A stretch of DNA of 64,000 nt, taken from NCBI GenBank assembly GCA_902810075.1, contig LR778135.1, forward strand, positions 1,426,001-1,490,000. The letters are read 5' to 3'. Source of the DNA: Ruminococcaceae bacterium BL-6 (GTDB lineage Bacteria; Bacillota; Clostridia; Oscillospirales; Acutalibacteraceae). This document shows positions 1 through 64,000 of the stretch, piece after piece (position 1 is the first letter of the stretch; each line of letters begins with the position of its first letter). Below the pieces are notes generated by a model, which was given only the letters and a program-made list of their open reading frames with translations, made no database searches and was not told the DNA's origin. The position numbers were made by a program, and so were the translations under genes.

Positions 1-2
1 TC

Positions 3-1013
3 CATTATGAGGCCCCGGTCGAGGAACAGAACTTCGCCACGCCCATCGAATTCATCAACGCTTCGGAGGTCCGAGAAGATGATGAGGAATTCAAAAATCC
101 CGTGGATCTCATGTTTGAGGCGCTGGAAAAGGAAAATCCGAACCACTTCGCTGTCAGGCAATATAAAAAGTACAAGTTGGCGGCGGGCAAGACAGCAAAA
201 TCGATCCTTATTTCCTGCGGAGCAAGAATGGCCCCCTTCGACATTCAGGAGCTTCGTGACCTGACAGCCTACGACGAGTTGGAGCTGGATACGCTGGGCG
301 ACCGAAAAACAGCCCTGTTCATCATTATTTCTGATACTGATGACACCTTTAACTTTTTAGTTTCGATGGCCTACACGCAGCTTTTCAACCTGCTTTGCGA
401 AAAGGCCGACGACGTGTACGGCGGGCGCTTGCCCGTTCACGTCCGGTGCCTGCTTGACGAATTTGCCAACATCGGGCAGATCCCCAAATTTGAAAAGCTG
501 ATCGCCACCATCCGCAGCCGTGAAATCTCGGCCTGCCTTGTTTTGCAGGCGCAGAGCCAGCTCAAGGCCCTGTACAAAGACAACGCCGACACGATCATCG
601 GCAACTGCGACAGCGCCATTTTCCTCGGCGGCAAGGAACGCACGACTTTGAAGGAACTAACCGAATCTCTTGGGAAAGAGACGATCGACACCTACAACAC
701 CGGCGAAAGCCGGGGCCGCGAGGTTTCTCACAGCCTCAATTATCAAAAATTGGGGAAGGACCTCGCTTCGGTCGATGAGCTGTCTGTTCTTGACGGCGGC
801 AAATGTATCCTCCAGCTTCGCGGCGTCCGGCCTTTCCTTTCGGACAAGTACGACATCACAAAGCATCCGAACTACAAGTACCTGTCCGACTATGATCCCC
901 TCAACGCTTTCCATATTGAGAAATTTCTATCCACCAAATTAAAACCGAAACCGGATGATGTGTTCAACACGTATTCCGTTGACCTCTCCGGGGAACCGAA
1001 AGCCGCAGAATAG
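3..1013 (+). CDS. VirD4/TraG-type conjugative coupling protein, C-terminal part
   Basis: Coupling ATPase that links the relaxosome to the type IV secretion channel at the inner membrane. The gene runs in from the left edge, so the N-terminal membrane region and Walker A are outside the window. The visible 336 residues contain the Walker B stretch LLDEFANIG, followed by the SREISACLVLQAQSQ segment typical of TraG/VirD4 proteins. The stop is TAG at 1011-1013, inside a terminator-like hairpin. It heads the conjugation gene block (Maff2, VirB6-, VirB3- and VirB4-like proteins follow on the same strand). Family assignment is secure; the missing 5' end is only a window effect. Confidence 0.93.
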   Translation, partial: HYEAPVEEQNFATPIEFINASEVREDDEEFKNPVDLMFEALEKENPNHFAVRQYKKYKLAAGKTAKSILISCGARMAPFDIQELRDLTAYDELELDTLGDRKTALFIIISDTDDTFNFLVSMAYTQLFNLLCEKADDVYGGRLPVHVRCLLDEFANIGQIPKFEKLIATIRSREISACLVLQAQSQLKALYKDNADTIIGNCDSAIFLGGKERTTLKELTESLGKETIDTYNTGESRGREVSHSLNYQKLGKDLASVDELSVLDGGKCILQLRGVRPFLSDKYDITKHPNYKYLSDYDPLNAFHIEKFLSTKLKPKPDDVFNTYSVDLSGEPKAAE

Positions 1014-1023
1014 CGGCTTTTTT
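999..1023 (+). terminator. Intrinsic terminator-like hairpin overlapping the virD4 stop
   Basis: AAAGCCGC at 999-1006 pairs with GCGGCTTT at 1013-1020, followed by Ts to 1023. The stop codon lies in the loop region. It may only dampen read-through, because the conjugation genes continue downstream. Confidence 0.6.
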
Positions 1024-1056
1024 CATAGATACAACTTAAAAAATGGAGGTAGTATT

Positions 1057-1272
1057 ATGAGTTTCTTTCATTCCGCAATCGGCGTTCTCCAGACCCTCGT
1101 GATCGCCCTCGGCGCGGGCCTCGCCATTTGGGGCGCAATCAACCTTCTGGAAGGTTACGGCAACGACAATCCGGGTGCAAAAAGTCAGGGCATTAAACAG
1201 CTCATGGCGGGCGGCGGCGTGGCCCTGATCGGCATTACGCTGGTTCCGCTGCTCTCCAACCTGTTCGGCTGA
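1057..1272 (+). CDS. Maff2 family small membrane protein
   Basis: A 71-residue protein with two hydrophobic segments (about residues 7-27 and 46-68) joined by a polar GYGNDNPGAKSQG loop. This is the layout of the Maff2 family, found next to virD4 in Tn1549-type elements. Its size and two-helix topology resemble VirB2/TrbC pilin-like subunits, so a role in the transfer channel is inferred. The ATG at 1057 is preceded by GGAGG at 1045-1049; an in-frame upstream ATG at 955 lies inside virD4 and is less likely. Confidence 0.85.
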   Translation: MSFFHSAIGVLQTLVIALGAGLAIWGAINLLEGYGNDNPGAKSQGIKQLMAGGGVALIGITLVPLLSNLFG

Positions 1273-1291
1273 TGCCAACGCCAAAACACAC

Positions 1292-1315
1292 CGCGCCCCC
1301 ATTCACGGGGGCGCG
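1292..1315 (+). other. GC-rich perfect hairpin before the coiled-coil gene
   Basis: CGCGCCCCC (1292-1300) and GGGGGCGCG (1307-1315) form a 9-bp stem with a 6-nt loop and no T-run. It sits just upstream of the ribosome-binding site of the gene at 1333, so it is more likely an mRNA-stability or processing element than a terminator. Confidence 0.4.
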
Positions 1316-1332
1316 GGAAAGGAGATGATCGT

Positions 1333-2130
1333 ATGGAAAACACGGCAACCACTGCCGCACCGCTGCTGGAAAACGAGTATGTCAAGGAGCTTTTAGCCGT
1401 CATGGAGGCCAACCGTGTGCCTGCCGTGAAGGATCTGCTTGCCGTTTTTAATCAGGTAAGCGCGATGGAACGCCAGCTCGACACTGCGGTCACGGAGCTG
1501 GCCGCGCTGCGTCGAGAACTCAGCGCGGTACAGGAACAGGCCCACCCCGTAAAAGCCACTCTGCAAAATACGGGCGCGGCTATGGAAAAAAGCATGACAG
1601 CTGTGCGTGACCGGCTGGATGCAACAAAACAGGCCGTGATCGACGGCTGCAAAAACGCTGTGGATGCTTTTTGTGAAAAAGGAATTTCCGCGCTGGACAA
1701 TATCGCCCGCTTTTTCAAGTTGCGGCCCATGCTGGAAACCATGCGCACGGAGTTGGACAAAAGCATCCGGGCTGACAGATCAGCGATGGGTAAAATTGAA
1801 ACCGCGAGCGCAGAGTACCATGAGGCCGGGCGGCACATCAAGAATATGGGCCGGACGCTGATGGGAAACGAGGCTGCTGTCGAAGCAAAGCCTATGGGAA
1901 AGCTGGCAAAGTCTTTGGAGGCTCCGTTCAAAACGGAGCTGTCCTGCCTGTCATCCATGAAGAAGAGCATGGAGAAAGCCCTTCTCCGTCTGACCGCGCT
2001 GGAACAATCGGCACAGCGGAAGCCCTCCGTTCAGCAGAACATCCACGCTCTCAGCGAAAAACTCGCGCGGGAGCAAAAATCCGCACCCGCCGCCGAAAAG
2101 TCCCGGTCCGTGTCCCATAAGGCGCGTTAG
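1333..2130 (+). CDS. ICE coiled-coil protein (DUF6674-like)
   Basis: A 265-residue hydrophilic protein dominated by helical heptad-like stretches (about residues 15-75 and 175-245) with a short hydrophobic patch around 100-125 (IDGCKNAVDAFCEKGISALDNIARFF). There is no signal peptide and no catalytic motif. Proteins of this size and composition lie between Maff2 and the VirB6-like gene in related Clostridia elements; I associate them with DUF6674 from memory. The start ATG has GGAAAGGAG about 9 nt upstream. Function unknown; a structural role in transfer is only suggested by position. Confidence 0.7.
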   Translation: MENTATTAAPLLENEYVKELLAVMEANRVPAVKDLLAVFNQVSAMERQLDTAVTELAALRRELSAVQEQAHPVKATLQNTGAAMEKSMTAVRDRLDATKQAVIDGCKNAVDAFCEKGISALDNIARFFKLRPMLETMRTELDKSIRADRSAMGKIETASAEYHEAGRHIKNMGRTLMGNEAAVEAKPMGKLAKSLEAPFKTELSCLSSMKKSMEKALLRLTALEQSAQRKPSVQQNIHALSEKLAREQKSAPAAEKSRSVSHKAR

Positions 2131-2187
2131 TTACCGTTCGTACCGTCTCATGGTGAAAACAGGCGGCGGAAAAGGAGGTGATGCCAC

Positions 2188-3057
2188 TTGGATTTCATCA
2201 AGCAGCAGATTACCGAATGGCTGAAAGAAATACTCGTCGGCGGCATCATGAACAACCTGTCGGGTATGTTCGACAACGTAAACAGTCAGGTCGGGCAGAT
2301 TGCCTCTCAGGTGGGAACGACACCGCAGGCATGGAACACCGGCATTTACAACATGATTCGGACCCTGTCCGAAAACGTCATGATGCCCATCGCGGGCCTG
2401 ATCCTCGCGTTCGTCATGACGCTGGAGTTGATCCAGATCATCACCGACAAAAACAACCTTCATGACATCGAAATCGCCGTTTTCTTCAAGTGGATTTTCA
2501 AAACGGCTTGTGCCATCCTCATCGTGACCAACACATGGAACATCGTCATGGGCATATTCGACGTGGCGCAGAGCGTGGTCAACAGCGCGGCGGGAATCAT
2601 CGTCTCCGACACGTCCATCGACATCAGCTCCGTCACGGCAAACCTTCAGACACGGCTCATGGCAATGGACCTCGGCCCCCTGTTCGGGCTGTGGTTCCAG
2701 AGTATTTTCGTGGGCTTTACCATGTGGGCGCTCACGATCTGCATTTTCATCATCGTGTACGGCAGGATGATCGAAATCTACTTAGCCACTTCCATCGCGC
2801 CGATCCCGATGGCAACGATGCTGAACCGGGAATCGGGCGGCATGGGGCAGAATTATCTGCGCTCCCTGTTCGCGCTGGGATTTCAGGGCTTTCTCATCAT
2901 CGTCTGCGTGGCGATTTACGCCGTTCTGGTAAAAAGCATCAGCGTGAGCACGGATATCAGCAAAGCAATCTGGACGTGTATGGGCTACACAGTGCTGCTG
3001 TGCTTTACGCTCTTTAAGACCGGAAGCCTCGCAAAATCAATTTTTAGCGTGCATTGA
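2188..3057 (+). CDS. VirB6/TrbL-like polytopic membrane protein of the conjugation channel
   Basis: A 289-residue integral membrane protein with about six hydrophobic helices, clearest near residues 70-92, 103-130, 170-205 and 225-280. It matches the TrbL/VirB6-like proteins placed before PrgI and VirB4 in Tn1549-type elements, where they form the inner-membrane pore. The start is TTG at 2188, supported by AAAGGAGGTG at 2171-2180. A 15-nt gap separates it from the next gene, so the two are probably co-transcribed. Confidence 0.85.
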   Translation: MDFIKQQITEWLKEILVGGIMNNLSGMFDNVNSQVGQIASQVGTTPQAWNTGIYNMIRTLSENVMMPIAGLILAFVMTLELIQIITDKNNLHDIEIAVFFKWIFKTACAILIVTNTWNIVMGIFDVAQSVVNSAAGIIVSDTSIDISSVTANLQTRLMAMDLGPLFGLWFQSIFVGFTMWALTICIFIIVYGRMIEIYLATSIAPIPMATMLNRESGGMGQNYLRSLFALGFQGFLIIVCVAIYAVLVKSISVSTDISKAIWTCMGYTVLLCFTLFKTGSLAKSIFSVH

Positions 3058-3072
3058 CGGAGGTGATATGCA

Positions 3073-3480
3073 ATGCAGGACAAATTACAGGAGCTTCTTG
3101 ACAGGCTGGACGCCAATCTTGAGGATTTTCGGAAAACGTGGGAAGCCAGCGATAAAGCAAAGCTGATCGACGGTTCCCGCGAAATCACCGCAATCAGGGA
3201 CGCCCATTATTATCTAACCGAAAGCCACGGCTTTGAATCGGAGGAAATCGACTATCTTCTCCTGTTTGAAAACCCTTTACAGGTCGTTGCGGACAAGTGG
3301 CTGGAACGCACGGAGGATCTGAGCGATTTCAGCTTCGCGCTCGACGAGGTGTTCGACAAGCAGGACGCGCTCCGGGACTACGAACGGGAAGAAAAACCAT
3401 CCGTTCTGGAGCAGCTTCATCATACCGCCGAGACTGCCGGGAAAGCCGCGCGCCCGACAAAAGAACAGGAGGCGCGATAA
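3073..3480 (+). CDS. Small acidic ICE protein of unknown function (possibly DUF3848-like)
   Basis: A 135-residue acidic, mostly helical soluble protein. The middle (LLLFENPLQVVADKW, about residues 60-75) loosely resembles DUF3848 proteins of the same elements, but I am not sure of that match. It is tightly packed: the start has GGAGGTGA upstream and its TAA (3478-3480) touches the ATG of prgI at 3481. Position between the VirB6- and VirB3-like genes argues for a transfer role. No enzyme motif is visible. Confidence 0.7.
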   Translation: MQDKLQELLDRLDANLEDFRKTWEASDKAKLIDGSREITAIRDAHYYLTESHGFESEEIDYLLLFENPLQVVADKWLERTEDLSDFSFALDEVFDKQDALRDYEREEKPSVLEQLHHTAETAGKAARPTKEQEAR

Positions 3481-3939
3481 ATGGCCTATGTTCCCGTTCC
3501 CAAGGACCTGACCGCCGTAAAAACGAAGGTTCTGTTCAATTTAACAAAACGGCAGCTTATCTGTTTCAGCGGCGGCGCGCTTGTCGGTGTACCGCTTTTC
3601 TTTTTGCTCAAGGGGCCTGCGGGGTTCAGCGCCGGAGCCGCTTCCCTCTGCATGGTTCTCGTCATGCTGCCGTTTTTCCTGACGGCCGTGTATGAGAAAA
3701 ACGGTCTGCCGATGGAAAAAATCGTCCGCAACATTGCCCGGGTGCTGTTTCTCCGGCAAAAGCAGAGGCCCTATCAGACCAACAATTTTTACGCCGTGCT
3801 CGCGCGGCAAAGCAAATTAGACAAGGAGGTGCGTCGGATTGTCGGTAAAAAAGCAAAAACCGGCCATAAAGCGGTCATTGTCCCGCGCCGAGAGGCGTCA
3901 GATCGAAGCTGCCGTCGCAAAGGCGCGGCAGACCGATAA
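3481..3939 (+). CDS. PrgI family (VirB3-like) membrane protein
   Basis: A 152-residue protein with two membrane helices (about residues 27-48 and 51-72) after a basic N terminus, then a cytoplasmic tail with the RPYQTNNFY stretch seen in PrgI proteins. PrgI is the Gram-positive counterpart of VirB3 and works with the VirB4 ATPase. Its last 101 nt overlap the 5' end of virB4 in another frame. The overlap is unusually long but both starts have good ribosome-binding sites. Confidence 0.88.
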   Translation: MAYVPVPKDLTAVKTKVLFNLTKRQLICFSGGALVGVPLFFLLKGPAGFSAGAASLCMVLVMLPFFLTAVYEKNGLPMEKIVRNIARVLFLRQKQRPYQTNNFYAVLARQSKLDKEVRRIVGKKAKTGHKAVIVPRREASDRSCRRKGAADR

Positions 3940-6244
3940 GAAAAAGCGGTCGGCACAGGACAGCGTCCCGTTCCAGCGCATGTTCCCGGACGGAATCTGC
4001 CGCGTGACCGAAAGTTATTACACGAAAACCGTTCAGTTTCATGACATCAACTATCAGCTCAACCAGAACGAGGACAAGACCGCCATTTTTGAGGGCTGGT
4101 GCGATTTCCTCAACTATTTCGACAGTTCCATCAAGTTTCAGCTCTCGTTCCTGAACCTATCCGCAACGCGGGACAGCTTTGCGAAAAGCGTCACCATCCC
4201 GCCGCAGGGCGACGATTTCGACAGCCTGCGCGCGGAGTATACGGAAATGCTCCGTAACCAGCTTGCCAAAGGCAATAACGGCCTCATCAAAACCAAATAC
4301 CTGACCTTCGGTATCGAAGCGGACAGCCTGAAAGCGGCCAAGCCCCGGCTGGAGCGCGTCGAGATCGACATTCTCAACAACTTCAAACATCTCGGCGTAA
4401 CGGCTGCTTCCCTGAACGGTGCGGACCGCCTGCGGCTGCTGCACGACATTTTCCGCATGGACACGCCGGAGCCGTTCCGTTTTTCATGGGACTGGCTGGT
4501 TCCCTCCGGCCTGTCCGTCAAGGATTTCATCGCGCCGTCATCCTTTGAGTTCAAAAGCGGTAGCATGTTCGGCATGGGGCGTCAGGTGGGCGCGGTGTCG
4601 TTCCTGCAAATTCTCGCGCCGGAGCTGAACGACCGGATGCTGGCCGATTTTCTTGATATGGAATCCAGCCTCATCGTCACCATGCACATCCAGTCCATCG
4701 ACCAGGTGAGCGCCATTAAGACGGTAAAACGGAAAATTACGGACCTCGATTCCATGAAGATTCAGGAGCAGAAAAAGGCCATCCGTTCCGGTTACGACAT
4801 GGACATCATCCCCTCGGACCTCGCTACCTACGGCGAGGAAGCGAAAAAACTGTTGCAGGATTTACAGTCCCGCAACGAGCGTATGTTCCTCGTGACCTTT
4901 CTCGTCCTCAACGTGGCCGAGAACCGGCAGCGGCTGGACAACAACGTGTTTCAGGCAAGCTCCCTCGCGCAGAAATACAACTGCGCGCTGACCCGGCTCG
5001 ACTTCCGGCAGGAGGAAGGGCTGATGTCCTCACTTCCGTTGGGGTATAACCAAATAGAGATTCAGCGGGGCCTGACCACATCAAGCACCGCCATTTTTAT
5101 CCCATTTACCACACAGGAGCTGTTCCAGATCGGGCGCGAAGCGCTGTACTGCGGGCTGAATGCTTTGAGCAACAACCTCATTATGGTGGACCGAAAGCTC
5201 CTGAAAAACCCGAACGGCCTGATTCTCGGCACACCGGGCGCGGGCAAATCCTTCGCCGCGAAACGGGAAATCGTCAACGTGTTTCTCGTCACAAACGACG
5301 ACATCATCGTCTGTGACCCGGAGGCCGAATACGGCCCGCTGATCGAGCGTCTGCACGGACAGATCATCAAAATATCGCCCGCGTCCATCGATTACATCAA
5401 CCCGATGGACATCAATCTCAACTATTCCGAGGAAGAAAATCCATTATCTTTGAAATCGGACTTCATCCTGTCGCTCTGCGAGTTGATAGTTGGCGGCAAG
5501 GAAGGATTGCAGCCGGTGGAAAAGACGGTCATCGACCGCTGCGTGAGGCTGGTATACCGGAATTACCTGAGCGACCCGCGACCCGAAAATATGCCGATTC
5601 TGGAGGATTTGTATAACGAGCTGCGGCGGCAGGACGAAAAGGAAGCGCAGTACGTCGCCACGGCGCTGGAAATCTACGTCACCGGCTCCCTCAACGTGTT
5701 CAACCACCGCACTACCGTGAACGTGAAAAACCGCGTTGTCAGCTACGACATCCGGGAGCTTGGCAAGCAGCTCAAAAAAATCGGGATGCTCATCGTGCAG
5801 GATCAGGTCTGGAATCGCGTTACCGTCAACCGGGCCGTGGGGAAATCCACGCGCTACTATATCGACGAGTTCCATCTGCTCTTAAAAGAAGAACAGACTG
5901 CCGCCTATTCCGTGGAAATCTGGAAGCGGTTCCGCAAGTGGGGAGGCATTCCGACCGGGATCACGCAGAACATAAAGGACCTGCTTTCCTCACGGGAAAT
6001 TGAGAACATCTTTGAAAACTCGGATTACATCTATATGCTCAATCAGGCGTCCGGCGACCGCCAGATTCTCGCCAAACAGCTCGGTATTTCGCCGCACCAA
6101 CTCTCCTATGTCACTCATTCCGGCGAGGGCGAAGGGCTGCTGTTTTACGGCAACGTCATTCTGCCGTTTATCGATCATTTCCCGAAGGACACGGAGCTGT
6201 ACCGCATCATGACCACCAAGCCGCAGGAAGTGGCGGCAACATGA
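3839..6244 (+). CDS. VirB4-type conjugation ATPase
   Basis: An 801-residue cytoplasmic or membrane-associated ATPase that powers assembly of the transfer channel. Walker A is GTPGAGKS at residues 464-471 and the Walker B region is YYIDEFHLLL near residue 673, followed by GGIPTGITQNIKDLL, the sensor segment common to VirB4/TraE proteins. Start is TTG at 3839 with AAGGAGGT at 3823-3830, inside prgI. Length is normal for Tn1549-type VirB4. The motifs are intact, unlike several downstream genes. Confidence 0.95.
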   Translation: MSVKKQKPAIKRSLSRAERRQIEAAVAKARQTDKKKRSAQDSVPFQRMFPDGICRVTESYYTKTVQFHDINYQLNQNEDKTAIFEGWCDFLNYFDSSIKFQLSFLNLSATRDSFAKSVTIPPQGDDFDSLRAEYTEMLRNQLAKGNNGLIKTKYLTFGIEADSLKAAKPRLERVEIDILNNFKHLGVTAASLNGADRLRLLHDIFRMDTPEPFRFSWDWLVPSGLSVKDFIAPSSFEFKSGSMFGMGRQVGAVSFLQILAPELNDRMLADFLDMESSLIVTMHIQSIDQVSAIKTVKRKITDLDSMKIQEQKKAIRSGYDMDIIPSDLATYGEEAKKLLQDLQSRNERMFLVTFLVLNVAENRQRLDNNVFQASSLAQKYNCALTRLDFRQEEGLMSSLPLGYNQIEIQRGLTTSSTAIFIPFTTQELFQIGREALYCGLNALSNNLIMVDRKLLKNPNGLILGTPGAGKSFAAKREIVNVFLVTNDDIIVCDPEAEYGPLIERLHGQIIKISPASIDYINPMDINLNYSEEENPLSLKSDFILSLCELIVGGKEGLQPVEKTVIDRCVRLVYRNYLSDPRPENMPILEDLYNELRRQDEKEAQYVATALEIYVTGSLNVFNHRTTVNVKNRVVSYDIRELGKQLKKIGMLIVQDQVWNRVTVNRAVGKSTRYYIDEFHLLLKEEQTAAYSVEIWKRFRKWGGIPTGITQNIKDLLSSREIENIFENSDYIYMLNQASGDRQILAKQLGISPHQLSYVTHSGEGEGLLFYGNVILPFIDHFPKDTELYRIMTTKPQEVAAT

Positions 6245-6278
6245 GTGTTCCTATTCAGTAGGATCGGAGGTGACGATA

Positions 6279-8006
6279 ATGGAAAAACGAGCGCCCCGCC
6301 TGCAATTCACGGATGAGGAACGTGCCGATCCCGTATTAAAAAAAACTGTCCGCAGGACGCAGAAAGCGGCGGCAAAAGCGGATCAGGAGCAGGAGAAAAT
6401 ACCGAAAAAGAAAGTTCTTCGCAAGCAGCGCACCTTTGATAAGCCCACGGGTAAAGCAAAGATGCGCTTGTATTTTGAGGAAGTAGGCAAGAAAAAACCG
6501 TCTAAACTCACTCACGCTGTCCGGGACGCACCCGGAAACGCCGCTCTGATGCAGTTTCATCGGGAAATCCGGCAGTCCGAGGACGAAAACGTGGGCGTGG
6601 AGGCCGCGCACAAAAGCGAGGAAGCTGCCGAAACGGGCGGGCGTCTGGCGCGCAGCGCCCATCGTTCCCATAAATTGAAGCCCTACCGGAAATCGGTCAA
6701 AGCGGAAAAGAGGCTTGACCGCGCCAATCTCGGCTATTTGCAGAAAAAGGCCGCGCGGGACAATCCGCAGCCCTCCGGCAATCCTTTAGCCCACTGGCGG
6801 CAGAAGCGGGCCGTCAAAAAGCAGTACGCCGCCGCGAAACGGGCCGGGCAGTTTACGGGTTCCGCCGGGAAAACTGCCGAAAACACCGCGAAAGCGGCAA
6901 AGACGGCGGCACGGCAGAGCAAGCGGGCGGCGGCTTTTGTCGCACGACACCGGAACGGTTTTCTGATCGCCGCAGGCGTCTTTCTGGTGCTGGTCTTGCT
7001 TCTGAATATCCTATCCTCCAGTTCGGTTCTGCTGGAAGGGGCGCTGTCCGGCGTTACCATGTCCACCTATCCTTCCACGGACGATGCCATGCTCGGCGCG
7101 GAGGCCGCTTATGCCCAAAAGGAAGCGAATCTTCAGGACGAAATCGACCATTATCAGGTGCGGCATCCCAGCTATGACGAAAATCATTATACGCTCGATA
7201 AAATCGGCCACGACCCCTATGTGCTGGTTTCCATTCTGACGGCGTGGCACGGCGGCGAATGGACGCTGGATGAAGTCCGGGACACGCTTTCCACGCTGTT
7301 CTCAAAAGAATACCAACTGACACAAACCGTGGAGACGGAAACCCGGACCCGCACGGAAACGGATACCGTAACGGACCCGGACGGCACGACGCACACCGAA
7401 ACCCGTCAGATTCCCTATCCCTACACCATTTGTAACGTGAAGCTGCACAACGAGGATCTGTCCCATCTTCCTATTTTCATCATGAACGAGGATCAGGTCG
7501 GCGTTTACTCGATGTACATGTCTACGCTCGGCAACCGGCCCGATCTGTTCCCCGCGTCGGCCTATCCGAACGCCTCCACCGTCAAGAAACCCACGGAGTA
7601 CGACATTCCCCCGGAGGAAATGACGGACGCGCGGTTCGCCGCCATGATGACGGAAGCACAGAAATACATCGGCTATCCCTACGTTTGGGGCGGCAGCAGC
7701 CCGAAAACCTCGTTCGACTGTTCGGGTTACGTGTCGTGGGTGATCAATCACAGCGGATGGAACGTGGGACGGCTGGGGGCGCAGGGCCTCTGCAATATCT
7801 GCACTCCGGTTTCTCCCGCCGACGCAAAACCCGGCGACCTTGTTTTCTTTGAACACACCTACGATACCGACGGTGTGTCGCATGTGGGCATCTACGTCGG
7901 AAACGGCATGATGCTCGCGGCGGGCGACCCCATCGGCTACTCGAACCTCAATACAAGCTACTGGCAAATCCATTTTCTAACATTTGGGCGTTTACCGAAT
8001 CCATAA
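6279..8006 (+). CDS. CD1108-type transfer protein with C-terminal NlpC/P60 (C40) peptidase domain
   Basis: A 575-residue protein that probably opens the cell wall for the conjugation channel. The N-terminal 225 residues are very basic and cytoplasmic, one membrane helix follows (about 229-250, FLIAAGVFLVLVLLLNIL), and the remainder is extracellular. The C-terminal NlpC/P60 domain (about 460-575) has the catalytic Cys481 in FDCSGYV and the His in SHVGIYVG. There is no separate lysozyme domain. ATG 6279 is chosen because GGAGG (6266-6270) lies 8 nt before it; a GTG at 6270 overlaps that site. Confidence 0.9.
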   Translation: MEKRAPRLQFTDEERADPVLKKTVRRTQKAAAKADQEQEKIPKKKVLRKQRTFDKPTGKAKMRLYFEEVGKKKPSKLTHAVRDAPGNAALMQFHREIRQSEDENVGVEAAHKSEEAAETGGRLARSAHRSHKLKPYRKSVKAEKRLDRANLGYLQKKAARDNPQPSGNPLAHWRQKRAVKKQYAAAKRAGQFTGSAGKTAENTAKAAKTAARQSKRAAAFVARHRNGFLIAAGVFLVLVLLLNILSSSSVLLEGALSGVTMSTYPSTDDAMLGAEAAYAQKEANLQDEIDHYQVRHPSYDENHYTLDKIGHDPYVLVSILTAWHGGEWTLDEVRDTLSTLFSKEYQLTQTVETETRTRTETDTVTDPDGTTHTETRQIPYPYTICNVKLHNEDLSHLPIFIMNEDQVGVYSMYMSTLGNRPDLFPASAYPNASTVKKPTEYDIPPEEMTDARFAAMMTEAQKYIGYPYVWGGSSPKTSFDCSGYVSWVINHSGWNVGRLGAQGLCNICTPVSPADAKPGDLVFFEHTYDTDGVSHVGIYVGNGMMLAAGDPIGYSNLNTSYWQIHFLTFGRLPNP

Positions 8007-8030
8007 ACAAACAGATTGGAGGAATCAACC

Positions 8031-8276
8031 GTGAATCCGAAATTCAAAAAAATCGACGCCGAGTATGACAAGAACGCGGCGAAAATCTCCGCGCTGCAAA
8101 ACCGGCAGAAGGAACTGGAAAAGCAGCGCCGGGAACTGGAAAACCTCGATATTGTCGGCCTTGTGCGGGGCATGGGCATGACGGCAGAGGAACTGTCCGC
8201 GCTCATGAAAGCATCCCGCGAAAACCGGCCTGTATCCGATCAAAAGAAACAGGAGGAACATCATGAAGAAATCTAA
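8031..8276 (+). CDS. DUF4315 family protein
   Basis: An 81-residue charged helical protein (KFKKIDAEYDKNAAKISALQ...) with a coiled-coil N-terminal half and the conserved VRGMGMTAEELSAL motif. This fits DUF4315, found directly after the NlpC/P60 gene in this ICE class. GTG at 8031 is preferred over TTG at 8016 because GGAGGA at 8018-8023 is correctly spaced. Its 3' end overlaps the next gene by 14 nt, suggesting translational coupling. Function unknown. Confidence 0.85.
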   Translation: MNPKFKKIDAEYDKNAAKISALQNRQKELEKQRRELENLDIVGLVRGMGMTAEELSALMKASRENRPVSDQKKQEEHHEEI

Positions 8277-9018
8277 AATCCGCATATTCGTCTGCCTGAT
8301 GGCCGCCGTGTCCTGCACGGCGGCTTTTTCCGTCAACGCTCTCGCCTACAGCACAGGGGCTACCTCTCCGACTTTGAGCAGCTCCAGCACCGCGCAGAGC
8401 AGTACCGCATCATCGTCGGCCTCGTCCGCAACGTCAACATCGTCTGAAACATCTCTCAAGCCGCTGACGCCGGACGGCACTGGGACGGTGATCGACAATG
8501 TGACCAATGAGGACGGCAAGGAGTTTTTCACCATTACCACGCCGAGCAAGCACGTCTTTTACCTGATTATCGACCGTCAGAAAAACGCCGAAAACGTCTA
8601 TTTCCTTGACGCCGTGACGGACAAGGACCTGCTGGCGCTTGCAAAGAGCGACAACGAGGGCGGTTCCGGTTCTTCTTCGTCCAAGACTGTTTCCGCCCCG
8701 GAGACATCCTCCGCGCCGACCGCATCGACGCCCACGGTTTCATCCGTTTCCCGGCCGGAACAGCAGAACAACAGCACCGGAATCGCGGCGGTTGCCGTAC
8801 TTGCAGTCGCTCTCGCAGGTGCGGCGGTCTGGTTCTTCAAATTCCGCAAGCCGGGTAAAAAGGATAAGAACAAGCCCGACCCGGACGATTACGATTACGC
8901 CGATGATGGGGATGAGGAATCCGAGCCGGAGAATGAACCGGATTCACTCGACGAAGAAACCGAGCAAAAAGGCGGTTCCGAATCATCCGGCGATGAAATG
9001 GAGCGTGAGGACGAATGA
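8263..9018 (+). CDS. DUF4366 family exported membrane-anchored protein
   Basis: A 251-residue protein with an N-terminal signal peptide (about 1-29, ending near NALAYS), a Ser/Thr-rich linker, a compact domain with the EFFTITTPSKHVFYLIID core (about 85-125), a second Ser-rich linker, one membrane helix (about 170-190) and an acidic cytoplasmic tail. This is the DUF4366 architecture of Tn1549-like elements. It is likely part of the cell-surface side of the transfer apparatus. It is coupled to the DUF4315 gene upstream and to the 54-residue gene downstream, which starts in its stop (ATGA). Confidence 0.88.
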   Translation: MKKSKIRIFVCLMAAVSCTAAFSVNALAYSTGATSPTLSSSSTAQSSTASSSASSATSTSSETSLKPLTPDGTGTVIDNVTNEDGKEFFTITTPSKHVFYLIIDRQKNAENVYFLDAVTDKDLLALAKSDNEGGSGSSSSKTVSAPETSSAPTASTPTVSSVSRPEQQNNSTGIAAVAVLAVALAGAAVWFFKFRKPGKKDKNKPDPDDYDYADDGDEESEPENEPDSLDEETEQKGGSESSGDEMEREDE

Positions 9019-9179
9019 CCTTTTTCACCGACAGTCCCTTTGAACGGATGATGGTGCAGAAGCCGCAGTACAGGTGGGAGGAACGGCCTCCCGCCCCATC
9101 GAAAGGCCGTCCTGACCGTCCCCGTGACTGTTACCGCGATCTTATCATCACATCAAAAGTCAACAAGCCGGAGCAATAA
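9015..9179 (+). CDS. Short conserved ICE protein, 54 residues
   Basis: Starts with ATG inside the TGA of the DUF4366 gene (ATGA overlap) and reads MTFFTDSPFERMM..., ending in KPEQ. The FFTDSPFERMM start and the CYRDLI segment near the end resemble short proteins I recall after DUF4366 in related elements, which often carry a Cys cluster; here only one Cys remains. No membrane segment. Its stop lies inside the loop of an intrinsic terminator, so it closes this transcription unit. Function unknown. Confidence 0.6.
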   Translation: MTFFTDSPFERMMVQKPQYRWEERPPAPSKGRPDRPRDCYRDLIITSKVNKPEQ

Positions 9180-9195
9180 CGTTCCGGCTTGTTTT
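9162..9195 (+). terminator. Intrinsic terminator after the DUF4366 block
   Basis: AACAAGCCGGA (9162-9172) pairs with TCCGGCTTGTT (9183-9193), followed by further Ts. It overlaps the stop of the 54-residue gene. Confidence 0.8.
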
Positions 9196-9263
9196 GGATA
9201 AGTCGGTATGTTAAAATATTTCATATTACAGTTTTCAGTTTATGGACGAGAAGGTGAATTAAT

Positions 9264-9773
9264 TTGAATTTGAGATTGGCTAATATTAGCGATTTACCGA
9301 AGCTCAAAGCTGTGTATGGAAACATAATTGATAATATGAACAGAAACAACATATCAATTTGGGATGATATCTATCCATGCGAATTTTTTAGCGATGATAT
9401 TGAAAATAATCGCCTTTATCTATTGGTCGAGGAGCATGACATTATAGTTGCAGCATTCGCATTGTGTGAATCAAATGCCGGAGAAGGTTATGTGAAATGG
9501 GAAAACACCCATGGTAAAGCATTATATCTTGATCGCCTTGGAGTTAATGTTGATTATTTAAGGCAGGGAATCGGCAGCATGATGCTTAAGCATGCCACTA
9601 CGCTCACTAAGCAAAAGAATGCTAAATATTTAAGACTTTTTGTTGTTGATATAAATAAACCAGCTATGAATTTATATCTAAAAAACGGATTTAGGCAGGT
9701 GGATGGAGTTTATGAAGAAAAAATTGATGATGGCATTATATTGCGTGAATATGGATTTGAAATAGAAGTGTAA
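9264..9773 (+). CDS. GNAT family N-acetyltransferase (ICE cargo)
   Basis: A 169-residue acetyl-CoA-dependent acetyltransferase. The acetyl-CoA-binding segment is seen as LDRLGVNVDYLRQGIGSMML (about residues 92-111), followed by LRLFVVDINKPAMNLYLKNGF, both typical of GNAT folds. The substrate cannot be deduced. Base composition is clearly more AT-rich than the flanking ICE genes, and it lies alone between two terminators, so it looks like recently acquired cargo. The TTG start at 9264 has AAGGTGA about 8 nt upstream. Confidence 0.88.
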   Translation: MNLRLANISDLPKLKAVYGNIIDNMNRNNISIWDDIYPCEFFSDDIENNRLYLLVEEHDIIVAAFALCESNAGEGYVKWENTHGKALYLDRLGVNVDYLRQGIGSMMLKHATTLTKQKNAKYLRLFVVDINKPAMNLYLKNGFRQVDGVYEEKIDDGIILREYGFEIEV

Positions 9774-9847
9774 TACACAAATTACAGCGAGTATTATACG
9801 AAGCCGGAATATCAGCATCTCAAAGTAAATAACTGCTACTGTGTAAG

Positions 9848-9875
9848 GGCAATCGAGAAATCGGTTGCCTTTTTT
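9848..9875 (+). terminator. Intrinsic terminator before topB
   Basis: GGCAATCGA (9848-9856), GAAA loop, TCGGTTGCC (9861-9869), then six Ts. It separates the acetyltransferase cargo from the topoisomerase unit. Confidence 0.85.
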
Positions 9876-9906
9876 GTATGTCAACATGAAAAGGAGGACT
9901 ACAAAA

Positions 9907-12099
9907 TTGAAACTTGTAATCAGCGAAAAGCCCTCAGTTGCTCAAAGTATCGCCGCCGTGATCGGCGCGAATCAGCGCGGCGACGGGTATCTGGAGGGCA
10001 GCGGCTACCTCGTTTCGTGGTGCCTCGGCCATCTCGCGGAGCTGGCAAGCGCCGACGCCTACGATGAAAAATACGCCAAATGGCGGCGCGAAGATTTACC
10101 TATTCTGCCGGGAAACTGGCGGTTCACCGTAAGCGGGGAAAAACAAAAGCAGTTTGCTATTCTCCGCGCCCTGATGCTCCGCGACGATGTGGATGAAGTC
10201 GTCAACGCCTGCGACGCCGGACGCGAGGGTGAACTGATCTTCCGCACCGTGTACGACATGGCAGGCTGCTCCAAGCCGATGAAACGGCTCTGGATTTCCT
10301 CAATGGAGGACGAGGCCATCCGTCAGGGCTTTGCCGATCTAAAACCGGGCCGGAATTACGACGGGCTGCATCAGTCCGCGCTCTGCCGCTCCAAAGCCGA
10401 CTGGCTGGTGGGTATCAACGCCACGCGCCTGTTCAGTGTCCTTTACCATCGCACTCTGAATGTCGGGCGCGTCATGTCCCCGACGCTGGCCCTCATCGTG
10501 CAGCGGGAAGCGGAGATTTCCGCATTTCAGCCGGAGCCGTTCTATACGGTCAGCCTCGACTGCGGCGGATTCACCGCCACCGGCGACAAGCTCAAACAGA
10601 AACCGGAGGCCGAATCGGTTGCCTCAGCCTGCAAAGGGAAAGCGGCTACCGTCAAAGCTGTGGAGCGAAAAGAAAAAACTGAAAAGGCTCCCGCGCTCTA
10701 TGACCTGACCACCCTCCAGCGCGACGCCAACCGTCTGCTCGGCTATACGGCCCAGCAGACGCTCGACTATCTGCAATCGCTCTATGAAAAAAAGCTCTGC
10801 ACTTATCCCCGCACCGACAGCCGGTTTCTGACGAATGACATGGAAAGGACCGTCCCGGCGCTTGCCTCTGTTGCCGCCGCGATCTGCGGCGCGGATGTTC
10901 CCGAAAACCTCAGCGCCGGTCCGATCTGCGACAGCGCGAGGGTCAGCGACCATCACGCCGTCGTTCCCACCTCCGAAGCGGGCAAAGCGGACACTTCCGC
11001 GCTGCCTGCCGGGGAACGAGAAATTCTGCGGCTTGTTTCCCGTCAGCTTCTTTGCGCGGTCAGTGAGCCGCACCAATATGCCGAAACCGCCGTCACGCTG
11101 GACTGCGCCGGGTATAGCTTTGCCGCCAAGGGCAAGACGATCCTCGTTCCCAGCTGGAAAGCCTATTTGCAGGAACAGGCAGATAAGCCATTACCCGAAC
11201 TGACAGAAGGGCAAAGTGTCCCGGTTGCCTCCGTTTCCGTCAAAGAGGGAAAAACCTCGCCGCCCAAGCATTACACGGAGGATACTCTGCTTTCCGCGAT
11301 GGAGACGGCGGGCGCGAAGGATATGCCGGAGGATGCGGAGCGCAAGGGCCTCGGCACCCCCGCCACCCGCGCGGCCATTCTGGAAAAGCTCGTTACTACC
11401 GGATTCGTGGAACGGAAAAAGGCCAAGAAAACCGTCAACCTCATCCCGTCTCAGGTCGGCGTGTCGCTCGTCACCGTTCTGCCGGAGCAACTCCAATCCC
11501 CGCTGCTGACCGCCGAATGGGAAAACCGGCTCAAGCAGGTGGAGCGCGGCGAGTTGGAACCGGACGCTTTTATGAACGGGATTTCTTCCATGCTCTTGGA
11601 ACTTATAAAAACATATACGCCGGTCAAGGGTGCGGAGGTGCTGTTTCCTTCCGGGCGCGAAATAATCGGCAAATGCCCCCGCTGCGGCGGCGGCGTGACC
11701 GAGAGTAAGAAAGGCTTTTTCTGCGAAAACGACGGTTGCAGGTTCGGAATTTGGAAAGACAACCGATTCTTCGCCGCCAAGAAAAAGACGCTGACAAAAG
11801 CCGTCGCCGCAGCACTCCTGAAGGACGGGCGCGTAAGGCTCACCGGCTGCTATTCCGAAAAAACCGGCAAGACTTACGACGCGACGGTGATTTTAGAGGA
11901 TACCGGGGAACGCGTCAATTTCAAACTGGAATTTGATTCGGGGGCGAAAAAGCGAGGCGGATCATGGAACTTACCAAATATGAACGGGAGACGATCATCA
12001 GCTATAACGAGGAAGAAGCGACGGCCAGTGTTTACACGCACAATAAAAAGCTTATCCAAAAGCTCAAACGGCTCTCGGAGAAATACCCCGACAAAGTGA
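9907..12099 (+). CDS. topB: DNA topoisomerase III (type IA)
   Basis: A 730-residue type IA topoisomerase that relaxes or decatenates DNA during transfer. The Toprim domain shows NACDAGREGEL (about residue 101), the active-site Tyr300 lies in TYPRTDSRFLT, and a C-terminal zinc-finger-like block CPRCGGGV...CENDGC is near residues 590-615. TTG at 9907 is chosen because AAAGGAGGA (9889-9897) precedes it. The last 45 codons (KKRGGSWNLPNMNG...) look non-native, and the frame overlaps the next gene by 136 nt. The original stop was probably lost through a small indel. Confidence 0.93.
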   Translation: MKLVISEKPSVAQSIAAVIGANQRGDGYLEGSGYLVSWCLGHLAELASADAYDEKYAKWRREDLPILPGNWRFTVSGEKQKQFAILRALMLRDDVDEVVNACDAGREGELIFRTVYDMAGCSKPMKRLWISSMEDEAIRQGFADLKPGRNYDGLHQSALCRSKADWLVGINATRLFSVLYHRTLNVGRVMSPTLALIVQREAEISAFQPEPFYTVSLDCGGFTATGDKLKQKPEAESVASACKGKAATVKAVERKEKTEKAPALYDLTTLQRDANRLLGYTAQQTLDYLQSLYEKKLCTYPRTDSRFLTNDMERTVPALASVAAAICGADVPENLSAGPICDSARVSDHHAVVPTSEAGKADTSALPAGEREILRLVSRQLLCAVSEPHQYAETAVTLDCAGYSFAAKGKTILVPSWKAYLQEQADKPLPELTEGQSVPVASVSVKEGKTSPPKHYTEDTLLSAMETAGAKDMPEDAERKGLGTPATRAAILEKLVTTGFVERKKAKKTVNLIPSQVGVSLVTVLPEQLQSPLLTAEWENRLKQVERGELEPDAFMNGISSMLLELIKTYTPVKGAEVLFPSGREIIGKCPRCGGGVTESKKGFFCENDGCRFGIWKDNRFFAAKKKTLTKAVAAALLKDGRVRLTGCYSEKTGKTYDATVILEDTGERVNFKLEFDSGAKKRGGSWNLPNMNGRRSSAITRKKRRPVFTRTIKSLSKSSNGSRRNTPTK

Positions 12100-12266
12100 A
12101 ACCCGAGCGCCCGGAGCATCGCGGGGCCGTCAGCTACCTTGTCCCCAAACGCTGTATTTCCGTCCGGGAACCGTACAGCGACCGGCGGCGCGAAACCGAC
12201 AGTTTGCGGGCCAAAACCGCGAAAATACGTCCTCCCGACAGGAGCATACGCTCCGAAAATGAATAG
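11964..12266 (+). CDS. Conserved ICE hypothetical protein, 100 residues
   Basis: A basic soluble protein beginning MELTKYERETIISYNEEEATASVYTHNK. Its first 85 residues look well structured (mixed strand/helix, ending in the SYLVPKRCISVREP segment). I recall similar small proteins after topB in Tn1549-like elements, but no function. The start lies inside the topB reading frame, so translation is probably coupled. The end is followed immediately by a long terminator-like hairpin. Confidence 0.75.
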   Translation: MELTKYERETIISYNEEEATASVYTHNKKLIQKLKRLSEKYPDKVKPERPEHRGAVSYLVPKRCISVREPYSDRRRETDSLRAKTAKIRPPDRSIRSENE

Positions 12267-12268
12267 TG

Positions 12269-12319
12269 AGCGCGCTCCTGCATAGGTTTATCCCGGCCTG
12301 TGCGGGGGCGCGCTTTTTT
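12269..12319 (+). terminator. Long GC-rich intrinsic terminator
   Basis: An 18-nt arm at 12269-12286 pairs with 12297-12314 with only G-U or A-C exceptions, followed by six Ts (12314-12319). It lies between the topB unit and the ArdC/YodL gene. Confidence 0.85.
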
Positions 12320-12349
12320 CAATTCTATGAGCTGTGAAAGGAGCACTAT

Positions 12350-14386
12350 ATGGCTGAAAAAAATAAGGAGCGCCTGAAAGAGATCACCGACAGCATCGAA
12401 CAGGGTATCAAAGACTTGTTCCGGAGCGACCAATACGCGCAGTATCTCCGTACTATGTCCCGGTTCCACCGCTATTCCGTCAACAATACCATGCTCATCT
12501 ACATGCAGAAGCCGGACGCAACCCTTGTAGCCGGGTTCAACAAATGGCGCGATCAGTTCAGCCGGAACGTCATGCGGGGCGAAAAAGGGATTAAAATCAT
12601 TGCACCCACACCATTCAAAAAGAAAATCGAGGAAGAAAAACTCGACCCGGACACCAAGATTCCCATGCTGGACGCGGACGGCAAGGTCATCATGGAGGAA
12701 AAGGAAATCAAAATCCCCATGTACAAAGTAGTTTCCGTGTTCGACGTTTCGCAAACCGATGGGAAACCTTTGCCGACGTTGGCCAATGACCTCACGGGGA
12801 ATGTGAAACAATATGAGATTTTCATAGAGGCGCTGCGGCGTTCGTCCCCCGTTTCGCTTGCTTTCGAGGCGATGGAACCGAATACGGACGGCTATTTCAG
12901 CGAAAAAGATCAGCGTATCGCCATTCGGACGGGTATGAGCGAGGTGCAGACCGTCTCCGCAGCCGTCCATGAGATCACCCACGCCACGCTGCACAACTAC
13001 GAACGGTCCCGGCTTGCCGCTGCCAAGGACGACGAAACCGCCGAGCCGCCCAAACCGAAGGACCGTCGCACCGAGGAAGTGGAGGCCGAGAGCGTTTCCT
13101 ACGCCGTCTGCCAGTATTACGGCATTCAGACCGGTGAAAACAGCTTCGGCTATATCGCCTCTTGGAGCAAAGGCAAGGAGCTGCCGGAGTTGCGGGCCTC
13201 TCTGGAAACGATCAATAAAACCGCTTCCGGCCTGATCTCCGACATTGACCGCAATTTTGCCGAGATCGTCAAGGAACGCGGCATTGACCTCAATCAACAG
13301 GAACGGGCCGTGGTGGAACCGGATAAAACTACTCCGGTACAGGCTGTCGTCTCGGAAACACAGGTCACACCCGTATCGGAATCTTCGGAACCCGCTCCGG
13401 AAAAAAATGAAGATACAGCTTCCGTGCGGTCAGGCCAGCCAAAAGCGGCCGATATGCTGCCGGACACCCCGGCACAAGCCCTCGATGAATACCCCATGCC
13501 GGATTCGGAACTGACCGTGGCCGATCTGGAAGCCTGCGGGTATCTGGACGGCGACCTGCTGCCCCTCTCCAAAGACCGGGCGCTGGAGTTTTTCGAGCAG
13601 GACCTCACCGTTTACATGATTGAAGACGGCGGCGCAAGCATGGCGTTCGACCCGGATGAGATTCAGGCCCACAGCGGCCTGTTCGCTGTGAGCCGCGAGG
13701 AATGGGAGGAAAGCCGGGAATTTTCCGCAGCCATAGAGGACCGGATGAAGCATCAGGAGCAGCGGGAAGCCGCCTTTTTGAAAACCTCTCAGGACGCTTT
13801 CGCCATTTATCAGGTGAAGGACGGCGACGAACTGCGTGACATCCGGTTTGAACCGCTCAGTTGGCTGGAATCCAAAGGTATTTCCGTGGATCACGGCAAT
13901 TATGATCTTGCCTATACCGCTCCGCTTACCGATACCGGAAATACGGAGGAAAAGCTGGCCGTTTTGTGGGACAGATTCAACAACGATCACCCCGCCGATT
14001 ATCACAGGCCGAGCCTGTCCGTCAGTGACATCGTTGCCTTAAAGCAGAACGGCGTTGTATCCTGTCATTACGTGGACAGCTTCGGTTTTCAGGAGATTCC
14101 GGCCTTTCTGAAACCGGAAAACTACCTGAAAAACGCGGAAATGGCGGTGGAAGATGATTATGACATGATCGACGGCATCATCGACAACGGAAAAAACCCC
14201 ACCGTCGCGGAGCTGGAGCAGCAGGCCGAAACCGGCCAGCCGATCTCCCTTCTGGAGCTTGCCGAGGCGTCGCGGCGGGAACATGACGAAAAGAAAAAAT
14301 CCGTTGTGGAACAGCTCAGAAATCAGCCGGTCAGCCGCGAACACAAAAAAACAGCGCCCGACAGAGGCGCAGAAATGGAGCGGTGA
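12350..14386 (+). CDS. ArdC-like ssDNA-binding/zincin protein with YodL and DUF4316 domains
   Basis: A 678-residue multi-domain protein. The N-terminal ArdC-like domain (about residues 1-140) contains the RYSVNNTMLIYMQKP and GFNKWR motifs. A zincin motif HEITH is at 207-211, followed by a second acidic ligand region EVEAESVSYAV. The C-terminal part carries a YodL-like domain (AIYQVKDGDELRDIRF, about 485-580) and a DUF4316-like tail. ArdC proteins protect incoming single-stranded DNA against host restriction, which fits a conjugative element. Start ATG 12350 has AAAGGAG upstream. Domain names are from memory. Confidence 0.88.
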   Translation: MAEKNKERLKEITDSIEQGIKDLFRSDQYAQYLRTMSRFHRYSVNNTMLIYMQKPDATLVAGFNKWRDQFSRNVMRGEKGIKIIAPTPFKKKIEEEKLDPDTKIPMLDADGKVIMEEKEIKIPMYKVVSVFDVSQTDGKPLPTLANDLTGNVKQYEIFIEALRRSSPVSLAFEAMEPNTDGYFSEKDQRIAIRTGMSEVQTVSAAVHEITHATLHNYERSRLAAAKDDETAEPPKPKDRRTEEVEAESVSYAVCQYYGIQTGENSFGYIASWSKGKELPELRASLETINKTASGLISDIDRNFAEIVKERGIDLNQQERAVVEPDKTTPVQAVVSETQVTPVSESSEPAPEKNEDTASVRSGQPKAADMLPDTPAQALDEYPMPDSELTVADLEACGYLDGDLLPLSKDRALEFFEQDLTVYMIEDGGASMAFDPDEIQAHSGLFAVSREEWEESREFSAAIEDRMKHQEQREAAFLKTSQDAFAIYQVKDGDELRDIRFEPLSWLESKGISVDHGNYDLAYTAPLTDTGNTEEKLAVLWDRFNNDHPADYHRPSLSVSDIVALKQNGVVSCHYVDSFGFQEIPAFLKPENYLKNAEMAVEDDYDMIDGIIDNGKNPTVAELEQQAETGQPISLLELAEASRREHDEKKKSVVEQLRNQPVSREHKKTAPDRGAEMER

Positions 14387-14387
14387 T

Positions 14388-14597
14388 ATGTTTACCAACG
14401 ACGAAATCAACCTGATGTGCATTTACAATACCGGAACGCGGGATGGCCTGATCACGGAGCTTGAGCAGATGCGCGGCTATCTCGGCGCGGAGGAAACGGA
14501 GCTTCTGGCTCTGACGGATTTCGCGCTGGGTAAGCTCCGAAATATGAGCGATGCTGAATATGCCTCGCTCGATTTATTCCCGGATTTCGACGAATAA
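14388..14597 (+). CDS. TTRAP-type transposon-transfer-assisting protein
   Basis: A 69-residue acidic protein (MFTNDEINLMCIYNTGTRDG... ending DLFPDFDE). This pattern matches the TTRAP family of small Tn1549 proteins (transposon-transfer-assisting). It starts one base after the ArdC/YodL stop, so it is very probably translated from the same mRNA. Biochemical function unknown. The start ATG 14388 is favoured over an in-frame ATG at 14259 inside the upstream gene. Confidence 0.85.
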   Translation: MFTNDEINLMCIYNTGTRDGLITELEQMRGYLGAEETELLALTDFALGKLRNMSDAEYASLDLFPDFDE

Positions 14598-14818
14598 TGT
14601 ACCTCTGTATCCACATTTTGTGATATACTCATAATAAATGAAAACAAAGTGAACATCATTTAAGATGCATTTTTGAAGGGGCTGATGGCATGCACTGTCC
14701 ATTTCGATTGTTCCTTGGATGATCATTTTAATTGTGTGCTACACCGATAAGTAAGCAGAAATCTGGAGGAATATGTGATGAATATTGGATTTATAAATAT
14801 GTTTGAGGAAGGAGCGAT

Positions 14819-15463
14819 GTGATCGTGATTCTGGAAAATAAAAAAATAGTTCTATTCTTTTTACTTGATGGGTATGCAGACTGGGAAACTGGTTATACAA
14901 GTGCCAAACTTCATAATTTGGGATACACTGTCCATACAATTTCTTTAAAATTGTCGGCTGTCAAGTCGCAAGGAAATTTTCTGACATCTATTGACGATTC
15001 GTTGGATACATTCCACGATTATCAAAATCTAGCGGCGCTGCTTTTGATTGGCGGCACTGGCTGGGGAGATCAGCATTTAATAAAGGGATATGATAGAAAC
15101 CTATATGATGAGAATGCCAGTAAAGACATAAAGAGGTTTATTGATCATAGTCTTTCCATTCCAAACGTTATGGTTGCTGCTATTTGTGACGGAGCAACTT
15201 TTATGGCTGACAATGGCTATTTAGATGAAATCCCACATACAGGAAACTCTCTTACACATTTAATTGAAAAAGCTCCGGGATACGAAGGTAAAGAGTTCTT
15301 TCAAGAAAAGCAGGCAGTTTCCAGCGATAGAATTATTACAGCAAACGGAACTGCGCCTTTAGAATTCTCTCGTGAAATTTTGGTTTCACTTAATGAATTA
15401 GGAAGCAAAGAGAAAGTAAATGAATGGTATGTGCTGAATAAAAGAGGAAGCTTTCCGTCGTGA
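14819..15463 (+). CDS. DJ-1/PfpI (class I glutamine amidotransferase-like) family protein
   Basis: A 214-residue protein with the DJ-1/PfpI fold signature: N-terminal IVLFFLLDGYADWE, central LLLIGGTGWGD and the nucleophile elbow AAICDGAT with the predicted catalytic Cys. The family includes stress-response hydrolases and glyoxalases; the substrate is not known. It is AT-rich compared with the ICE backbone and sits alone, so it is likely cargo. The GTG start at 14819 overlaps the TGA of a 14-codon upstream reading frame (14778-14822) that has its own GGAGG-type site, suggesting translational coupling. Confidence 0.87.
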   Translation: MIVILENKKIVLFFLLDGYADWETGYTSAKLHNLGYTVHTISLKLSAVKSQGNFLTSIDDSLDTFHDYQNLAALLLIGGTGWGDQHLIKGYDRNLYDENASKDIKRFIDHSLSIPNVMVAAICDGATFMADNGYLDEIPHTGNSLTHLIEKAPGYEGKEFFQEKQAVSSDRIITANGTAPLEFSREILVSLNELGSKEKVNEWYVLNKRGSFPS

Positions 15464-15522
15464 AAAAGTGAAAAAATAAATTCCAATTTGTGATTAAATA
15501 GTACATCATTATTTTCTATCGA

Positions 15523-15551
15523 AAGAGCAGCCTTCGGGCTGTTCTTTTTTT
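15523..15551 (+). terminator. Intrinsic terminator
   Basis: AAGAGCAGCC and GGGCTGTTCTT form a stem around a UUC loop, followed by a run of seven Ts. It ends the DJ-1 cargo unit. Confidence 0.85.
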
Positions 15552-15581
15552 GTCCAAAAGACCGAAAGGGGGACTTTCAAT

Positions 15582-17489
15582 ATGCCAAGCACGGTAACGG
15601 CTCTGGCACAGATGGCCGACCACACGGCGACGCAGATCACCGCCAGTCACGAAAGTTGGACGGATTTTCTGAAAACCTCCGCGCAACTTTACAAATATCC
15701 GTATCACGAGCAGCTCATGATCTATGCCCAGCGCCCCAACGCTACGGCCTGTGCCGGATATGAGCTTTGGAATGAAAAAATGCACCGGTACATCCGGCGC
15801 GGCAGCAAGGGAATCGCGCTCATCGACGCCTCCGGCGACAGGCCGGGAATCCGGTACGTCTTTGATGTCTCCGACACAGGCAGCCGGGACGATTCCCGCC
15901 GCCCGTTCCTTTGGGAGTACCGGCCGGAGCATGAGGACGCGGTTACGGCGGCATTGGAACTGGAGTATGAGGTTCCCGGCGAAAAAGGCCTTGCCGACCA
16001 GTTGGAGCAGATCGCCGGACAGTTGGCAAACGAATATTGGCAGGAGCATCAGTACGACATCCTCCACACCGTTGACGGCAGCTTTTTAGAAGAATATGAT
16101 GAGTTCAACATCGGAGCACAGTTTCGAAGCGCCGCAGCCGTCAGTATTACCTATGCGGTTTTGTCCCGCTGCGGACTGGAACCCGACGAATACTTTGAGC
16201 ATGAGGATTTTCTGAGCATCTTCGATTTCAACACGCCCGATACCGTCACCGCACTCGGCACGGCGGTCAGCGAACAGTCGGAACGGGTGCTGCGGCAGAT
16301 TGAAGTTACCGTCAAAAATTACAAACGCGAACATCTCGCGGAAAGGAGCGCCACACATGGAGAACAACCTGACTTACAGCCGGAACGGGGATTACCTGAT
16401 TCCCAACCTGACGATCACGGAGCCGACGGAGAGCATCGGCAAATACGGGAGGATGCGGAAAAATTACCTGAAGGAACACCGTCCGGTGCTGTACAACAGC
16501 CTGCTGCTGTCGGAGAAGTTGTACCCGCATCTGCTGGAGATCGAGCGGACGGCCACGGCTCGGCTGGAACGCGCAATACCGGAACTGATGAAATCGGCGG
16601 GCGTGACGGAGAGCCTGAAAGCCTCCGACCCGATGCGCTGGGTGGGCCTCATGAACGACCTCAAAGCGCAAGCCGAGGAAATAATCCGGACGGAGCTTAT
16701 CTACAGCTAAGTTTCTTCCCGTCAGAGCAGGAGCAGATACAGAAAATTGAGGAAGCGGAGAGCGAAAAGCCCTCCGTTTTTTCTATGCCCACGCCGCAGG
16801 AGCCGGAAAAACGCAGTACGGCCCAAGCCGACATTGATGCCGCCATTCAGGAGTGGAACGGCAGTACTGAAAGTAAACGGGCCGTTGCCGAGCATATGCG
16901 GGAACATGCCCGCGACAAGGACACGGCGGCTTTTCTGCGTACCGAGTACGGCGACGATCTCCCGGCTTTTCCCGTAACCGTGGGCCGCACATCGACGGAT
17001 TTGTCGTGGCCGAAGGTGCAGCGGCGAATCGCCCAGCTCATCCGGGAGAATCGGTTTTACACGCAGGAAGAACAGACAGCGCCGCCGGATCTGAGCAGCC
17101 AACCGATCACCCACACCGGAGACACCGTTGAGAACGGCATCACTTTCCATAATGTGGTCTTGACGCTTTCCGGTGAGCAGCGGGAGGATGTACAGCGGGT
17201 GATTCCCGACAGCACCGCAATCCCTCTGCCATACAAGATTGGTGATACGGTGTATCTGGACAATAAGCTCTTTGAGATAACTGACATCGGCAGTTCGGAC
17301 GTTCAGCTCCGCGACTCGGCGCTTGCCTATCCCATTTTCCGCGCCGAGAGCCGGGAGAACTTTGAAAGCCTTGTTACGCCGGGATTCCCGGAACGGCCCT
17401 ATTACCGAATTCCTCGCTGTGGATCTGGAACACACGGACGCCGATCTGCGCGAAGCCCTGACCTCCGGCCTGCTGGAACAGCGGGATAA
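15582..17489 (+). CDS. Methylase/SNF2 protein, N-terminal piece
   Basis: The first 597 residues or so are native and the last 38 are out of frame. The start MPSTVTALAQMADHTA and the block YKYPYHEQLMIYAQRPNATACAG... are an ArdC-like N-terminal domain. Residues about 250-385 form a Gly/Pro/Asp/Arg-rich linker whose odd composition is explained by the second gene (tnpV) encoded in another frame at 16357-16710. Native coding ends at YPIFRAESRENFES, where the frame slips. The ATG at 15582 follows a run of Gs (AAAGGGGG) that can serve as ribosome-binding site. Confidence 0.8.
   Translation: MPSTVTALAQMADHTATQITASHESWTDFLKTSAQLYKYPYHEQLMIYAQRPNATACAGYELWNEKMHRYIRRGSKGIALIDASGDRPGIRYVFDVSDTGSRDDSRRPFLWEYRPEHEDAVTAALELEYEVPGEKGLADQLEQIAGQLANEYWQEHQYDILHTVDGSFLEEYDEFNIGAQFRSAAAVSITYAVLSRCGLEPDEYFEHEDFLSIFDFNTPDTVTALGTAVSEQSERVLRQIEVTVKNYKREHLAERSATHGEQPDLQPERGLPDSQPDDHGADGEHRQIREDAEKLPEGTPSGAVQQPAAVGEVVPASAGDRADGHGSAGTRNTGTDEIGGRDGEPESLRPDALGGPHERPQSASRGNNPDGAYLQLSFFPSEQEQIQKIEEAESEKPSVFSMPTPQEPEKRSTAQADIDAAIQEWNGSTESKRAVAEHMREHARDKDTAAFLRTEYGDDLPAFPVTVGRTSTDLSWPKVQRRIAQLIRENRFYTQEEQTAPPDLSSQPITHTGDTVENGITFHNVVLTLSGEQREDVQRVIPDSTAIPLPYKIGDTVYLDNKLFEITDIGSSDVQLRDSALAYPIFRAESRENFESLVTPGFPERPYYRIPRCGSGTHGRRSARSPDLRPAGTAG
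16357..16710 (+). CDS. TnpV family transposon protein, encoded inside the methylase/SNF2 gene
   Basis: A 117-residue basic protein (MENNLTYSRNGDYLIPNLT..., then GKYGRMRKNYLKEHRP and MRWVGLMNDLKAQAEEI). This matches TnpV, a small protein family of Tn1549-like elements with unknown role. It lies entirely within the larger gene, in the +1 frame, with a good AAAGGAG site at 16342-16348 before ATG 16357. The protein sequence has normal composition, while the host-gene frame here is low-complexity. Both facts indicate that tnpV is the constrained reading frame. Confidence 0.85.
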   Translation: MENNLTYSRNGDYLIPNLTITEPTESIGKYGRMRKNYLKEHRPVLYNSLLLSEKLYPHLLEIERTATARLERAIPELMKSAGVTESLKASDPMRWVGLMNDLKAQAEEIIRTELIYS

Positions 17490-20400
17490 AGAAAATATTG
17501 CGGGATATTTCCGCGAAAACGAGGGCAATACCCGCGTGGCCCAGCACCTTTCTGAAACCTACTCCGGTACTTCCGATACGATGGAGCTGACCACCGGCGA
17601 GACGGCGGATTTCTTTGCCACCACCACGGGGTTCGAGGTCGATATTCACGACAAGTACAACAGCAAACGGAGCGCCCGTTGGGAAGAAATTGCCTCAATT
17701 CTCCGCACCCTGTATCAGCGGGAACAGGACGGCTTTTCCCATGAGCCTGTCCTGCGGGAGCCTGCGAATCTGGATGGAAAGCCGTCCTATGAGGCAGGCG
17801 ACCACGCAGTGCTGGATTACGGCGATCAGGAGCTGTCAGGCACCGTTGGTTATGTCGGGGAAAAGGACGTGCGCATCGACACCGGCCCCTATTCGTGGAG
17901 CCATGAGGTTGTAAATCGAGACGCCTTTGAGAACGGCATCCGGCAGAACGACCGCAACGCCGCCCTGTTTACGCCGGAACAGCCTGCCGCCGGAAACTTC
18001 CGCATCACCGATGATCATCTGGGCGAGGGCGGCGCGAAAACCAAGTACGGATACAATATCGCCGCGATCCGCACTTTGAAAACCATTGAAGCCGAGGGCC
18101 GCACGGCGACGCCGGAGGAACAGAAGACCCTCTCCCGCTACGTCGGCTGGGGCGGCATCCCGCAGGCGTTTGACTCAAATAACACCGCATGGTCAAAGGA
18201 ATACGCGGAGCTGGTCGGCGCGCTGACCGCCGAGGAATACGAAATGGCGCGGGCCTCCACCCTGAACGCCCACTACACCAGCCCGACCGTTATCAATGCG
18301 ATTTATGAGGCTGTGAAAAATCTCGGCTTTCAGACCGGCAACATTCTGGAACCGGCCTGCGGCGTCGGCAATTTCTTCGGCCTGCTGCCGGAGAGCATGG
18401 CGGCGTCCCGGCTCTACGGCGTGGAGCTGGACAGCATCACGGGCCGGATTGCCAAGCAGCTTTACCCGAACGCCAACATCACCGTGGCGGGCTTTGAAAC
18501 CACCGACCGGCGCGACTTTTTCGATCTTGCCGTTGGCAACGTGCCGTTCGGCAGTTACAAGGTATCCGACCGGGCTTACGACAGGCTTGGCTTCCCGATC
18601 CATGACTACTTCTTTGCCAAAACACTCGACCAAGTGCGTCCGGGCGGCGTGATCGCGTTCGTGACCAGCCGCTATACGATGGACAAGCAATCGCCGGAGG
18701 TACGGCGCTACATTGCCCAACGCGCGGACTTACTCGGCGCGATTCGCCTGCCCAGCAACGCTTTCAAAGCCAATGCCGGAACGGAAGTCACCACCGACAT
18801 TTTCTTTCTCCAAAAGCGCGACCGCCCCATCGACATCGAGCCGGATTGGGTGCATCTCGGTCAGACCGGGGACGGCATTCCCGTCAACAGCTATTTTGCC
18901 GATCATCCCGAAATGGTACTGGGGACCATCAAATGGGACGATAAGATGCACGGCGACAAAAAAGAAACGGCTTGTGAGCCGTTCCCCGACGCCGATCTTG
19001 CCCAGCAGCTCCACGAGGCGGTTTCCCATATTCAGGGGCAGATTGCGGAAACAGAGCTGCCCGATCTCGGTGAGGACGAGGAAATCGACGATTCCATCCC
19101 GGCAGACCCCGACGTAAAAAACTATTCGTATACCGTCGCGGACGGTAAAGTGTACTACCGGGAAAACTCCCGCATGGTGCAGCCGGAGCTGAACGAGACG
19201 GCCAAAGCCCGCGTCATGGGCATGGTGGAGCTGCGGGACTGTGTGCAGAAACTCATCAATCTCCAGTTGGATGAATACACAGCAGATGCAGTGATTTTTC
19301 AGGCACAAGCAGAATTAAACCGGCTCTACGACGCTTTTTCCGCGAAATACGGCCTCATCAACTCACGCGGCAACAGCCTCGCGTTTGCGGAGGATTCCTC
19401 GTACTATCTGCTCTGCTCACTGGAAGTGATCGACGAGGACGGCAAGCTGGAACGCAAGGCCGACATGTTTACCAAACGCACCATCCGTCAGCGGAAAATT
19501 GTCACTTCCGTGGACACGGCGTCGGAGGCCCTCTCGCTCTCCATTGCGGAAAAGGCGCGGGTAGACATGGACTACATGACCTCCCTCACCGGCAAAACAC
19601 CGGAGGCGCTGGTCAACGACCTACGGGGCGTCATCTTCCGCGATTTGGGCGAACAGGACCCGGCAAGCGTTCCAAAAGCATTTTACAATCTGGAGAAAAT
19701 TCCGTTTGTCACCGCCGATGAATATCTCTCCGGCAACGTGCGCCGCAAACTGCGGCTGGCGAAAGCTCTCACGGAAATGCGGCCAGACCTTGCCGAGAAA
19801 ATCGCATCAAACATTGAAGCGCTGGAAGCCGCACAGCCGAAAGACCTCGACGCCTCGGAAATCGAGGTGCGCCTCGGCGCGACGTGGATCGACAAAGAAT
19901 ACATCCAGCAGTTCATGGAAGAACTCTTGAACCCGCCGTCCGGTGTGCGCGACGGCATCCGGGTAAACTATTCCACATTTACAGCGGAGTGGGCTATATC
20001 CAATAAAAGCAGCGTCGGCTACAACAACGTGGCGGCTTACGTCACCTACGGCACCGACCGGGCCAACGCCTACCGGATTCTGGAGGATACGCTTAATCTC
20101 CGGGACACGCGGATCTACGATACCGTGACCGACCCGGACGGCAAGGAGCGCCGTGTCCTCAATTCCAAGGAAACCGCCCTCGCCCAGCAAAAACAGCAGG
20201 CCATCAAGGACGCTTTCCATGACTGGATTTGGAAAGACCCGCAACGGCGTCAGACCCTGACGAAAGAATATAACGAGCTGTTCAATTCCAGCCGCCCACG
20301 TGAATACGACGGGCGGCATCTTGTATTCCCCGGCATGAACCCCGAAATCAAGCTGCGGGAGCATCAGCTCAACGCCGTGGCACACCAGCTTTACGGCGGG

Positions 20401-22131
20401 AACACCCTGCTGGCGCACGTCGTGGGCGCGGGCAAAACCTATGAAATGATCGCCGCCGCAATGGAGGGAAAACGGCTGGGGCTGTGCCAAAAATCCCTGT
20501 TCGCCGTGCCGAACCACCTGACGGAGCAGTGGGCCTCGGAGTTTCTGCGGCTGTACCCTTCCGCGAATATTCTTGTCACCACTCGAAAGGATTTCGAGAA
20601 GCGCAACCGCAAAAAGTTCTGCGCGCGCATTGCCACCGGCGATTACGACGCGATCATCATGGGCCACTCGCAGTTTGAGAAAATTCCTGTCTCTCTGGAA
20701 CGCCAAAAGAGGCTCATTCAGGAGCAGATTTGGGAAATTGAAAACGGGCTGGAAGAACTCAAAGACAGCGGCGCGGAGCAGTTTACCATTAAGCAGTTGG
20801 AGCGCACGAAAAAGGGGCTTGAGGCCCGGTTGAAGCGGCTCAACGACAACTCCCGCAAGGATGATGTCGTGACCTTTGAACAGCTCGGCGTGGACCGCCT
20901 GTTCGTAGACGAGGCGCACAACTACAAGAATCTTTTTCTCTACACGAAAATGCGCAACGTGGCAGGCCTCTCCACCACCGACGCGCAGAAGTCCAGCGAC
21001 ATGTTTCTGAAATGCCGGTATCTCGACGAGATCACGCACAGCCGGGGCGTCGTGTTCGCCACCGGGACGCCGGTCAGTAATTCAATGACGGAATTATATA
21101 CGATGATGCGCTATCTCCAATACGAAACCCTGAAAGAGCGGAACCTCGTCCATTTTGACTGCTGGGCCTCGACGTTCGGGGAAACCGTGACGGCCATTGA
21201 GCTGGCCCCGGAGGGAACCGGCTACCGGGCGCGGACGCGCTTTGCCCGGTTCTACAATCTGCCGGAGCTGATGCTGCTGTTCAAGGAAGCGGCGGACATC
21301 AAGACCGCCGACCAGCTCAACCTTCCCACGCCGAAAGCCGTGTACCACAACGAAGTCGCGCAGCCCTCGGAAATCCAGAAAGAAATGGTGAAAAAGCTCT
21401 CGGAACGTGCCGCTGCCGTCCATTCCGGTTCCGTCGACCCGCATTTGGACAACATGCTCAAAATCACGTCGGATGGGCGCAAGCTCGGCCTCGATCAGCG
21501 TGTCATCAATCCCATGTTCCCCGACAATCCCGGCAGCAAGGTAAATATGTGCGTCAACAATGTGTTTCATTATTGGCACGACGGGCAGGACAAAAAGCTG
21601 ACGCAGCTCGTCTTCTGTGATATTTCCACCCCCAAGGGCCGCGCCGCCGCCAAGGAGGACCGGGCGGTCCGGGCCGGTGGAAAACTCGCGGGCGGTACAG
21701 AGCTTCACGCTTTGCAGGACGCCACGCCGGAGGCCGACGCGCCGGAAACGTTCAGCGTTTACTCGGACATCCGCGACAAGCTCATCACGCGGGGCGTCCC
21801 TGCCGGTGAGATTGCGTTTATCCATGACGCCGATACCGAGGTCAAAAAAAAGGAGCTGTTCGCGAAAGTATGTGCCGGACAGGTGCGTGTCCTCATGGGC
21901 AGCACCGCCAAGATGGGAGCCGGGATGAACGTACAGGACCTTCTGATCGCATCTCATGATCTGGACTGCCCGTGGAGGCCGGGAGATCTGGAACAGCGGT
22001 CCGGGCGCATCATCCGGCAGTACAATACAAACCCCGAAGGCATATTTTCCGTTACGTCACCGAAGGGACATTCGATTCGTACCTCTGGCAGACCGTGGAA
22101 AATAAACAGAAATTCATTTCGCAGATCATGA
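17323..22131 (+). CDS. Methylase/SNF2 protein, central piece (N6-methylase and helicase domains)
   Basis: Native sequence runs from about 17373 (LLRRDSRNGPITEF) to about 22043. The methylase part has the SAM-binding motif ILEPACGVGNFFGLLP (near 18345) and the catalytic-type motif NVPFG (near 18540), a variant of NPPY/F. The SNF2 part has motif I HVVGAGKTYEM (near 20420), motif II VDEAHNYKN (near 20905) and motif VI LEQRSGRIIRQ (near 21990). Such proteins probably act on transferred DNA or its restriction. The first 16 codons from ATG 17323 are out of frame and not native. Confidence 0.85.
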   Translation: MPIPFSAPRAGRTLKALLRRDSRNGPITEFLAVDLEHTDADLREALTSGLLEQRDKENIAGYFRENEGNTRVAQHLSETYSGTSDTMELTTGETADFFATTTGFEVDIHDKYNSKRSARWEEIASILRTLYQREQDGFSHEPVLREPANLDGKPSYEAGDHAVLDYGDQELSGTVGYVGEKDVRIDTGPYSWSHEVVNRDAFENGIRQNDRNAALFTPEQPAAGNFRITDDHLGEGGAKTKYGYNIAAIRTLKTIEAEGRTATPEEQKTLSRYVGWGGIPQAFDSNNTAWSKEYAELVGALTAEEYEMARASTLNAHYTSPTVINAIYEAVKNLGFQTGNILEPACGVGNFFGLLPESMAASRLYGVELDSITGRIAKQLYPNANITVAGFETTDRRDFFDLAVGNVPFGSYKVSDRAYDRLGFPIHDYFFAKTLDQVRPGGVIAFVTSRYTMDKQSPEVRRYIAQRADLLGAIRLPSNAFKANAGTEVTTDIFFLQKRDRPIDIEPDWVHLGQTGDGIPVNSYFADHPEMVLGTIKWDDKMHGDKKETACEPFPDADLAQQLHEAVSHIQGQIAETELPDLGEDEEIDDSIPADPDVKNYSYTVADGKVYYRENSRMVQPELNETAKARVMGMVELRDCVQKLINLQLDEYTADAVIFQAQAELNRLYDAFSAKYGLINSRGNSLAFAEDSSYYLLCSLEVIDEDGKLERKADMFTKRTIRQRKIVTSVDTASEALSLSIAEKARVDMDYMTSLTGKTPEALVNDLRGVIFRDLGEQDPASVPKAFYNLEKIPFVTADEYLSGNVRRKLRLAKALTEMRPDLAEKIASNIEALEAAQPKDLDASEIEVRLGATWIDKEYIQQFMEELLNPPSGVRDGIRVNYSTFTAEWAISNKSSVGYNNVAAYVTYGTDRANAYRILEDTLNLRDTRIYDTVTDPDGKERRVLNSKETALAQQKQQAIKDAFHDWIWKDPQRRQTLTKEYNELFNSSRPREYDGRHLVFPGMNPEIKLREHQLNAVAHQLYGGNTLLAHVVGAGKTYEMIAAAMEGKRLGLCQKSLFAVPNHLTEQWASEFLRLYPSANILVTTRKDFEKRNRKKFCARIATGDYDAIIMGHSQFEKIPVSLERQKRLIQEQIWEIENGLEELKDSGAEQFTIKQLERTKKGLEARLKRLNDNSRKDDVVTFEQLGVDRLFVDEAHNYKNLFLYTKMRNVAGLSTTDAQKSSDMFLKCRYLDEITHSRGVVFATGTPVSNSMTELYTMMRYLQYETLKERNLVHFDCWASTFGETVTAIELAPEGTGYRARTRFARFYNLPELMLLFKEAADIKTADQLNLPTPKAVYHNEVAQPSEIQKEMVKKLSERAAAVHSGSVDPHLDNMLKITSDGRKLGLDQRVINPMFPDNPGSKVNMCVNNVFHYWHDGQDKKLTQLVFCDISTPKGRAAAKEDRAVRAGGKLAGGTELHALQDATPEADAPETFSVYSDIRDKLITRGVPAGEIAFIHDADTEVKKKELFAKVCAGQVRVLMGSTAKMGAGMNVQDLLIASHDLDCPWRPGDLEQRSGRIIRQYNTNPEGIFSVTSPKGHSIRTSGRPWKINRNSFRRS

Positions 22132-22970
22132 CCAGCAAAAGCCCCGTCCGCTCCTGTGAGGACATCGACGAAACGGCACTTTCCTACGCGGAAATCAAGG
22201 CTCTGTGCGCCGGGGACGAGCGGATCAAGGAGAAGATGGACCTCGATATGGACGTGGCCAAGCTGAAACTCATGAAAGCCAACCATCAGAGCCAGCAGTT
22301 CCGGCTGGAGGACAATCTGCTCAAATACTTCCCGGAGGAAATTGAGCGAAATAAAGGGTTTATTAAGGGTCTGGAAACGGATATGGCGACGCTGGAAGCG
22401 CACCCGCATCCGAAGGACGGGTTTGCCGGGATGATAGTGCGGGGCGATTCCCTCACCGACAAAGACAACGCCGGTGCCGCCATTCTGGAAGCCTGCAAGG
22501 AAGTCAAGGGATTGGAGCCGATGGAGATCGGCAGCTACCGGGGCTTTACCGTGTCGCTGTCCGTGGAGGGGTTCGGACAGGATTTTATCCTTACCCTCAA
22601 AGGGCAGATGACACACCGGGTAACTCTTGGCAAGGACGCACATGGCAACTTGATCCGTATCGACAACACTCTTTCCGATATGCCGAAGCGGTTACAGAAT
22701 GTCCGCGCGCAGCTTGAAAATCTTCATTCTCAGATGGATGCGGCAAAGACCGAGATCGGAAAGCCGTTCCCGCAGGAAGCGGAGCTTGCGCAAAAGAGTG
22801 CCCGCCTCGCGGAACTGAACGCGCTGCTGGATATCGACAGCCGCGCCCCCGCCCAACGGCAGGCGACGGAGGTTCTGGAAAAAAGCGAAAGGCCCTCCGT
22901 GCTGGAGAGCCTGAAAACGCCCTGCGTCTGCGGGACGGGTAAAAAACTGAAACGCGAATTGGCCCGATAA
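21972..22970 (+). CDS. Methylase/SNF2 protein, C-terminal piece
   Basis: Native sequence begins near 22045 with HIFRYVTEGTFDSYLWQTVENKQ, the end of the SNF2 helicase core, and continues into TSKSPVRSCEDIDETALSYAEIKA and a long coiled region (about residues 85-330 of this piece). The first 25 codons from 21972 duplicate helicase motif VI in the wrong frame. If the frameshift is real, internal initiation at ATG 22128 is possible but there is no strong ribosome-binding site. Confidence 0.8.
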   Translation: MEAGRSGTAVRAHHPAVQYKPRRHIFRYVTEGTFDSYLWQTVENKQKFISQIMTSKSPVRSCEDIDETALSYAEIKALCAGDERIKEKMDLDMDVAKLKLMKANHQSQQFRLEDNLLKYFPEEIERNKGFIKGLETDMATLEAHPHPKDGFAGMIVRGDSLTDKDNAGAAILEACKEVKGLEPMEIGSYRGFTVSLSVEGFGQDFILTLKGQMTHRVTLGKDAHGNLIRIDNTLSDMPKRLQNVRAQLENLHSQMDAAKTEIGKPFPQEAELAQKSARLAELNALLDIDSRAPAQRQATEVLEKSERPSVLESLKTPCVCGTGKKLKRELAR

Positions 22971-22974
22971 AGAA

Positions 22975-23011
22975 ACGGCTCCAACACAGAGTTATTTTGT
23001 GTCGGAGCCGT
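22975..23011. terminator. Bidirectional terminator between convergent ICE genes
   Basis: A perfect 14-bp stem: ACGGCTCCAACACA (22975-22988) with TGTGTCGGAGCCGT (22998-23011). The minus-strand gene ends inside it, and the plus-strand giant gene ends just before it. Confidence 0.75.
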
Positions 23012-23252
23012 CATTCCGGGCGGCTGCGGCTTTTGCCTTGCGTTTCTGCTTTTGCTCGGTTTTCTTCCGGCGTTTTTCATCTATCTCATGCAGCCAGACG
23101 CTGACCGGCGCTTTCCACGGTTCGCTTCTATTTGGGATGTTTTTTACAAGGCTGCGTGGGTTCAAGCCGAGGCGCTTGGCAAGCCCAATATCCTCATTGT
23201 TCAACCGGCATTTCTTTTTCGCGTCCTGCCACATCTGTTCGCTGTATGCCAT
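22992..23252 (-). CDS. Conserved small ICE protein on the opposite strand
   Basis: An 86-residue basic protein reading MAYSEQMWQDAKKKCRLNNEDI...LGLNPRSLVKNIPNRSEPWKAPV and ending in a Lys/Arg-rich tail. The defined N-terminal half and the motif LGLNPRSL-KNIPN-PWK recur, from memory, in related elements; no function is known. It is the only minus-strand gene of the ICE backbone in this window. The start at 23252 (MAYSEQ) is preferred to an upstream in-frame ATG because of the conserved beginning. Its stop lies in the terminator hairpin. Confidence 0.78.
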   Translation of the reverse strand: MAYSEQMWQDAKKKCRLNNEDIGLAKRLGLNPRSLVKNIPNRSEPWKAPVSVWLHEIDEKRRKKTEQKQKRKAKAAAARNDGSDTK

Positions 23253-23318
23253 TCGCACACCCCATTTCATATCGCAAATTATATCATAAATCGAGTCAAA
23301 AGAATCAGGAGGTTAAAA

Positions 23319-24077
23319 ATGATACCTGTCTACAAATATCCCGCCGCCTATGCGCGGGAACATGGTGAGCTGGAACAATACCGCGCGTCCCACAAGGAAA
23401 ACGTGGCCTGTAAGGACGCAATCGAAATAGCTATCCGGGACAATTACCGAGATAACCGTCTCGGTAAGGAGGGCGTAAAACAGGTTGCCGATCAGTTCAG
23501 TTACGAGCGAATGTTTTATGTGTTGGCGAATACGGCGCAGAGAAAAGATTTCGATGGACGCATTTCCCGTGACAACAAGGATTGGGCGAAAACCATTCCC
23601 GTCTTTGAAGATAAAGACTATTTCGGGGATGACCGGCGCTCAGAGTTTGAAGTGGATTCGTGTAACCCCGGTCTCACGGATATTTTCATCAATCAAGCGC
23701 GGCGCAAATACCTTTTAACCCGGCCTCTGACCAAAGAGGACATTCAGGCGGAAGCCTGGCGTCTGCTCCAGCGTCTGCAATCCGAGCATGAGCCGAATAG
23801 TCCCAGCGGTACGCATTTCATGGCCCAGCTCTCGCCGGATTTTCTGATTCGCGCTTCCACCAAAGATCAGGACCGTCTGTTTGCGCTACTGCCGTTCAAG
23901 TCCCTGTCATTTTCCGCGCTCAAAGACCGGAAGGGAATTTTCGCGTTCATCCAAAAGGATGAAAACCGCGACCAGCCGCTTCGCCAGCGCAAGACGTCCG
24001 TCCGAAAAAAGCTGCGAAAGACACAGACCGAGCCAAAGCCGCCCGCCTCATCCAAGGGCAAAGAAATGGAGCTGTAA
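23319..24077 (+). CDS. DUF3849 family ICE protein
   Basis: A 252-residue soluble protein beginning MIPVYKYPAAYAREHGELEQYRASHKENVACKDAIE, the DUF3849 signature, with the FSYERMFYVLANTAQ segment (about 60-75). The C-terminal part is Lys/Arg-rich. It precedes mobC and the relaxase, so a role in DNA processing is plausible but unproven. ATG 23319 follows AGGAGG at 23307-23312. Only one base separates its stop from mobC. Confidence 0.85.
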   Translation: MIPVYKYPAAYAREHGELEQYRASHKENVACKDAIEIAIRDNYRDNRLGKEGVKQVADQFSYERMFYVLANTAQRKDFDGRISRDNKDWAKTIPVFEDKDYFGDDRRSEFEVDSCNPGLTDIFINQARRKYLLTRPLTKEDIQAEAWRLLQRLQSEHEPNSPSGTHFMAQLSPDFLIRASTKDQDRLFALLPFKSLSFSALKDRKGIFAFIQKDENRDQPLRQRKTSVRKKLRKTQTEPKPPASSKGKEMEL

Positions 24078-24078
24078 C

Positions 24079-24417
24079 ATGGCGAATCGCAATCGGCAAA
24101 TCCAGCTCAAATTCCGCGTTACCCCGCAGGAGCGTGAAATGATCGACCAGAAAATGGCGCAGCTCGGTACGAAAAATATGGCGGCGTATCTCCGCAAAAT
24201 CTCCATCGACGGGTATGTGGTGAAGCTGGAACTGCCGGAGCTGAAGGAGATGGTTTCCCTCCTGCGCCGGTCCAGCAACAATCTGAACCAGCTTACCAAG
24301 CGGGTGCATGAAACAGGGCGCGTTTACGACGCGGATTTGGAGGATATCGTCCAGAATCAGGAACGATTATGGATGGCGGCTAACGATATTCTTTCCGTGC
24401 TTGCTAAATTAAAATAG
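24079..24417 (+). CDS. mobC: MobC-like relaxosome accessory protein
   Basis: A 112-residue protein. The N-terminal half (IQLKFRVTPQEREMIDQKMAQLGTKNMAAYLRK) looks like a ribbon-helix-helix DNA-binding segment, and the C-terminal half (LRRSSNNLNQLTKRVHETG) matches MobC. MobC proteins bind near oriT and help the relaxase open DNA. It lies in an operon with the DUF3849 gene (1-nt gap) and upstream of the relaxase, as expected. The product appears intact, although its partner relaxase is interrupted. Confidence 0.88.
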   Translation: MANRNRQIQLKFRVTPQEREMIDQKMAQLGTKNMAAYLRKISIDGYVVKLELPELKEMVSLLRRSSNNLNQLTKRVHETGRVYDADLEDIVQNQERLWMAANDILSVLAKLK

Positions 24418-24545
24418 GGGCGTATGTCCCGAAATGTGGGGCGGTTTACGACGTGTAAGCCGCCCCGCTATTTTTTTGTCGCATCCTTGCAAAAAACAGC
24501 ATAGGCGTTATAGTTGTATTAGGAATTGTAAAGGGGGCCGATTTT

Positions 24546-24836
24546 ATGAGGCTGATACTGAAAATATTCGTCGCTCCGGTCATTGTGGTTCTGACCGTTT
24601 TCGTCTGGATCTGCTCCGGTCTGCTGTATATCTCGGCGTGGGTGTTCGGCCTTGCTGGAACGGTCCTCGGCATCTTCGGTGTGCTGGCGCTGATTACCCA
24701 TCAGGTTACAAATGGGATCATCCTGCTGGTGATGGCGTTCCTCGTCAGCCCGTTCGGAATCCCGATGGCGGCGGCGTGGCTGCTCGGCAAAATACAGGAT
24801 TTGCGGTACGCAATTCAGGACCGGGTTTACGGCTGA
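24546..24836 (+). CDS. CD1845-type small membrane protein
   Basis: A 96-residue hydrophobic protein with about three membrane segments (residues 5-35, 37-57 and 58-80) and a short charged C terminus (GKIQDLRYAIQDRVYG). The sequence pattern matches the CD1845 family of clostridial conjugative transposons, usually found just before the relaxase. Function unknown. ATG 24546 follows a GGGGG-type ribosome-binding site. Confidence 0.8.
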   Translation: MRLILKIFVAPVIVVLTVFVWICSGLLYISAWVFGLAGTVLGIFGVLALITHQVTNGIILLVMAFLVSPFGIPMAAAWLLGKIQDLRYAIQDRVYG

Positions 24837-24889
24837 AATCCGCTCCGGGATATGATACAATATCCATATATCCGAGAGGATGATGTTAC

Positions 24890-25099
24890 ATGGGAAAGAG
24901 CAATAAGGTCTGCATTCGGTGCGGGCGAAAAATGAAGCAGCAATTTATAGGCTTGCAGCATTGCAGATGCGGCATGAGCTGGAAAAAAGGCATTGGCTAT
25001 TTTGAGCGTACTCCCGACATGATTTTTGCTTTGGAGCGCAAAATCATCGGGAAAAAAGTTAAGCAGGTTCCAGTCATAAGATATAAAAGCGAAAGTTGA
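24890..25099 (+). CDS. Small zinc-ribbon-like protein
   Basis: A 69-residue protein with CIRCGRKM near the N terminus and CRCGMSW about 20 residues later, a four-cysteine pattern suited to binding one zinc ion, followed by a basic tail. GAGAGGATGATGTT upstream gives a weak but usable ribosome-binding site. It sits between the CD1845-type gene and the relaxase. I know of no function. Confidence 0.65.
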   Translation: MGKSNKVCIRCGRKMKQQFIGLQHCRCGMSWKKGIGYFERTPDMIFALERKIIGKKVKQVPVIRYKSES

Positions 25100-25161
25100 G
25101 AAAATTTCTAAAACGGTCTGCCGTGAGCAGGCCGTTTTTCATACGGAAGGAGGGGCGGCTC

Positions 25162-25569
25162 ATGGCAACGACGCGGCTAATGCCGCTACATACCGGCAAG
25201 GGCCGGGATGTCGGCACGGCAATCAGCGATATTATTGATTACGCGGAAAACCCGGAGAAAACGGATTACGGCAGGCTTATCACCGGCTATGAATGCGACA
25301 GCCGGACAGCCGACGCCGAATTCCTTTTTTCCAAACGGCAGTATGCCGCGCTCACCGGCAGGACGCGCGGTGCGGACGATGTGATTGCCTACCATCTCCG
25401 ACAGTCCTTTGTCCCCGGCGAGGTCACGCCGGAGGAAGCGAACCGGATCGGCTGTGAGCTTGCCAAACGGTTTACGAACGGAAACCACGCTTTCATCGTC
25501 TGCACCCACATCGACAAACACCACATTCATAATGTACGCCCAGATAGGGCAATAAGTAAAGCAGTATAA
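25162..25569 (+). pseudogene. Relaxase/mobilization nuclease, N-terminal fragment cut by a group II intron
   Basis: The first 124 residues are a MobA/VirD2-type relaxase (MATTRLMPLHTGKGRDVGTA..., KNPEKT-like ENPEKTDYGRLITGYECD, ITPEEANRIG, NHAFIVCTHIDKHHIHN). The gene stops being native at 25533, exactly after the codons for HIHN in the metal-binding motif HIHNH. The remaining 12 codons are intron sequence. The 3' exon is not in the window, so active relaxase cannot be made even if the intron spliced. Start ATG 25162 follows GGAAGGAGGGG. Confidence 0.9.
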
Positions 25570-27144
25570 GGTACTGCCCCGTAAGATAACACGGGAAACA
25601 ACCTGCCTAACCGAAAGGCGAAAGCTGACACGGGAACAAAGTACGACAGGAAAGCGGTAAGTCACCTAAAGGCAATTCAGTGCGACTGAACCGCAATGTT
25701 AATCGGATATAAGGTATAAGTTGGGTTTACTGAACGCAAGTTTCCAGTTTCTATTATGTGTGGACAGAAGAAAGTGCCTGAAACTTCTGGTGCGGAAAAG
25801 ACAAGTCATGGTTGTGGGCTTGTCTGTTATCAGTAATTCCGTACAACCTGTAGGAGAACCTATGGTAACGAAACGAAAGCGACACCGATAATCCGAAATT
25901 ACCAAGACTTATTGCTAACTGGGGATACCCTAAACAGGAACGCCATCAAAGACCGGCTATGGCTATAGATCCTGAAAATCCTGCATGGGTACGGAGCGTT
26001 CGTAGTAGTCCGAGGACGGTAACGCCGTCTACATGGCGAAGGGATGCAGTTATTGTGTACTAAAATTAAAAGTTGATTAGGGAGGAAAACCTCACATGAA
26101 ACCAACAACAGAAATTTTAGCAAGAATCAGCGAAAACTCACTCGCAAACAAAGACGAAATTTTCACCAAACTGTATCGCTATCTATTAAGACCTGACATC
26201 TATTTTGTCGCCTATAAAAATCTGTATGCAAATAATGGGGCGGCAACAAAAGGCGTGAACAATGATACGGCTGACGGTTTCAGTGAAGCAAAAATTAATG
26301 ATATCATTAAATCATTGGTGGACGAAACCTATCAGCCAACACCAGTAAGGCGCACCCACATTCCAAAGAAAAATGACCGTAAAAAGGAACGACCTCTAGG
26401 AATCCCGACATTTACGGATAAATTAGTGCAAGAAGTTCTTCGCATGATACTTGAATCAGTTTATGAGCCAGTATTTTTAAAAGTATCACATGGATTCAGA
26501 CCAAAAAAGAGCTGTCATACAGCACTAAGAGAAATCAAATACGAATTTAACGGTGCAAAGTGGTTTATTGAGGGCGATATCAAAGGCTGCTTTGACAATA
26601 TAGACCACGCTGTACTAGTGGGTTTCCTCAACAACAAGGTCAAAGATGCTCGGATTATAAAGCTGATATACAAGTTTCTCAAAGCTGGATATGTAGAAAA
26701 CTGGCAATATCACAAAACCTACAGCGGAACACCGCAAGGTGGCATTATCTCACCGCTTCTTGCTAACATCTATCTTCATGAACTAGATAAATTTGTAATG
26801 CAGTTAAAATCTGAGTTTGACACGCCGAATGTAGAAACAATCACGCCTGAATATCGTGAAAAGCACAACGAAATAAAACGACTTTCTCACCACATTAAAA
26901 AATCACAGGGAGAGGAAAGAGAACGGTTGCTTGATGAATACAGACCAAAACGCAAGCAACTAATGTCCATTCCTTGTACTTCCCAGACTGATAAAAAAAT
27001 TAAATACCTACGGTACGCAGATGATTTTCTTGTGGGGGTAAAAGGGAGTCGTGAGGATTGCCAGTTGATTAAGAGCAGACTTGCCGAGTTTATCGGTCAT
27101 ACGCTGAAAATGGAACTCAGCGAAGAAAAAACGCTCATTACTCA
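25534..27144 (+). mobile_element. Group II intron of the Ll.LtrB type, 3' truncated
   Basis: The intron starts GTACGCCCAGATAGGG directly after the relaxase codons CAC ATT CAT AAT. The roughly 560 nt before the reverse transcriptase gene closely follow the Ll.LtrB ribozyme as I remember it. GTTGTGG at 25811-25817 corresponds to the Ll.LtrB EBS1 and can pair (with G-U pairs) with TCATAAT at 25527-25533, the last bases of the exon. Domains V and VI and the end of the encoded protein are missing: an IS element begins at 27145. It therefore cannot splice on its own. Confidence 0.88.
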
Positions 27145-27421
27145 GAGCCTGTATTCACAAGCGTTTAAGCAGTGTATGAAAGTGAGAGATTTTAACGATA
27201 GTTTCAGCAGAATCGGTAGTAATTTCATAATCCTTGCTGAGACGACGGGAGTTATTCAGCCAACTAAAGGTACGCTCAACCACCCAACGCCAGGGAAGCT
27301 TTTCCCACTGGTGCGGTTTGATTTTTTCCGAAATGTCCACGCCAAGGCCAAGGGCCTTATCCACATCAAGAACAAAAGTACCGCGATATCCCGCGTCAGC
27401 GCAGAATCTTTGGATGGATGA
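26096..27421 (+). pseudogene. ltrA: LtrA-like group II intron reverse transcriptase, truncated by IS
   Basis: Native residues 1-349 (26096-27142 or so) contain reverse transcriptase blocks: [63 protein letters not shown] and the catalytic YLRYADDF. It ends at EEKTLITQS, where the IS starts; the maturase (X), DNA-binding and HNH endonuclease parts are lost. The remaining 92 codons read through the antisense strand of the IS. Full LtrA is about 600 residues. The start has GGGAGGAAAACC upstream. Confidence 0.92.
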
Positions 27422-27970
27422 GTAGCGCTTAAAAGCAAGTTTTGCCGGTTCAATGCCCGACTTCGTGTCATGAATATTCGCCGCATGGACGACGACTGCA
27501 AGCAGATTTCCCATCACGTCTACGACGATGTGCCGCTTGCGTCCTTTCGTTTTTTCCCTCCGTCAATACCGCGTTTCTCGCTTGCGGCTACAGTCTTGAC
27601 ACTTTGAGAGTCGATAATTCCATAGCTCGGTTCTGCTTTTCGGCCCGCATCTTCACGCGTCTTTACCACCATATGTTGCAATATTCTATTCCAAAGGCCG
27701 CTGATCCGAGCGCGCCGATAGAAACTGTGTACTGTTGAATAGGGTGGAAAGTCATGCGGTAAATGACGCCATTGACAGCCTGTTTTGACAAAATACAAAA
27801 CGGCATCCGTCAACTCGCGTTTTGACCACTTATATTCTCTTAACCCAGAATATAGTGGTTCTATCTCTGCCCATTGTTTGTCGGTCAGGTCGCTTGGGTA
27901 TCCCTGCCTTCGCTTTTCATCTTTTTTCATATGCTCATTTTATCATATCTTCGCTTGTGAATACAACTTC
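27145..27970 (-). mobile_element. IS5-family insertion sequence, copy 1 (826 bp)
   Basis: Ends are GAGCCTGTATTCACAAGCG on the left and, read inward from the right, GAAGTTGTATTCACAAGCG: 19-bp imperfect inverted repeats with three mismatches. The flanks are TCA on the left and TTA on the right. Both fit the TNA target of IS427-type elements but they are not identical, so this copy is not a simple insertion. It is identical to copy 2 except at 27161 and 27877 as read by eye. Confidence 0.92.
27155..27930 (-). CDS. IS5-family transposase in two overlapping frames (copy 1)
   Basis: The upstream frame (27520-27930, 136 residues) carries the N-terminal domain and first catalytic Asp (YGIIDSQSVKT). 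The downstream frame (27155-27517 plus upstream codons, GRKRHIVVDVMGNLLAVVVHA...) carries the second Asp (FCADAGYRGTF) and the Glu (WVVERTFSWLNNSRRLSKDYE). They are joined by a -1 shift at the AAAAAA run in GGAGGGAAAAAACGAAAG, the usual programmed frameshift of IS427-group elements. Function: cut-and-paste or copy transposition of the IS. Confidence 0.9.
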
Positions 27971-28068
27971 TTATTCAAGCGCACCACCCAGCCATCCAGC
28001 AGCACCGTCTGCATCGCTGGTATGGAATTGAGCAGCGCCTCTTCAAGCAAATGAATTTCCTCATTCAT
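27971..28068 (-). pseudogene. GNAT acetyltransferase, 5' fragment (N-terminal 32 residues)
   Basis: Read on the minus strand from ATG 28068: MNEEIHLLEEALLNSIPAM, then QTVLLDGWVVRLN, then the IS right end. The DGW-V-R segment is the usual N terminus of a GNAT subfamily. The codons continue perfectly into the fragment at 36124 (RLN + KNYTYRADCACP), so both belong to one gene broken at the trinucleotide TAA. It follows the carboxymuconolactone decarboxylase gene by 16 nt, so the two were an operon. Confidence 0.85.
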
Positions 28069-28084
28069 TTGATTCACCCCTTCT

Positions 28085-28471
28085 TCAGCTTGTGGGATAC
28101 TTTCCGCCAAGTTCGGCCGCCTTTTTCTCAGCAGCCTCGATCGCCTCTACTCCGGCCATACACAGCACGTTTATGCCTTTTACTATTGTAACTATGACAA
28201 ACGTCTGTGTAATTTCTTCCACTGTCATACCGGCCTCGACTGCAGCCGCGGCATGGGCACGCGCTCCGCTGACCTCGTTATCTACGCTGTCGAGTACCAT
28301 AAAGATGAGTTCACGCGTTTTCGCAGGCAGCGGCCCCGTCTGTGCGGCCTCCCTCATGGTAAGATAACCGCTTAAACCGTCGGGGCAGTATTTTGACAGT
28401 ACCTGTGCAAACGGCGGGTCCCACTTGAGTACGTTTTTATAGTAGTCTAAAATTTCTTCCGTGATTTTCAT
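28085..28471 (-). CDS. Carboxymuconolactone decarboxylase (AhpD-like) family protein
   Basis: A 128-residue all-helical protein. The middle (LPAKTRELIFMVLDSV...GARAHAAAAVEAGMTVEEI) is the AhpD/CMD signature. The canonical CxxC of AhpD peroxidases is absent (positions are GARAH), so a redox role of that kind is unlikely. Start ATG 28471 has GGAGG upstream. It was co-transcribed with the acetyltransferase now split by the IS. Function in the arsenic island is unclear; it may be an unrelated passenger. Confidence 0.85.
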   Translation of the reverse strand: MKITEEILDYYKNVLKWDPPFAQVLSKYCPDGLSGYLTMREAAQTGPLPAKTRELIFMVLDSVDNEVSGARAHAAAAVEAGMTVEEITQTFVIVTIVKGINVLCMAGVEAIEAAEKKAAELGGKYPTS

Positions 28472-28534
28472 TTTTTAGCCTCCAATTCAGTTGAATTCTA
28501 CATTATGCAATAATTTGCCTCTATTATAGCTTAC

Positions 28535-28584
28535 TGGAAAACAAAAAGAAACAGACAAACTTCTTCTCGAAATTTGTCTGTTTC
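28535..28584 (-). terminator. Terminator-like hairpin reading toward the CMD gene
   Basis: GAAACAGACAAA (28548-28559) and TTTGTCTGTTTC (28573-28584) form a perfect 12-bp stem. On the minus strand it is followed by TTTTTGTTTT. It lies upstream of the CMD gene, so it either ended a former upstream gene or acts as an attenuator. Confidence 0.55.
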
Positions 28585-28715
28585 ATCTGGAAAGTTAGGT
28601 CATAAAAGATGCAGTGAATTCGCATGGAGAAAAGGAAACAAACAGCCGATTTGCGGGAAATTCTACATACTGAGCAAGCCTCCTGACAAGTGCAAAATTT
28701 TTATTATATGGTAGA

Positions 28716-28772
28716 TTGACAAAATGTAATAATGCGCATATTATATAGATGAATCTAAATATCATTGATGAT
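28716..28772 (+). promoter_or_regulatory. arsR promoter with candidate ArsR operator
   Basis: TTGACA (28716-28721), 17-bp spacer, TATTAT (28739-28744). Downstream, ATCATTGATGAT (28761-28772) is a 12-bp palindrome that could be the ArsR site, placing repression just after the start of transcription. The operator is inferred. Confidence 0.75.
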
Positions 28773-28795
28773 AGTCTATGTATAGAGAGGTAATC

Positions 28796-29137
28796 ATGGA
28801 AAACAAATACGCGGATTTTGCTCTGCTTTTCAAGGCTCTGTCGGATGAAACCCGGCTGAAAATCATCGACATGCTATCTTGCGGGGAGCTCTGCGCCTGC
28901 GATATTTTGAAACATCTCAATATCACGCAGCCGACGCTGTCCTATCACATGAAAATGCTTTCCGAGTGTGGCATGGTCAATGCCGACCGGCAAGGTGCCT
29001 GGATGCACTATACTTTAAATGAAGTCACCACGAAGAGTATTTCAGAATTCTGGCAATTGCTTTCAAGCAGCAAGGAGAATTGTATTTGTCACAGTTGCTA
29101 TGAACTACAGGAAAATAACTGCAAATCAGAAACCTGA
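28796..29137 (+). CDS. arsR: ArsR-family arsenic-responsive repressor
   Basis: A 113-residue winged-helix repressor. The metalloid-binding motif ELCACD is at residues 31-36 (Cys33, Cys35) with Cys29 just before it, and the recognition helix is TQPTLSYHMKML. Arsenite binding to the cysteines would release DNA. Additional cysteines at the C terminus (NCICHSCYELQENNC) are unusual and may add a second site. ATG 28796 (GAGAGG upstream) is preferred to 28778. It is the first gene of the island and has its own promoter. Confidence 0.93.
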   Translation: MENKYADFALLFKALSDETRLKIIDMLSCGELCACDILKHLNITQPTLSYHMKMLSECGMVNADRQGAWMHYTLNEVTTKSISEFWQLLSSSKENCICHSCYELQENNCKSET

Positions 29138-29200
29138 CAATACAAATTCACCGAATCCTTAACTGCGTTTGGTGAACGTTTCTTGCCTCTTTTTCACATC

Positions 29201-29233
29201 TTGAATATAAGATAAATTGTCTATTATATTCAA
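29201..29233 (+). promoter_or_regulatory. Promoter/operator of arsD-arsA-acr3-arsC
   Basis: A perfect inverted repeat TTGAATATAA (29201-29210) and TTATATTCAA (29224-29233). TTGAAT can serve as -35 and TTATAT (29224) as -10 with 17-bp spacing, so a dimeric repressor bound here would block RNA polymerase. ArsR is the likely binder. Confidence 0.6.
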
Positions 29234-29267
29234 AATTTTCAATTATATTATAAGGAGTTGTTTTTTT

Positions 29268-29645
29268 ATGAGTAAAATGGTTATTTTCGATCCCGCCATG
29301 TGCTGTTCCACGGGAGTTTGCGGCCCTGCCGTAGACCCGGAATTGCTGCGAGTTGCCGCCGTGCTTGAAAACCTGAAAAAAGTCGGTATAGAAGTGGCGC
29401 GGCACAACCTTTCTTCCGAGCCGCAGGCATTTATGCGCAGCGAGGTAGTCGCCAACGCACTGAATGAAAAAGGCGTGGCGGCCTTGCCAATCACCATGGT
29501 TGACGGGAAGATCGCAAAATCCGGCAACTATCCCACCAATGAGGAATTCGCCCATTTGCTTGGTGTCTCAGTGGATACGATTAAACCGGCCACCAAAGTA
29601 AAGGTAAGCAAACACTGCAACTGCGGCCCCAAAGGCTGCTGTTGA
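29268..29645 (+). CDS. arsD: ArsD arsenite metallochaperone
   Basis: A 125-residue thioredoxin-fold protein. The arsenite-binding cysteines Cys12-Cys13-Cys18 lie in AMCCSTGVCGP, and the core ALPITMVDGKIAKSGNYPT is conserved. The extra C-terminal HCNCGPKGCC cluster is common in longer ArsD forms. ArsD hands As(III) to the ArsA ATPase encoded next. ATG 29268 follows AAGGAG. Confidence 0.94.
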   Translation: MSKMVIFDPAMCCSTGVCGPAVDPELLRVAAVLENLKKVGIEVARHNLSSEPQAFMRSEVVANALNEKGVAALPITMVDGKIAKSGNYPTNEEFAHLLGVSVDTIKPATKVKVSKHCNCGPKGCC

Positions 29646-29664
29646 AAGGTAAAAAGGTACAGAT

Positions 29665-31410
29665 ATGGAGCTATATAACCCAGAGAAAGTATCAATGACA
29701 AAATATCTGTTCTTTACCGGCAAGGGCGGCGTAGGCAAGACTTCGATTGCCTGCGCCACGGCTGTCGCCCTTGCGGATTCCGGGAAAAAGGTGCTGCTCG
29801 TCAGCACCGACCCGGCATCCAACCTGCAGGATGTTTTCGGCATCCCGCTTGACAACAAAGGCACGGAGATTAAAGAAGCGCCGGGGCTTATGGTTGCAAA
29901 CCTCGACCCGCTTGCCGCGGCCGCAGAATACCGCGAATCGGTTGTTGGGCCGTATCGCGGGAAGTTCCCCGATTCCGTCATCCGCAACATGGAGGAGCAG
30001 CTTTCCGGCTCCTGCACCGTCGAGATCGCGGCATTCAATGAATTTTCGGCCTTTCTGACCGACGGAGATAAGGCGGAGCGGTTCGACCACATTTTGTTTG
30101 ACACGGCCCCCACGGGCCACACCCTGCGGATGCTCCAGCTTCCCTCCGCATGGACGGGGTTTATCAGTAAGAGCACGCATGGAGCGTCCTGCCTCGGACA
30201 GCTTTCCGGACTCGAAAGCAAAAAAGGGACCTATAAGAAGGCCGTCTACACTCTTGCCGATGGTGGGCTTACAACCCTTATTCTTGTCACAAGGCCGGAG
30301 GCTGCTCCGATTCTGGAGGCTAAGAGGGCGTCCGAAGAACTTGGATCGCTCGGTATCAACAATCAGTTGCTTGTGGTCAACGGACTGCTGGAAAGCAGCG
30401 ATCCAAACGACGCGGTAGAAACCGCTCTGTTTGAGAAACAAAAGGCCGCGATTGAAAACATTCCCGCCGATCTTCTGAAACGACCGGCCTCAATGGTACC
30501 CCTGCGCGCCTATAACATAACCGGCATTGAAAATGTCCGCCATATGCTCTCCTATTCGGGAAGCGCGGGCGGCGGAAACAGTCCGGCGAAAATAAGCGCC
30601 TACGCGCTGGCGAACGTGGTAGATGAACTTTACAACTCCGGCAAAAAGGTCATCTTCACGATGGGCAAGGGCGGCGTCGGAAAGACCACGGTTGCCGCCG
30701 CCATCGCGCTGGGACTGAACCGCAAAGGCCAAAAAGTGCGTCTCGCCACTACAGACCCCGCCGATCACCTGAATTTTGTAATGAACGGCGACGCCGGAAT
30801 CTCTGTCAGCCATATTGACGAGCAACTTGAACTTGAAAGATACAGGGATGAAGTGCTGACCAAAGCCCGGAAAACCATGAGCGAGGATGATCTCGCTTAT
30901 GTAGAGGAAGACCTGCGCTCTCCTTGCACACAGGAGATTGCCGTGTTTCGGGCCTTTGCCGAGATTGTGGCAAAAAGCCTGGACGAAACGGTGGTAATCG
31001 ACACAGCGCCAACCGGCCATACGCTCCTGTTGCTCGAATCCACCCAAAGCTATAACCGGCAGATTGAGAATTCGGGCGGCGACGTATCGGAAGCGGCAAA
31101 AGCATTGTTGCCGAGACTGAAAAACCCGGACTACACAGAGGTGGTGATCGTCACGCTTCCCGAAACCACACCGTTTTTTGAAGCACAAAGGCTTACCGAA
31201 GACTTAAAGCGCGCGGGCATTTCGGCGAAGTGGTGGATCGTAAATCAAAGCCTGTCCTTTGCAGAAACAACCAGCGATTTTCTGAAAGCTAAAGCGTTCG
31301 GTGAAATTCAGTGGATTGAAAAGGTTCGGGAAATTTCTAACGGCAGTTTTGCGGTTATCCCGTGGAAGCCGTTTGAAATCAAAGGCGGCAGGCTGCTTAA
31401 ACTGTTATAG
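29665..31410 (+). CDS. arsA: ArsA arsenite efflux pump ATPase
   Basis: A 581-residue tandem ATPase with two P-loops: GKGGVGKTS in the first half (about residues 19-27) and GKGGVGKTT in the second (about 334-342). DTAPTGHTLR and DTAPTGHTLLLLES are the two switch-II signatures. Cysteines in SGSCTVEI, ASCLGQL and SPCTQEI match the As(III) site positions. It gets arsenite from ArsD and energises the membrane carrier. Start ATG 29665 or 29695 cannot be separated. Confidence 0.95.
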   Translation: MELYNPEKVSMTKYLFFTGKGGVGKTSIACATAVALADSGKKVLLVSTDPASNLQDVFGIPLDNKGTEIKEAPGLMVANLDPLAAAAEYRESVVGPYRGKFPDSVIRNMEEQLSGSCTVEIAAFNEFSAFLTDGDKAERFDHILFDTAPTGHTLRMLQLPSAWTGFISKSTHGASCLGQLSGLESKKGTYKKAVYTLADGGLTTLILVTRPEAAPILEAKRASEELGSLGINNQLLVVNGLLESSDPNDAVETALFEKQKAAIENIPADLLKRPASMVPLRAYNITGIENVRHMLSYSGSAGGGNSPAKISAYALANVVDELYNSGKKVIFTMGKGGVGKTTVAAAIALGLNRKGQKVRLATTDPADHLNFVMNGDAGISVSHIDEQLELERYRDEVLTKARKTMSEDDLAYVEEDLRSPCTQEIAVFRAFAEIVAKSLDETVVIDTAPTGHTLLLLESTQSYNRQIENSGGDVSEAAKALLPRLKNPDYTEVVIVTLPETTPFFEAQRLTEDLKRAGISAKWWIVNQSLSFAETTSDFLKAKAFGEIQWIEKVREISNGSFAVIPWKPFEIKGGRLLKLL

Positions 31411-31443
31411 TCGCTATTTCTGCAATTATTGGAGGTAAGAAAC

Positions 31444-32529
31444 ATGGAACGGGCAGGCGGCAGGCTTTCCTTCTTAGACCGATTTTTGACGCTGTGGATC
31501 TTCTTGGCTATGGCAATCGGCGTGGCTGTGGGAAACTTTTTTCCTGGCGCGGCAAACGCCATCAATCAATTAAGCACCGGCACGACCTCATGGCCGATCG
31601 CGGTAGGGCTGATTCTGATGATGTACCCTCCGCTGATCCGGGTGAAATATGAAGAAATCGGCAAGGTGGCAAACAACAAAAAGGTGTTTGGTTTTTCTCT
31701 TTTGCAGAACTGGATCATCGGGCCGATCCTGATGTTTATCCTGGCCCTCATCTTCTTGCCGGATAAACCGGAGTACGCAGTTGGCATCATCGTCATTGGG
31801 CTTGCCCGCTGCATCGCCATGGTGATTATCTGGAATACCCTCGCCAAAGGCGATAATGAGTATTGCGCCGCGCTGGTGGCACTCAACGCCATCTTTCAAA
31901 TCCTCCTTTACTCAGTCTACATCTGGCTGTTTGTCACAGCTCTGCCGGGTGCTTTGCATCTTTCGTGGGGCGATAACGCAGTTCATGTTTCCATTTGGAA
32001 AGTCGCCCGCAGCGTATTGACTTATCTCGGCATCCCGTTTGTGGCGGGTATCGTCACCCGCTTTGCCGTGATGCGCACCAAGGGAAAGGAATGGCTGACC
32101 AAGACCTTCATTCCGAAAATCTCACCGCTCGCCCTGATTGCGCTGCTCTATACCATTGTCATCATGTTTATGCTCAAAGGGCGTATGATCGTTGAGCTGC
32201 CGTTGGATGTAGTGCGGATAGCGATTCCCCTGCTGATCTACTTTGTCCTGATGTTTTCCATCAGCTTCTTCATTTCCTATAAGCGTGGATTCCGGTATGA
32301 GCAGACGACGACGTTATCCTTTACCGCCGCGAGCAACAACTTTGAACTTGCCATTGCTGTATCGGTCGCGGTATTCGGCATCGGCTCCGGGCAGGCGTTC
32401 GCCGCCGTCATCGGGCCGCTGATCGAGGTGCCGGTCATGATCCTGCTCGTGCGGCTTGCGTTGTATTTAAAAAGTAAGTATTTTAACAATGACGGCCTGC
32501 CTGTGAAAGAGACGGAGGTTTCAAAATGA
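31444..32529 (+). CDS. acr3: Acr3-type arsenite efflux permease
   Basis: A 361-residue membrane protein with about ten helices. Characteristic Acr3 segments are present: [13 protein letters not shown] (about 59-71), [12 protein letters not shown] with the transport Cys (about 120-131) and [17 protein letters not shown] with a conserved Glu near the C-terminal end. It exports As(III), probably driven by the ArsA ATPase. ATG 31444 has GGAGGT upstream; its stop overlaps arsC by 4 nt (ATGA). Confidence 0.95.
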
Positions 32530-32939
32530 GTGGAAAACCGAAAGTCGCGTTTATCTGCACACACAACTCCTGCCGTTCGCAGATGGCGGAGGCAATCAGC
32601 AAAAAACTGGCTTCGGATGTGTTTGAGGCGTATTCGGCCGGGACGGAAATTAAAAAAGCGATCAACCCGGATGCTATCCGCGTCATCCAGAAGCTATACG
32701 ACGTCAACATGACGGAGAGTCAGCACCCAAAGTTACTTTCGGAACTTCCTGCAGTTGACATCGTCGTCACGATGGGTTGCGGAGTGCAATGCCCGTATCT
32801 GCCCTGCAAGCGCCGGGAGAACTGGGGGCTTGACGACCCAACAGGTGGGGCGGAAGATGAATTTATCAGAACGGCTAAAATAATCGAGGAAAAAATTAAT
32901 AACTTAAAGGGCAGAATTTCAAATAGCAATGGCAAATGA
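32526..32939 (+). CDS. arsC: Arsenate reductase, low-molecular-weight phosphatase type
   Basis: A 137-residue enzyme that reduces arsenate to arsenite for export. The phosphate-binding loop is C11-THNSC-R17-S, and the redox cysteines lie in [12 protein letters not shown] (Cys85, Cys89, Cys94), followed by WGLDDPTGG. This is the thioredoxin-coupled group related to pI258 ArsC. It overlaps acr3 by 4 nt and ends the arsDABC operon with a strong terminator. Confidence 0.94.
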
Positions 32940-32954
32940 ACTTTGCTATTTGAT

Positions 32955-32992
32955 AAAAAGCATGTTGACTAACTCTGGTCAACATGCTTTTT
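32955..32992. terminator. Strong terminator after arsC
   Basis: AAAAAGCATGTTGAC (32955-32969) pairs perfectly with GTCAACATGCTTTTT (32978-32992) around an 8-nt loop. It can act in both directions. Confidence 0.93.
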
Positions 32993-33010
32993 AGAAATTA
33001 CTCGCAACAT

Positions 33011-33037
33011 ACAACTGTTTAGTGATACAATAGTTGT
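33011..33037 (+). promoter_or_regulatory. Candidate operator of the MarR gene
   Basis: ACAACTGTT (33011-33019) and AATAGTTGT (33029-33037) form a 9-bp inverted repeat with one mismatch, and TACAAT within it may be the -10 box. It directly precedes the ribosome-binding site of the MarR gene, which points to autoregulation. Confidence 0.6.
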
Positions 33038-33049
33038 GGAGGCGAGACA

Positions 33050-33511
33050 ATGGACGAACGGAATGATTCAATAAAATTGCGTGAGACAATCCGAAAGCTG
33101 GAACGAAAACTCGGCATTCTCGAAGAGAGTGAACTTTCCTGCTGCAATATATCATTGGCACAGTGCCATGCCTTGGTGGAGATAGGCCGGGTAAAGACCA
33201 TTTCGCTCAATGAGCTTGCCGAGCTGCTGAATCTTGAAAACAGCACCATGAGCAGGACGGTAAGCAACCTTGTAAACAGTGGGTATGTGAAAAGAGATAT
33301 TGATGCTACGGACAGACGATACCTCACCATATCGCTCACAGAAAGCGGTCAGGATTTGTTTAACCGGATTGAGGCCGGCATGGGAAGATACTATCGGGAC
33401 ATCTTTGAGCAGATCGAGGAAGGCAAAAGAGGGCAAGTGATTGAAAGCCTGAATCTGCTGCTTGATGCGGTTGAGAAGAGTAATTGCTGTGGCGGTAATA
33501 ATTGTTGCTGA
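33050..33511 (+). CDS. MarR-family regulator with a C-terminal cysteine cluster
   Basis: A 153-residue winged-helix regulator: recognition helix NSTMSRTVSNLVNSGYV and wing DATDRRYLTISLTESG. Two extra cysteine groups stand out: ESELSCCNISLAQC near residues 28-40 and the terminal SNCCGGNNCC. Such vicinal cysteines are typical of arsenite binding, so this may be an As(III)-responsive switch for arsM, 20 nt downstream. That role is inferred. ATG 33050 follows GGAGGCGAG. The gene is separated from arsC by a terminator. Confidence 0.88.
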   Translation: MDERNDSIKLRETIRKLERKLGILEESELSCCNISLAQCHALVEIGRVKTISLNELAELLNLENSTMSRTVSNLVNSGYVKRDIDATDRRYLTISLTESGQDLFNRIEAGMGRYYRDIFEQIEEGKRGQVIESLNLLLDAVEKSNCCGGNNCC

Positions 33512-33531
33512 TTTTTGAAAGGAGTACGACA

Positions 33532-34359
33532 ATGGAATCTCAAGTTCACTCGAAAGTCCAGAAGTATTATGGCGGGATCGCCAAAGGTATCACGGAGGGA
33601 CAAAACAAATCCTGCTGTGGGTGCGGGTCGGCCGGAAATCAGTCCTGTTGTGATGGAATCAGCAGTTCGGCTATCATTTACAACGGAGAGAACCTCAGTG
33701 ATCTGCCCAAGGAGGCGGTAGACGCATCCCTTGGCTGTGCGAATCCGCTGGTGTTTGCTCAACTCAAAGAAGGTGAAACCGTTTTGGATTTGGGCAGCGG
33801 CGGGGGCATCAATGTCCTGATGGCTGCAAAGCATGTCGGCGAAACCGGCAAAGTATATGGTCTCGACATGACGGATGAAATGCTGACACTCGCCCGCAGC
33901 AATCAGGAGAAGATGGGCGTAAAAAACGTGGAATTCGTAAAGGGCTTTATTGAGAACATTCCACTTAAAAATGAGGCCGTGGACGTCATCATCTCGAATT
34001 GTGTCATTAACTTGTCGGATGACAAACCCAAGGCAATTTCAGAGGCTTACCGGGTACTAAAAAAAAGCGGTCGGATCGCCATCGCCGATATTATTAACCT
34101 AAAGCCGGTTTCGGCAGATATAAAAAGCAAGACCGATTTATGGTGCGGCTGTATTGCGGGTACGCTTGAGCTTCAGGAATACAGGAGTATCCTCGAAAAA
34201 TCGGGATTTCACGATATTGAGATCAACCCCGCCCATGTTTACACAAAAGAAGTGATCGAGCAGCTTTTTGGCAATTCCCTGGAATATAAGGCATCCGGTG
34301 TAGATATGGACAAAGTGGACGGGGCCTTTGCCGGTGCTTATATAAAGGCTGTAAAATAG
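33532..34359 (+). CDS. arsM: ArsM arsenite S-adenosylmethionine methyltransferase
   Basis: A 275-residue class I methyltransferase. SAM motif I is [15 protein letters not shown] (about 89-103) with the acidic LDMTDEM following. Cysteines for As(III) are in IISNCVINL and LWCGCIAG, the usual ArsM pair. A Cys-rich insert near the N terminus (Cys28, 29, 31, 39, 40) is also typical. The enzyme turns arsenite into methylated species. ATG 33532 follows AAAGGAG. It is in an operon with the MarR gene. Confidence 0.93.
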
Positions 34360-34464
34360 TATGCGTTTCTCTACCTTTGTCAGAAGGGATTTATTCTATC
34401 ATGTAGTTGCATACCACGATTATTTGCAATTACAATAATTTTGCTTGTTGAGGAGCCTGTAAAA

Positions 34465-34965
34465 ATGGATGCTGTAATACGCTCGATGAATGAAAAAGAT
34501 TGGCCATCCGTTTCTGAAATTTACCGTCAGGGAATTGAGACCGGGAAGGCCACGTTCCAAAGCGATATACCCGCCTACGATGAATGGGATACCACACATA
34601 TCCGGGAATGCAGGTTTGTTGCTGTGGTTGATGGGAAAGTCACGGGGTGGGTTGCACTCTCAAAAATCAGCAGCCGGTGTGTTTACGGCGGCATCGCCGA
34701 AGTAAGCATATACATCGCAGAAAATCATCGTGAAGAAGGGATCGGTCGGCAACTGCTGAAATACCTCATTACAAAATCGGAGAGAGCCGGTTTTTGGATG
34801 CTGCAATCGGGTATCATGGAAGACAATGCAGCCAGCATCAGGCTGCACGAATGCTGCGGCTTCCGCATGGTTGGCTATCGGGAGAAGATTGGAAAAGACG
34901 TCAGCGGCAAGTGGCGAAATAACGTTCTGATGGAGAAAAGAAGTCACACCGTAGGAATAGATTGA
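34465..34965 (+). CDS. ArsN1-like GNAT acetyltransferase
   Basis: A 166-residue GNAT enzyme close to phosphinothricin acetyltransferases: GKATFQSDIPAYDEWD near the N terminus, VYGGIAEVSIYIAENHREEGIGRQLL for acetyl-CoA binding, and GFRMVGYREKIGKDVSGKWRNNVLMEK at the end. In ars islands such enzymes (ArsN1) acetylate the arsenical antibiotic arsinothricin, which is the likely role here. ATG 34465 with AGGAG at 34451-34455 is preferred to TTG 34441. Confidence 0.85.
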   Translation: MDAVIRSMNEKDWPSVSEIYRQGIETGKATFQSDIPAYDEWDTTHIRECRFVAVVDGKVTGWVALSKISSRCVYGGIAEVSIYIAENHREEGIGRQLLKYLITKSERAGFWMLQSGIMEDNAASIRLHECCGFRMVGYREKIGKDVSGKWRNNVLMEKRSHTVGID

Positions 34966-34991
34966 TTCCGAAGTGAAAGAGGGTGTCTATT

Positions 34992-35135
34992 ATGTTATTC
35001 GTGGGAATCGTGCTGGCTGTCGTTCTTATAGCTGCTGTTGGGGCGGTAGGCGCTCCGGGCAGCAAAAATAGTGAAGAAGCGGTAATGGAAAAGTTCTGCA
35101 AACTTGAATGTACCTGTTGCCAGAGACGTCCTTAA
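34992..35135 (+). CDS. Tiny membrane peptide with a cysteine tail
   Basis: A 47-residue reading frame: one hydrophobic helix (residues 2-22, FVGIVLAVVLIAAVGAVG), a charged linker and a terminal FCKLECTCCQRRP with four cysteines. GAGGGTGTCT upstream could be a weak ribosome-binding site. It directly follows the ArsN-like gene and precedes IS copy 2. The cysteines suggest metalloid binding at the membrane, but there is no homologue I can name and it could be a chance frame. Confidence 0.4.
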   Translation: MLFVGIVLAVVLIAAVGAVGAPGSKNSEEAVMEKFCKLECTCCQRRP

Positions 35136-35296
35136 CCTCGAATGAGCCTGCCTACTCATATGAGTGGACAGACTCTTTCTGTATCAAGACCGTCATTCGG
35201 CCCAAGCTGGTGCTTAAAAATTCGTCCGATTGCTTTAGAAAATCAGAACATCATTTTCATTCCAGGCTCGTTGGAAATTTCTTTGGAACGCTCTAA

Positions 35297-36122
35297 GAGC
35301 CTGTATTCACAAACGTTTAAGCAGTGTATGAAAGTGAGAGATTTTAACGATAGTTTCAGCAGAATCGGTAGTAATTTCATAATCCTTGCTGAGACGACGG
35401 GAGTTATTCAGCCAACTAAAGGTACGCTCAACCACCCAACGCCAGGGAAGCTTTTCCCACTGGTGCGGTTTGATTTTTTCCGAAATGTCCACGCCAAGGC
35501 CAAGGGCCTTATCCACATCAAGAACAAAAGTACCGCGATATCCCGCGTCAGCGCAGAATCTTTGGATGGATGAGTAGCGCTTAAAAGCAAGTTTTGCCGG
35601 TTCAATGCCCGACTTCGTGTCATGAATATTCGCCGCATGGACGACGACTGCAAGCAGATTTCCCATCACGTCTACGACGATGTGCCGCTTGCGTCCTTTC
35701 GTTTTTTCCCTCCGTCAATACCGCGTTTCTCGCTTGCGGCTACAGTCTTGACACTTTGAGAGTCGATAATTCCATAGCTCGGTTCTGCTTTTCGGCCCGC
35801 ATCTTCACGCGTCTTTACCACCATATGTTGCAATATTCTATTCCAAAGGCCGCTGATCCGAGCGCGCCGATAGAAACTGTGTACTGTTGAATAGGGTGGA
35901 AAGTCATGCGGTAAATGACGCCATTGACAGCCTGTTTTGACAAAATACAAAACGGCATCCGTCAACTCGCGTTTTGACCACTTATATTCTCTTAACCCAG
36001 AATATAGTGGTTCTATCTCTGCCCATTGCTTGTCGGTCAGGTCGCTTGGGTATCCCTGCCTTCGCTTTTCATCTTTTTTCATATGCTCATTTTATCATAT
36101 CTTCGCTTGTGAATACAACTTC
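35297..36122 (-). mobile_element. IS5-family insertion sequence, copy 2 (826 bp)
   Basis: Same length and ends as copy 1, in the same orientation, offset by 8,152 bp. It is flanked on both sides by TAA (35294-35296 and 36123-36125), which fits a TNA target duplication. The two copies differ at 35313 and 36029 by eye. The right end interrupts an acetyltransferase gene. Confidence 0.93.
35307..36082 (-). CDS. IS5-family transposase in two overlapping frames (copy 2)
   Basis: Upstream frame 35672-36082 and downstream frame 35307-35669, with the same three catalytic acids as copy 1. They are joined by the same A-run frameshift. The encoded proteins are identical to copy 1 as far as can be seen. 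An active enzyme is plausible because both frames are open. Confidence 0.9.
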
Positions 36123-36801
36123 TAAAAATTATACTTACCGCGCTGATTGTGCCTGTCCGCTTCGGTACACGGCGGGCATCGGCATCGACGAAAAAATACG
36201 ATTCTGTGAAGAGCTCTTTATCACCAATAAGCTCCCTGCTGTTTTTAAAGTCACCCCTGTTTTGCAGGAAGGACTTGTTGATATTTTGTTATCCCAAAAT
36301 TATCAGAACATTAAAACAGTAAAGGTCATGCGCTGCAAATTGGAAAATGTAGAAATTGATGACTGTGCGGAAATCAGATGTATGGATGCACCCGACAATG
36401 GATGGCTTGCGGCATCTGCTGAACTCTCGGGTATCGTGCTGCCCGAGCTGATAGAAGTCCATTGCCAGAATCTGAAAAATATTGCAGTTAAAAGCGTTTT
36501 TGTCGAAGCAAGCATAGATGGCAAAGTAGTTGGCTGCGGGTATGGAACAGTCGAACGTGGGTACGTCGGAGTCTATGATCTGCATGTGGAGGATGCGTAT
36601 AGATGCAGAGGAGTAGGGACGGCCATCTGCCGCGCCATTTTTCGTTATGGTATCCGGCAGAATGCAAAATACGCTTATCTGATCGTACATAGCAAAAATC
36701 AAAATGCCATTTCACTATATTCCCATATGGGATTTACCACATTTTACGAGTACAGCTTTTATTGCAAGCCCCATCCTTTGTATAAAGTTGTGGATGCATA
36801 A
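36123..36801 (+). pseudogene. GNAT acetyltransferase, 3' fragment
   Basis: Native codons begin at 36124 (KNYTYRADCACPLRYT) right after the IS and its TAA duplication. The acetyl-CoA motif is seen in VYDLHVEDAYRCRGVGTAICRAI, followed by YAYLIVHSKNQNAISLYSHMGF. Joined with the 5' fragment at 27971-28068 it would give a normal GNAT protein of about 257 residues. In its present place the gene has no proper start; the open frame extends into the IS. Confidence 0.88.
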
Positions 36802-36972
36802 GTGCCTTGGAAGCTTTATCAGACAGCCGTTCGCCAGCCAGTGTTGAAGCCTTTTATTCTTATAAATGCAATAAAACAGCAGACATGTGGCTTCTATGTG
36901 GCACTTTTACTCATGGTATGTACGCTTTTTATATTTGCTGTATCGACTGCTGTAATATCTTTCTTGGCGTAA
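36802..36972 (+). CDS. Possible small membrane protein abutting the acetyltransferase fragment
   Basis: A 56-codon frame beginning at GTG 36802, directly after the acetyltransferase stop. It reads PWKLYQTAVRQPVLKPF and then one strongly hydrophobic helix (YVALLLMVCTLFIFAVSTAVISFLA). There is no clear ribosome-binding site, so expression would rely on translational coupling. It could also be the remnant of a larger membrane protein. Low confidence. Confidence 0.3.
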   Translation: MPWKLYQTAVRQPVLKPFILINAIKQQTCGFYVALLLMVCTLFIFAVSTAVISFLA

Positions 36973-37051
36973 AAAGTATGATTCAATACAAAGACGATTG
37001 AAACATCCAGAAGATTACAAATTTTTCTTGCTATGCGTGAAGGAGGGTCCT

Positions 37052-37675
37052 ATGGCTATGGAAGAAAAAATTAAAACCGCTATCCTGAATTTACAAAAGA
37101 ACAATATGGGAGGGTATTTTGTTGAAAGTCCGGAGGAATTGCTTGCGCTGATTTCCACCCTGATCAGAAAAGGGGAGAAAATCGGCTGCGGAGATTCCGT
37201 CACATTAGAGGAAACCGGGGTTTTTCATTATCTTCGGAACGGACCGTTTCTCTTTTATGATAAGCACCGGGCCGGATTGACATCGGATGAAAAACGCACG
37301 CTCTATTTAAAAAATTTTGATGCCGATACGTTTATAACCGGCACGAACGCCGTTACTGCTGACGGGAAACTGTTCAACATCGACGGGAATGGAAGCCGCG
37401 CTACGCCCATGCTTTACGGGCCAAAGCAGGTGATTGTAGTGGTCGGAACCAACAAGCTAGTGGATACGGTGGAAGATGCGGTCAGCCGCGCAAGACAAAT
37501 CGCGGCACCATTGGATGCGAAGAGGCTAAAGAAGGACACACCGTGCGTGAAATTAGGAAGGTGTATCGATTGCAGGCATGAACACCGGATTTGTAACGAT
37601 TTTGTTTTGATCACCGGTCAGTTGGTCAAGGACAGGATCAAAGTGATTTTTATCAATGGAGATTATGGCTTTTAA
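37052..37675 (+). CDS. LUD-domain (LutC-like) protein
   Basis: A 207-residue soluble protein with LUD-domain features: IGCGDSVTLEETGVFHYLR near residue 50, DTFITGTNAVTADGKLFNIDGNG (about 95-117), and VVVGTNKLVDTVEDAVSRAR (about 130-150). The C-terminal GRCIDCRHEHRICNDF adds cysteines, as in many stand-alone clostridial LUD proteins. LutC works in lactate oxidation with LutA/LutB, but those are not next to it here, so the pathway is uncertain. ATG 37052 follows AAGGAGGG. Confidence 0.88.
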   Translation: MAMEEKIKTAILNLQKNNMGGYFVESPEELLALISTLIRKGEKIGCGDSVTLEETGVFHYLRNGPFLFYDKHRAGLTSDEKRTLYLKNFDADTFITGTNAVTADGKLFNIDGNGSRATPMLYGPKQVIVVVGTNKLVDTVEDAVSRARQIAAPLDAKRLKKDTPCVKLGRCIDCRHEHRICNDFVLITGQLVKDRIKVIFINGDYGF

Positions 37676-37683
37676 ATGCTCAC

Positions 37684-37730
37684 CCCCCGGCAGCCGACCA
37701 GAAAGGGCCAAACTGCCGGGGGTTGTTGTT
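37684..37730 (+). terminator. Terminator after the LUD gene
   Basis: CCCCCGGCAG (37684-37693) pairs with CTGCCGGGGG (37713-37722), followed by TTGTTGTT. Confidence 0.75.
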
Positions 37731-37822
37731 GGGCAAAACTTGCCGGATCGCGCTATTGAGATTTCACGGTTTCAGACTGCCGCCGCAAAGCATGGGCCAC
37801 CGGCACTGCGCCTTCAAATGGG

Positions 37823-38878
37823 TTACTTTGCCTTCCTTATTTTCTTTTCATCTTTATTTTTCTTCTGAATAAAATTTTTTCTTCCGCCGGATTCCCTTTC
37901 TTGTTTCCTTTTGTCCCGGAGCTTGGCTCCGGGATTTTTTGTTTTTCTATCGAGAGAGGGGTTCCGTTTTTTCAGATTCCCGGACTCCTTTTCCTGCTTT
38001 TCCACCGACCGGCTTTCGGTTTTCGCGGCCTGGGATTCGGGTATGGAAGGCATTTGGCCGGTCTTTCCGGTCCCTTTTTCGGAAGACGGGCGGCTGGAAC
38101 TGCCGCCTTGGGATGAAGAGGATTCTTTTAAGGGTTTCTCCTCTGTTTTTTCAGCTTCGCCGTTCTCCCGGATTTTCTTCAGAATCTCCGGAACTGGTTT
38201 GTTCAGCCACTTTTGCAGGTCGGTGTCATCCGGGGATTGTGCATTGTCACGCAGCTTTTCCGCCAGGTCCAGCTTGCCGGGGGTCACGCCCAGCTTGTGG
38301 GCTTCCTTCACTTGATCCAGCCCTACCGGAAAAGCCTCCACCGCTGCGCCTTTTCCTTCCGCGGTATTTTTCGTGCTCTGCTTCAGCCCTTCCGCCATCT
38401 TTTCTGCCTTTTTGGGATCCTTGGCCGAAGTGGAGATGACGATATCGCTTTTTTGGTTTCCTTTCGAAAGCCCCTCTTTTTCGATTTTCTCCACCGTCCG
38501 GGCGACCGCATCCTCGATTTTTTCGTTGTTCAGGCCGTCCGCCTGAAGTTCGTCGGCGATCTTCTTTCCGCTGTCGTTGACGCCGGTGATCTGGAGCACC
38601 CGGTCAAAGCGGTTCAGGCAATACTCGACGGAAGGGTCGGCGTCAAGGCTCACATAGGAATACGGGGTACAGTAGGCATACACACCCGCACCGGCTGCAC
38701 CGCAGACAAAGACCGCTGCGGCGGCAGCCGAGACAAATCGGAACCTCTTTTTTACGGCTTCTTTTCTCTCGGTGATCTGTCCAAGCGAATAATTCCGGTT
38801 TTTGACTTTGACGATGCGCCCGTCGTCGGACAGAACCGCGGCAAAGCCGCCCCGAATTGCCACAACCACCGCTTTCAT
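37823..38878 (-). CDS. rsgI: RsgI-type anti-sigma factor
   Basis: A 351-residue single-pass membrane protein. The N-terminal cytoplasmic RsgI domain (about residues 1-48, MKAVVVAIRGGFAAVLSDDG...) binds SigI. A membrane helix follows (about 51-70) and then an extracellular domain with YVSLDADPSVEYCLNRFDRVL. The last 150 residues are Ser/Lys/Arg/Glu-rich and disordered, with no carbohydrate-binding module of the kind found in cellulolytic clostridia. The start is ATG 38878, overlapping the sigI stop by 4 nt; an upstream GTG at 38905 lies in sigI. Confidence 0.88.
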   Translation of the reverse strand: MKAVVVAIRGGFAAVLSDDGRIVKVKNRNYSLGQITERKEAVKKRFRFVSAAAAAVFVCGAAGAGVYAYCTPYSYVSLDADPSVEYCLNRFDRVLQITGVNDSGKKIADELQADGLNNEKIEDAVARTVEKIEKEGLSKGNQKSDIVISTSAKDPKKAEKMAEGLKQSTKNTAEGKGAAVEAFPVGLDQVKEAHKLGVTPGKLDLAEKLRDNAQSPDDTDLQKWLNKPVPEILKKIRENGEAEKTEEKPLKESSSSQGGSSSRPSSEKGTGKTGQMPSIPESQAAKTESRSVEKQEKESGNLKKRNPSLDRKTKNPGAKLRDKRKQERESGGRKNFIQKKNKDEKKIRKAK

Positions 38879-39594
38879 CTGTCCAGCTCCTTCCTGATGA
38901 ACCACATGTATTCCGCCAGACCGGGATACTCTCCCGAGAGAATCTCCGCCGCCGCTATGATATATTTTCGATGGCGGTCCAGAATTTTTCGAGGTATCCG
39001 TGCGGTTTTTTCGATGTCTTTGATGGGAAGCTGCCCGGAGGCGCGCAGACCGGAAAGCAGCGCAGAATTTTTGAGCAGACAGGCGACGGCTTTTGCACAG
39101 GCCGTTTTTGTTTTCTGAGCCTTCGGGGAGCAGGCGGCCAGATCAAAAAAAGAAAAGCCGTACCGCGAGAATGCCATATCCGCCGCTTCTATTTCCAGGC
39201 GCAGGTCTTCCGGCTCATCCACAGAAAGCTTCTTTGAGACGCTTGCCTGCAGGGCCGGCTGAGGGGATCGGCTCAAAGGGCCGGATTCAAAAATTTCCGG
39301 CGCCGCCTGAATTTCAGCCCGATAGCGCATCTGATTCTTGAAATAATCGGCAAGCCTGCGGCGGATCACCAGTTCCGCAAAGAAGGGAAATCTCCCGCGC
39401 TCCGGACGGAAATCATGAATCGCCTGGAAAAAGGCGGCCAGAGCCACGGACCATTCGTCGTCGCTTTTGGAGACGGGATGCCGGGAAGCGGACGAGGCAC
39501 ATTTCAAAATAAAGGAAGCGCTTTGTTCGATCAGGGTTTCCAGTTTGCCGTCGTCCGTTTTTGCCTCCAGCACGATCTTCTCAAAGTCCGCCAA
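38875..39594 (-). CDS. sigI: RNA polymerase sigma factor SigI
   Basis: A sigma-70-family factor of the SigI group, 239 residues from the chosen start. SDDEWSVALAAFFQAIHDFRPERGRFPFFAELVIRRRLADYFK is the SigI core and the C-terminal KDIEKTARIPRKILDRHRKYIIAAAEIL is its helix-turn-helix. TTG at 39594 is preferred because AGGAGG (39604-39609) lies 9 nt before it; an in-frame ATG at 39645 has no ribosome-binding site. It is coupled to rsgI, which should hold SigI at the membrane. Confidence 0.88.
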   Translation of the reverse strand: MADFEKIVLEAKTDDGKLETLIEQSASFILKCASSASRHPVSKSDDEWSVALAAFFQAIHDFRPERGRFPFFAELVIRRRLADYFKNQMRYRAEIQAAPEIFESGPLSRSPQPALQASVSKKLSVDEPEDLRLEIEAADMAFSRYGFSFFDLAACSPKAQKTKTACAKAVACLLKNSALLSGLRASGQLPIKDIEKTARIPRKILDRHRKYIIAAAEILSGEYPGLAEYMWFIRKELDR

Positions 39595-39888
39595 TTCGGC
39601 CCGCCTCCTTTTTTGTCCCTCAAGGCCAGTCACAAAAAAATTCATGGAAAATGATAAGATCTTGTTCTGTTACCCCAAAAATAGATAGGAATTTTTCGAA
39701 AGTATAAAATATCTATCATAAATAACAATGATTAGATCCTGCAACGCAGGAAAAACAACGGACAATGTCCCGCAGACATTCGGCGGCGGAAGGGGGCAGA
39801 ATGCAGGAGAGCGGTCGAAGCTCCGGCGGAGCCATGGAAAGCCGCCGATCCGCCTTCGTGAGTGGGGATTAAAAAAGGAGACTGGAGC

Positions 39889-40038
39889 ATGGAAATAACG
39901 GAACAGCTGAAAATTCTGAACCAAAACCTGAATGCGCTGCTTCTCAATCAGGCGATCCTTTATTGCAAACTCGAAGAGATTCAGGGGAAAATACGGCAGA
40001 AAGGGGGGATGGAAGAAAAAACAGGGACGTATGATTGA
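39889..40038 (+). CDS. Small coiled-coil protein, 49 residues
   Basis: Starts with ATG 39889 after AAAAAAGGAG, spaced 8 nt. It reads MEITEQLKILNQNLNALLLN... with heptad-like hydrophobic positions, then a charged tail. It lies alone between sigI (divergent) and the encapsulin gene. The good start site supports translation; no family is recognised. Confidence 0.45.
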   Translation: MEITEQLKILNQNLNALLLNQAILYCKLEEIQGKIRQKGGMEEKTGTYD

Positions 40039-40093
40039 ATGGGGGGAGCCGAAAATGAGGGCGCGCGCGGCTTCCGGCGCGCGTACCGGTCGG

Positions 40094-40130
40094 ACCGAAA
40101 AAGGCAGCCGCTTCAAGCGGCTGCCCTTTT
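40094..40130. terminator. Terminator between the small plus-strand gene and encapsulin
   Basis: GGCAGCCGCTT and AGCGGCTGCC form a near-perfect stem with a tiny loop (40103-40125), flanked by A- and T-rich tails so it can act on both strands. It lies downstream of the encapsulin gene (minus strand). Confidence 0.85.
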
Positions 40131-40210
40131 CGGTGAGATACGGGTGAGAAACCTTCTGCTGCGCGATGGCTTTCCGGTCGTTTTTCATCTCATCCGCCGC
40201 GCGGTTTTGA

Positions 40211-41026
40211 TCATGCAAAAACAACGACAGCCTGTTTCCGTTTGATTCGAAGCAAAACGGTTTCGAGTACACGGAAGCTGTGGTTCAGGTCCTTCTGCTC
40301 CAGATAGGCGGCCGCCATATCCTGCCCAATCACAAGGTCCATGTTCTTTTTGTCGGAGCCAACGAGCACCGCTTTGCCTTTTCCCAGGGCCGGGGACTGA
40401 TACAGATGACCATTCACCAGTTTGGCGACCCGGTCGATCTCCAGAAGTCCGGTCCCCGGCTGCAGCCTCTGCATCTGCATGTAGAGGTCGGGGCTTACCG
40501 CAAGGGCATAAGTCCCGTAGATATTGTTTTCCGCAAGGCAGGCAATGCCGGCGGCGATGTCCGCAAAGGCATCCTCGCCGGCGCTCCAGTCCTTTTTCGT
40601 TATTTTCGACGTGCCGTCGGCTGTCAGCAAGCCGTCATACCCGAGCCCCTTGTTTCCAAAGAAGATCAGCCGGTCTTCCTTCAGGGCACACGTCTCGGCC
40701 GCCCTTTCCGCCGCGGAAAGCTCCGTGGGGAACCCGGATTTTTCCGCGCTCTCCAGATCTTTTGCAAGCAGGATAAAATCTTCATAAACGGTCGGGATCT
40801 CTACGAATTTTCTTCCCTGGGTCGTGATCAGGCCATCCTTCTCCACTTCCTTCACCGCATCCGCGTCGTCGACCGCGACCGTTTCGGTTCCGATTCCCAG
40901 CGGGCCGAAAACATGCAGAAAGCGCCGTCCGGTCAAAACGTTCCGCGCCGCCTTCACAACGGCGGAATCGATCTGCTTCCAAAGCTCTTCGGACAAAGGG
41001 GAAGATTCCCTGGATAAATAACTCAT
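40211..41026 (-). CDS. Family 1 encapsulin shell protein
   Basis: A 271-residue HK97-fold shell protein (linocin M18 type): N-terminal LSEELWKQIDSAVVKAARNVLTGRRFLHVFGPLG, the ETCALKEDRLIFFGN segment and C-terminal LNHSFRVLETVLLRIKRKQAVV. It self-assembles into an icosahedral compartment. The cargo gene lies directly upstream on the same strand (29-nt gap). ATG 41026 is chosen because AGGAGG lies 8 nt before it; a GTG at 41032 is too close. A nanocompartment for iron storage is the expected function. Confidence 0.95.
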   Translation of the reverse strand: MSYLSRESSPLSEELWKQIDSAVVKAARNVLTGRRFLHVFGPLGIGTETVAVDDADAVKEVEKDGLITTQGRKFVEIPTVYEDFILLAKDLESAEKSGFPTELSAAERAAETCALKEDRLIFFGNKGLGYDGLLTADGTSKITKKDWSAGEDAFADIAAGIACLAENNIYGTYALAVSPDLYMQMQRLQPGTGLLEIDRVAKLVNGHLYQSPALGKGKAVLVGSDKKNMDLVIGQDMAAAYLEQKDLNHSFRVLETVLLRIKRKQAVVVFA

Positions 41027-41055
41027 ATTCACAGCCTCCTTTTTCGCTTCGATCC

Positions 41056-41430
41056 TTATTCTTTTCCGATCAAACTGCCTATTGTCGAGGGCTCGGAAGC
41101 GCTGCCTGCCGGATTTTCCGCCGACTCGGCGATTCCAAGCTCATCCAGCATTTCGCGGACTTCCGCTTCCCCGGATGCGAACAGCTCTGCTTCTTTTGGA
41201 TCAAGCGTCCTGAGCAGCGTCATCAATTCGCCGATATGGGCCTTTTCCTCGTCGCGGATATCCGCGAGCACCTTTTTTGCAGCCTCGTCATCCGTCGCCT
41301 GAACGTGGGCGTCATACAGGTAAATCGCTTCCAGTTCGCCCGCAATATCCAGACGGACGGCCTGAATCAGTTCTTCTTTGGTCAGTTTGCGTTCGACATT
41401 TCCCTGAAAAGGATTTGCAAAAGCCGGCAT
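41056..41430 (-). CDS. Encapsulated ferritin-like protein (EncFtn) with cargo-loading peptide
   Basis: A 124-residue two-helix ferroxidase-type protein. GELEAIYLYDAH and RDEEKAHIGEL carry the iron ligands; Glu32, Glu62 and His65 coincide in position with those reported for EncFtn. The last residues STIGSLIGKE are a typical encapsulation peptide that binds the shell interior. ATG 41430 is preferred over 41439 because GGAGG is 9 nt upstream. It is the first gene of the encapsulin operon. Confidence 0.94.
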   Translation of the reverse strand: MPAFANPFQGNVERKLTKEELIQAVRLDIAGELEAIYLYDAHVQATDDEAAKKVLADIRDEEKAHIGELMTLLRTLDPKEAELFASGEAEVREMLDELGIAESAENPAGSASEPSTIGSLIGKE

Positions 41431-41541
41431 GTTTGTCATCCTCCAATCAAAAATAATAAAGTTTGCGTTCGAAAGAAGAAAAATCGGGAAACCGGGTTTC
41501 ATGGCCCTGGTTCGAGAAGAAAATTTCCTCTGTTTGCCTTT

Positions 41542-41570
41542 ATTATAAGACAGATATTGACAAAAAACAA
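41542..41570 (-). promoter_or_regulatory. Promoter of the EncFtn-encapsulin operon
   Basis: On the minus strand: TTGTTT (41570-41565), 17-bp spacer, TATAAT (41547-41542). It is 110 nt upstream of the cargo gene. Confidence 0.75.
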
Positions 41571-41642
41571 CAGGATTCATGATTTTTTCTATCTTGTTAT
41601 TCCCGGATGGAAATTCTCCCTTTTCGCAGGGAGCAGCTTTGC

Positions 41643-41777
41643 CTAACGGCTGTTCAGCTTATCGTTCATCCGGTCGATGCGCCTTTTGAGGGGCAGATAC
41701 TGGGACAGCCATATCGCCGCGTAGATCGCAAGAAAAATGAGGAAGTAGCTGAGAATTCCCCATAGGGTGTGATTCAT
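41643..41777 (-). CDS. Small single-helix membrane protein, 44 residues
   Basis: Frame MNHTLWGILSYFLIFLAIYAAIWLSQYLP, then a basic tail LKRRIDRMNDKLNSR. One membrane helix with positive-inside tail is a common layout of small clostridial membrane proteins. There is no strong ribosome-binding site and no recognised family. It lies between the chemoreceptor and the encapsulin operon on the same strand. Confidence 0.4.
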   Translation of the reverse strand: MNHTLWGILSYFLIFLAIYAAIWLSQYLPLKRRIDRMNDKLNSR

Positions 41778-41872
41778 CCGGCGGGTATAATAGGCGATCG
41801 GGAAAGAGGGCTTCCCCTCGAAAGGGCAAGTCCTTCTCAGGAGAGTTCGGGATCCATCCCGCTTCTGAAGTT

Positions 41873-43834
41873 TTATTTCAATTGGAATTTTTCGACCAGA
41901 TTTTTCAGCATTTCCGCCTGGCCGGACAATTCTTCGCTTGCGGCCGCGCTTTCTTCGGCGGTGGCGGAGTTTGTCTGGACGACCGCTGAAATCTGATCGA
42001 CGCCCTGGTTGATCTGCGTGATGGACCGGGCCTGTTCGTTGGCGGACTGGGCGATGCCGTCGACGATTCCGACCACTTCACGGACGACCGAAACGGAGGA
42101 TTGCAGGGAAGCGGCCGTATCATCCGCGATCTTCGAGCCGTTTTGCACCGCGTCGGCCGTTTCCCCGATCAAAGCCGTGGTATTTTTCGCCGCTTCGGCG
42201 GACTTATTTGCCAGATTGCGCACTTCGTCGGCGACGACGGCGAACCCTTTGCCCGCGGACCCGGCGCGCGCCGCCTCGACCGCCGCGTTCAGGGAGAGAA
42301 TATTGGTCTGGAAGGCGATATCCTCGATCGTCTTTATGATTTTTCCGATCTCATCGGATTTCGCCGTAATCAGATTCATGGCTTCGATCATGCGCTGCAT
42401 CTGCTCGTTGCTTTTTCTGACGTCCTCTCCGGCGGTATCGGCTTTTTGGCTGGCCTTCATGGCGCTGTCCGCCGTGCTGCGGATCTTATCCGAAATTTCG
42501 TTGATGGTGGCGGACAGCTCTTCGATCGAGCTGGCCTGCTCGGCGGCGCCCTGGGCGAGCGACTGGGCGCCGGAAGAGACCTGTTCCGAACCGGAGGAAA
42601 CCTGCTCCGACGACTGGTTGATCTGCTTCAGATCGCTGTTCAGCGAGGAAATGATTTGATCCAGGCCCGTTTTGATTGGCACGAAATCGGCGTGGTACCA
42701 ATCGGATGTCGCGGCGGTCATGTCACCGCCGGCCATCCTCGCGAGGATTTCGGATATTTCGCCGATGACGTTTTTCAGGTTTTGAATCAGGGTCCGGGTG
42801 GCTTCGGCGAGGATTCTTGTTTCGTCCTTCGTCCTGACTTCTGGGACCGCCGAAGTCAGATCCCCTTTGGAAAGCAGAACGATTCTGTCGATGCACTTGT
42901 TGATGGGGCGGGTGATGGAACCGGACAGCCGCACCGCCACAAAAACGGCGGTCAAGGCGGCGAAAAGCGTTGCGATGGCGATGAAGAGGATGCTCAGATA
43001 GGTGCTTTGAAGGAATTCGTTTTTAGAGACGGCGATGCCGACGCACCAGCCGTTCGAATCCTGAATGGGCGCATATGTTAAAAATTTGCTCTCGCCGTTA
43101 TAGGAGTATTCGTCGAATCCGGTTTGTCCCCTGGACATTTTTGTGGTGATGGAAGCAAGCTTTGCCAGGCCGGCGTTCTTTTTCGCCATCTCGTTCACGT
43201 TTTCGCGTTTGAGGACCTTGCCCGCATCGGTATGGGCGATGGTATATCCGTTTTTATCCACGATGTAAGCGTTTCCGGTCGTGCCGACCTTGATTTCTTT
43301 CACCGTATCGTTCAGGTAGTTCGAGCTGACGGAAAAATAGATGACGGCGCTCACCTTTCCGGCGCTCATAACCGGGGCCGAGACGATGATGTTCGCCGAT
43401 TTTTGATTGGAATTGACGATCGGTTCGGTGATATAAAAGGTCCCCTTTTTGGCCTCCTGAAAATAGGCCTGATCCGCGACGTTTTTTTCGCCCGACAAGT
43501 CGTTTCCCTGCAGGTCCACATAGCCTGCGCCGTTATAATCGTTGCTTACCTGCTCGTCCTGCAACACGGCGACGCGCTGGCTGTCGGAGACATCGGGGGA
43601 AGTGAACTGCGGAAGGCGGCTGATCTGTGAGACGACGCTTTTGAGGGCGTTCAGCTTTTGAGTGACGACATCCGCAGAAACCGTTGCAGTTTCCGTCATG
43701 GATTTGTTCAGGGTCGTTATGGTGCTGTTGTAGATGTTCAGAATCGAAATGATCCCGACGGCTGCCAGCGAAAGACAGACTAAAAGGAGGATGCTGAAAA
43801 TCATCTTTGCCTTGACGGATCTTCTGGATTTCAT
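41873..43834 (-). CDS. Methyl-accepting chemotaxis protein with double-Cache sensor
   Basis: A 653-residue transmembrane chemoreceptor. Helix 1 is at about residues 10-32, the extracellular dCache-type sensor at about 35-275 ([25 protein letters not shown]..., [17 protein letters not shown]), helix 2 at about 280-302, then HAMP, and a signalling domain with the hairpin tip [23 protein letters not shown]. It would control a CheA kinase elsewhere. ATG 43834 follows AAAGGAGTG. The ligand is unknown. Confidence 0.95.
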
Positions 43835-43936
43835 AAGGACACTCCTTTGACGGCTTTTCTACTTTGTTTGATACCAAATCATATATCGACGCGGCCCGAT
43901 AAAAAATCACGCCATCCGGTATCCTATCGTTTTGCT

Positions 43937-43974
43937 TTTACAGATTTTACAGAGATTTTACAGCGGCTTTACAG
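43937..43974 (+). promoter_or_regulatory. Four TTTACAG repeats resembling a PhoP box
   Basis: TTTACAG occurs at 43937, 43946, 43957 and 43968, i.e. with spacings of 9, 11 and 11 bp. PhoP of Bacillus binds TT(A/T/C)ACA repeats spaced about 11 bp, so this may be a phosphate-regulator site. It lies about 100 bp upstream of the chemoreceptor gene, on the opposite strand. Confidence 0.45.
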
Positions 43975-44051
43975 AGCGTTTTCGGGATGAAAATGAAACT
44001 TCCCAGGAGCGCGCCGGATTTCGCTTGTCACCATCGCAAAGTAAAAAAACG

Positions 44052-44096
44052 AAAAGGGATTGAGCACGGTCATCGCCATGCCCAATCCCTTTTTTG
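44052..44096. terminator. Bidirectional terminator hairpin between the radical SAM gene and the chemoreceptor
   Basis: AAAAGGGATTG (44052-44062) pairs with CAATCCCTTTT (44083-44093), flanked by A and T tracts on both sides. The surrounding 380 nt (43835-44214) hold no gene. Confidence 0.8.
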
Positions 44097-44214
44097 GGAA
44101 TTGCTGACTGATGTCAGCTTTTCACGTTCCGCACCGGTACCCGCCCGATTTTGCTCCTTTCGATCAGGAAAGAAGAAAGGGGAGAGGCGGCTGGAAAAAA
44201 CGCGGTCGCTTTTT

Positions 44215-45603
44215 TTATTTTCTTACCGGGACGCGGCGCGGATGCTTTTTCCTGACGGAAACGCATTTTCCGCTGCAGCGCCATAGGTCATCCGCCACCG
44301 GCGCCCATTTTTCCGCTTTTTCCCTGCACTTTTCACTCAGACGGTACACGTCCTCCGGCGACTGCATATCTGTGGAATGGGCGCCGGATGTGTCCACCAT
44401 CCGCGCCAGCGCGCCGGGGTTGTCCAGAAGCGGGCAGGGGCGCAGGTGATTTTTATTGAACGGCTGGCCTTCCTTATAGGCCATGAAAAGCGGCGACTGC
44501 AGGGCCTCGAGCAGCGTCTTTTCGCGGATGTTGGAATCGGAGTAGTGGATAAACGCACAGGGCTCGATATCGCCGTTTGCGTTGACGTGCAGGTAATTCC
44601 TTCCGCCGGCGATGCACCCGCCGACATATTCGCCGTCGTTCCAGAAATCCATGGTGAACAGCGGCTTCGTCCCGCGGTATTTGCGGATCCGCTCATACAT
44701 GAATCTGCGTTGTTCCGCCGTCGCCATCAGCTCCGGAACGGCTGCGCTGCCCACCGGCATGTAGGTGAAAAACCAGCAGAATTTCGCGCCCTGCCCGATC
44801 ATCCAGTCGAAATACTCTTCGCTTCCGATCTGTTTCACGTTTTTGCTCGTATAGCAGCAGGAGACGCCGAAGGGCAGCTTTTTCCGCTTCAGGATTTCCA
44901 TCGCGCGCCGCACCTGCGAAAAGGTGCCCTTGCCGCGGCGGAAGTCGGTATCATCCTCAAAGCCCTCTACGCTGATGGCCGGGATGAAATTCCTGACGCG
45001 GAGCATCTCGTCGGCAAAGGCTTCATCGATGAGCGTCCCGTTCGTAAAGGCGGTAAAAACCGAATCCCCGTGCTTTTCGCAAAGGGCGATGATATCCTTT
45101 TTGCGGACGAGCGGTTCTCCTCCGCTGAACAGGAAAAAGCGGATCCCCATTTCCTTTCCCTGCAGGACGATGGAATCGAGCGTGTCGAAATCCATGTTCA
45201 TTTTGTTTCCGTACTCCGCCGCCCAGCAGCCGGTGCAGTGCAGGTTGCAGGCCGAGGTGGGGTCGATCAGCAGGGTCCACGGAATGTTGCATCCGTATTT
45301 TTTCATATAATTTTCACGAACGGGCTCCCAGTTGACTACGGCGTTGATGACGAGATTGTCGAAGAGGGTCTTTCTCACTTCGCCGTCCAGGTCGCTCCAC
45401 AGCCCCAGAAGAAACCGGTACCAGTTGTTTTCGGGGTCTGAAACCGCCGCCCGAATGGTTCGGCGCTGCCCCGCAAGGGTATCGGGCGGGACGACGGTAT
45501 CCAGGAAATTCATCACTTTCAGGATGTTGTTCGCGGGATCCTTGTCAATATAATTGTATGCTTTTTTCAGTCCTGCGGCTTGAATGCTTGTTTTGATATT
45601 CAT
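44215..45603 (-). CDS. Radical SAM/SPASM domain protein
   Basis: A 462-residue enzyme. The radical SAM cluster motif is CNLHCTGCW, followed by FFLFSGGEPLVRK (SAM binding) and TAFTNGTLID. C-terminal cysteines in GGCIAGG, EPCAFIHYSDSN, LRPCPLLDNPG, SEKCREKAEKW and WRCSGKCVS can hold an extra FeS cluster (SPASM-like). The LDNPG-AHSTDM block belongs to a family widespread in clostridia with unknown substrate. The start is uncertain among 45603, 45612 and 45651; AAAGGA lies 11 nt before 45603. Confidence 0.88.
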   Translation of the reverse strand: MNIKTSIQAAGLKKAYNYIDKDPANNILKVMNFLDTVVPPDTLAGQRRTIRAAVSDPENNWYRFLLGLWSDLDGEVRKTLFDNLVINAVVNWEPVRENYMKKYGCNIPWTLLIDPTSACNLHCTGCWAAEYGNKMNMDFDTLDSIVLQGKEMGIRFFLFSGGEPLVRKKDIIALCEKHGDSVFTAFTNGTLIDEAFADEMLRVRNFIPAISVEGFEDDTDFRRGKGTFSQVRRAMEILKRKKLPFGVSCCYTSKNVKQIGSEEYFDWMIGQGAKFCWFFTYMPVGSAAVPELMATAEQRRFMYERIRKYRGTKPLFTMDFWNDGEYVGGCIAGGRNYLHVNANGDIEPCAFIHYSDSNIREKTLLEALQSPLFMAYKEGQPFNKNHLRPCPLLDNPGALARMVDTSGAHSTDMQSPEDVYRLSEKCREKAEKWAPVADDLWRCSGKCVSVRKKHPRRVPVRK

Positions 45604-45844
45604 ATTTTGCATCGTCCTTTCAATTAGATTCTTTCCCATTTTATTCTTCAAACAAGGCCGGTGAGGCCATACAGCCTACAATGGCTTTCCCTGTTCTGCC
45701 CGATATCATACATCACAGGCGAAAACGGAACGATCTTATGATGTGCATTTTTCCGGATTTTAAAATTTTGCCCGACCGGAAAAAAGCCCTCTCGGCCGCA
45801 AAAAGCGGGGAGAGGGCAAAAAGGGTTTGGATGTTTTTCCTCCG

Positions 45845-46423
45845 TTACGGCTCTACATAATAAAGACCGAAATCCGAGCCGGGCAGCCCAAGAAGCTGGT
45901 AATTCGTGTCTTTCAGGCTGACGTTCAGGGTATTCGCTCCCTGTGCGACGTTCGCGACATCCTGCGTCGCCGTATTGTTTGCGGCAACGGAAACCACATA
46001 GGGGTTCCCGTTGGGCAGATACCCCGCCGGGGCCGTGACTTCCCGGATGGTATAATCCTGCGGCGTTCCGGTGATGGACATCAGGTTCGGGAAGGAAACG
46101 TTTCCTTCTGCGTCGGTCGCGGCGCTTTCCGCCAGCATGGGCTTGCTTCCCTTGAGCAGCTCAAACGTGGCTCCCGGAACCGGAGTGGAAGGATCGCCGG
46201 AAACATGCTTGTGCGCCGTCAGAGTTCCCGTTTCCGCGGGCGTGTTTGTCCGTATTTCCGTCACCGTGCCGCCGGAAACCGTGATCGTGTATTCCTGAGA
46301 ATCGATGGTATATCCGGCTGAAGCAGCTTTCTGAACGTATTTGTACGTTCCGTCCGGAAGGTTTTCAAACGCGGCGATGCCGTTTTCATCCGTGGTTTTT
46401 GTGCCGATTAAAATATCCGCCAT
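45845..46423 (-). CDS. Cna B/SpaA-like (prealbumin-fold) repeat protein
   Basis: A 192-residue protein of two Cna-B-like beta-sandwich domains. Domain 1 (about 1-58) has the TTDENGIAAFENLPDGTYKYVQKAASAGY pattern; domain 2 (about 70-160) has GATFELLKG...TDAEGNVSFPNL...TIREVTAPAGYLPNG. There is no signal peptide and no LPxTG sorting motif, which is unusual for surface Cna-B proteins. It overlaps the upstream 126-residue gene by 16 nt. A cell-surface or spore-surface role is possible but not shown. Confidence 0.8.
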   Translation of the reverse strand: MADILIGTKTTDENGIAAFENLPDGTYKYVQKAASAGYTIDSQEYTITVSGGTVTEIRTNTPAETGTLTAHKHVSGDPSTPVPGATFELLKGSKPMLAESAATDAEGNVSFPNLMSITGTPQDYTIREVTAPAGYLPNGNPYVVSVAANNTATQDVANVAQGANTLNVSLKDTNYQLLGLPGSDFGLYYVEP

Positions 46424-46788
46424 AAAGAATAGACCCCTTTTGATAAAGTGTATTGAGGGTAATGAGCGTCGCAGAGCCGAATCAGAAGAGTTCCGTTTCC
46501 GCGCGGCGGACAGGCGGGCAGATTGAACAGGAACCGGCAGGACAGGCTTCTGTCGGCCGGCAGGTGCAGCCAACGGTTTTGTGCTTTTGGGGAGTGCCAG
46601 TCCCGGGCGGACGCCCGGAGCCGGTAATCCCCCGTTTCCGGAATTTTTATCATGGCCCTGCCGCATTCGTCGGTAACGGCCTCTCCGGCACTGCATCCGC
46701 ACGCATTACACAGCAGGACCCTGCAGCCGCACAGCGGACCCCGCTCGTCCGCACAATGGACAGAAAGGCAGGAAGAATCAGTCAGCAT
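46408..46788 (-). CDS. Cysteine-rich carboxypeptidase-regulatory-like protein
   Basis: A 126-residue protein. The N-terminal half (CLSVHCADERGPLCGCRVLLCNACG...TDECGRAMIKIPETGDYRLRA) looks like a single beta-sandwich of the carboxypeptidase-regulatory/Cna-B kind with about nine cysteines. The C-terminal part ends LIRLCDAHYPQYTLSKGVYSLWRIF. No signal peptide. It is translated with the Cna-B-like gene downstream (16-nt overlap). I believe such pairs recur in Oscillospiraceae, but the function is unknown. Confidence 0.65.
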   Translation of the reverse strand: MLTDSSCLSVHCADERGPLCGCRVLLCNACGCSAGEAVTDECGRAMIKIPETGDYRLRASARDWHSPKAQNRWLHLPADRSLSCRFLFNLPACPPRGNGTLLIRLCDAHYPQYTLSKGVYSLWRIF

Positions 46789-47140
46789 CGTTACGACCTC
46801 TCATCATGGATTGGTGAATCCCTCTATTCAGTTTATGCGCTGCTTCGTGGAATCGTTTTTATTCCTGACTGCTGCTTTTTGTCGGTGCGGGGTGCTCTTA
46901 CGGCATTTGTCTCGGCGCGAGCATAAAAGACCTGCATCGAATCGAGGTCGTTTCTGATTTCCCCTTTTCATATTTTTCCCTTCCGCGGGTATCATAAAGA
47001 GAATCAATTCAGAGTGGACAGGAAGGGAGAACGGCGCGGATCAGGATCGGCTGCATCCCGGTACGAAAGGGGATGGACGTGCCTTTTGTTCGTGTTGGCA
47101 CCGCTTTTTCTGTCCGCCGAACTCATGAAAGGAGATCCAT

Positions 47141-47290
47141 ATGCCGAAAGACAGCCAGCCCGATAACAAAGAGGCCCGGGAGAGGAAATGCCGGGGGCAG
47201 ACCCCGATCACCCGGGAAAATCAGAACCAGAACAGAAACGCGAAAAAGCAGTCAGCCGAGCCGGACGATGTTTCGCACCATTCCCGCTGA
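47141..47290 (+). CDS. Small hydrophilic protein, 49 residues
   Basis: ATG 47141 follows a strong GAAAGGAG. The product (MPKDSQPDNKEARERKCRGQ, then Asn/Gln/Lys-rich) is highly charged and probably disordered. It resembles small spore-associated hydrophilic proteins only in composition. The 350 nt before it hold no other gene. Confidence 0.5.
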   Translation: MPKDSQPDNKEARERKCRGQTPITRENQNQNRNAKKQSAEPDDVSHHSR

Positions 47291-47404
47291 GCAAGTTCTT
47301 TAAAAGATTTGGCGCCGACGTTTGGAAAGCAGGCATCCCGGAAAGGCACAAAATAGAAGCCGTTACGGCTCAATAACAGCCATGGCTTCATTTCTGAAAA
47401 GAAG

Positions 47405-47441
47405 GAAACAGCATCCCTGCCAAAAGGCCGGATGCTGTTTC
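47405..47441 (-). terminator. Hairpin terminator after the methyltransferase gene
   Basis: GAAACAGCATCC (47405-47416) and GGATGCTGTTTC (47430-47441) form a perfect 12-bp stem, followed on the minus strand by CTTCTTTTC. It lies 40 nt past the minus-strand methyltransferase. Confidence 0.7.
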
Positions 47442-47480
47442 TGCATCAATTGCTTGATTTGTGTTTCTATTAGGCCGGTG

Positions 47481-48161
47481 CTAAGCCGGTGCCGGCTTCT
47501 CATTTGCTTTCACGCATTGAAACCAGACAATGGAACCGTCAAGATGGAAATCGACGTTTTCGTATAAATTCCCAAGCCTGTTTTTTAAGCTTTCTTCGGT
47601 ATCGAAAGGAGGGGTAAACCATCCCTTTTTTGACAGAAAAGAATCCACGAAAAAATCAGTTATTTTAGACTGGCCGCAGATATAAAAGCAGGCTAAAAAG
47701 CTGCCGCCCCTTTTCAAGACACGGTATGTCTCTGAAAAAGCTTTCTCTTTGTCGGGAAAAGCGTGGAACCCATTCATGCTCAGCACGGTGTCAAACGTTT
47801 CATCTGCAAAAGGCATATCCCCGACATCCCCCTGGCGGAAGGCAATGTTGGCGGCATGTCCGAGGCGCCTTTTTGCCTGCTCCAGCATATCCCCGCTGTA
47901 ATCCAGGCAGGTTATGGAAGCGGATGGCAAAGCTCCGTATTTCTTCCATGTAAACGCCGCCGTTCCCACCGGCACATCGAGCAAACGCCCGGAATAATCG
48001 GCGGGGAGATACGCAAGAAGGCGGTTTGCGATATCCGTATCGTCAACCCCGCCCCAAAACAAGCGGATATAAAGCCTGCTCCACCATTTGCTCTGTGTCA
48101 ATACGTCGTCATAAATCCCTTTGGATTTTCGGTAGGCTGTCGTGATCTTATCATCCATCAT
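47481..48161 (-). CDS. Class I SAM-dependent methyltransferase
   Basis: A 226-residue methyltransferase of the UbiE/Methyltransf_11 kind. SAM motif I is LLDVPVGTAAFTWK, with CLDYSGDMLEQAKRR and FRQGDVGDMPFADETFDTVLSMNGFHAFPDKEKAFSE-type motifs (post I to III). The substrate cannot be told. ATG 48161 is chosen because GGAGGTAAA precedes it; an in-frame start at 48173 overlaps that site. It stands alone. Confidence 0.87.
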   Translation of the reverse strand: MMDDKITTAYRKSKGIYDDVLTQSKWWSRLYIRLFWGGVDDTDIANRLLAYLPADYSGRLLDVPVGTAAFTWKKYGALPSASITCLDYSGDMLEQAKRRLGHAANIAFRQGDVGDMPFADETFDTVLSMNGFHAFPDKEKAFSETYRVLKRGGSFLACFYICGQSKITDFFVDSFLSKKGWFTPPFDTEESLKNRLGNLYENVDFHLDGSIVWFQCVKANEKPAPA

Positions 48162-48287
48162 TTTACCTCCCAATCAATGATTGAAACCCGGCAGTAAGGA
48201 GAAGCATATGAGAACTTACGCGTTGAGGCTCCCGACAGGAGCATTAGGAAAAAAGATTTTGTTTGCATGACATCGTTAAATTGGAAC

Positions 48288-48818
48288 TCACTTTAAGGGG
48301 ATCCAATATCTTTCAAGGTACACACCGTCGGGCTCGCAATACACGGTGCTTTCATATTTCCCGCCGTTTGCCAGAATGGTTCGTTTGCTGCCCTCATTCC
48401 CTTGGATACAGGAAATCAGAACCTTTTCGAGCCCATAGGCCTTACAGATTGGTAAGCAATCGGAAAGCATTCTCTTCGCATACCCTTTTCTCCTCTCATC
48501 CGGCCTTACGGAATAGCCGATATGACCGCCGTACTTCTTAAGAAAATCATTGAAATGGTGGCGGAACTGAATCATACCTACGATTTTATTGCCATTTTCA
48601 CGCACGTAGATATATTGCTCGGCAGATACTAGGTCTTCGGGGACGGTATCCTCGTTCTCCAGCTTATGATTAAATTCCAGCCATTCCGCAATATGATTCA
48701 TACGCCTCAATGGGCCCGTTCCATCCATCGAGCTATTTGCGTCTATCATCTCTTTGCGGAAAGAGATGATATCCTCTTCATAAGAGAGATCGGGCTTGAT
48801 CAATTTACACTGCTCCAT
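48288..48818 (-). CDS. GNAT family acetyltransferase
   Basis: A 176-residue GNAT protein: YIYVRENGNKIVGMIQFRHHFNDFLKKYGGHIGYSVRPDERRKGYAKRML contains the acetyl-CoA site (R-R-K-G-Y-A). The GHIGYSVRPDER block is typical of a large Firmicutes subgroup with unknown substrates. ATG 48818 is favoured (GGAGG 10 nt upstream) over 48827. Confidence 0.87.
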   Translation of the reverse strand: MEQCKLIKPDLSYEEDIISFRKEMIDANSSMDGTGPLRRMNHIAEWLEFNHKLENEDTVPEDLVSAEQYIYVRENGNKIVGMIQFRHHFNDFLKKYGGHIGYSVRPDERRKGYAKRMLSDCLPICKAYGLEKVLISCIQGNEGSKRTILANGGKYESTVYCEPDGVYLERYWIPLK

Positions 48819-48909
48819 ATAAGCCATCCTCCAATCAGTCCTGTTTATCAGCGTGATGGAATCGCCCGAAACCCGTACGCAACTACAAGCAAATCTGATA
48901 TTACATAGG

Positions 48910-49075
48910 TTAGGCCTTGTTTGTAAAATCCAAAGTCTTGTCTGTTTCGGCTAAAATCGCGCCTGCCTGCGTCAAAAATGCTCGGAATCCGGAAAGGATT
49001 CCTGCGCTTTTTTCCTTGCCAGCCACAATTTTATCTCGAAAATCCGTCGATTTTTAATTTACAAACAAGGCCTAA
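48910..49075. mobile_element. MITE-like element, 166 bp with perfect 18-bp terminal inverted repeats
   Basis: Left end TTAGGCCTTGTTTGTAAA (48910-48927) is the exact reverse complement of the right end TTTACAAACAAGGCCTAA (49058-49075). The interior is non-coding and contains a smaller hairpin GGAATCC-N5-GGATTCC. If the TA at each end is a duplicated target, the true inverted repeat is GGCCTTGTTTGTAAA. Such short elements are moved by a transposase encoded elsewhere. It also fills the gap between two minus-strand genes. Confidence 0.75.
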
Positions 49076-49095
49076 TCCAACCGGAAAATCAGGAC

Positions 49096-49566
49096 TTACG
49101 CTTGAGTCCCTTTCAAATGCTGCCAATGGATTCCGATATGGCCTATCCCCAGAATGACGACGGAAACCATCAGCCAAATCACTTTCCCGTATAGCCCCAG
49201 AAAAAAGAAGGCGGCAACCGGCAGCGTTGCGCCCGCGACCGGCACACCGAAAAAGCTGCTGTAAAAATCCTTCAAAGTTCTTTCGCTTTTAAAGTAACGG
49301 ACCCACCAGAATTCATACAGAACCATGAGTAGAATTGCCGCAATCAGCCAGGAGCTCCAGGCGGAAAATCCATGAATATTAAAGTCGGAAAAAATCAGAG
49401 CCGTGCAGGTGACGCAAACTTGTCCTGCTTTTTCAAAAACAAGCAATATTTTATTCTCATTTTGATTGTCATATCCTTTTGGCCGGTGCTTTGTCCAGAT
49501 CAGGTTGGGGACCGTCAGCATCAGCAGAAAAATAAAACCGACGTAAGAAAATCCCAAATGTCCCAT
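49096..49566 (-). CDS. Four-helix membrane protein of unknown function
   Basis: A 156-residue hydrophobic protein with predicted helices at about 5-22, 50-62 (weak), 68-88, 105-128 and 130-148. Notable motifs are TKHRPKGYD after helix 1 and WWVRYFKSERTLKDFYSSFFGVPVAGA. Similar small membrane proteins occur in Firmicutes but I cannot name the family. ATG 49566; AGGAACAT is a weak ribosome-binding site. Confidence 0.7.
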   Translation of the reverse strand: MGHLGFSYVGFIFLLMLTVPNLIWTKHRPKGYDNQNENKILLVFEKAGQVCVTCTALIFSDFNIHGFSAWSSWLIAAILLMVLYEFWWVRYFKSERTLKDFYSSFFGVPVAGATLPVAAFFFLGLYGKVIWLMVSVVILGIGHIGIHWQHLKGTQA

Positions 49567-49683
49567 ATATGTTCCTCAGCAAAAATCCTGGCGTGATTTC
49601 GTAATAATAACTTGAATTATAATACCATACTTTTCCGCACAAAAAAAGATATTTTTTTGGCGGAAAGTCGCGTAATGACATGA

Positions 49684-49738
49684 AAATGCGCCTTGAGACG
49701 GCTTTTAAAAGCCTGTTCAAAGCGCATTTGTATTTTTT
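49684..49738. terminator. Long hairpin terminator after the PqqD-like gene
   Basis: A 23-nt arm starting AAATGCGC (49684) pairs with the arm ending GCGCATTT (49729) with few mismatches. It is followed on the plus strand by six Ts. Confidence 0.8.
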
Positions 49739-49740
49739 GA

Positions 49741-50112
49741 CTATTTTGCGGCGGAATCCGTGGCCCCGTTTGTCCTCTCTATATAGTGACAATTCCCATA
49801 GAGGTAGTTCAGAAACAGAGAAAGCCTCTCGTAGAGCGGTTGAACCTGATCGCCGTATCTGGCTTCCAGGTTTTCTCCGATCTCCCTCACGGTTCGATTG
49901 CCGTTGATCTGCAGAAACACATAACTTCCGAAAGCATCCAGATCCGTCTTTTTATATTCCGGGATCCGGAACCGGAGCTTTCTGAAAAAACATTGGATTT
50001 TATGGTCCTGCTTTTCCAGCACGGTCACGATGCCGTCTTTGCCGACTTCATAGGGAAAACGGTCCGATGTCTGAAAAACGACATCCAGAAGACGATCCAT
50101 TTTACTCGACAT
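49741..50112 (-). CDS. PqqD-like small protein
   Basis: A 123-residue protein. The C-terminal half (DLDAFGSYVFLQINGNRTVREIGENLEARYGDQVQPLYERLSLFLNYL) matches the PqqD winged-helix fold, which in peptide-modification systems presents precursor peptides to radical SAM enzymes. The nearby radical SAM gene (44-45 kb) is not adjacent, so a link is speculative. The start overlaps the OPT transporter stop by 11 nt, so they are co-translated. Confidence 0.75.
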   Translation of the reverse strand: MSSKMDRLLDVVFQTSDRFPYEVGKDGIVTVLEKQDHKIQCFFRKLRFRIPEYKKTDLDAFGSYVFLQINGNRTVREIGENLEARYGDQVQPLYERLSLFLNYLYGNCHYIERTNGATDSAAK

Positions 50113-52015
50113 TCCGCACCTTGCTCTTCATGATGGGGATGATGGTTGCAATCACCATCACCACCAGCAGGAGGAAAGCCATCCCGTTGGTGGCGGCGAA
50201 ACCGGTGGGAGTAACCCCCTGGATTACGCCGGTCACCTGGAAGATGATGCCGATGAGCCCGATAATGGAGCCGCCGGCAACCAGGCCGGAAGAAAGGCTT
50301 ACGCCGTTGGAAATCCGGGAATCCCGCTCTTTTCCATCTTTGGAGAGCTTTTCAACAAACACGCGGGCCAAAGCGCCCACCAGGATGATGGAAGTGGTGG
50401 AAATGGGCAGATAAAAACCGATGGCAGCCGTCATGACGGGCACTTTCAGCAGGAAGAAGACCACGCCGAGTATCGCGCCAGAGATGATCATGACCCATGG
50501 CAGCTTGCCGGACATAATGCCGGAGGTCAGGGTCGCCATCAGGTTGGCCTGCGGCAGAGCGAACGGCACATTGTCGCCGGTCATGGAAAGCTGGCTGGAA
50601 AGCAGCAGAATGACGCCGGTAACAACCGCGACGCCCACCACGCTGGCGACGGCATAGTATTTCTGCATCTCGTTTTTATCGCCGCCGATGATGTAGACGA
50701 CCTTCTGAGACTGGCAATAGCCGCCGGCAGCGGCAATGGCGGTGACGATGAAAGTGCCGAACAGCAACAGGGTTCTGTTATCGGCAGAGCCGCTCCAGCC
50801 CATGCTCACGAACAGCAGTGTGACGATCACGATGGAAGCGATGGTCATGCCGGACACGGGAAGGTTGGAGGTGCCGATGGTGCCGGTCAGACGTCCGGCA
50901 ACGATGATAAACAGCACGGACAGGAACAGGGACAGGATGGTGGTGAGAATAGCCATGGCGACGTTTCCGCCGGAGATCAGAAATCCGCCGAGGAAGCCGA
51001 TCACGATGCCGCCAAGCAGGATCATGGTTTCCTGGGAGCCGCCCTTTCCGGCCGCCTTGGCGTCGATGGTCTCACGGATGGAGGCGACCACGGTGGGGAT
51101 CAGCCGGATCGCGCCGATCAGGCCGCCGGAAAGCATCATGCCGGCGCCGATATATTTCACATAGCTGCCGGCAATATCACCGACCTGCATGGCGTTGATG
51201 CTCACGGATGGGTTATTCCACACGACAGGGGCGTTCTGGCCCAGAGAGGCAAAATAACCGATCAGCGGGGTGATGACGAAGTTGGCCAGAATCGAGCTGG
51301 AGAACATGGTCAGCGCCACCGGAAGGCCGACAATAAAGCCGATGCCCAGCAGCATGGGGTTCACTTCCAGCTGGAATCTCCACTTGTAAAAGGTTTCATT
51401 CACAAAGCTGATGACGTTGTTGGTCACGTTCAGGAAAGCGCTGGTCAAAAAGGTCAGGATTCCGCCGATGCCAAAGCCGATTCCCATGAACTTGATGGAG
51501 TCCTTCGCGCCCTCGGAAGCAACCAGCGTTTCCGAAATCGCCATGGATTCCGGATACATCAGTTTTCCGTGCTCTTCAATGATCAGGTAGTTATAGACAA
51601 GAGAAGCGCCGCCGATGCCGAACAGAGCGCCGCCCACGCCGATGATAAAGCCATCCAGGAAGGAAACCCGGGAGCCGATCAGCAGGACCGCGGGCAGTAC
51701 GAAGATCATGCCGCTGGCGATGGATTCACCGCCGCTGGACATACCTTGCATCAGCGATTTGCCGAGGATACCCTTCTCCCTGGCAAAGATGGTGATGAAT
51801 ACCGAGCCTAAAATGGAGCCCGGGATGCCGGCGGCCACGGTAAGGCCGGCCTTCATTCCGGAGTAGGCGGTGGATGCCGCAAACAGCGCGGCCAGAAGGA
51901 TTCCGATGATCAGAACAGCAATGTTTCCGCCGAGTCTGGAGCCGCTGGAAATATACGGAACATAGTCCTTCCCGGACACGCCGCCGTATGCCTCTTTCGA
52001 TAACTTTTTATCCAT
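50102..52015 (-). CDS. OPT family oligopeptide transporter
   Basis: A 637-residue polytopic membrane protein with about 15 hydrophobic segments. It has the OPT features YSGMKAGLTVAAGIPGSILG near the N terminus, GGESIASGMIFVLPA, and IIGFLGGFLISGGNVAMAI in the middle. OPT carriers import oligopeptides or metal chelates by proton symport. It lies between pepD and the PqqD-like gene on one strand, which suggests uptake of short peptides that PepD then cleaves. AAGGAAGG precedes ATG 52015. Confidence 0.93.
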   Translation of the reverse strand: MDKKLSKEAYGGVSGKDYVPYISSGSRLGGNIAVLIIGILLAALFAASTAYSGMKAGLTVAAGIPGSILGSVFITIFAREKGILGKSLMQGMSSGGESIASGMIFVLPAVLLIGSRVSFLDGFIIGVGGALFGIGGASLVYNYLIIEEHGKLMYPESMAISETLVASEGAKDSIKFMGIGFGIGGILTFLTSAFLNVTNNVISFVNETFYKWRFQLEVNPMLLGIGFIVGLPVALTMFSSSILANFVITPLIGYFASLGQNAPVVWNNPSVSINAMQVGDIAGSYVKYIGAGMMLSGGLIGAIRLIPTVVASIRETIDAKAAGKGGSQETMILLGGIVIGFLGGFLISGGNVAMAILTTILSLFLSVLFIIVAGRLTGTIGTSNLPVSGMTIASIVIVTLLFVSMGWSGSADNRTLLLFGTFIVTAIAAAGGYCQSQKVVYIIGGDKNEMQKYYAVASVVGVAVVTGVILLLSSQLSMTGDNVPFALPQANLMATLTSGIMSGKLPWVMIISGAILGVVFFLLKVPVMTAAIGFYLPISTTSIILVGALARVFVEKLSKDGKERDSRISNGVSLSSGLVAGGSIIGLIGIIFQVTGVIQGVTPTGFAATNGMAFLLLVVMVIATIIPIMKSKVRNVE

Positions 52016-52142
52016 GCTACAGCCTTCCTTCTATGTAATTGACGATGTGCTTCCCTGTATCGATCCGGTTTCTCCGGATTCCTTTCGGGGACATACCGGA
52101 AGGGAATCCGCGGGAAGAAGCGGTTCGAAGCCGTCTTCCCGA

Positions 52143-53606
52143 TTACCGGAGCGCCTTCAGGATTTCCAGCAGATAATTCCATGTCCGCTGGGTGGACGGT
52201 ATGCTCAGATGCTCTTCGGCGGTGTGGACCCCGATGATCGTCGGCCCAATGGAGATCATATCCAGATGTCCGTTGAATTTCTTTGCAAAAAGCGCGCATT
52301 CAAGCCCCGCATGGATGGCGGAAACCAGAGGCTTTTTGCCGAACAGCTTTTCATACACATCAACGCAGATTTCTCTGATTCTGGAATCGGGATGATACTG
52401 CCACTCCGGATATTCCCCTTCCACGGAAACCTTGCCGTTTGTAAGGCTGCCGATGGCGATGATGGTGTCGAAAATGTTTTCCTTGATGCTCCCGACGGAG
52501 CTCCGGATGGAGCTGGTGATCTCGACGTCATCCCCTTTGGTCTCGACGACGCCCAGGTTCAGCGAGCTTTCCACAAGCCCCTGAATGTCCATGCTCATGC
52601 TCTGAATCCCGTTGGGGATCAGGTACAGAAAACGGATCACGTTCTCCGCGGATTCCCTGGTCATGACCCGCCCATTCGCCTTTTCCGCGGCCTTTACGGC
52701 GATCCGAAGGCCGGGGTCCGCTGTTTTGAATTCACCGCGCAGCACTTCTTCCAGGCCGGAAACCTGCTCTCTCAAGGAAGATTCATCGGATTGGTTCACA
52801 TAGACGACCGCCTGCGCGTCGCGGGCGATGGCGTTATGTTTGGAGCCGCCGCTTACGGCGCTCAGACGGAGATTCATCTTTGCGCTCAACAGATTCAGCA
52901 GACGGCCCATCAGTTTGTTGGCATTTGCCCTGCCCTTGTGGATTTCCGCGCCGGAGTGGCCGCCCAGCAGGCCCTCTATCGTGACGGCGAAGGCGCGATC
53001 GTCGGGGTTCGCTTTTTCCCAGGCGGCCGGGATGCAGATTTGCGCCGTGCATCCTCCGGCGCAGCTGACGGTCAGGATTCCCTCTTCTTCGGAATCGAGA
53101 TTGATCAGCGTCCTGCCCGATATATTTGCGGGATCCAGCACAAGCGCCCCGCCCATGCCCGTCTCTTCGGATGTGGTGACCAGAAGCTCAATCGGCGGGT
53201 GCGAGATTTTCTCCGATGCCAGAATCGCCAGCCCCATGGCAACCGCGATTCCGTCGTCCCCTCCAAGGGTTGTTCCGGTGGCATAGAGCATGTCGTCCAC
53301 GACTTGCAGCTTCAGGGGATCTTTCCGGAAATCGTGCTCGATCCCCGGCTTTTTTTCGCACACCATGTCCATGTGCCCCTGGAGGATGACCCCCGGGCTG
53401 TTTTCATAGCCCTTGGAGCCCTGTTTTTTGATGATTACATTCAGCGCTTTGTCCTGTACGACATCCAGATGATGCTCCTTTGCGAAGGAGACCAGGTAAT
53501 CGCTGATCCCTTTTTCGTTCCCCGAGCCCCTCGGGATTCTGCTGATCTCCTTGAAATACCGAAATACTTCGGTGGGTTCCAGATTTTCCAGTGCCTCGCT
53601 ATTCAT
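52143..53606 (-). CDS. pepD: Aminoacyl-histidine dipeptidase (PepD-type, M20 family)
   Basis: A 487-residue cytosolic zinc dipeptidase. Zinc and catalytic motifs of M20 are seen: GHMDMVCEKK, TTLGGDDGIAVAMG, TTSEETGMGGA and LDSEEEG; the C-terminal IHAGLECALF carries a further ligand. It hydrolyses dipeptides of broad specificity. ATG 53606 follows AGGAGG with good spacing. It is first in the pepD-OPT-PqqD-like cluster, with 127 nt before the transporter. Confidence 0.95.
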   Translation of the reverse strand: MNSEALENLEPTEVFRYFKEISRIPRGSGNEKGISDYLVSFAKEHHLDVVQDKALNVIIKKQGSKGYENSPGVILQGHMDMVCEKKPGIEHDFRKDPLKLQVVDDMLYATGTTLGGDDGIAVAMGLAILASEKISHPPIELLVTTSEETGMGGALVLDPANISGRTLINLDSEEEGILTVSCAGGCTAQICIPAAWEKANPDDRAFAVTIEGLLGGHSGAEIHKGRANANKLMGRLLNLLSAKMNLRLSAVSGGSKHNAIARDAQAVVYVNQSDESSLREQVSGLEEVLRGEFKTADPGLRIAVKAAEKANGRVMTRESAENVIRFLYLIPNGIQSMSMDIQGLVESSLNLGVVETKGDDVEITSSIRSSVGSIKENIFDTIIAIGSLTNGKVSVEGEYPEWQYHPDSRIREICVDVYEKLFGKKPLVSAIHAGLECALFAKKFNGHLDMISIGPTIIGVHTAEEHLSIPSTQRTWNYLLEILKALR

Positions 53607-53651
53607 TGTAGAATTTCCTCCTGTCATCCAAAAATTGATCTCCAGCATCTA

Positions 53652-53679
53652 ATTTTAGCATAGAAAAATTAAAAATCAA
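53652..53679 (-). promoter_or_regulatory. Promoter of the pepD cluster
   Basis: Minus strand: TTGATT (53679-53674), 16-bp spacer, TAAAAT (53657-53652), 46 nt upstream of pepD. The rest of the 370-nt gap to the Nudix gene shows no gene. Confidence 0.65.
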
Positions 53680-53978
53680 TTGATTAAATTATATAATTTG
53701 CCTTATTTTGTATGGATACAATCGCTAAAAAAGATAGCGGATAGGAAAAGCCTGTGATGAGCTGGGGTTATCACGCACCAACCGGTCAGAAAGGAATCCG
53801 ATTCGCTGTGAACAAAAAAACGTAAGCAAGGGGGATGGCAGTAAAACCGCCCAATCCGAAATGCGTCCCAGAGCCCCGGAACTTATATATAACCCTCGTC
53901 ACCCGCATACCTTCTTCCTGACAGAAGATATGTTTTTGTGTGACTGTGTGGCGTAAATAGATGTAAGTTCAAATTAGC

Positions 53979-54377
53979 TCATAATCCCACTTTGAATTCA
54001 TCGTCAACAACAACTTTGAACGGTTGTTTAGAGAATGCAAAGCAATACATGTTTGTATGATGAGAAACCATATTACGCATGCGCTTTTCGTATAAAGGAT
54101 TTCCCATCTTTTCGACCGAAGCGCTGATAGGAAACCAGCCTACGTCTGTACTCTCGTCGCTCGCTGCTGGCTCGCCGGAAAGGTACCTGCAGCAAAAGTC
54201 AATATTGACGATATCGGACTGTATGTTTTTAGAAATCCCTATAAATCCCGTTATTTCAACGCGTATGCCGCTTTCCTCAAAAATTTCACGCTTTAAGGCT
54301 TTCTGTAAAGATTCGCCCTGTTCCACCATTCCGCCGGGAAATTCCCAGCCGCGCCGGGGGTGCTTTACCAGCAGCAC
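53979..54377 (-). CDS. Nudix hydrolase with a frameshifted N terminus
   Basis: The Nudix box GGMVEQGESLQKALKREIFEESGI is complete, so the catalytic core is intact. The apparent start (GTG 54377) lies inside the fold. Upstream, the same frame encodes EKNHFVSVAGITVNNKDQV, an obvious native N terminus, but has no start codon. An ATG at 54433 would read into it if the run of seven As after it had eight. The gene is therefore shifted in a homopolymer, either by mutation or by a sequence error. Substrate unknown. Confidence 0.82.
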   Translation of the reverse strand: MLLVKHPRRGWEFPGGMVEQGESLQKALKREIFEESGIRVEITGFIGISKNIQSDIVNIDFCCRYLSGEPAASDESTDVGWFPISASVEKMGNPLYEKRMRNMVSHHTNMYCFAFSKQPFKVVVDDEFKVGL

Positions 54378-54501
54378 TTGATCTTTGTTGTTAACCGTGA
54401 TGCCAGCAACCGATACAAAATGATTTTTTTCATATTTATTTCTTCTTTCTACTTATAATAAGTAATCCAAACCTACTATACCAAATGATACCCCAAGAAG
54501 T

Positions 54502-54548
54502 AAAAGAAAAGGTCTGAATCGCGAAGATACAAACCTTTTCTTTTTATA
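54502..54548. terminator. Terminator upstream of the Nudix gene
   Basis: AAAAGAAAAGGT (54502-54513) pairs perfectly with ACCTTTTCTTTT (54533-54544) and is followed by Ts. The next 120 nt hold no gene. Confidence 0.8.
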
Positions 54549-54667
54549 AACTTGTGTCATCAGGTCAAAATAGATGCAGGTTTGGTTACCAGGCATAAAA
54601 ACAAGCCTCCCGCAAAGCGTGAGAGCGAATTGACAGCGGCATCATGCCGCCGCCTTAAGTGGTGAAT

Positions 54668-54865
54668 TTAGATATTTTTGTCCGTCTTGCCTTTTTTAGC
54701 GTTTTTTTCGTTTATGGCGTCTAAGGAAAGTTCCCCAGCGAGTTTAAAAAGAGCGTCAGACATTACCTGTTCCGGTTTTACTCCTCCCGCATTTTTTCCC
54801 ACTTTCATATAAAACGCATAAAGATAATCGTCTATCATGATTGTAATCTTCTTCAAATTTCGCAC
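54668..54865 (-). CDS. Small protein divergent from an XRE regulator
   Basis: A 65-residue protein (MRNLKKITIMIDDYLYAFYMKVGKNAGGVKPEQVMSDALFKLAGELS...). The first 50 residues look like a compact strand-helix-helix fold, so a ribbon-helix-helix type DNA-binding or antitoxin-like role is possible, but no family is recognised. The start may be GTG 54865 or ATG 54838. It shares a regulatory region with the XRE gene. Minus-strand TATAAT is at 54892-54887. Confidence 0.6.
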   Translation of the reverse strand: MRNLKKITIMIDDYLYAFYMKVGKNAGGVKPEQVMSDALFKLAGELSLDAINEKNAKKGKTDKNI

Positions 54866-54873
54866 CCGTCTAT

Positions 54874-54978
54874 CTCATTTGAGTTAATTATAACAGATGC
54901 ACCGGCAAAGCTAACTCAAATGAGGTAATGTCATTGACAAAAAATGAGTACGATTGAACTAACTCATTTAGGTTAGGA
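54874..54978. promoter_or_regulatory. Divergent control region with repeated CTCAWWTGAG-like operators
   Basis: CTCATTTGAG (54874-54883) and CTCAAATGAG (54915-54924) are palindromes. A third related site, CTAACTCATTTAGGTTAG, lies at 54959-54976. TTGACA at 54934-54939 may be the plus-strand -35 box. The repeats probably bind the XRE protein encoded next. Confidence 0.7.
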
Positions 54979-55230
54979 ATGGTGAATATGACGATTGGAA
55001 CGGCAGTAAAGGAAAGGATCCTTGAGTTATGTCAAAAGCGCGGCATCACAATAAATAAGCTCGGGACATTGAGCGGCGTTACGCAGTCAACGATTAATAA
55101 TATTACAAGCGGCAGAAATAACAGCACCACGATCACGACAATAAAGAAGCTATGCGATGGGTTGGATATTTCCATTATCGACTTTTTCAACGCCGACGTC
55201 TTTCGGGCTCTGGAGCAGGAGATTAAATAG
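54979..55230 (+). CDS. XRE-family (Cro/CI-type) transcriptional regulator
   Basis: An 83-residue single-domain repressor. The helix-turn-helix is INKLGTLSGVTQSTINNITSGRNNSTTITTIKKLCDGL (about 25-62), the usual form of small phage-type repressors. It faces the 65-residue gene across a set of palindromic sites, suggesting autoregulation and control of its neighbour. The first ATG (54979) or ATG 54988 may be used. A perfect terminator follows. Confidence 0.88.
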   Translation: MVNMTIGTAVKERILELCQKRGITINKLGTLSGVTQSTINNITSGRNNSTTITTIKKLCDGLDISIIDFFNADVFRALEQEIK

Positions 55231-55246
55231 CTTAATTGAATGCAAA

Positions 55247-55288
55247 GAGCAGACAGACCGCCAAAGTGGCGGTCTGTCTGCTCTTCTT
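55247..55288 (+). terminator. Strong terminator after the XRE gene
   Basis: GAGCAGACAGACCGCC (55247-55262) and GGCGGTCTGTCTGCTC (55268-55283) form a perfect 16-bp stem, followed by TTCTT. Confidence 0.92.
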
Positions 55289-55346
55289 GTGTCATTTTGC
55301 TCAATTTATATGCCGATGTGGGGCGCGAGCATTCCGGCCCGGAAAC

Positions 55347-55382
55347 AAAAAAAGAGTCCGAACGCAAATTGCGTCCAGACTC
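55347..55382 (-). terminator. Terminator of the tRNA-Leu gene
   Basis: On the minus strand GAGTCTGGACGCAA and TTGCGTTCGGACTC form a stem followed by seven Ts. It lies just 3' of the tRNA. Confidence 0.88.
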
Positions 55383-55389
55383 ACTCTGG

Positions 55390-55474
55390 TGGTGCGCGAG
55401 ACGGGACTTGAACCCGTACGTCATACAACACACGCCCCTCAAACGTGCCTGTCTGCCAGTTCCAGCACTCGCGC
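55390..55474 (-). tRNA. tRNA-Leu, anticodon GAG
   Basis: On the minus strand: acceptor arm GCGCGAG/CTCGCGC, anticodon stem CACGT/GCGTG around the loop TTGAGGG (anticodon GAG), a long variable arm as in class II tRNAs, and T arm ACGGG-TTCAAGT-CCCGT. The 3' CCA (55392-55390) is encoded. Leucine identity follows from anticodon and long variable arm. Confidence 0.93.
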
Positions 55475-55630
55475 TCAACTCAACGAAGGCTATTATATCA
55501 TTCCAATCATGGGCTTGTCAACCTAAAACAGGTGAATTTCTGAAATTTTTGGGCATAACCTCCTGGAAGAAAAAATCCCCGCGTCCGGGCAAAAGAAGGC
55601 CGTCCCGGATTTGGGGGACGGCGGATCAAA

Positions 55631-55774
55631 CTAGTGTCTTGGTGGTCCGGGAGGTCCCGGCGGGTGCGGGGGCCTCGGGGGCGGCCCCGGAGGATGCGGT
55701 GGCCTCGGCGGTCTGGGAGGCCGTGGGGGTCTTGGCCGTCGTCCCGGGAACCACCACCAGATGAATGGTAACAT
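55631..55774 (-). CDS. Polyproline miniprotein, 47 residues
   Basis: Begins MLPFIWWWFPGRR and continues with PPRPPRPP/HPPG repeats to the end. AAAGAGGTG before ATG 55774 is a good ribosome-binding site. The codon usage is very biased (CCG, CCC, CGG), and the stretch of Pro codons would need EF-P. Small proteins with an aromatic start and Pro-rich tail occur in clostridia, possibly at the spore surface, but no function is known. It might also be a chance GC-rich frame. Confidence 0.5.
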   Translation of the reverse strand: MLPFIWWWFPGRRPRPPRPPRPPRPPHPPGPPPRPPHPPGPPGPPRH

Positions 55775-56078
55775 AAATACACACCTCTTTACAGAATATT
55801 CCGCCGGATTGAAAACGTTCTGCAGCATTTCCGACGGAATCGCGGAGCGTCTTCTTCTTTCCTCATCGCAGACGGGGGAGAAGAGGGCAGGGGCCATCTC
55901 CAAAGGGATCGTGCGGGAGGATCGGCGGAAAGCCAAGCTTGTTTTCAAAGCTTTTGGTTTGCGGTGTTTTATGCTGCGGAAACAAAAAACGATGAATCTA
56001 ATATTATGCAGTAAGGATTTCCTTTCCGTTGCAACCGGTTTTTATGGATCTTTTTATTTTTGATAAAGAGGGAGTTTT

Positions 56079-57035
56079 ATGAATACGGAACGTTTGAGCG
56101 ATCTGGATCGAATCCGAATCAGGGATGGGGACAATGCGTGCCGCAAGGCCCTGGCTGATGCCGCCCGGAAAAGCAGGCGGAGCGCCGCAGCCCTGCTTAA
56201 CGCGCAGGCCCTTACTTTTCCCTGTTTCTATGTTCTTCTGCCGCAAATCACTTCTCTGCGCCTCGCCCCTTTGCTGAACCGGCGCGATACGGTGGCGCTT
56301 GCCGTGGTACGGCGCATTTCGGAGCCCGCGCCCGCACGGAAGGATTCGCTTCTGTGGGAAAATCCAATGGCGCATCCGGTGCTTTTCTGGATGGTGAAAA
56401 CCGGAAGCGCCGAGGATGGGCTGGACGAAGACTATGAGCAGATCATGGAAATCTGCATCTCGGTCCTGGTTCATACTTACCGGGAAAAAAGAGTGCTTCC
56501 CTATGCGGTCGGGATGATTTTTGAACGCGCCCAAAAAGGGCATAACATCCACGATCTGATCTGGTCTGTCTTCCGGATGCGGGACCCCGAGATCCTGAAG
56601 CTCATCGCGGAGCACATCTGTTCTGAAAACCGGGAGGAATCCGAGCTTGCGTGCAGGCTGCTGCATATGGAACCATCCGGGGGAGACCGTCAAAAGAAAT
56701 ACGAGGATTTCCTTTCCGAACTGGAGGAAAACTCCCCGTTTTTGTCGTTTACCGGCGAAAGCCTGCAATACTCCAGCGAACCCGTCGTCTGCAAAGTGGA
56801 CCGGGAGCGAAAATATCTCGTCCGGGAAAACGGCGCTTCCGCAGAACCGGCCGGCGAGACGGAAGGCAAATGCCTGGAGTGTTTCCGATCCCTTTGCGAA
56901 GAGGACCGGAAATGCCTTTCCGATTATTCCTGCCGGCTGCATCAGAAGGACGCGGCGGTTTGGAAAGAATGGATCAAATCTCCGATGGAGCATCAGATCG
57001 AAACGGCTAAAACCAAAAGGGAGGGGTTCAAATGA
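56079..57035 (+). CDS. Conserved-looking hypothetical protein in the tgl operon
   Basis: A 318-residue soluble, mostly helical protein (LAPLLNRRDTVALAVVRRI, LIWSVFRMRDPEILKLIAEHICSE...). Several cysteines cluster near the C terminus (KCLECFRSLCEEDRKCLSDYSCRLH). There is no signal peptide or membrane segment. Its TGA overlaps the ATG of tgl by 4 nt, so it is translated with the transglutaminase. It may be a coat substrate, adaptor or regulator; no family is recognised. ATG 56079 follows AAAGAGGGAG. Confidence 0.8.
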   Translation: MNTERLSDLDRIRIRDGDNACRKALADAARKSRRSAAALLNAQALTFPCFYVLLPQITSLRLAPLLNRRDTVALAVVRRISEPAPARKDSLLWENPMAHPVLFWMVKTGSAEDGLDEDYEQIMEICISVLVHTYREKRVLPYAVGMIFERAQKGHNIHDLIWSVFRMRDPEILKLIAEHICSENREESELACRLLHMEPSGGDRQKKYEDFLSELEENSPFLSFTGESLQYSSEPVVCKVDRERKYLVRENGASAEPAGETEGKCLECFRSLCEEDRKCLSDYSCRLHQKDAAVWKEWIKSPMEHQIETAKTKREGFK

Positions 57036-57847
57036 TTCTTATTTCAGGGAACCCGCCCGACGTTTCCGCGCTGGCGGCCGCATATCCCCAAAACAGCGTG
57101 GAACGGATCGTGCTCGAAAAGATGTCCGGCAGCGGCGCGAAATACCGGTTCGATTCCCAGGAGCAACTGAAATTTGAGCTTACCCTGCGCCGGGAAATCG
57201 TGAAGGCCGCCATAGACCTGTATCACAGCGATCTGGGATTCGCCGTCTTTCACAAATCACGGTGCAATCCTGAGTTCTGGGACAGAACGGAAAACGGAGG
57301 CTTTCGGCTGAAACAAGGGGCAAAGCCTTCCGAGTCGATTGACGATATTTTCAAAAACGGGGGGAAGTACGCGACGGAATGTGCCACGGCGATGGTGATC
57401 GTCTATTACCGGGCGCTGCTGCGCGTATTCGGGGAGGAATCTTTCGACCGCCTTTTCCCGGATATCTTTCTGATGAACTGGCGGGTCGCCGATCCGCTTC
57501 TCCGCGCCGTGGGCACGCCCAAAAAGGCGGACGATATCCTGCTCGGTGACCGGGGCTATTTTGCGAACCCGGATGTGGACCCGGAAACGCCGCAGTGGCA
57601 GGGGGAAAACGTCATCGTCCTGCCGGATTCCCTGTATTACGGTCATGGAATCGGGATCCTGCCCGCCGAGCGCATCATTGCCGCGCTGAATGGCAACCGA
57701 AAGGAAGGGGCGACGCAGGCCGCCTATTTTCTCGACTCCGCCGGCCGGCCCGATTTCAAAAAGCTGGCCGCGGTCTATCAGCGGGAAAGCTCCCGCACGG
57801 GAACCCTTGCCTGGCGGCCGTTCCCCGCGCCGGCCGCTGCTTTGTAA
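57032..57847 (+). CDS. tgl: Protein-glutamine gamma-glutamyltransferase (spore coat transglutaminase)
   Basis: A 271-residue enzyme that cross-links spore coat proteins between Gln and Lys. It aligns from memory with Bacillus Tgl: the catalytic Cys117 lies in GGKYATECATAMVIVYYRALL, Glu192 in WQGENVIVLPD and His205 in YYGHGIGIL. The remainder (RGYFANPDVDPETPQWQGEN) is also conserved. It indicates a spore former. Translated with the 318-residue protein upstream and followed by a terminator. Confidence 0.93.
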   Translation: MILISGNPPDVSALAAAYPQNSVERIVLEKMSGSGAKYRFDSQEQLKFELTLRREIVKAAIDLYHSDLGFAVFHKSRCNPEFWDRTENGGFRLKQGAKPSESIDDIFKNGGKYATECATAMVIVYYRALLRVFGEESFDRLFPDIFLMNWRVADPLLRAVGTPKKADDILLGDRGYFANPDVDPETPQWQGENVIVLPDSLYYGHGIGILPAERIIAALNGNRKEGATQAAYFLDSAGRPDFKKLAAVYQRESSRTGTLAWRPFPAPAAAL

Positions 57848-57882
57848 GGTGGTTTTCGGGAAATTATATTTTAATGAAAATC

Positions 57883-57921
57883 AGGAAAGCATCCGGTGAT
57901 TTTTTCTCCGGATGCTTTCCT
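57883..57921. terminator. Terminator between tgl and the convergent corA
   Basis: AGGAAAGCATCCGG (57883-57896) and CCGGATGCTTTCCT (57908-57921) pair perfectly over 14 bp. It serves both converging genes. Confidence 0.88.
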
Positions 57922-57958
57922 AATTCTGTGTCCGTTTCACCGCGCAGGGAAACAGGCT

Positions 57959-58867
57959 TCACAGCATTTTTTTCTTTTTAAAATAAACGATGCAGAACGC
58001 TACAACGGCGGCGGAAACGACGATGACGCAAAAATAGCCGTATCGCCATTGAAGCTCGGGCATATACCGGAAATTCATCCCATACCAGCCCACCAGCAGG
58101 GTCAGCGGAAGAAAAATGGCCGTAATGACGGTAAACAGCTTCATGATCTGATTTAATCCGATATCCACCTGGGACTGATACGCCTCGCGCACCTGGGTGA
58201 TATAATCGCGCAGGTTGGTCAGGTTTCGGTTCAGGCGCTCCACGCGCGCCGTGAACATCCGGAAGCTGCGCAGCGCGCCGGAGGGGAGAAGACCGTTTAC
58301 ATTTTCTTCGATGGATTCCGCCACATCAAGGAGCTGTTCGTAATATTTCTTGTAAAACATCAGCCTTTTGCGCATCCGGACGATATCGAGGATATAATCT
58401 TTTTCGGCTCCCTCTAGAATATGTTCTTCGATGTCCGATATCTCGTCCTCCAGATTCTCCAGTTTTTCGGAATCGCCGGCGGTCAGATGATTGAAAAAGC
58501 TGTAAACCACCTTGACGGGGGAGAGCTTTGGGGTTTTCGTCTCCTGAAAAGTAGCGATCACCTTCGAAACGGCCTGGCACGGCTGCACACAGACGAAATA
58601 AACCGTTGCGGGCGTCAGATAGAGGCCCATTTTCTGCATCTGAAAGCCTTCCGGGTCCCGGATGACATTCAGCGCGATAAAATCGTATCCGTCATAGGCT
58701 TCCAGCTTGGAAGGGCCGGATTTTTCGCATTCGTCCACCGTGTGCGGCGCGAATCTCTGCGGCTCCTGCCGGCGCAGCTCATCCGGCGTGCAGACGCAGA
58801 TTCCCCCGTGCTCGGGGCGCTGCTCCGTTTTCTTTAATACTTCGTTCGAAGCTTCATAATAAATCAT
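57959..58867 (-). CDS. CorA family magnesium transporter
   Basis: A 302-residue protein with a large cytoplasmic domain, a long coiled stalk (ISDIEEHILEGAEKDYILDIVRMRKRL...) and two C-terminal membrane helices. The signature YGMNF lies between the helices (about residue 270). CorA channels carry Mg2+ or other divalent cations. The start region lacks an obvious ribosome-binding site (GGAAGTAACGCCG). The 390-nt gap upstream to the metalloprotease holds a terminator but no gene. Confidence 0.93.
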   Translation of the reverse strand: MIYYEASNEVLKKTEQRPEHGGICVCTPDELRRQEPQRFAPHTVDECEKSGPSKLEAYDGYDFIALNVIRDPEGFQMQKMGLYLTPATVYFVCVQPCQAVSKVIATFQETKTPKLSPVKVVYSFFNHLTAGDSEKLENLEDEISDIEEHILEGAEKDYILDIVRMRKRLMFYKKYYEQLLDVAESIEENVNGLLPSGALRSFRMFTARVERLNRNLTNLRDYITQVREAYQSQVDIGLNQIMKLFTVITAIFLPLTLLVGWYGMNFRYMPELQWRYGYFCVIVVSAAVVAFCIVYFKKKKML

Positions 58868-59050
58868 CGGCGTTACTTCCCAATCGAAATCTCTTGGGAA
58901 ATATTGTACCAGAAAGCGTTCGGTTTATCAAGCAGGACGCTATTTTGGATCAAACCGCAAAGCGTCTGTTATAATAAGCTATGTATAGCCCAACAGTAGC
59001 ATGCGTAGCCTAAATTTCTCATTTACTTCTCCGGGCATTTATTATGCGAA

Positions 59051-59098
59051 ATAAAAAAATGAATCAATATCCGAGCAATACTGCGGATATTGATTCAT
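59051..59098 (-). terminator. Terminator downstream of the metalloprotease gene
   Basis: ATGAATCAATATCCG (59059-59073) and CGGATATTGATTCAT (59084-59098) form a perfect 15-bp stem, followed on the minus strand by seven Ts. Confidence 0.88.
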
Positions 59099-59258
59099 AC
59101 GATTGTAATTCCCGCGAAAAACGATCACCGGTTCTATGGTGAGAACTAAAATGCTTTAAACTTCGGCATTGAGTGAAGCGAACAAACAATGATATGTGAT
59201 TTTCATCACTGGTTTTGCCGATTGCCGCTTTAGCAGCCGCGGGATAAAGACGCTTCTC

Positions 59259-61004
59259 CTATTTTGCTCCGGATTTTTTGAGAGCGGAAGCCCGATCCGC
59301 TTTGACCGGCTTGATCGCATATTTGTCGTCGACCAGGCTCTCATCGCCCGGTTTGTCTTTCAGGCGGAGAACCCTCCACTGATTTGTATAGGATGGATTC
59401 TGCTCATATTTGTTTAAGACGAGAACCGTTCCGTCAGTCGGAAGGATTTCCTTTTCGGTTCCGATCACGAGGCCGGATTTTTTGTTTACAATCTGGCAGA
59501 GATAGCCCTCCGAACTCACAAGCTGCCAGAGCTGGCTGTCATCCTGTTGATTCACTGCTCCGACGGCAATAGGCGTCCCTTCCGTGGCGCCGCCATCCTT
59601 TGGCATAATCGCCAGGTCTTTTTTCTGGGTTTCCGTCTTTTTCAGCACGAACCGGTAATAATCGCCTTCCTTTATGACACGCCAGCTTAAAGCGTCAAAA
59701 TTATAATTCGCCCAGGTGTTGGAAAAATCCCACCACGTGTTCAATTCCTGACCGTCAGACTGGATGATGTTCGTTCCGAGATAGCTTAAAATTTTAAAGT
59801 AATCCGTACTCAGATTGTACTCCGCTTTTGGGGCGTCGGGGGAATCCAGATCCGGAATTTTGGCCGGTGCTTTGGCGGGGGGCTGTTCCGTGATCTGAAT
59901 TTCATTTTTGAACTTCGCGTCATAATCCCAGCAGCTTTCCGGCAAGCGCTCATCCGGGTAAATCTTCGAAAAGAACTCATATGCCTGCGGATCAAAAATC
60001 TGCAGCTCTTTTTTTGTATTGACCAGCGCCGTGGAATCTTCCCGTTCCAGGACGGATTCGAACCAGATGTTCGTCGTGCACGCAAAGAACTCTTCCTGAT
60101 TGGAGATCAGGTAAGTCGCCTGATCCCATCTGCCCGATTTTTTTGCATGGACATAAGCATCTTCATAAGCATGAATCAGATCCGGAATATCGGCAACTCC
60201 AAGGAATTTGATGGTATGGCCGAATTCATGTACAAAAACGTTCTCTCTCGGATATTTGGACTTGTCGTTCTGCAAAAGCTCATCCTGTGCGATCATAACG
60301 GTAGGACTTGCTTTATTGCCCGCTAAGCCCCTTGCGGGAAATTTGTCTGGATCTAAACTATTGTCTGTCATACCGCGGCCTTCCGGGAGATAATACGCGT
60401 TTTCATTGCTCGCGGATACGGCGATATCCGCTTTGTTTTTCAACATCGCCTTTGCGATATCGGGGCGCTTGGAAAGCATGAAGTCCGCCGTATCGGCCGC
60501 GATCTGCAGTGCTCTTTCGTCGACATTTTTGCTGCCCTTCACCGGAAATCCCAATTTTGAGGTCACTTTTTTCTGGTAGAACGGCTCATACCCGAACTCC
60601 AATGTTGTCTCGGCGATTTTCCCATTGCCGCTTGCGGTGCGGATATCGTCTTTCCCGTCGTTGACGACAGTGAGCGTCAGCTTTGCGTCTTCCGGCTTGG
60701 ACACCGTCTCCGCCAGCTTCAGGCTGGTCATGTTGTCGCTCATTCTGTCGTAATAATAGCAGCTTCCCGGATCCAACTGTGCGCTTTTGCCGTTCAGCGT
60801 CACTTTATAGTTTTCCGCGATGGTGCTGTTTTTCACCTTGTCCTTCCAGAGTATCTCAATGTAGTTGTTCTCAATGAGACGTATCTGCTTGACATCGGAA
60901 TTCTCCGCTTTCGTTTGTGCGCTTGCGTCGAAACAGACGGTCAGCCCTAATGAAATCGAAACCGCCAGAGCAAGGATTCGCAGGTTTGCTCCTCTGAATT
61001 TCAT
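59259..61004 (-). CDS. Secreted zinc metallopeptidase with a ricin-type lectin-like tail
   Basis: A 581-residue exported protein. The signal peptide is residues about 1-29 (LRILALAVSISLGLTVCFDASAQ), and the active-site motif HEFGH is at 259-263 in FVHEFGHTIKFLG. Downstream YLISNQEEFFACTTNIWFES supplies the likely third ligand. The last 160 residues (YYRFVLKKTETQKKDLAIMP..., DDSQLWQLV..., NKKSGLVIG..., NQWRVL) have the QxW-type repeats of a ricin B beta-trefoil. It probably cuts a host or environmental glycoprotein. ATG 61004 has AGGTGG upstream. Confidence 0.85.
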   Translation of the reverse strand: MKFRGANLRILALAVSISLGLTVCFDASAQTKAENSDVKQIRLIENNYIEILWKDKVKNSTIAENYKVTLNGKSAQLDPGSCYYYDRMSDNMTSLKLAETVSKPEDAKLTLTVVNDGKDDIRTASGNGKIAETTLEFGYEPFYQKKVTSKLGFPVKGSKNVDERALQIAADTADFMLSKRPDIAKAMLKNKADIAVSASNENAYYLPEGRGMTDNSLDPDKFPARGLAGNKASPTVMIAQDELLQNDKSKYPRENVFVHEFGHTIKFLGVADIPDLIHAYEDAYVHAKKSGRWDQATYLISNQEEFFACTTNIWFESVLEREDSTALVNTKKELQIFDPQAYEFFSKIYPDERLPESCWDYDAKFKNEIQITEQPPAKAPAKIPDLDSPDAPKAEYNLSTDYFKILSYLGTNIIQSDGQELNTWWDFSNTWANYNFDALSWRVIKEGDYYRFVLKKTETQKKDLAIMPKDGGATEGTPIAVGAVNQQDDSQLWQLVSSEGYLCQIVNKKSGLVIGTEKEILPTDGTVLVLNKYEQNPSYTNQWRVLRLKDKPGDESLVDDKYAIKPVKADRASALKKSGAK

Positions 61005-61222
61005 ATACACCCACCTCGTTAAAAAATTATTTGTGATTTGTACATACTTTTTTTCTAACGTTCGCTCCACTTTGCACCAATTAAAACATATTTATTATGA
61101 AATGTCAATATAATTTTCATGTATATGAAAAATTTTTAGATAAATACTACAATTAAAATCAGATGGTCAGAAGTGCTTTCAAGAGCAAATGGAAACAAAA
61201 CAGTTTGACAGAAAAACGACCC

Positions 61223-61276
61223 CCAAGGCTCTTCCGGCCATTAAAGCGACGGGAGAGCCTTGGAAGGCCGTTTTGT
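61223..61276. terminator. Terminator hairpin after the BlaR1-like gene
   Basis: CCAAGGCTCTTCCG (61223-61236) pairs with CGGGAGAGCCTTGG (61250-61263), with T-rich tails on both strands. The 330-nt interval to the metalloprotease start holds no gene. Confidence 0.75.
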
Positions 61277-61332
61277 TTTCTTTTGCCCTTAAACAAAGTG
61301 GGGAAGAGCCGCCTGCGCTTTTCGGCGGGAAC

Positions 61333-63231
61333 TTATTGATCCGCGGTGACGGCCGGCATCCCCGCGTACTGGTCGTGGCCGGTCACCTTCCAGTAGCCGT
61401 ATCCATAGTGCCCAAGGTCTTTCAATGTGATGGTTTCCGTGCTTTTATAGGATTTCCCGGTGGAGTCCGTCAGCCGATAGTCGATTTTGTACCGTGCGGA
61501 ATCCTTGCTCTGACTGACGGGGGAGGCCGTGTAGCTCGTGACCCATGGGCTGGAGACGCCGATGACCCAGTTATTCTTCTGATACGTGTCGCCCTCCGCC
61601 GTCAGCAGATCGTAACCCAGAACGGCTAAGCGGTAAGAGCCGTTGCGCTCTTTCAGCGCTTCCGCCCACAGGTTTGCGGTGTCCTGCGCCGTATTGGCGA
61701 TCGACATCTTCCTGGCCGGCGGCTGCTCCCAGTCGGTATAGCTTTCCTTTGCTTCCGTCAGTTCTGGGTAGCCAAGGGGATCCAGCGGTTCGTGCCTGAC
61801 GACCTGCCATGCCGTCCCCGACTGTTTTACGGTGATGAGGTCCGAGCCGAGATATTTTGCCCGGGTCGAGTCGGTGAACGTATAATCGATTTTAAACTGC
61901 GTTCCGGTATCTGTTTTCCCTTTTTCCGTATAGGCCGTCACCGTATAGCCCGTGACCCATGGGCTGGAGCCGCCGAGGGTCCAATTAGCTTCCTTATAAT
62001 CCTGATATTCTTTCTGCTTCAGCTCGTCGCTCAGCAGGGCGAAGCGGAACGGCCCTTCTCTGTAAGTAAACGAGTCGGCCCAATCGACCGCGGCTTCTTT
62101 CGCGGTCGCGGCGAGCCCGACGGATGGCTGCCGGGGAAGCACGGGGGTCGCCGCGGGTGCCGATGCAGAAGCCTGGGCGCCGGTCATCCCCGTTGCCCCG
62201 ATTACGACTGCAAGCATCACCGAGATGAGGATTCGTTTCAGCGTTGGCTTCTGATAATTCGATATCATGACGATTCTCCTTTTTATGAAATGTTTTTTGG
62301 GCAGGATTCCCATGGAGCAGGGCGCCGTTTTCTCCCGGATTCCCAGCTCCAGCAGATGGATCAGCAGATGCCCGTACCGCTCCCGTTCCTCCGGCCGGAT
62401 GCGCGACATCACCATCGCGTCGCAGGAAACCTCACAGTCCTGCCGCAGCCGGTAAAAAGCGTACCAGACCAGCGGGTTGAACCAGTAAAGTGCTTTGAGG
62501 ATGACGGTCAGCCAGACAACAGGGATGTCTTTTCTCTTCCAATGGGCCAGCTCGTGCAGCAGGACATATTTCAATTCCTCGTCGGAGATCTGCCCGATCA
62601 GATATTCCGGGATCAAAAGCTTCGGATGGACCACACCGTAAAGGGCAGGGGAGCTTACCGCTTTCGTGTACAGCATCGGGATGTCGGAACGAACCCGGAG
62701 GGCCGACTTTGCCTCACGGCAGATATCCTGGATCCGGGCGTCCGAAACGGGGAGGCCGTCTTTTGCCTTTCCCATAAAACGCAGATTCAGGACGAGCGCA
62801 TAGGTGAGGGAAGACAGGACGCCGCCCAGCCATACCACGGCCAGGCCGGATTCGGCGGGGGAGTAGGGGGCCGTGCCCGTGCGGTGCGCTTCTTTGCCGC
62901 TGTCTGCGGCAGGAACGGAGGGCTTTTGACCCGCTGCTTTCGCCGGGGAGACTGTTCCGCCCGGGATATTCGGGCTTCCTTGGGAAGGAAAGAGTTCCCC
63001 GCTCTGCACGAGCCGGTTCAGCGGCGTCAGCAGATTCAGCGCGCTCGCGGGGCTTTGCACCGAATACGGGATCAGAAGCCGAAGGATCAGCAGAATCCAG
63101 ATCCAGTATTGAAACGCGGCGCCTGCTCTGCGGTAAAAAAGTTTTTTTGCGAGCAGGATCAGCAGGATCAGCACGCAGCTCGGCAGGACCGCCGACAGCA
63201 CCCATCGGGAAACAGACATCAATACGGTCAT
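61333..63231 (-). CDS. BlaR1/MecR1-like M56 sensor protease with two repeated extracellular domains
   Basis: A 632-residue membrane protease. The M56 zinc motif is HELAH at 226-230 (LLHELAHWKRKD), within the four-helix membrane part (about 1-340). The C-terminal region is not a penicillin-binding domain. It consists of two copies of a domain of about 110 residues, each with a WxxGxSSPWVTxYT motif and an IDY-LTDST-type strand. The sensed ligand is therefore probably not a beta-lactam. It is co-translated with blaI (4-nt overlap). Confidence 0.87.
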   Translation of the reverse strand: MTVLMSVSRWVLSAVLPSCVLILLILLAKKLFYRRAGAAFQYWIWILLILRLLIPYSVQSPASALNLLTPLNRLVQSGELFPSQGSPNIPGGTVSPAKAAGQKPSVPAADSGKEAHRTGTAPYSPAESGLAVVWLGGVLSSLTYALVLNLRFMGKAKDGLPVSDARIQDICREAKSALRVRSDIPMLYTKAVSSPALYGVVHPKLLIPEYLIGQISDEELKYVLLHELAHWKRKDIPVVWLTVILKALYWFNPLVWYAFYRLRQDCEVSCDAMVMSRIRPEERERYGHLLIHLLELGIREKTAPCSMGILPKKHFIKRRIVMISNYQKPTLKRILISVMLAVVIGATGMTGAQASASAPAATPVLPRQPSVGLAATAKEAAVDWADSFTYREGPFRFALLSDELKQKEYQDYKEANWTLGGSSPWVTGYTVTAYTEKGKTDTGTQFKIDYTFTDSTRAKYLGSDLITVKQSGTAWQVVRHEPLDPLGYPELTEAKESYTDWEQPPARKMSIANTAQDTANLWAEALKERNGSYRLAVLGYDLLTAEGDTYQKNNWVIGVSSPWVTSYTASPVSQSKDSARYKIDYRLTDSTGKSYKSTETITLKDLGHYGYGYWKVTGHDQYAGMPAVTADQ

Positions 63232-63632
63232 TCAGGCTCCTTCTTTCCATCGGGGCTTTTCCGGTCGAGGATATCCTTCAGCTGGTCGATTTCCCGTTCG
63301 GTCAGGTTTTCTTCTTCCAGGATGTTTGCAAGCATCAAGCTCAGGGATCCGTTATAGACTTTTTTCAGGAAGGCTTTTCGCTCCACTCGCTGACATTCGC
63401 ACTGTGTCACAAGCGGCGTACATAAATTAGGGGAAACCGCTTTGTCGATGCGGATCAGGTTTTTCTTTGCGAGGCGGCTGAGGAGCGTATAGATCGTGTT
63501 GTCTTTCCAGTCTGTGACGGATTTTACCTGTTTGACGATTTCATTGGTCGGGATGGCGTCGTTTTTCCAGACAGCCTCCATCACCCGCCATTCCGCCTCT
63601 GTGATTTTGGGTTTTCCGGTTTCATGATTCAC
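63228..63632 (-). CDS. BlaI/MecI/CopY family repressor
   Basis: A 134-residue winged-helix repressor: ITEAEWRVMEAVWKNDAIPTNEIVKQVKSVTDWKDNTIYTLLSRLAKKNLI is the family core. The loop after the wing holds CTPLVTQCECQRVERKAFL. It would dimerise on the CTAC-N4-GTAG sites upstream and be cleaved or released on a signal from the M56 protein. Start ATG 63632; AAAAGGTGAT upstream is the ribosome-binding site. Confidence 0.93.
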   Translation of the reverse strand: MNHETGKPKITEAEWRVMEAVWKNDAIPTNEIVKQVKSVTDWKDNTIYTLLSRLAKKNLIRIDKAVSPNLCTPLVTQCECQRVERKAFLKKVYNGSLSLMLANILEEENLTEREIDQLKDILDRKSPDGKKEPE

Positions 63633-63645
63633 GATATCACCTTTT

Positions 63646-63697
63646 CTACAATTGTAGTGGATACCGCTATACTACGTCTGTAGAATCAATAAGTCAA
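63646..63697 (-). promoter_or_regulatory. blaI promoter with two operators
   Basis: Minus strand -35 TTGACT (63697-63692), 17-bp spacer, -10 TAGTAT (63674-63669). CTACAATTGTAG (63646-63657) and CTACGTCTGTAG (63672-63683) are two CTAC-N4-GTAG dyads, 26 bp apart centre to centre; the second overlaps the -10 box. Confidence 0.85.
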
Positions 63698-63831
63698 CAG
63701 TTGTTGCAACTCTGTAACGAGTTCTGACAGGATTGTCACCACAGGTTTGTTCTTCTGCCGCTGCAATCGGGAAGATCGGCCCGCGTCTTGAAAAATCCGG
63801 TCCGCAATTTCCAGATTTTAACCTTTTTTTA

Positions 63832-63860
63832 TTGATTTTTTCCCTGGAATCAGCTATGAT
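63832..63860 (+). promoter_or_regulatory. Promoter of the last gene
   Basis: TTGATT (63832-63837), 17-bp spacer, TATGAT (63855-63860), 33 nt upstream of the ATG. Confidence 0.65.
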
Positions 63861-63893
63861 AGAAGCGGTTAAAAAAATGCTGGTGGTGAGAAA

Positions 63894-64000
63894 ATGATCA
63901 ATACCGATGTGACCATAAGGCCGGGGGCGTCCGTTGCTCCGGCGGTCTCCGGACAAAAGGCGGAAAGAACCGACGTTTCCTCCGCTTTTGCGGGTCTGTT
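63894..64000 (+). CDS. Start of an unidentified gene, cut by the window end
   Basis: ATG 63894 follows GGTGGTGAG. The 35 visible codons (MINTDVTIRPGASVAPAVSG...) are polar and Ala/Ser-rich, without membrane segment. The good promoter and ribosome-binding site support a real gene; its product cannot be named. Confidence 0.5.
   Translation, partial: MINTDVTIRPGASVAPAVSGQKAERTDVSSAFAGL

Follow-up and report, generated by a model that had tools for sequence, protein, structure and literature searches.

How can a single gene come to lie in two pieces 8 kb apart, with both broken ends joined to the same end of an insertion sequence (IS)? The question is raised by a GNAT acetyltransferase gene of Ruminococcaceae bacterium BL-6, located in a stretch of 64,000 nucleotides that was analyzed as a whole (the window). 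The observed arrangement does not arise by simple insertion, nor by homologous recombination between copies of the IS, as an earlier note on this DNA had pointed out, and the combination of the two was rejected, since it does not put both halves at the same IS end. The features of the locus are collected in Table 1.

Table 1. Features of the split-gene locus, in window coordinates.
Feature	Position	Strand	Remarks
Relaxase exon 1, interrupted by a group II intron	25096..25569	+	Pfam Relaxase PF03432, positions 1-94 of 132
Intron-encoded reverse transcriptase (RT), 5′ part, LtrB-type group II intron	26096..27144	+	Cut by IS1 at TCA
IS1 left-end flank	27142..27144		TCA, original target letters
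IS1	27145..27970	-	826-bp IS5-family element; transposase ORFs 27930-27520 and 27517-27155 (minus strand); haplotype G17/T734
GNAT 5′ piece	27971..28068	-	32 codons plus 2 bases
Carboxymuconolactone decarboxylase family gene (CMD)	28085..28471	-	Pfam PF02627; same strand as, and upstream of, the GNAT 5′ piece
Terminator-like hairpin	28540..28583	-	Between CMD and arsR
Arsenic (ars) cluster: ArsR, ArsD, ArsA, Acr3, ArsC-like, MarR, ArsM, ArsN1-like acetyltransferase	28778..34965	+	Pfam, NCBIfam
IS2 left-end flank	35294..35296		TAA
IS2	35297..36122	-	Second copy, oriented as IS1; haplotype A17/C734
GNAT 3′ piece	36123..36801	+	225 codons; starts with the TAA of the target; codons from 36124
Approximate right boundary of the island (putative)	36802..36812		Onward, sequence like the DNA that follows tRNA-Pro in one genus mate out of three

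One Gene, Two Insertion Sequences

Read on the minus strand from 28068 to 27971, the 5′ piece gives MNEEIHLLEEALLNSIPAMQTVLLDGWVVRLN, followed by two bases; at its broken end the plus strand reads TTA, complementary to TAA. The 257-aminoacid protein P0001, which was retrieved using the 3′ piece alone as query, is 94% identical to that piece across its full length, and its N-terminus is identical to the 5′ piece at 31/32 residues; among all other 32-residue stretches in a six-frame translation of the window the best reaches 10/32, so that the match of the 5′ piece is not due to chance. In three other genomes (L062, L101 and L066) both pieces are adjacent within one gene. When the TAA is counted once, the spacing of the motifs around the break is that found in 38/40 GNAT homologues, the two exceptions being P0036, which is without the N-terminus, and P0027, which is extended N-terminally past the 60 residues tested; this shows that the TAA, now present at both breaks, was originally single. 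A short match of the 5′ piece in the genome G576 turned out to be an intact GNAT gene with other neighbours, and a single, sub-threshold Rfam microRNA match was taken as chance.

Both breaks adjoin ...TTGTGAATACAACTTC, which is the right IS end in window orientation, and have the 3-bp TAA target in common. IS1 and IS2 alike carry GAGCC as the five outermost bases of the left end and GAAGT as those of the right end, and the assignment of the ends is thus unambiguous; the transposase start lies near the right end, which by convention would presumably be named IRL. The earlier note was therefore right in describing one acetyltransferase gene, with its halves at the same IS end and restored by the shared TAA.

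The genome is a single contig with 12 near-identical copies of this IS, 10 of which have matching 3-bp target duplications. These duplications, the short inverted repeats and the Pfam matches to DUF4096 and DDE_Tnp_1, both above cut-off, place the element in the IS5 family; the first transposase ORF alone scores 92.8 with NF033580 IS5, below the cut-off of 110. The flanks of IS2 match (TAA/TAA), and of the other copies with matching flanks 4 out of 9 also have TAA, while IS1 has mismatched flanks (TCA/TTA), as does one further copy among the 12, L011. Two sites distinguish IS1 from IS2, and each state is found in other genomic copies (G/T in 7/12, A/C in 3/12, G/C in 2/12), which argues for two separate older insertions from different sublineages, without the making of a new IS copy.

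The Host Element and Its Arsenic Genes

A degraded conjugative element of about 47 kb lies downstream of tRNA-Pro, and its last gene is the split one. On the left, the order FAD-dependent gene, tRNA-Gln, tRNA-Pro is common to all three genus mates; on the right, positions 36884-36932 match L116 with 80% identity (E 1.4e-5 when the query is the whole window), with a short collinear match at the preceding hairpin, while L117 and L118 gave no comparable match for this flank. The right boundary, placed from one genus mate of the three, is approximate; a second copy of the tRNA-Pro 3′-end, looked for as an att site at the right edge of the island, was not found, and past about 120 bp to the right the gene order is not kept with respect to the genus-mate stretches compared. 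Left synteny and right-flank match place the event wholly inside the island.

The element retains genes for a coupling protein, a TraG-type ATPase and a topoisomerase. It does not qualify as a functional integrative conjugative element, as the relaxase domain is shortened and the recombinase has no match to the N-terminal resolvase domain; furthermore, the helicase/methylase gene, a single ORF of 2287 aminoacids in a relative, is here spread over three frames. Relaxase exon 1, which we take to be ltrB-like, is interrupted by a reverse transcriptase-encoding group II intron of the LtrB type, whose 3′ part is missing. The layout relaxase, RT, second exon matches that of a Lactococcus plasmid, and the intron stretch 25560-27144, used as a query of 1585 bases, aligns in full, at 74% DNA identity, with an intron that interrupts a Lactococcus relaxase gene. 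The Lactococcus RT (599 aminoacids) has a single match in the genome, with residues 1-356, the last few of which extend past the IS1 border; RT sequence past about residue 356 is absent from the genome, as searched with the same query that found the first part. A DNA query made up of the 3′ portion of the RT and the second exon of the relaxase also gave no match, in a search run without a positive control.

Two members of the arsenic cluster, the ArsC-like and the ArsN1-like genes, fall under the NCBIfam cut-offs for those families. The hairpin at the arsR-CMD junction is also found right after tRNA genes in both relatives examined; it resembles the terminator of an upstream gene that has been lost, and for this reason the junction itself may be an older or simultaneous scar. 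An ars cluster is also present in L104, a related element of the same genus.

The earlier note had proposed the split as the explanation for how the arsenic island arrived. Since the element ends with the split gene, the ars genes lie inside it, and L104 has such genes too; the event is a rearrangement within the conjugative element and not the arrival of the arsenic genes.

A Probable Deletion-Inversion by Two Like Ends

With a probability of about 0.6, the present order was produced by one deletion-inversion of the Tn10 type, carried out by the IS5-family transposase inside the conjugative element. The earlier order would have been, on the left, relaxase exon 1, the RT 5′ part, IS1 (left end to right end) and a segment C, containing the RT 3′ part, relaxase exon 2 and further DNA; on the right, IS2 (right end to left end), the ars genes on the minus strand, CMD, the intact GNAT gene and the right end of the element. 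IS1 and IS2 would thus have been inverted with respect to each other, with their right ends facing inward. Cutting of both facing right ends would release segment C, which would be lost; the two ends would then join the TAA target in the GNAT gene, on the IS2 side, with a strand pairing that inverts instead of deleting. As a consequence, the block IS2-ars-CMD-5′ GNAT would be inverted, the 5′ half of GNAT would be brought to the right end of IS1 and the 3′ half to that of IS2, and TAA would be duplicated at both. A route like that of IS30, through a joined right-right junction, would lead to the same product, and the two cannot be told apart here.

When carried out symbolically on the proposed order, the deletion-inversion reproduces the observed order and signs exactly. 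IS1 and IS2 are in direct orientation, their right ends are at the TTA/TAA of one GNAT site, and TAA is present at both new junctions, as expected when one target, which gives the spacing of 38/40 homologues when counted once, is cut by both ends. The two IS sublineages fit the model as well, since it makes no new copy of the IS. The model retains the old left flank of IS1 and supplies a new right one, which explains the mismatched TCA/TTA; the RT is missing beyond about residue 356, at the IS1 border, and this is read as the loss of the segment between the acting ends. In L104 the ars genes are on the strand opposite to the adjoining helicase/methylase gene, which is the orientation required by the model before the event; this lends weak support, as these genes have 34-71% identity to the present cluster and a different order.

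Against this reading, TAA/TAA at IS2 taken alone resembles a simple insertion, which the model has to treat as a coincidence; the possible scar at the arsR-CMD junction and the right boundary drawn from one of three genus mates also count on this side. IS5-family elements are described as using both replicative and conservative routes (PMC11708052, consulted in part). For the present element a conservative chemistry that cuts at two ends is presumed, which also weighs against the model.

That no relative with the uninterrupted, pre-event order was found also counts against the model, so that we infer the history of the event from its product. The search for an uninterrupted CMD-GNAT pair, suggested as a check, gave none: CMD was found in 0/78 relatives and, at E <= 1e-25, in 0/393 genomes of the order, whereas GNAT was found at E <= 1e-30 in 1/393 (own genome excluded from these counts). 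Megablast of the region against plasmids gave no match, and scans of viral contigs with CMD and a GNAT alignment gave no relative; the scan of genome contigs with CMD returned one, in Clostridium rhizosphaerae, with no GNAT in the 20 kb examined. A comparison of P0001, the nearest CMD and the nearest ArsM, made on protein lists that carry no gene context, gave no sign of a common contig. When the CMD-ars block was compared with 398 genomes of the family, 66 (own genome included) matched, mostly in the ars genes, and none of the listed matches covered CMD, a weak negative as two candidate places per genome were scored.

Alternative Explanations

A hybrid-end transposition would start from IS1 and IS2 in direct orientation, with the ars genes between them as they are now; the two right ends would attack the TAA in a GNAT gene located farther right, and the two broken donor ends would be rejoined, with loss of DNA, at the arsR-CMD junction. 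It explains both right-end junctions, the IS1 target mismatch and the lost RT C-terminus, and also the presence, left of arsR, of a terminator whose gene is missing. However, it takes same-type ends in direct orientation and the end-joining of two unrelated breaks, a reaction less readily done by bacteria, and it is one step longer; it is therefore held to be unlikely, and the deletion-inversion, which requires no rejoined break, is preferred.

According to the earlier note, the arrangement requires either a composite element whose right ends point outward or an insertion to which an inversion was added. Neither is needed: inward-facing right ends and a single deletion-inversion give the exact map, and also explain the lost half of the intron and the flanks of IS1. 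The insertion into GNAT of a composite transposon with outward right ends, followed by a separate inversion, would fit the TAA common to both right ends, but the outer flanks differ (RT/TCA left of IS1, GNAT/TAA right of IS2) and the repeats of at least 40 bp in the window consist of one direct family, with no inverted pair that could mediate the second step. This scheme also leaves the missing RT C-terminus unexplained and must carry the backbone of the element between the ends of the transposon; its chances, too, are low.

An assembly artefact, conceivable with 12 near-identical IS copies, is quite improbable, because confusion of copies swaps flanks among them and cannot shift a flank from a left end to a right end; moreover, the genome assembled as one contig, and matching duplications are found at 10/12 copies. 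If the gene or element had existed twice, the IS could have inserted independently into each copy, at the same TAA and in opposite orientation, and later recombination would put both halves at right ends; however, such insertions at the same site are themselves improbable, and the genome holds one strong match each to the GNAT 3′ piece and to CMD (the 5′ piece was scored only as the edge of a longer query, at two candidate places per genome), which makes this history very doubtful. Finally, replicative inversion by one IS copy and in-place flipping of an IS through its inverted repeats both reshuffle the association of IS and flanks, the latter having been described for Wolbachia IS (PMC3004938, seen in part), but they are contradicted by the IS haplotypes and end bases and have next to no likelihood: the former predicts that the two copies are identical and inverted and that the 3′ half lies at a left end, whereas the observed copies are direct, belong to two sublineages and have the 3′ half at a right end; the latter predicts GAGCC and GAAGT on their old sides, whereas all four junctions are canonical.

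Significance

IS-associated inversions are often attributed to homologous recombination; here several independent marks point to the action of a transposase on the ends of two copies of an IS. These marks suggest a rule for recognition, namely both halves of a gene at the same IS end, one short common target and an IS with mismatched flanks, and its application to genomes would show how frequent such events are at natural IS pairs. The type of event is already known, from laboratory transposons, and the present locus is most likely a clean natural example of it. A farther-reaching reading, to which we give somewhat less than even odds, is that IS5-family elements can use two same-type ends from separate copies in one conservative reaction, that this signature is a general, computable marker of natural deletion-inversions and that the event, by taking away what was left of the relaxase, fixed the arsenic-carrying element in place. 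If the deletion-inversion is true, the C-terminal exon of the relaxase was removed by it, and this may have helped to strand the arsenic genes in the chromosome.

Comparison with Known Systems

In the open-licence literature, searched by titles and openings of abstracts, no report was found of a deletion-inversion by an IS5-family element, which is not proof of absence. As far as the parts of the sources consulted describe them, three systems are comparable. In Tn10 deletion-inversions the inside ends are cut, the central region is lost, a flank is inverted and the two IS become direct repeats (PMC2723962); likewise, at the present locus two like inside ends would have acted, with loss of the centre, inversion of the segment from IS to target and a direct IS pair as the outcome. 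Unlike the IS10-based, laboratory-selected events of Tn10, this would be a natural fossil of an IS5-family element inside a conjugative element, and its IS pair probably derives from two separate insertions and not from a ready-made transposon. Reversed-ends transposition of maize Ac/Ds generates inversions with new target duplications at the breakpoints (PMC8225341) and, similarly, it engages the ends of two nearby elements in one reaction, with loss of the intervening DNA; however, maize uses a 5′ and a 3′ end, while here two ends of the same type would be involved. Inversions mediated by a junction are described for IS30 (PMC9333248), in which the joined ends of two IS copies attack a target and produce deletions or inversions; that junction is left-right, whereas the one at this locus would be right-right.

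The acetyltransferase gene and its two pieces

The earlier note had proposed that two fragments about the insertion sequence (IS) copies IS1 and IS2 are parts of one acetyltransferase (GNAT) gene, joined at a shared TAA, and homologues bear this out. A database search using the 3′ piece alone retrieved P0001, the closest homologue (257 aa), whose N-terminus corresponds to the 5′ piece; the runner-up 32-residue stretch, in all six frames of the window, matched it at 10/32 residues. Both pieces adjoin within one gene in three genomes (L062, L066, L101), and the spacing around the break is the same in 38/40 homologues, the other two being P0036, which is without the N-terminus, and P0027, whose start lies upstream, with the motif beyond the first 60 residues tested. 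Because of this constant spacing, the TAA at both breaks is, judged from the homologues, a formerly single TAA, i.e. a 3-bp target duplication.

Features of the locus (window positions)
Feature	Position	Strand	Remark
Helicase/methylase gene	15582-22970		Three separate frames
IS1	27145-27970		Same orientation as IS2
GNAT 5′ piece	28068-27971	minus	31/32 residues as in the P0001 N-terminus (its first 32 residues)
Terminator-like hairpin	28540-28583	CMD strand	GAAACAGACAAA...TTTGTCTGTTTC
Arsenic (ars) cluster	28778-34965
IS2	35297-36122		Same orientation as IS1
GNAT 3′ piece	36123-36801	plus	94% identity to P0001 across the entire piece
Right-edge match to G001	36884-36932		80% identity
Encapsulin and EncFtn-like genes	40211-41580		Adjoining

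The insertion sequence

The IS is 826 bp long; its ends are GAGCCTGTATTCACAA and GAAGTTGTATTCACAA (the latter inverted). Its two-ORF transposase of the DDE type fits the IS5 family, the NCBIfam IS5 model on the first ORF alone scoring under its cut-off. In the genome (one contig, 3,435,529 bases) there are 12 near-identical copies, to which the following analyses refer, and three at 88%. The outermost bases are canonical at both ends in all 12, and the 3-bp flanks match (TTA, TAA or ATA) in 10; the unmatched copies are IS1 (TCA/TTA) and L063 (genome 627820-628644, minus; TTA/TAA), where another rearrangement or a one-base loss perhaps occurred. Two variable sites define three types, G/T (n=7, including IS1), A/C (n=3, including IS2) and G/C (n=2). 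At L064 (genome 2502052-2508452) three copies lie inside 6.4 kb, all in one orientation; two break adjacent genes, which by eye look like peptide permeases, and have clean target duplications.

The host island and its cargo

To the left of the window, a FAD-dependent gene, tRNA-Gln and tRNA-Pro occur in an order common to all three genus mates examined; in BL-6, tRNA-Pro is followed by a recombinase, in which the N-terminal resolvase match is absent, ParA and ParB. On the right, the sequence beyond the GNAT stop codon matches G001, a genus mate, downstream of tRNA-Pro (E 1.4e-5 for a query of the whole 64-kb window, against 1.1 for the next hit). A short collinear match precedes it, at a hairpin; neither of the two other genus mates gave a comparable match in the corresponding stretch. 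From this synteny and match, the island most likely spans approximately genome positions 1,415,814 to 1,462,811 (~47 kb), with GNAT as its last gene.

Inside the window, the island encodes a coupling protein, a TraG-type ATPase, NlpC/P60, a topoisomerase and a relaxase, whose gene is interrupted by an LtrB-type group II intron; IS1 sits in the reverse transcriptase (RT) of that intron. The conjugative element looks decayed, since its helicase/methylase gene is fragmented, and recombinase and relaxase are truncated; the same-genus relative of the helicase/methylase gene (L104:636-7499) is a single 2287-aa ORF. To the right of the island, the window carries an encapsulin gene (Pfam Linocin_M18) and its EncFtn-like neighbour, both of which are conserved (72% and 81%) in a genus mate.

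The carboxymuconolactone decarboxylase (CMD) gene and close GNAT relatives are absent in the three genus mates, and in the order CMD was found in 1/79 and 1/394 genomes, the sole one being BL-6 itself, and GNAT (E <= 1e-30) in 2/394, BL-6 counted, as expected of cargo. In L104, a related element from a genome of the same genus, another ars cluster (ArsC, ArsA, ArsD, Acr3 and two ArsR; L104:8745-17715) adjoins a tyrosine integrase gene, so ars genes are a recurrent cargo of this family of elements.

Origin of the present arrangement

The best explanation of the locus, to which we give a probability of roughly 0.6 from its sequence, is a deletion-inversion of the Tn10 type by the right ends of IS1 and IS2. 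In Tn10, both inside ends are cut and the central region is lost; the cut ends then attach to opposite strands of the target, which inverts the intervening segment and leaves the two IS as direct repeats (PMC2723962). The starting order would have been exon 1, RT 5′ part, IS1 (left to right end), a segment C, IS2 (right to left end), ars genes (minus), CMD, GNAT and edge. Both inner ends would have been cut with deletion of C, and joined one TAA in GNAT on opposite strands, inverting IS2, ars, CMD and the GNAT 5′ piece. Applied symbolically, these steps yield the present map exactly.

The deletion-inversion would entail loss of C, which fits the missing RT remainder: the Lactococcus RT (599 residues) has a single genome match, over residues 1-356, the last few just beyond the IS1 border, and the search found the rest nowhere in the genome. 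A DNA query of its 3′ part plus second exon, run with no positive control, gave nothing. IS1 would retain its old left flank and gain a new right one, in line with its TCA/TTA flanks; two different IS copies are expected, and the types differ; and a single target with duplicated letters agrees with the GNAT TAA. The matching TAA/TAA flanks of IS2 would then be a coincidence; of the other matched copies, nine in all, four are flanked by TAA. In the related G001 element, whose ars cluster has 34-71% identity to that of the window and a different gene order, the ars genes and the adjacent helicase/methylase gene lie on opposite strands, as the model needs for the starting order.

As to chemistry, a joined junction of IS ends, as in IS30 (PMC9333248), may have acted instead of a Tn10-like reaction, both being compatible with the sequence. 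It is unlikely that like ends of directly oriented copies inserted in GNAT, the arsR-CMD junction being the healed break. The terminator-like hairpin near this junction could mark such a break; ars similarity in relatives begins at ~28,715. The hairpin was matched in 11/398 family genomes (two candidate places scored per genome). In the two relatives inspected, tRNA-Thr and tRNA-Leu genes stand immediately before it, so it resembles a terminator of tRNA genes in this family. The junction may thus be an old scar, or a healed break if like ends did insert.

Neither a single insertion nor homologous recombination explains the layout, as the earlier note rightly held, given that both GNAT halves adjoin the same right end: simple insertion would place them at opposite IS ends, and exchange between copies leaves each flank on its end. 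In-place flipping by recombination between terminal repeats (PMC3004938) would leave the outermost bases behind, and GAAGT is at both GNAT junctions. Replicative inversion, expecting identical inverted copies and the GNAT 3′ half at a left end, fails because IS1 and IS2 are direct repeats from two sublineages and that half sits at a right end.

Comparison with known systems

Missing target duplications are treated as marks of IS-linked rearrangement in PMC11708052, where an IS5 case with a deletion is discussed; titles and abstract openings of the open-licence papers searched gave no report of deletion-inversion by an IS5-family element. Deletion-inversion and the reversed-ends transposition of maize (PMC8225341) are known kinds of event, of which the BL-6 locus would be a natural further instance.
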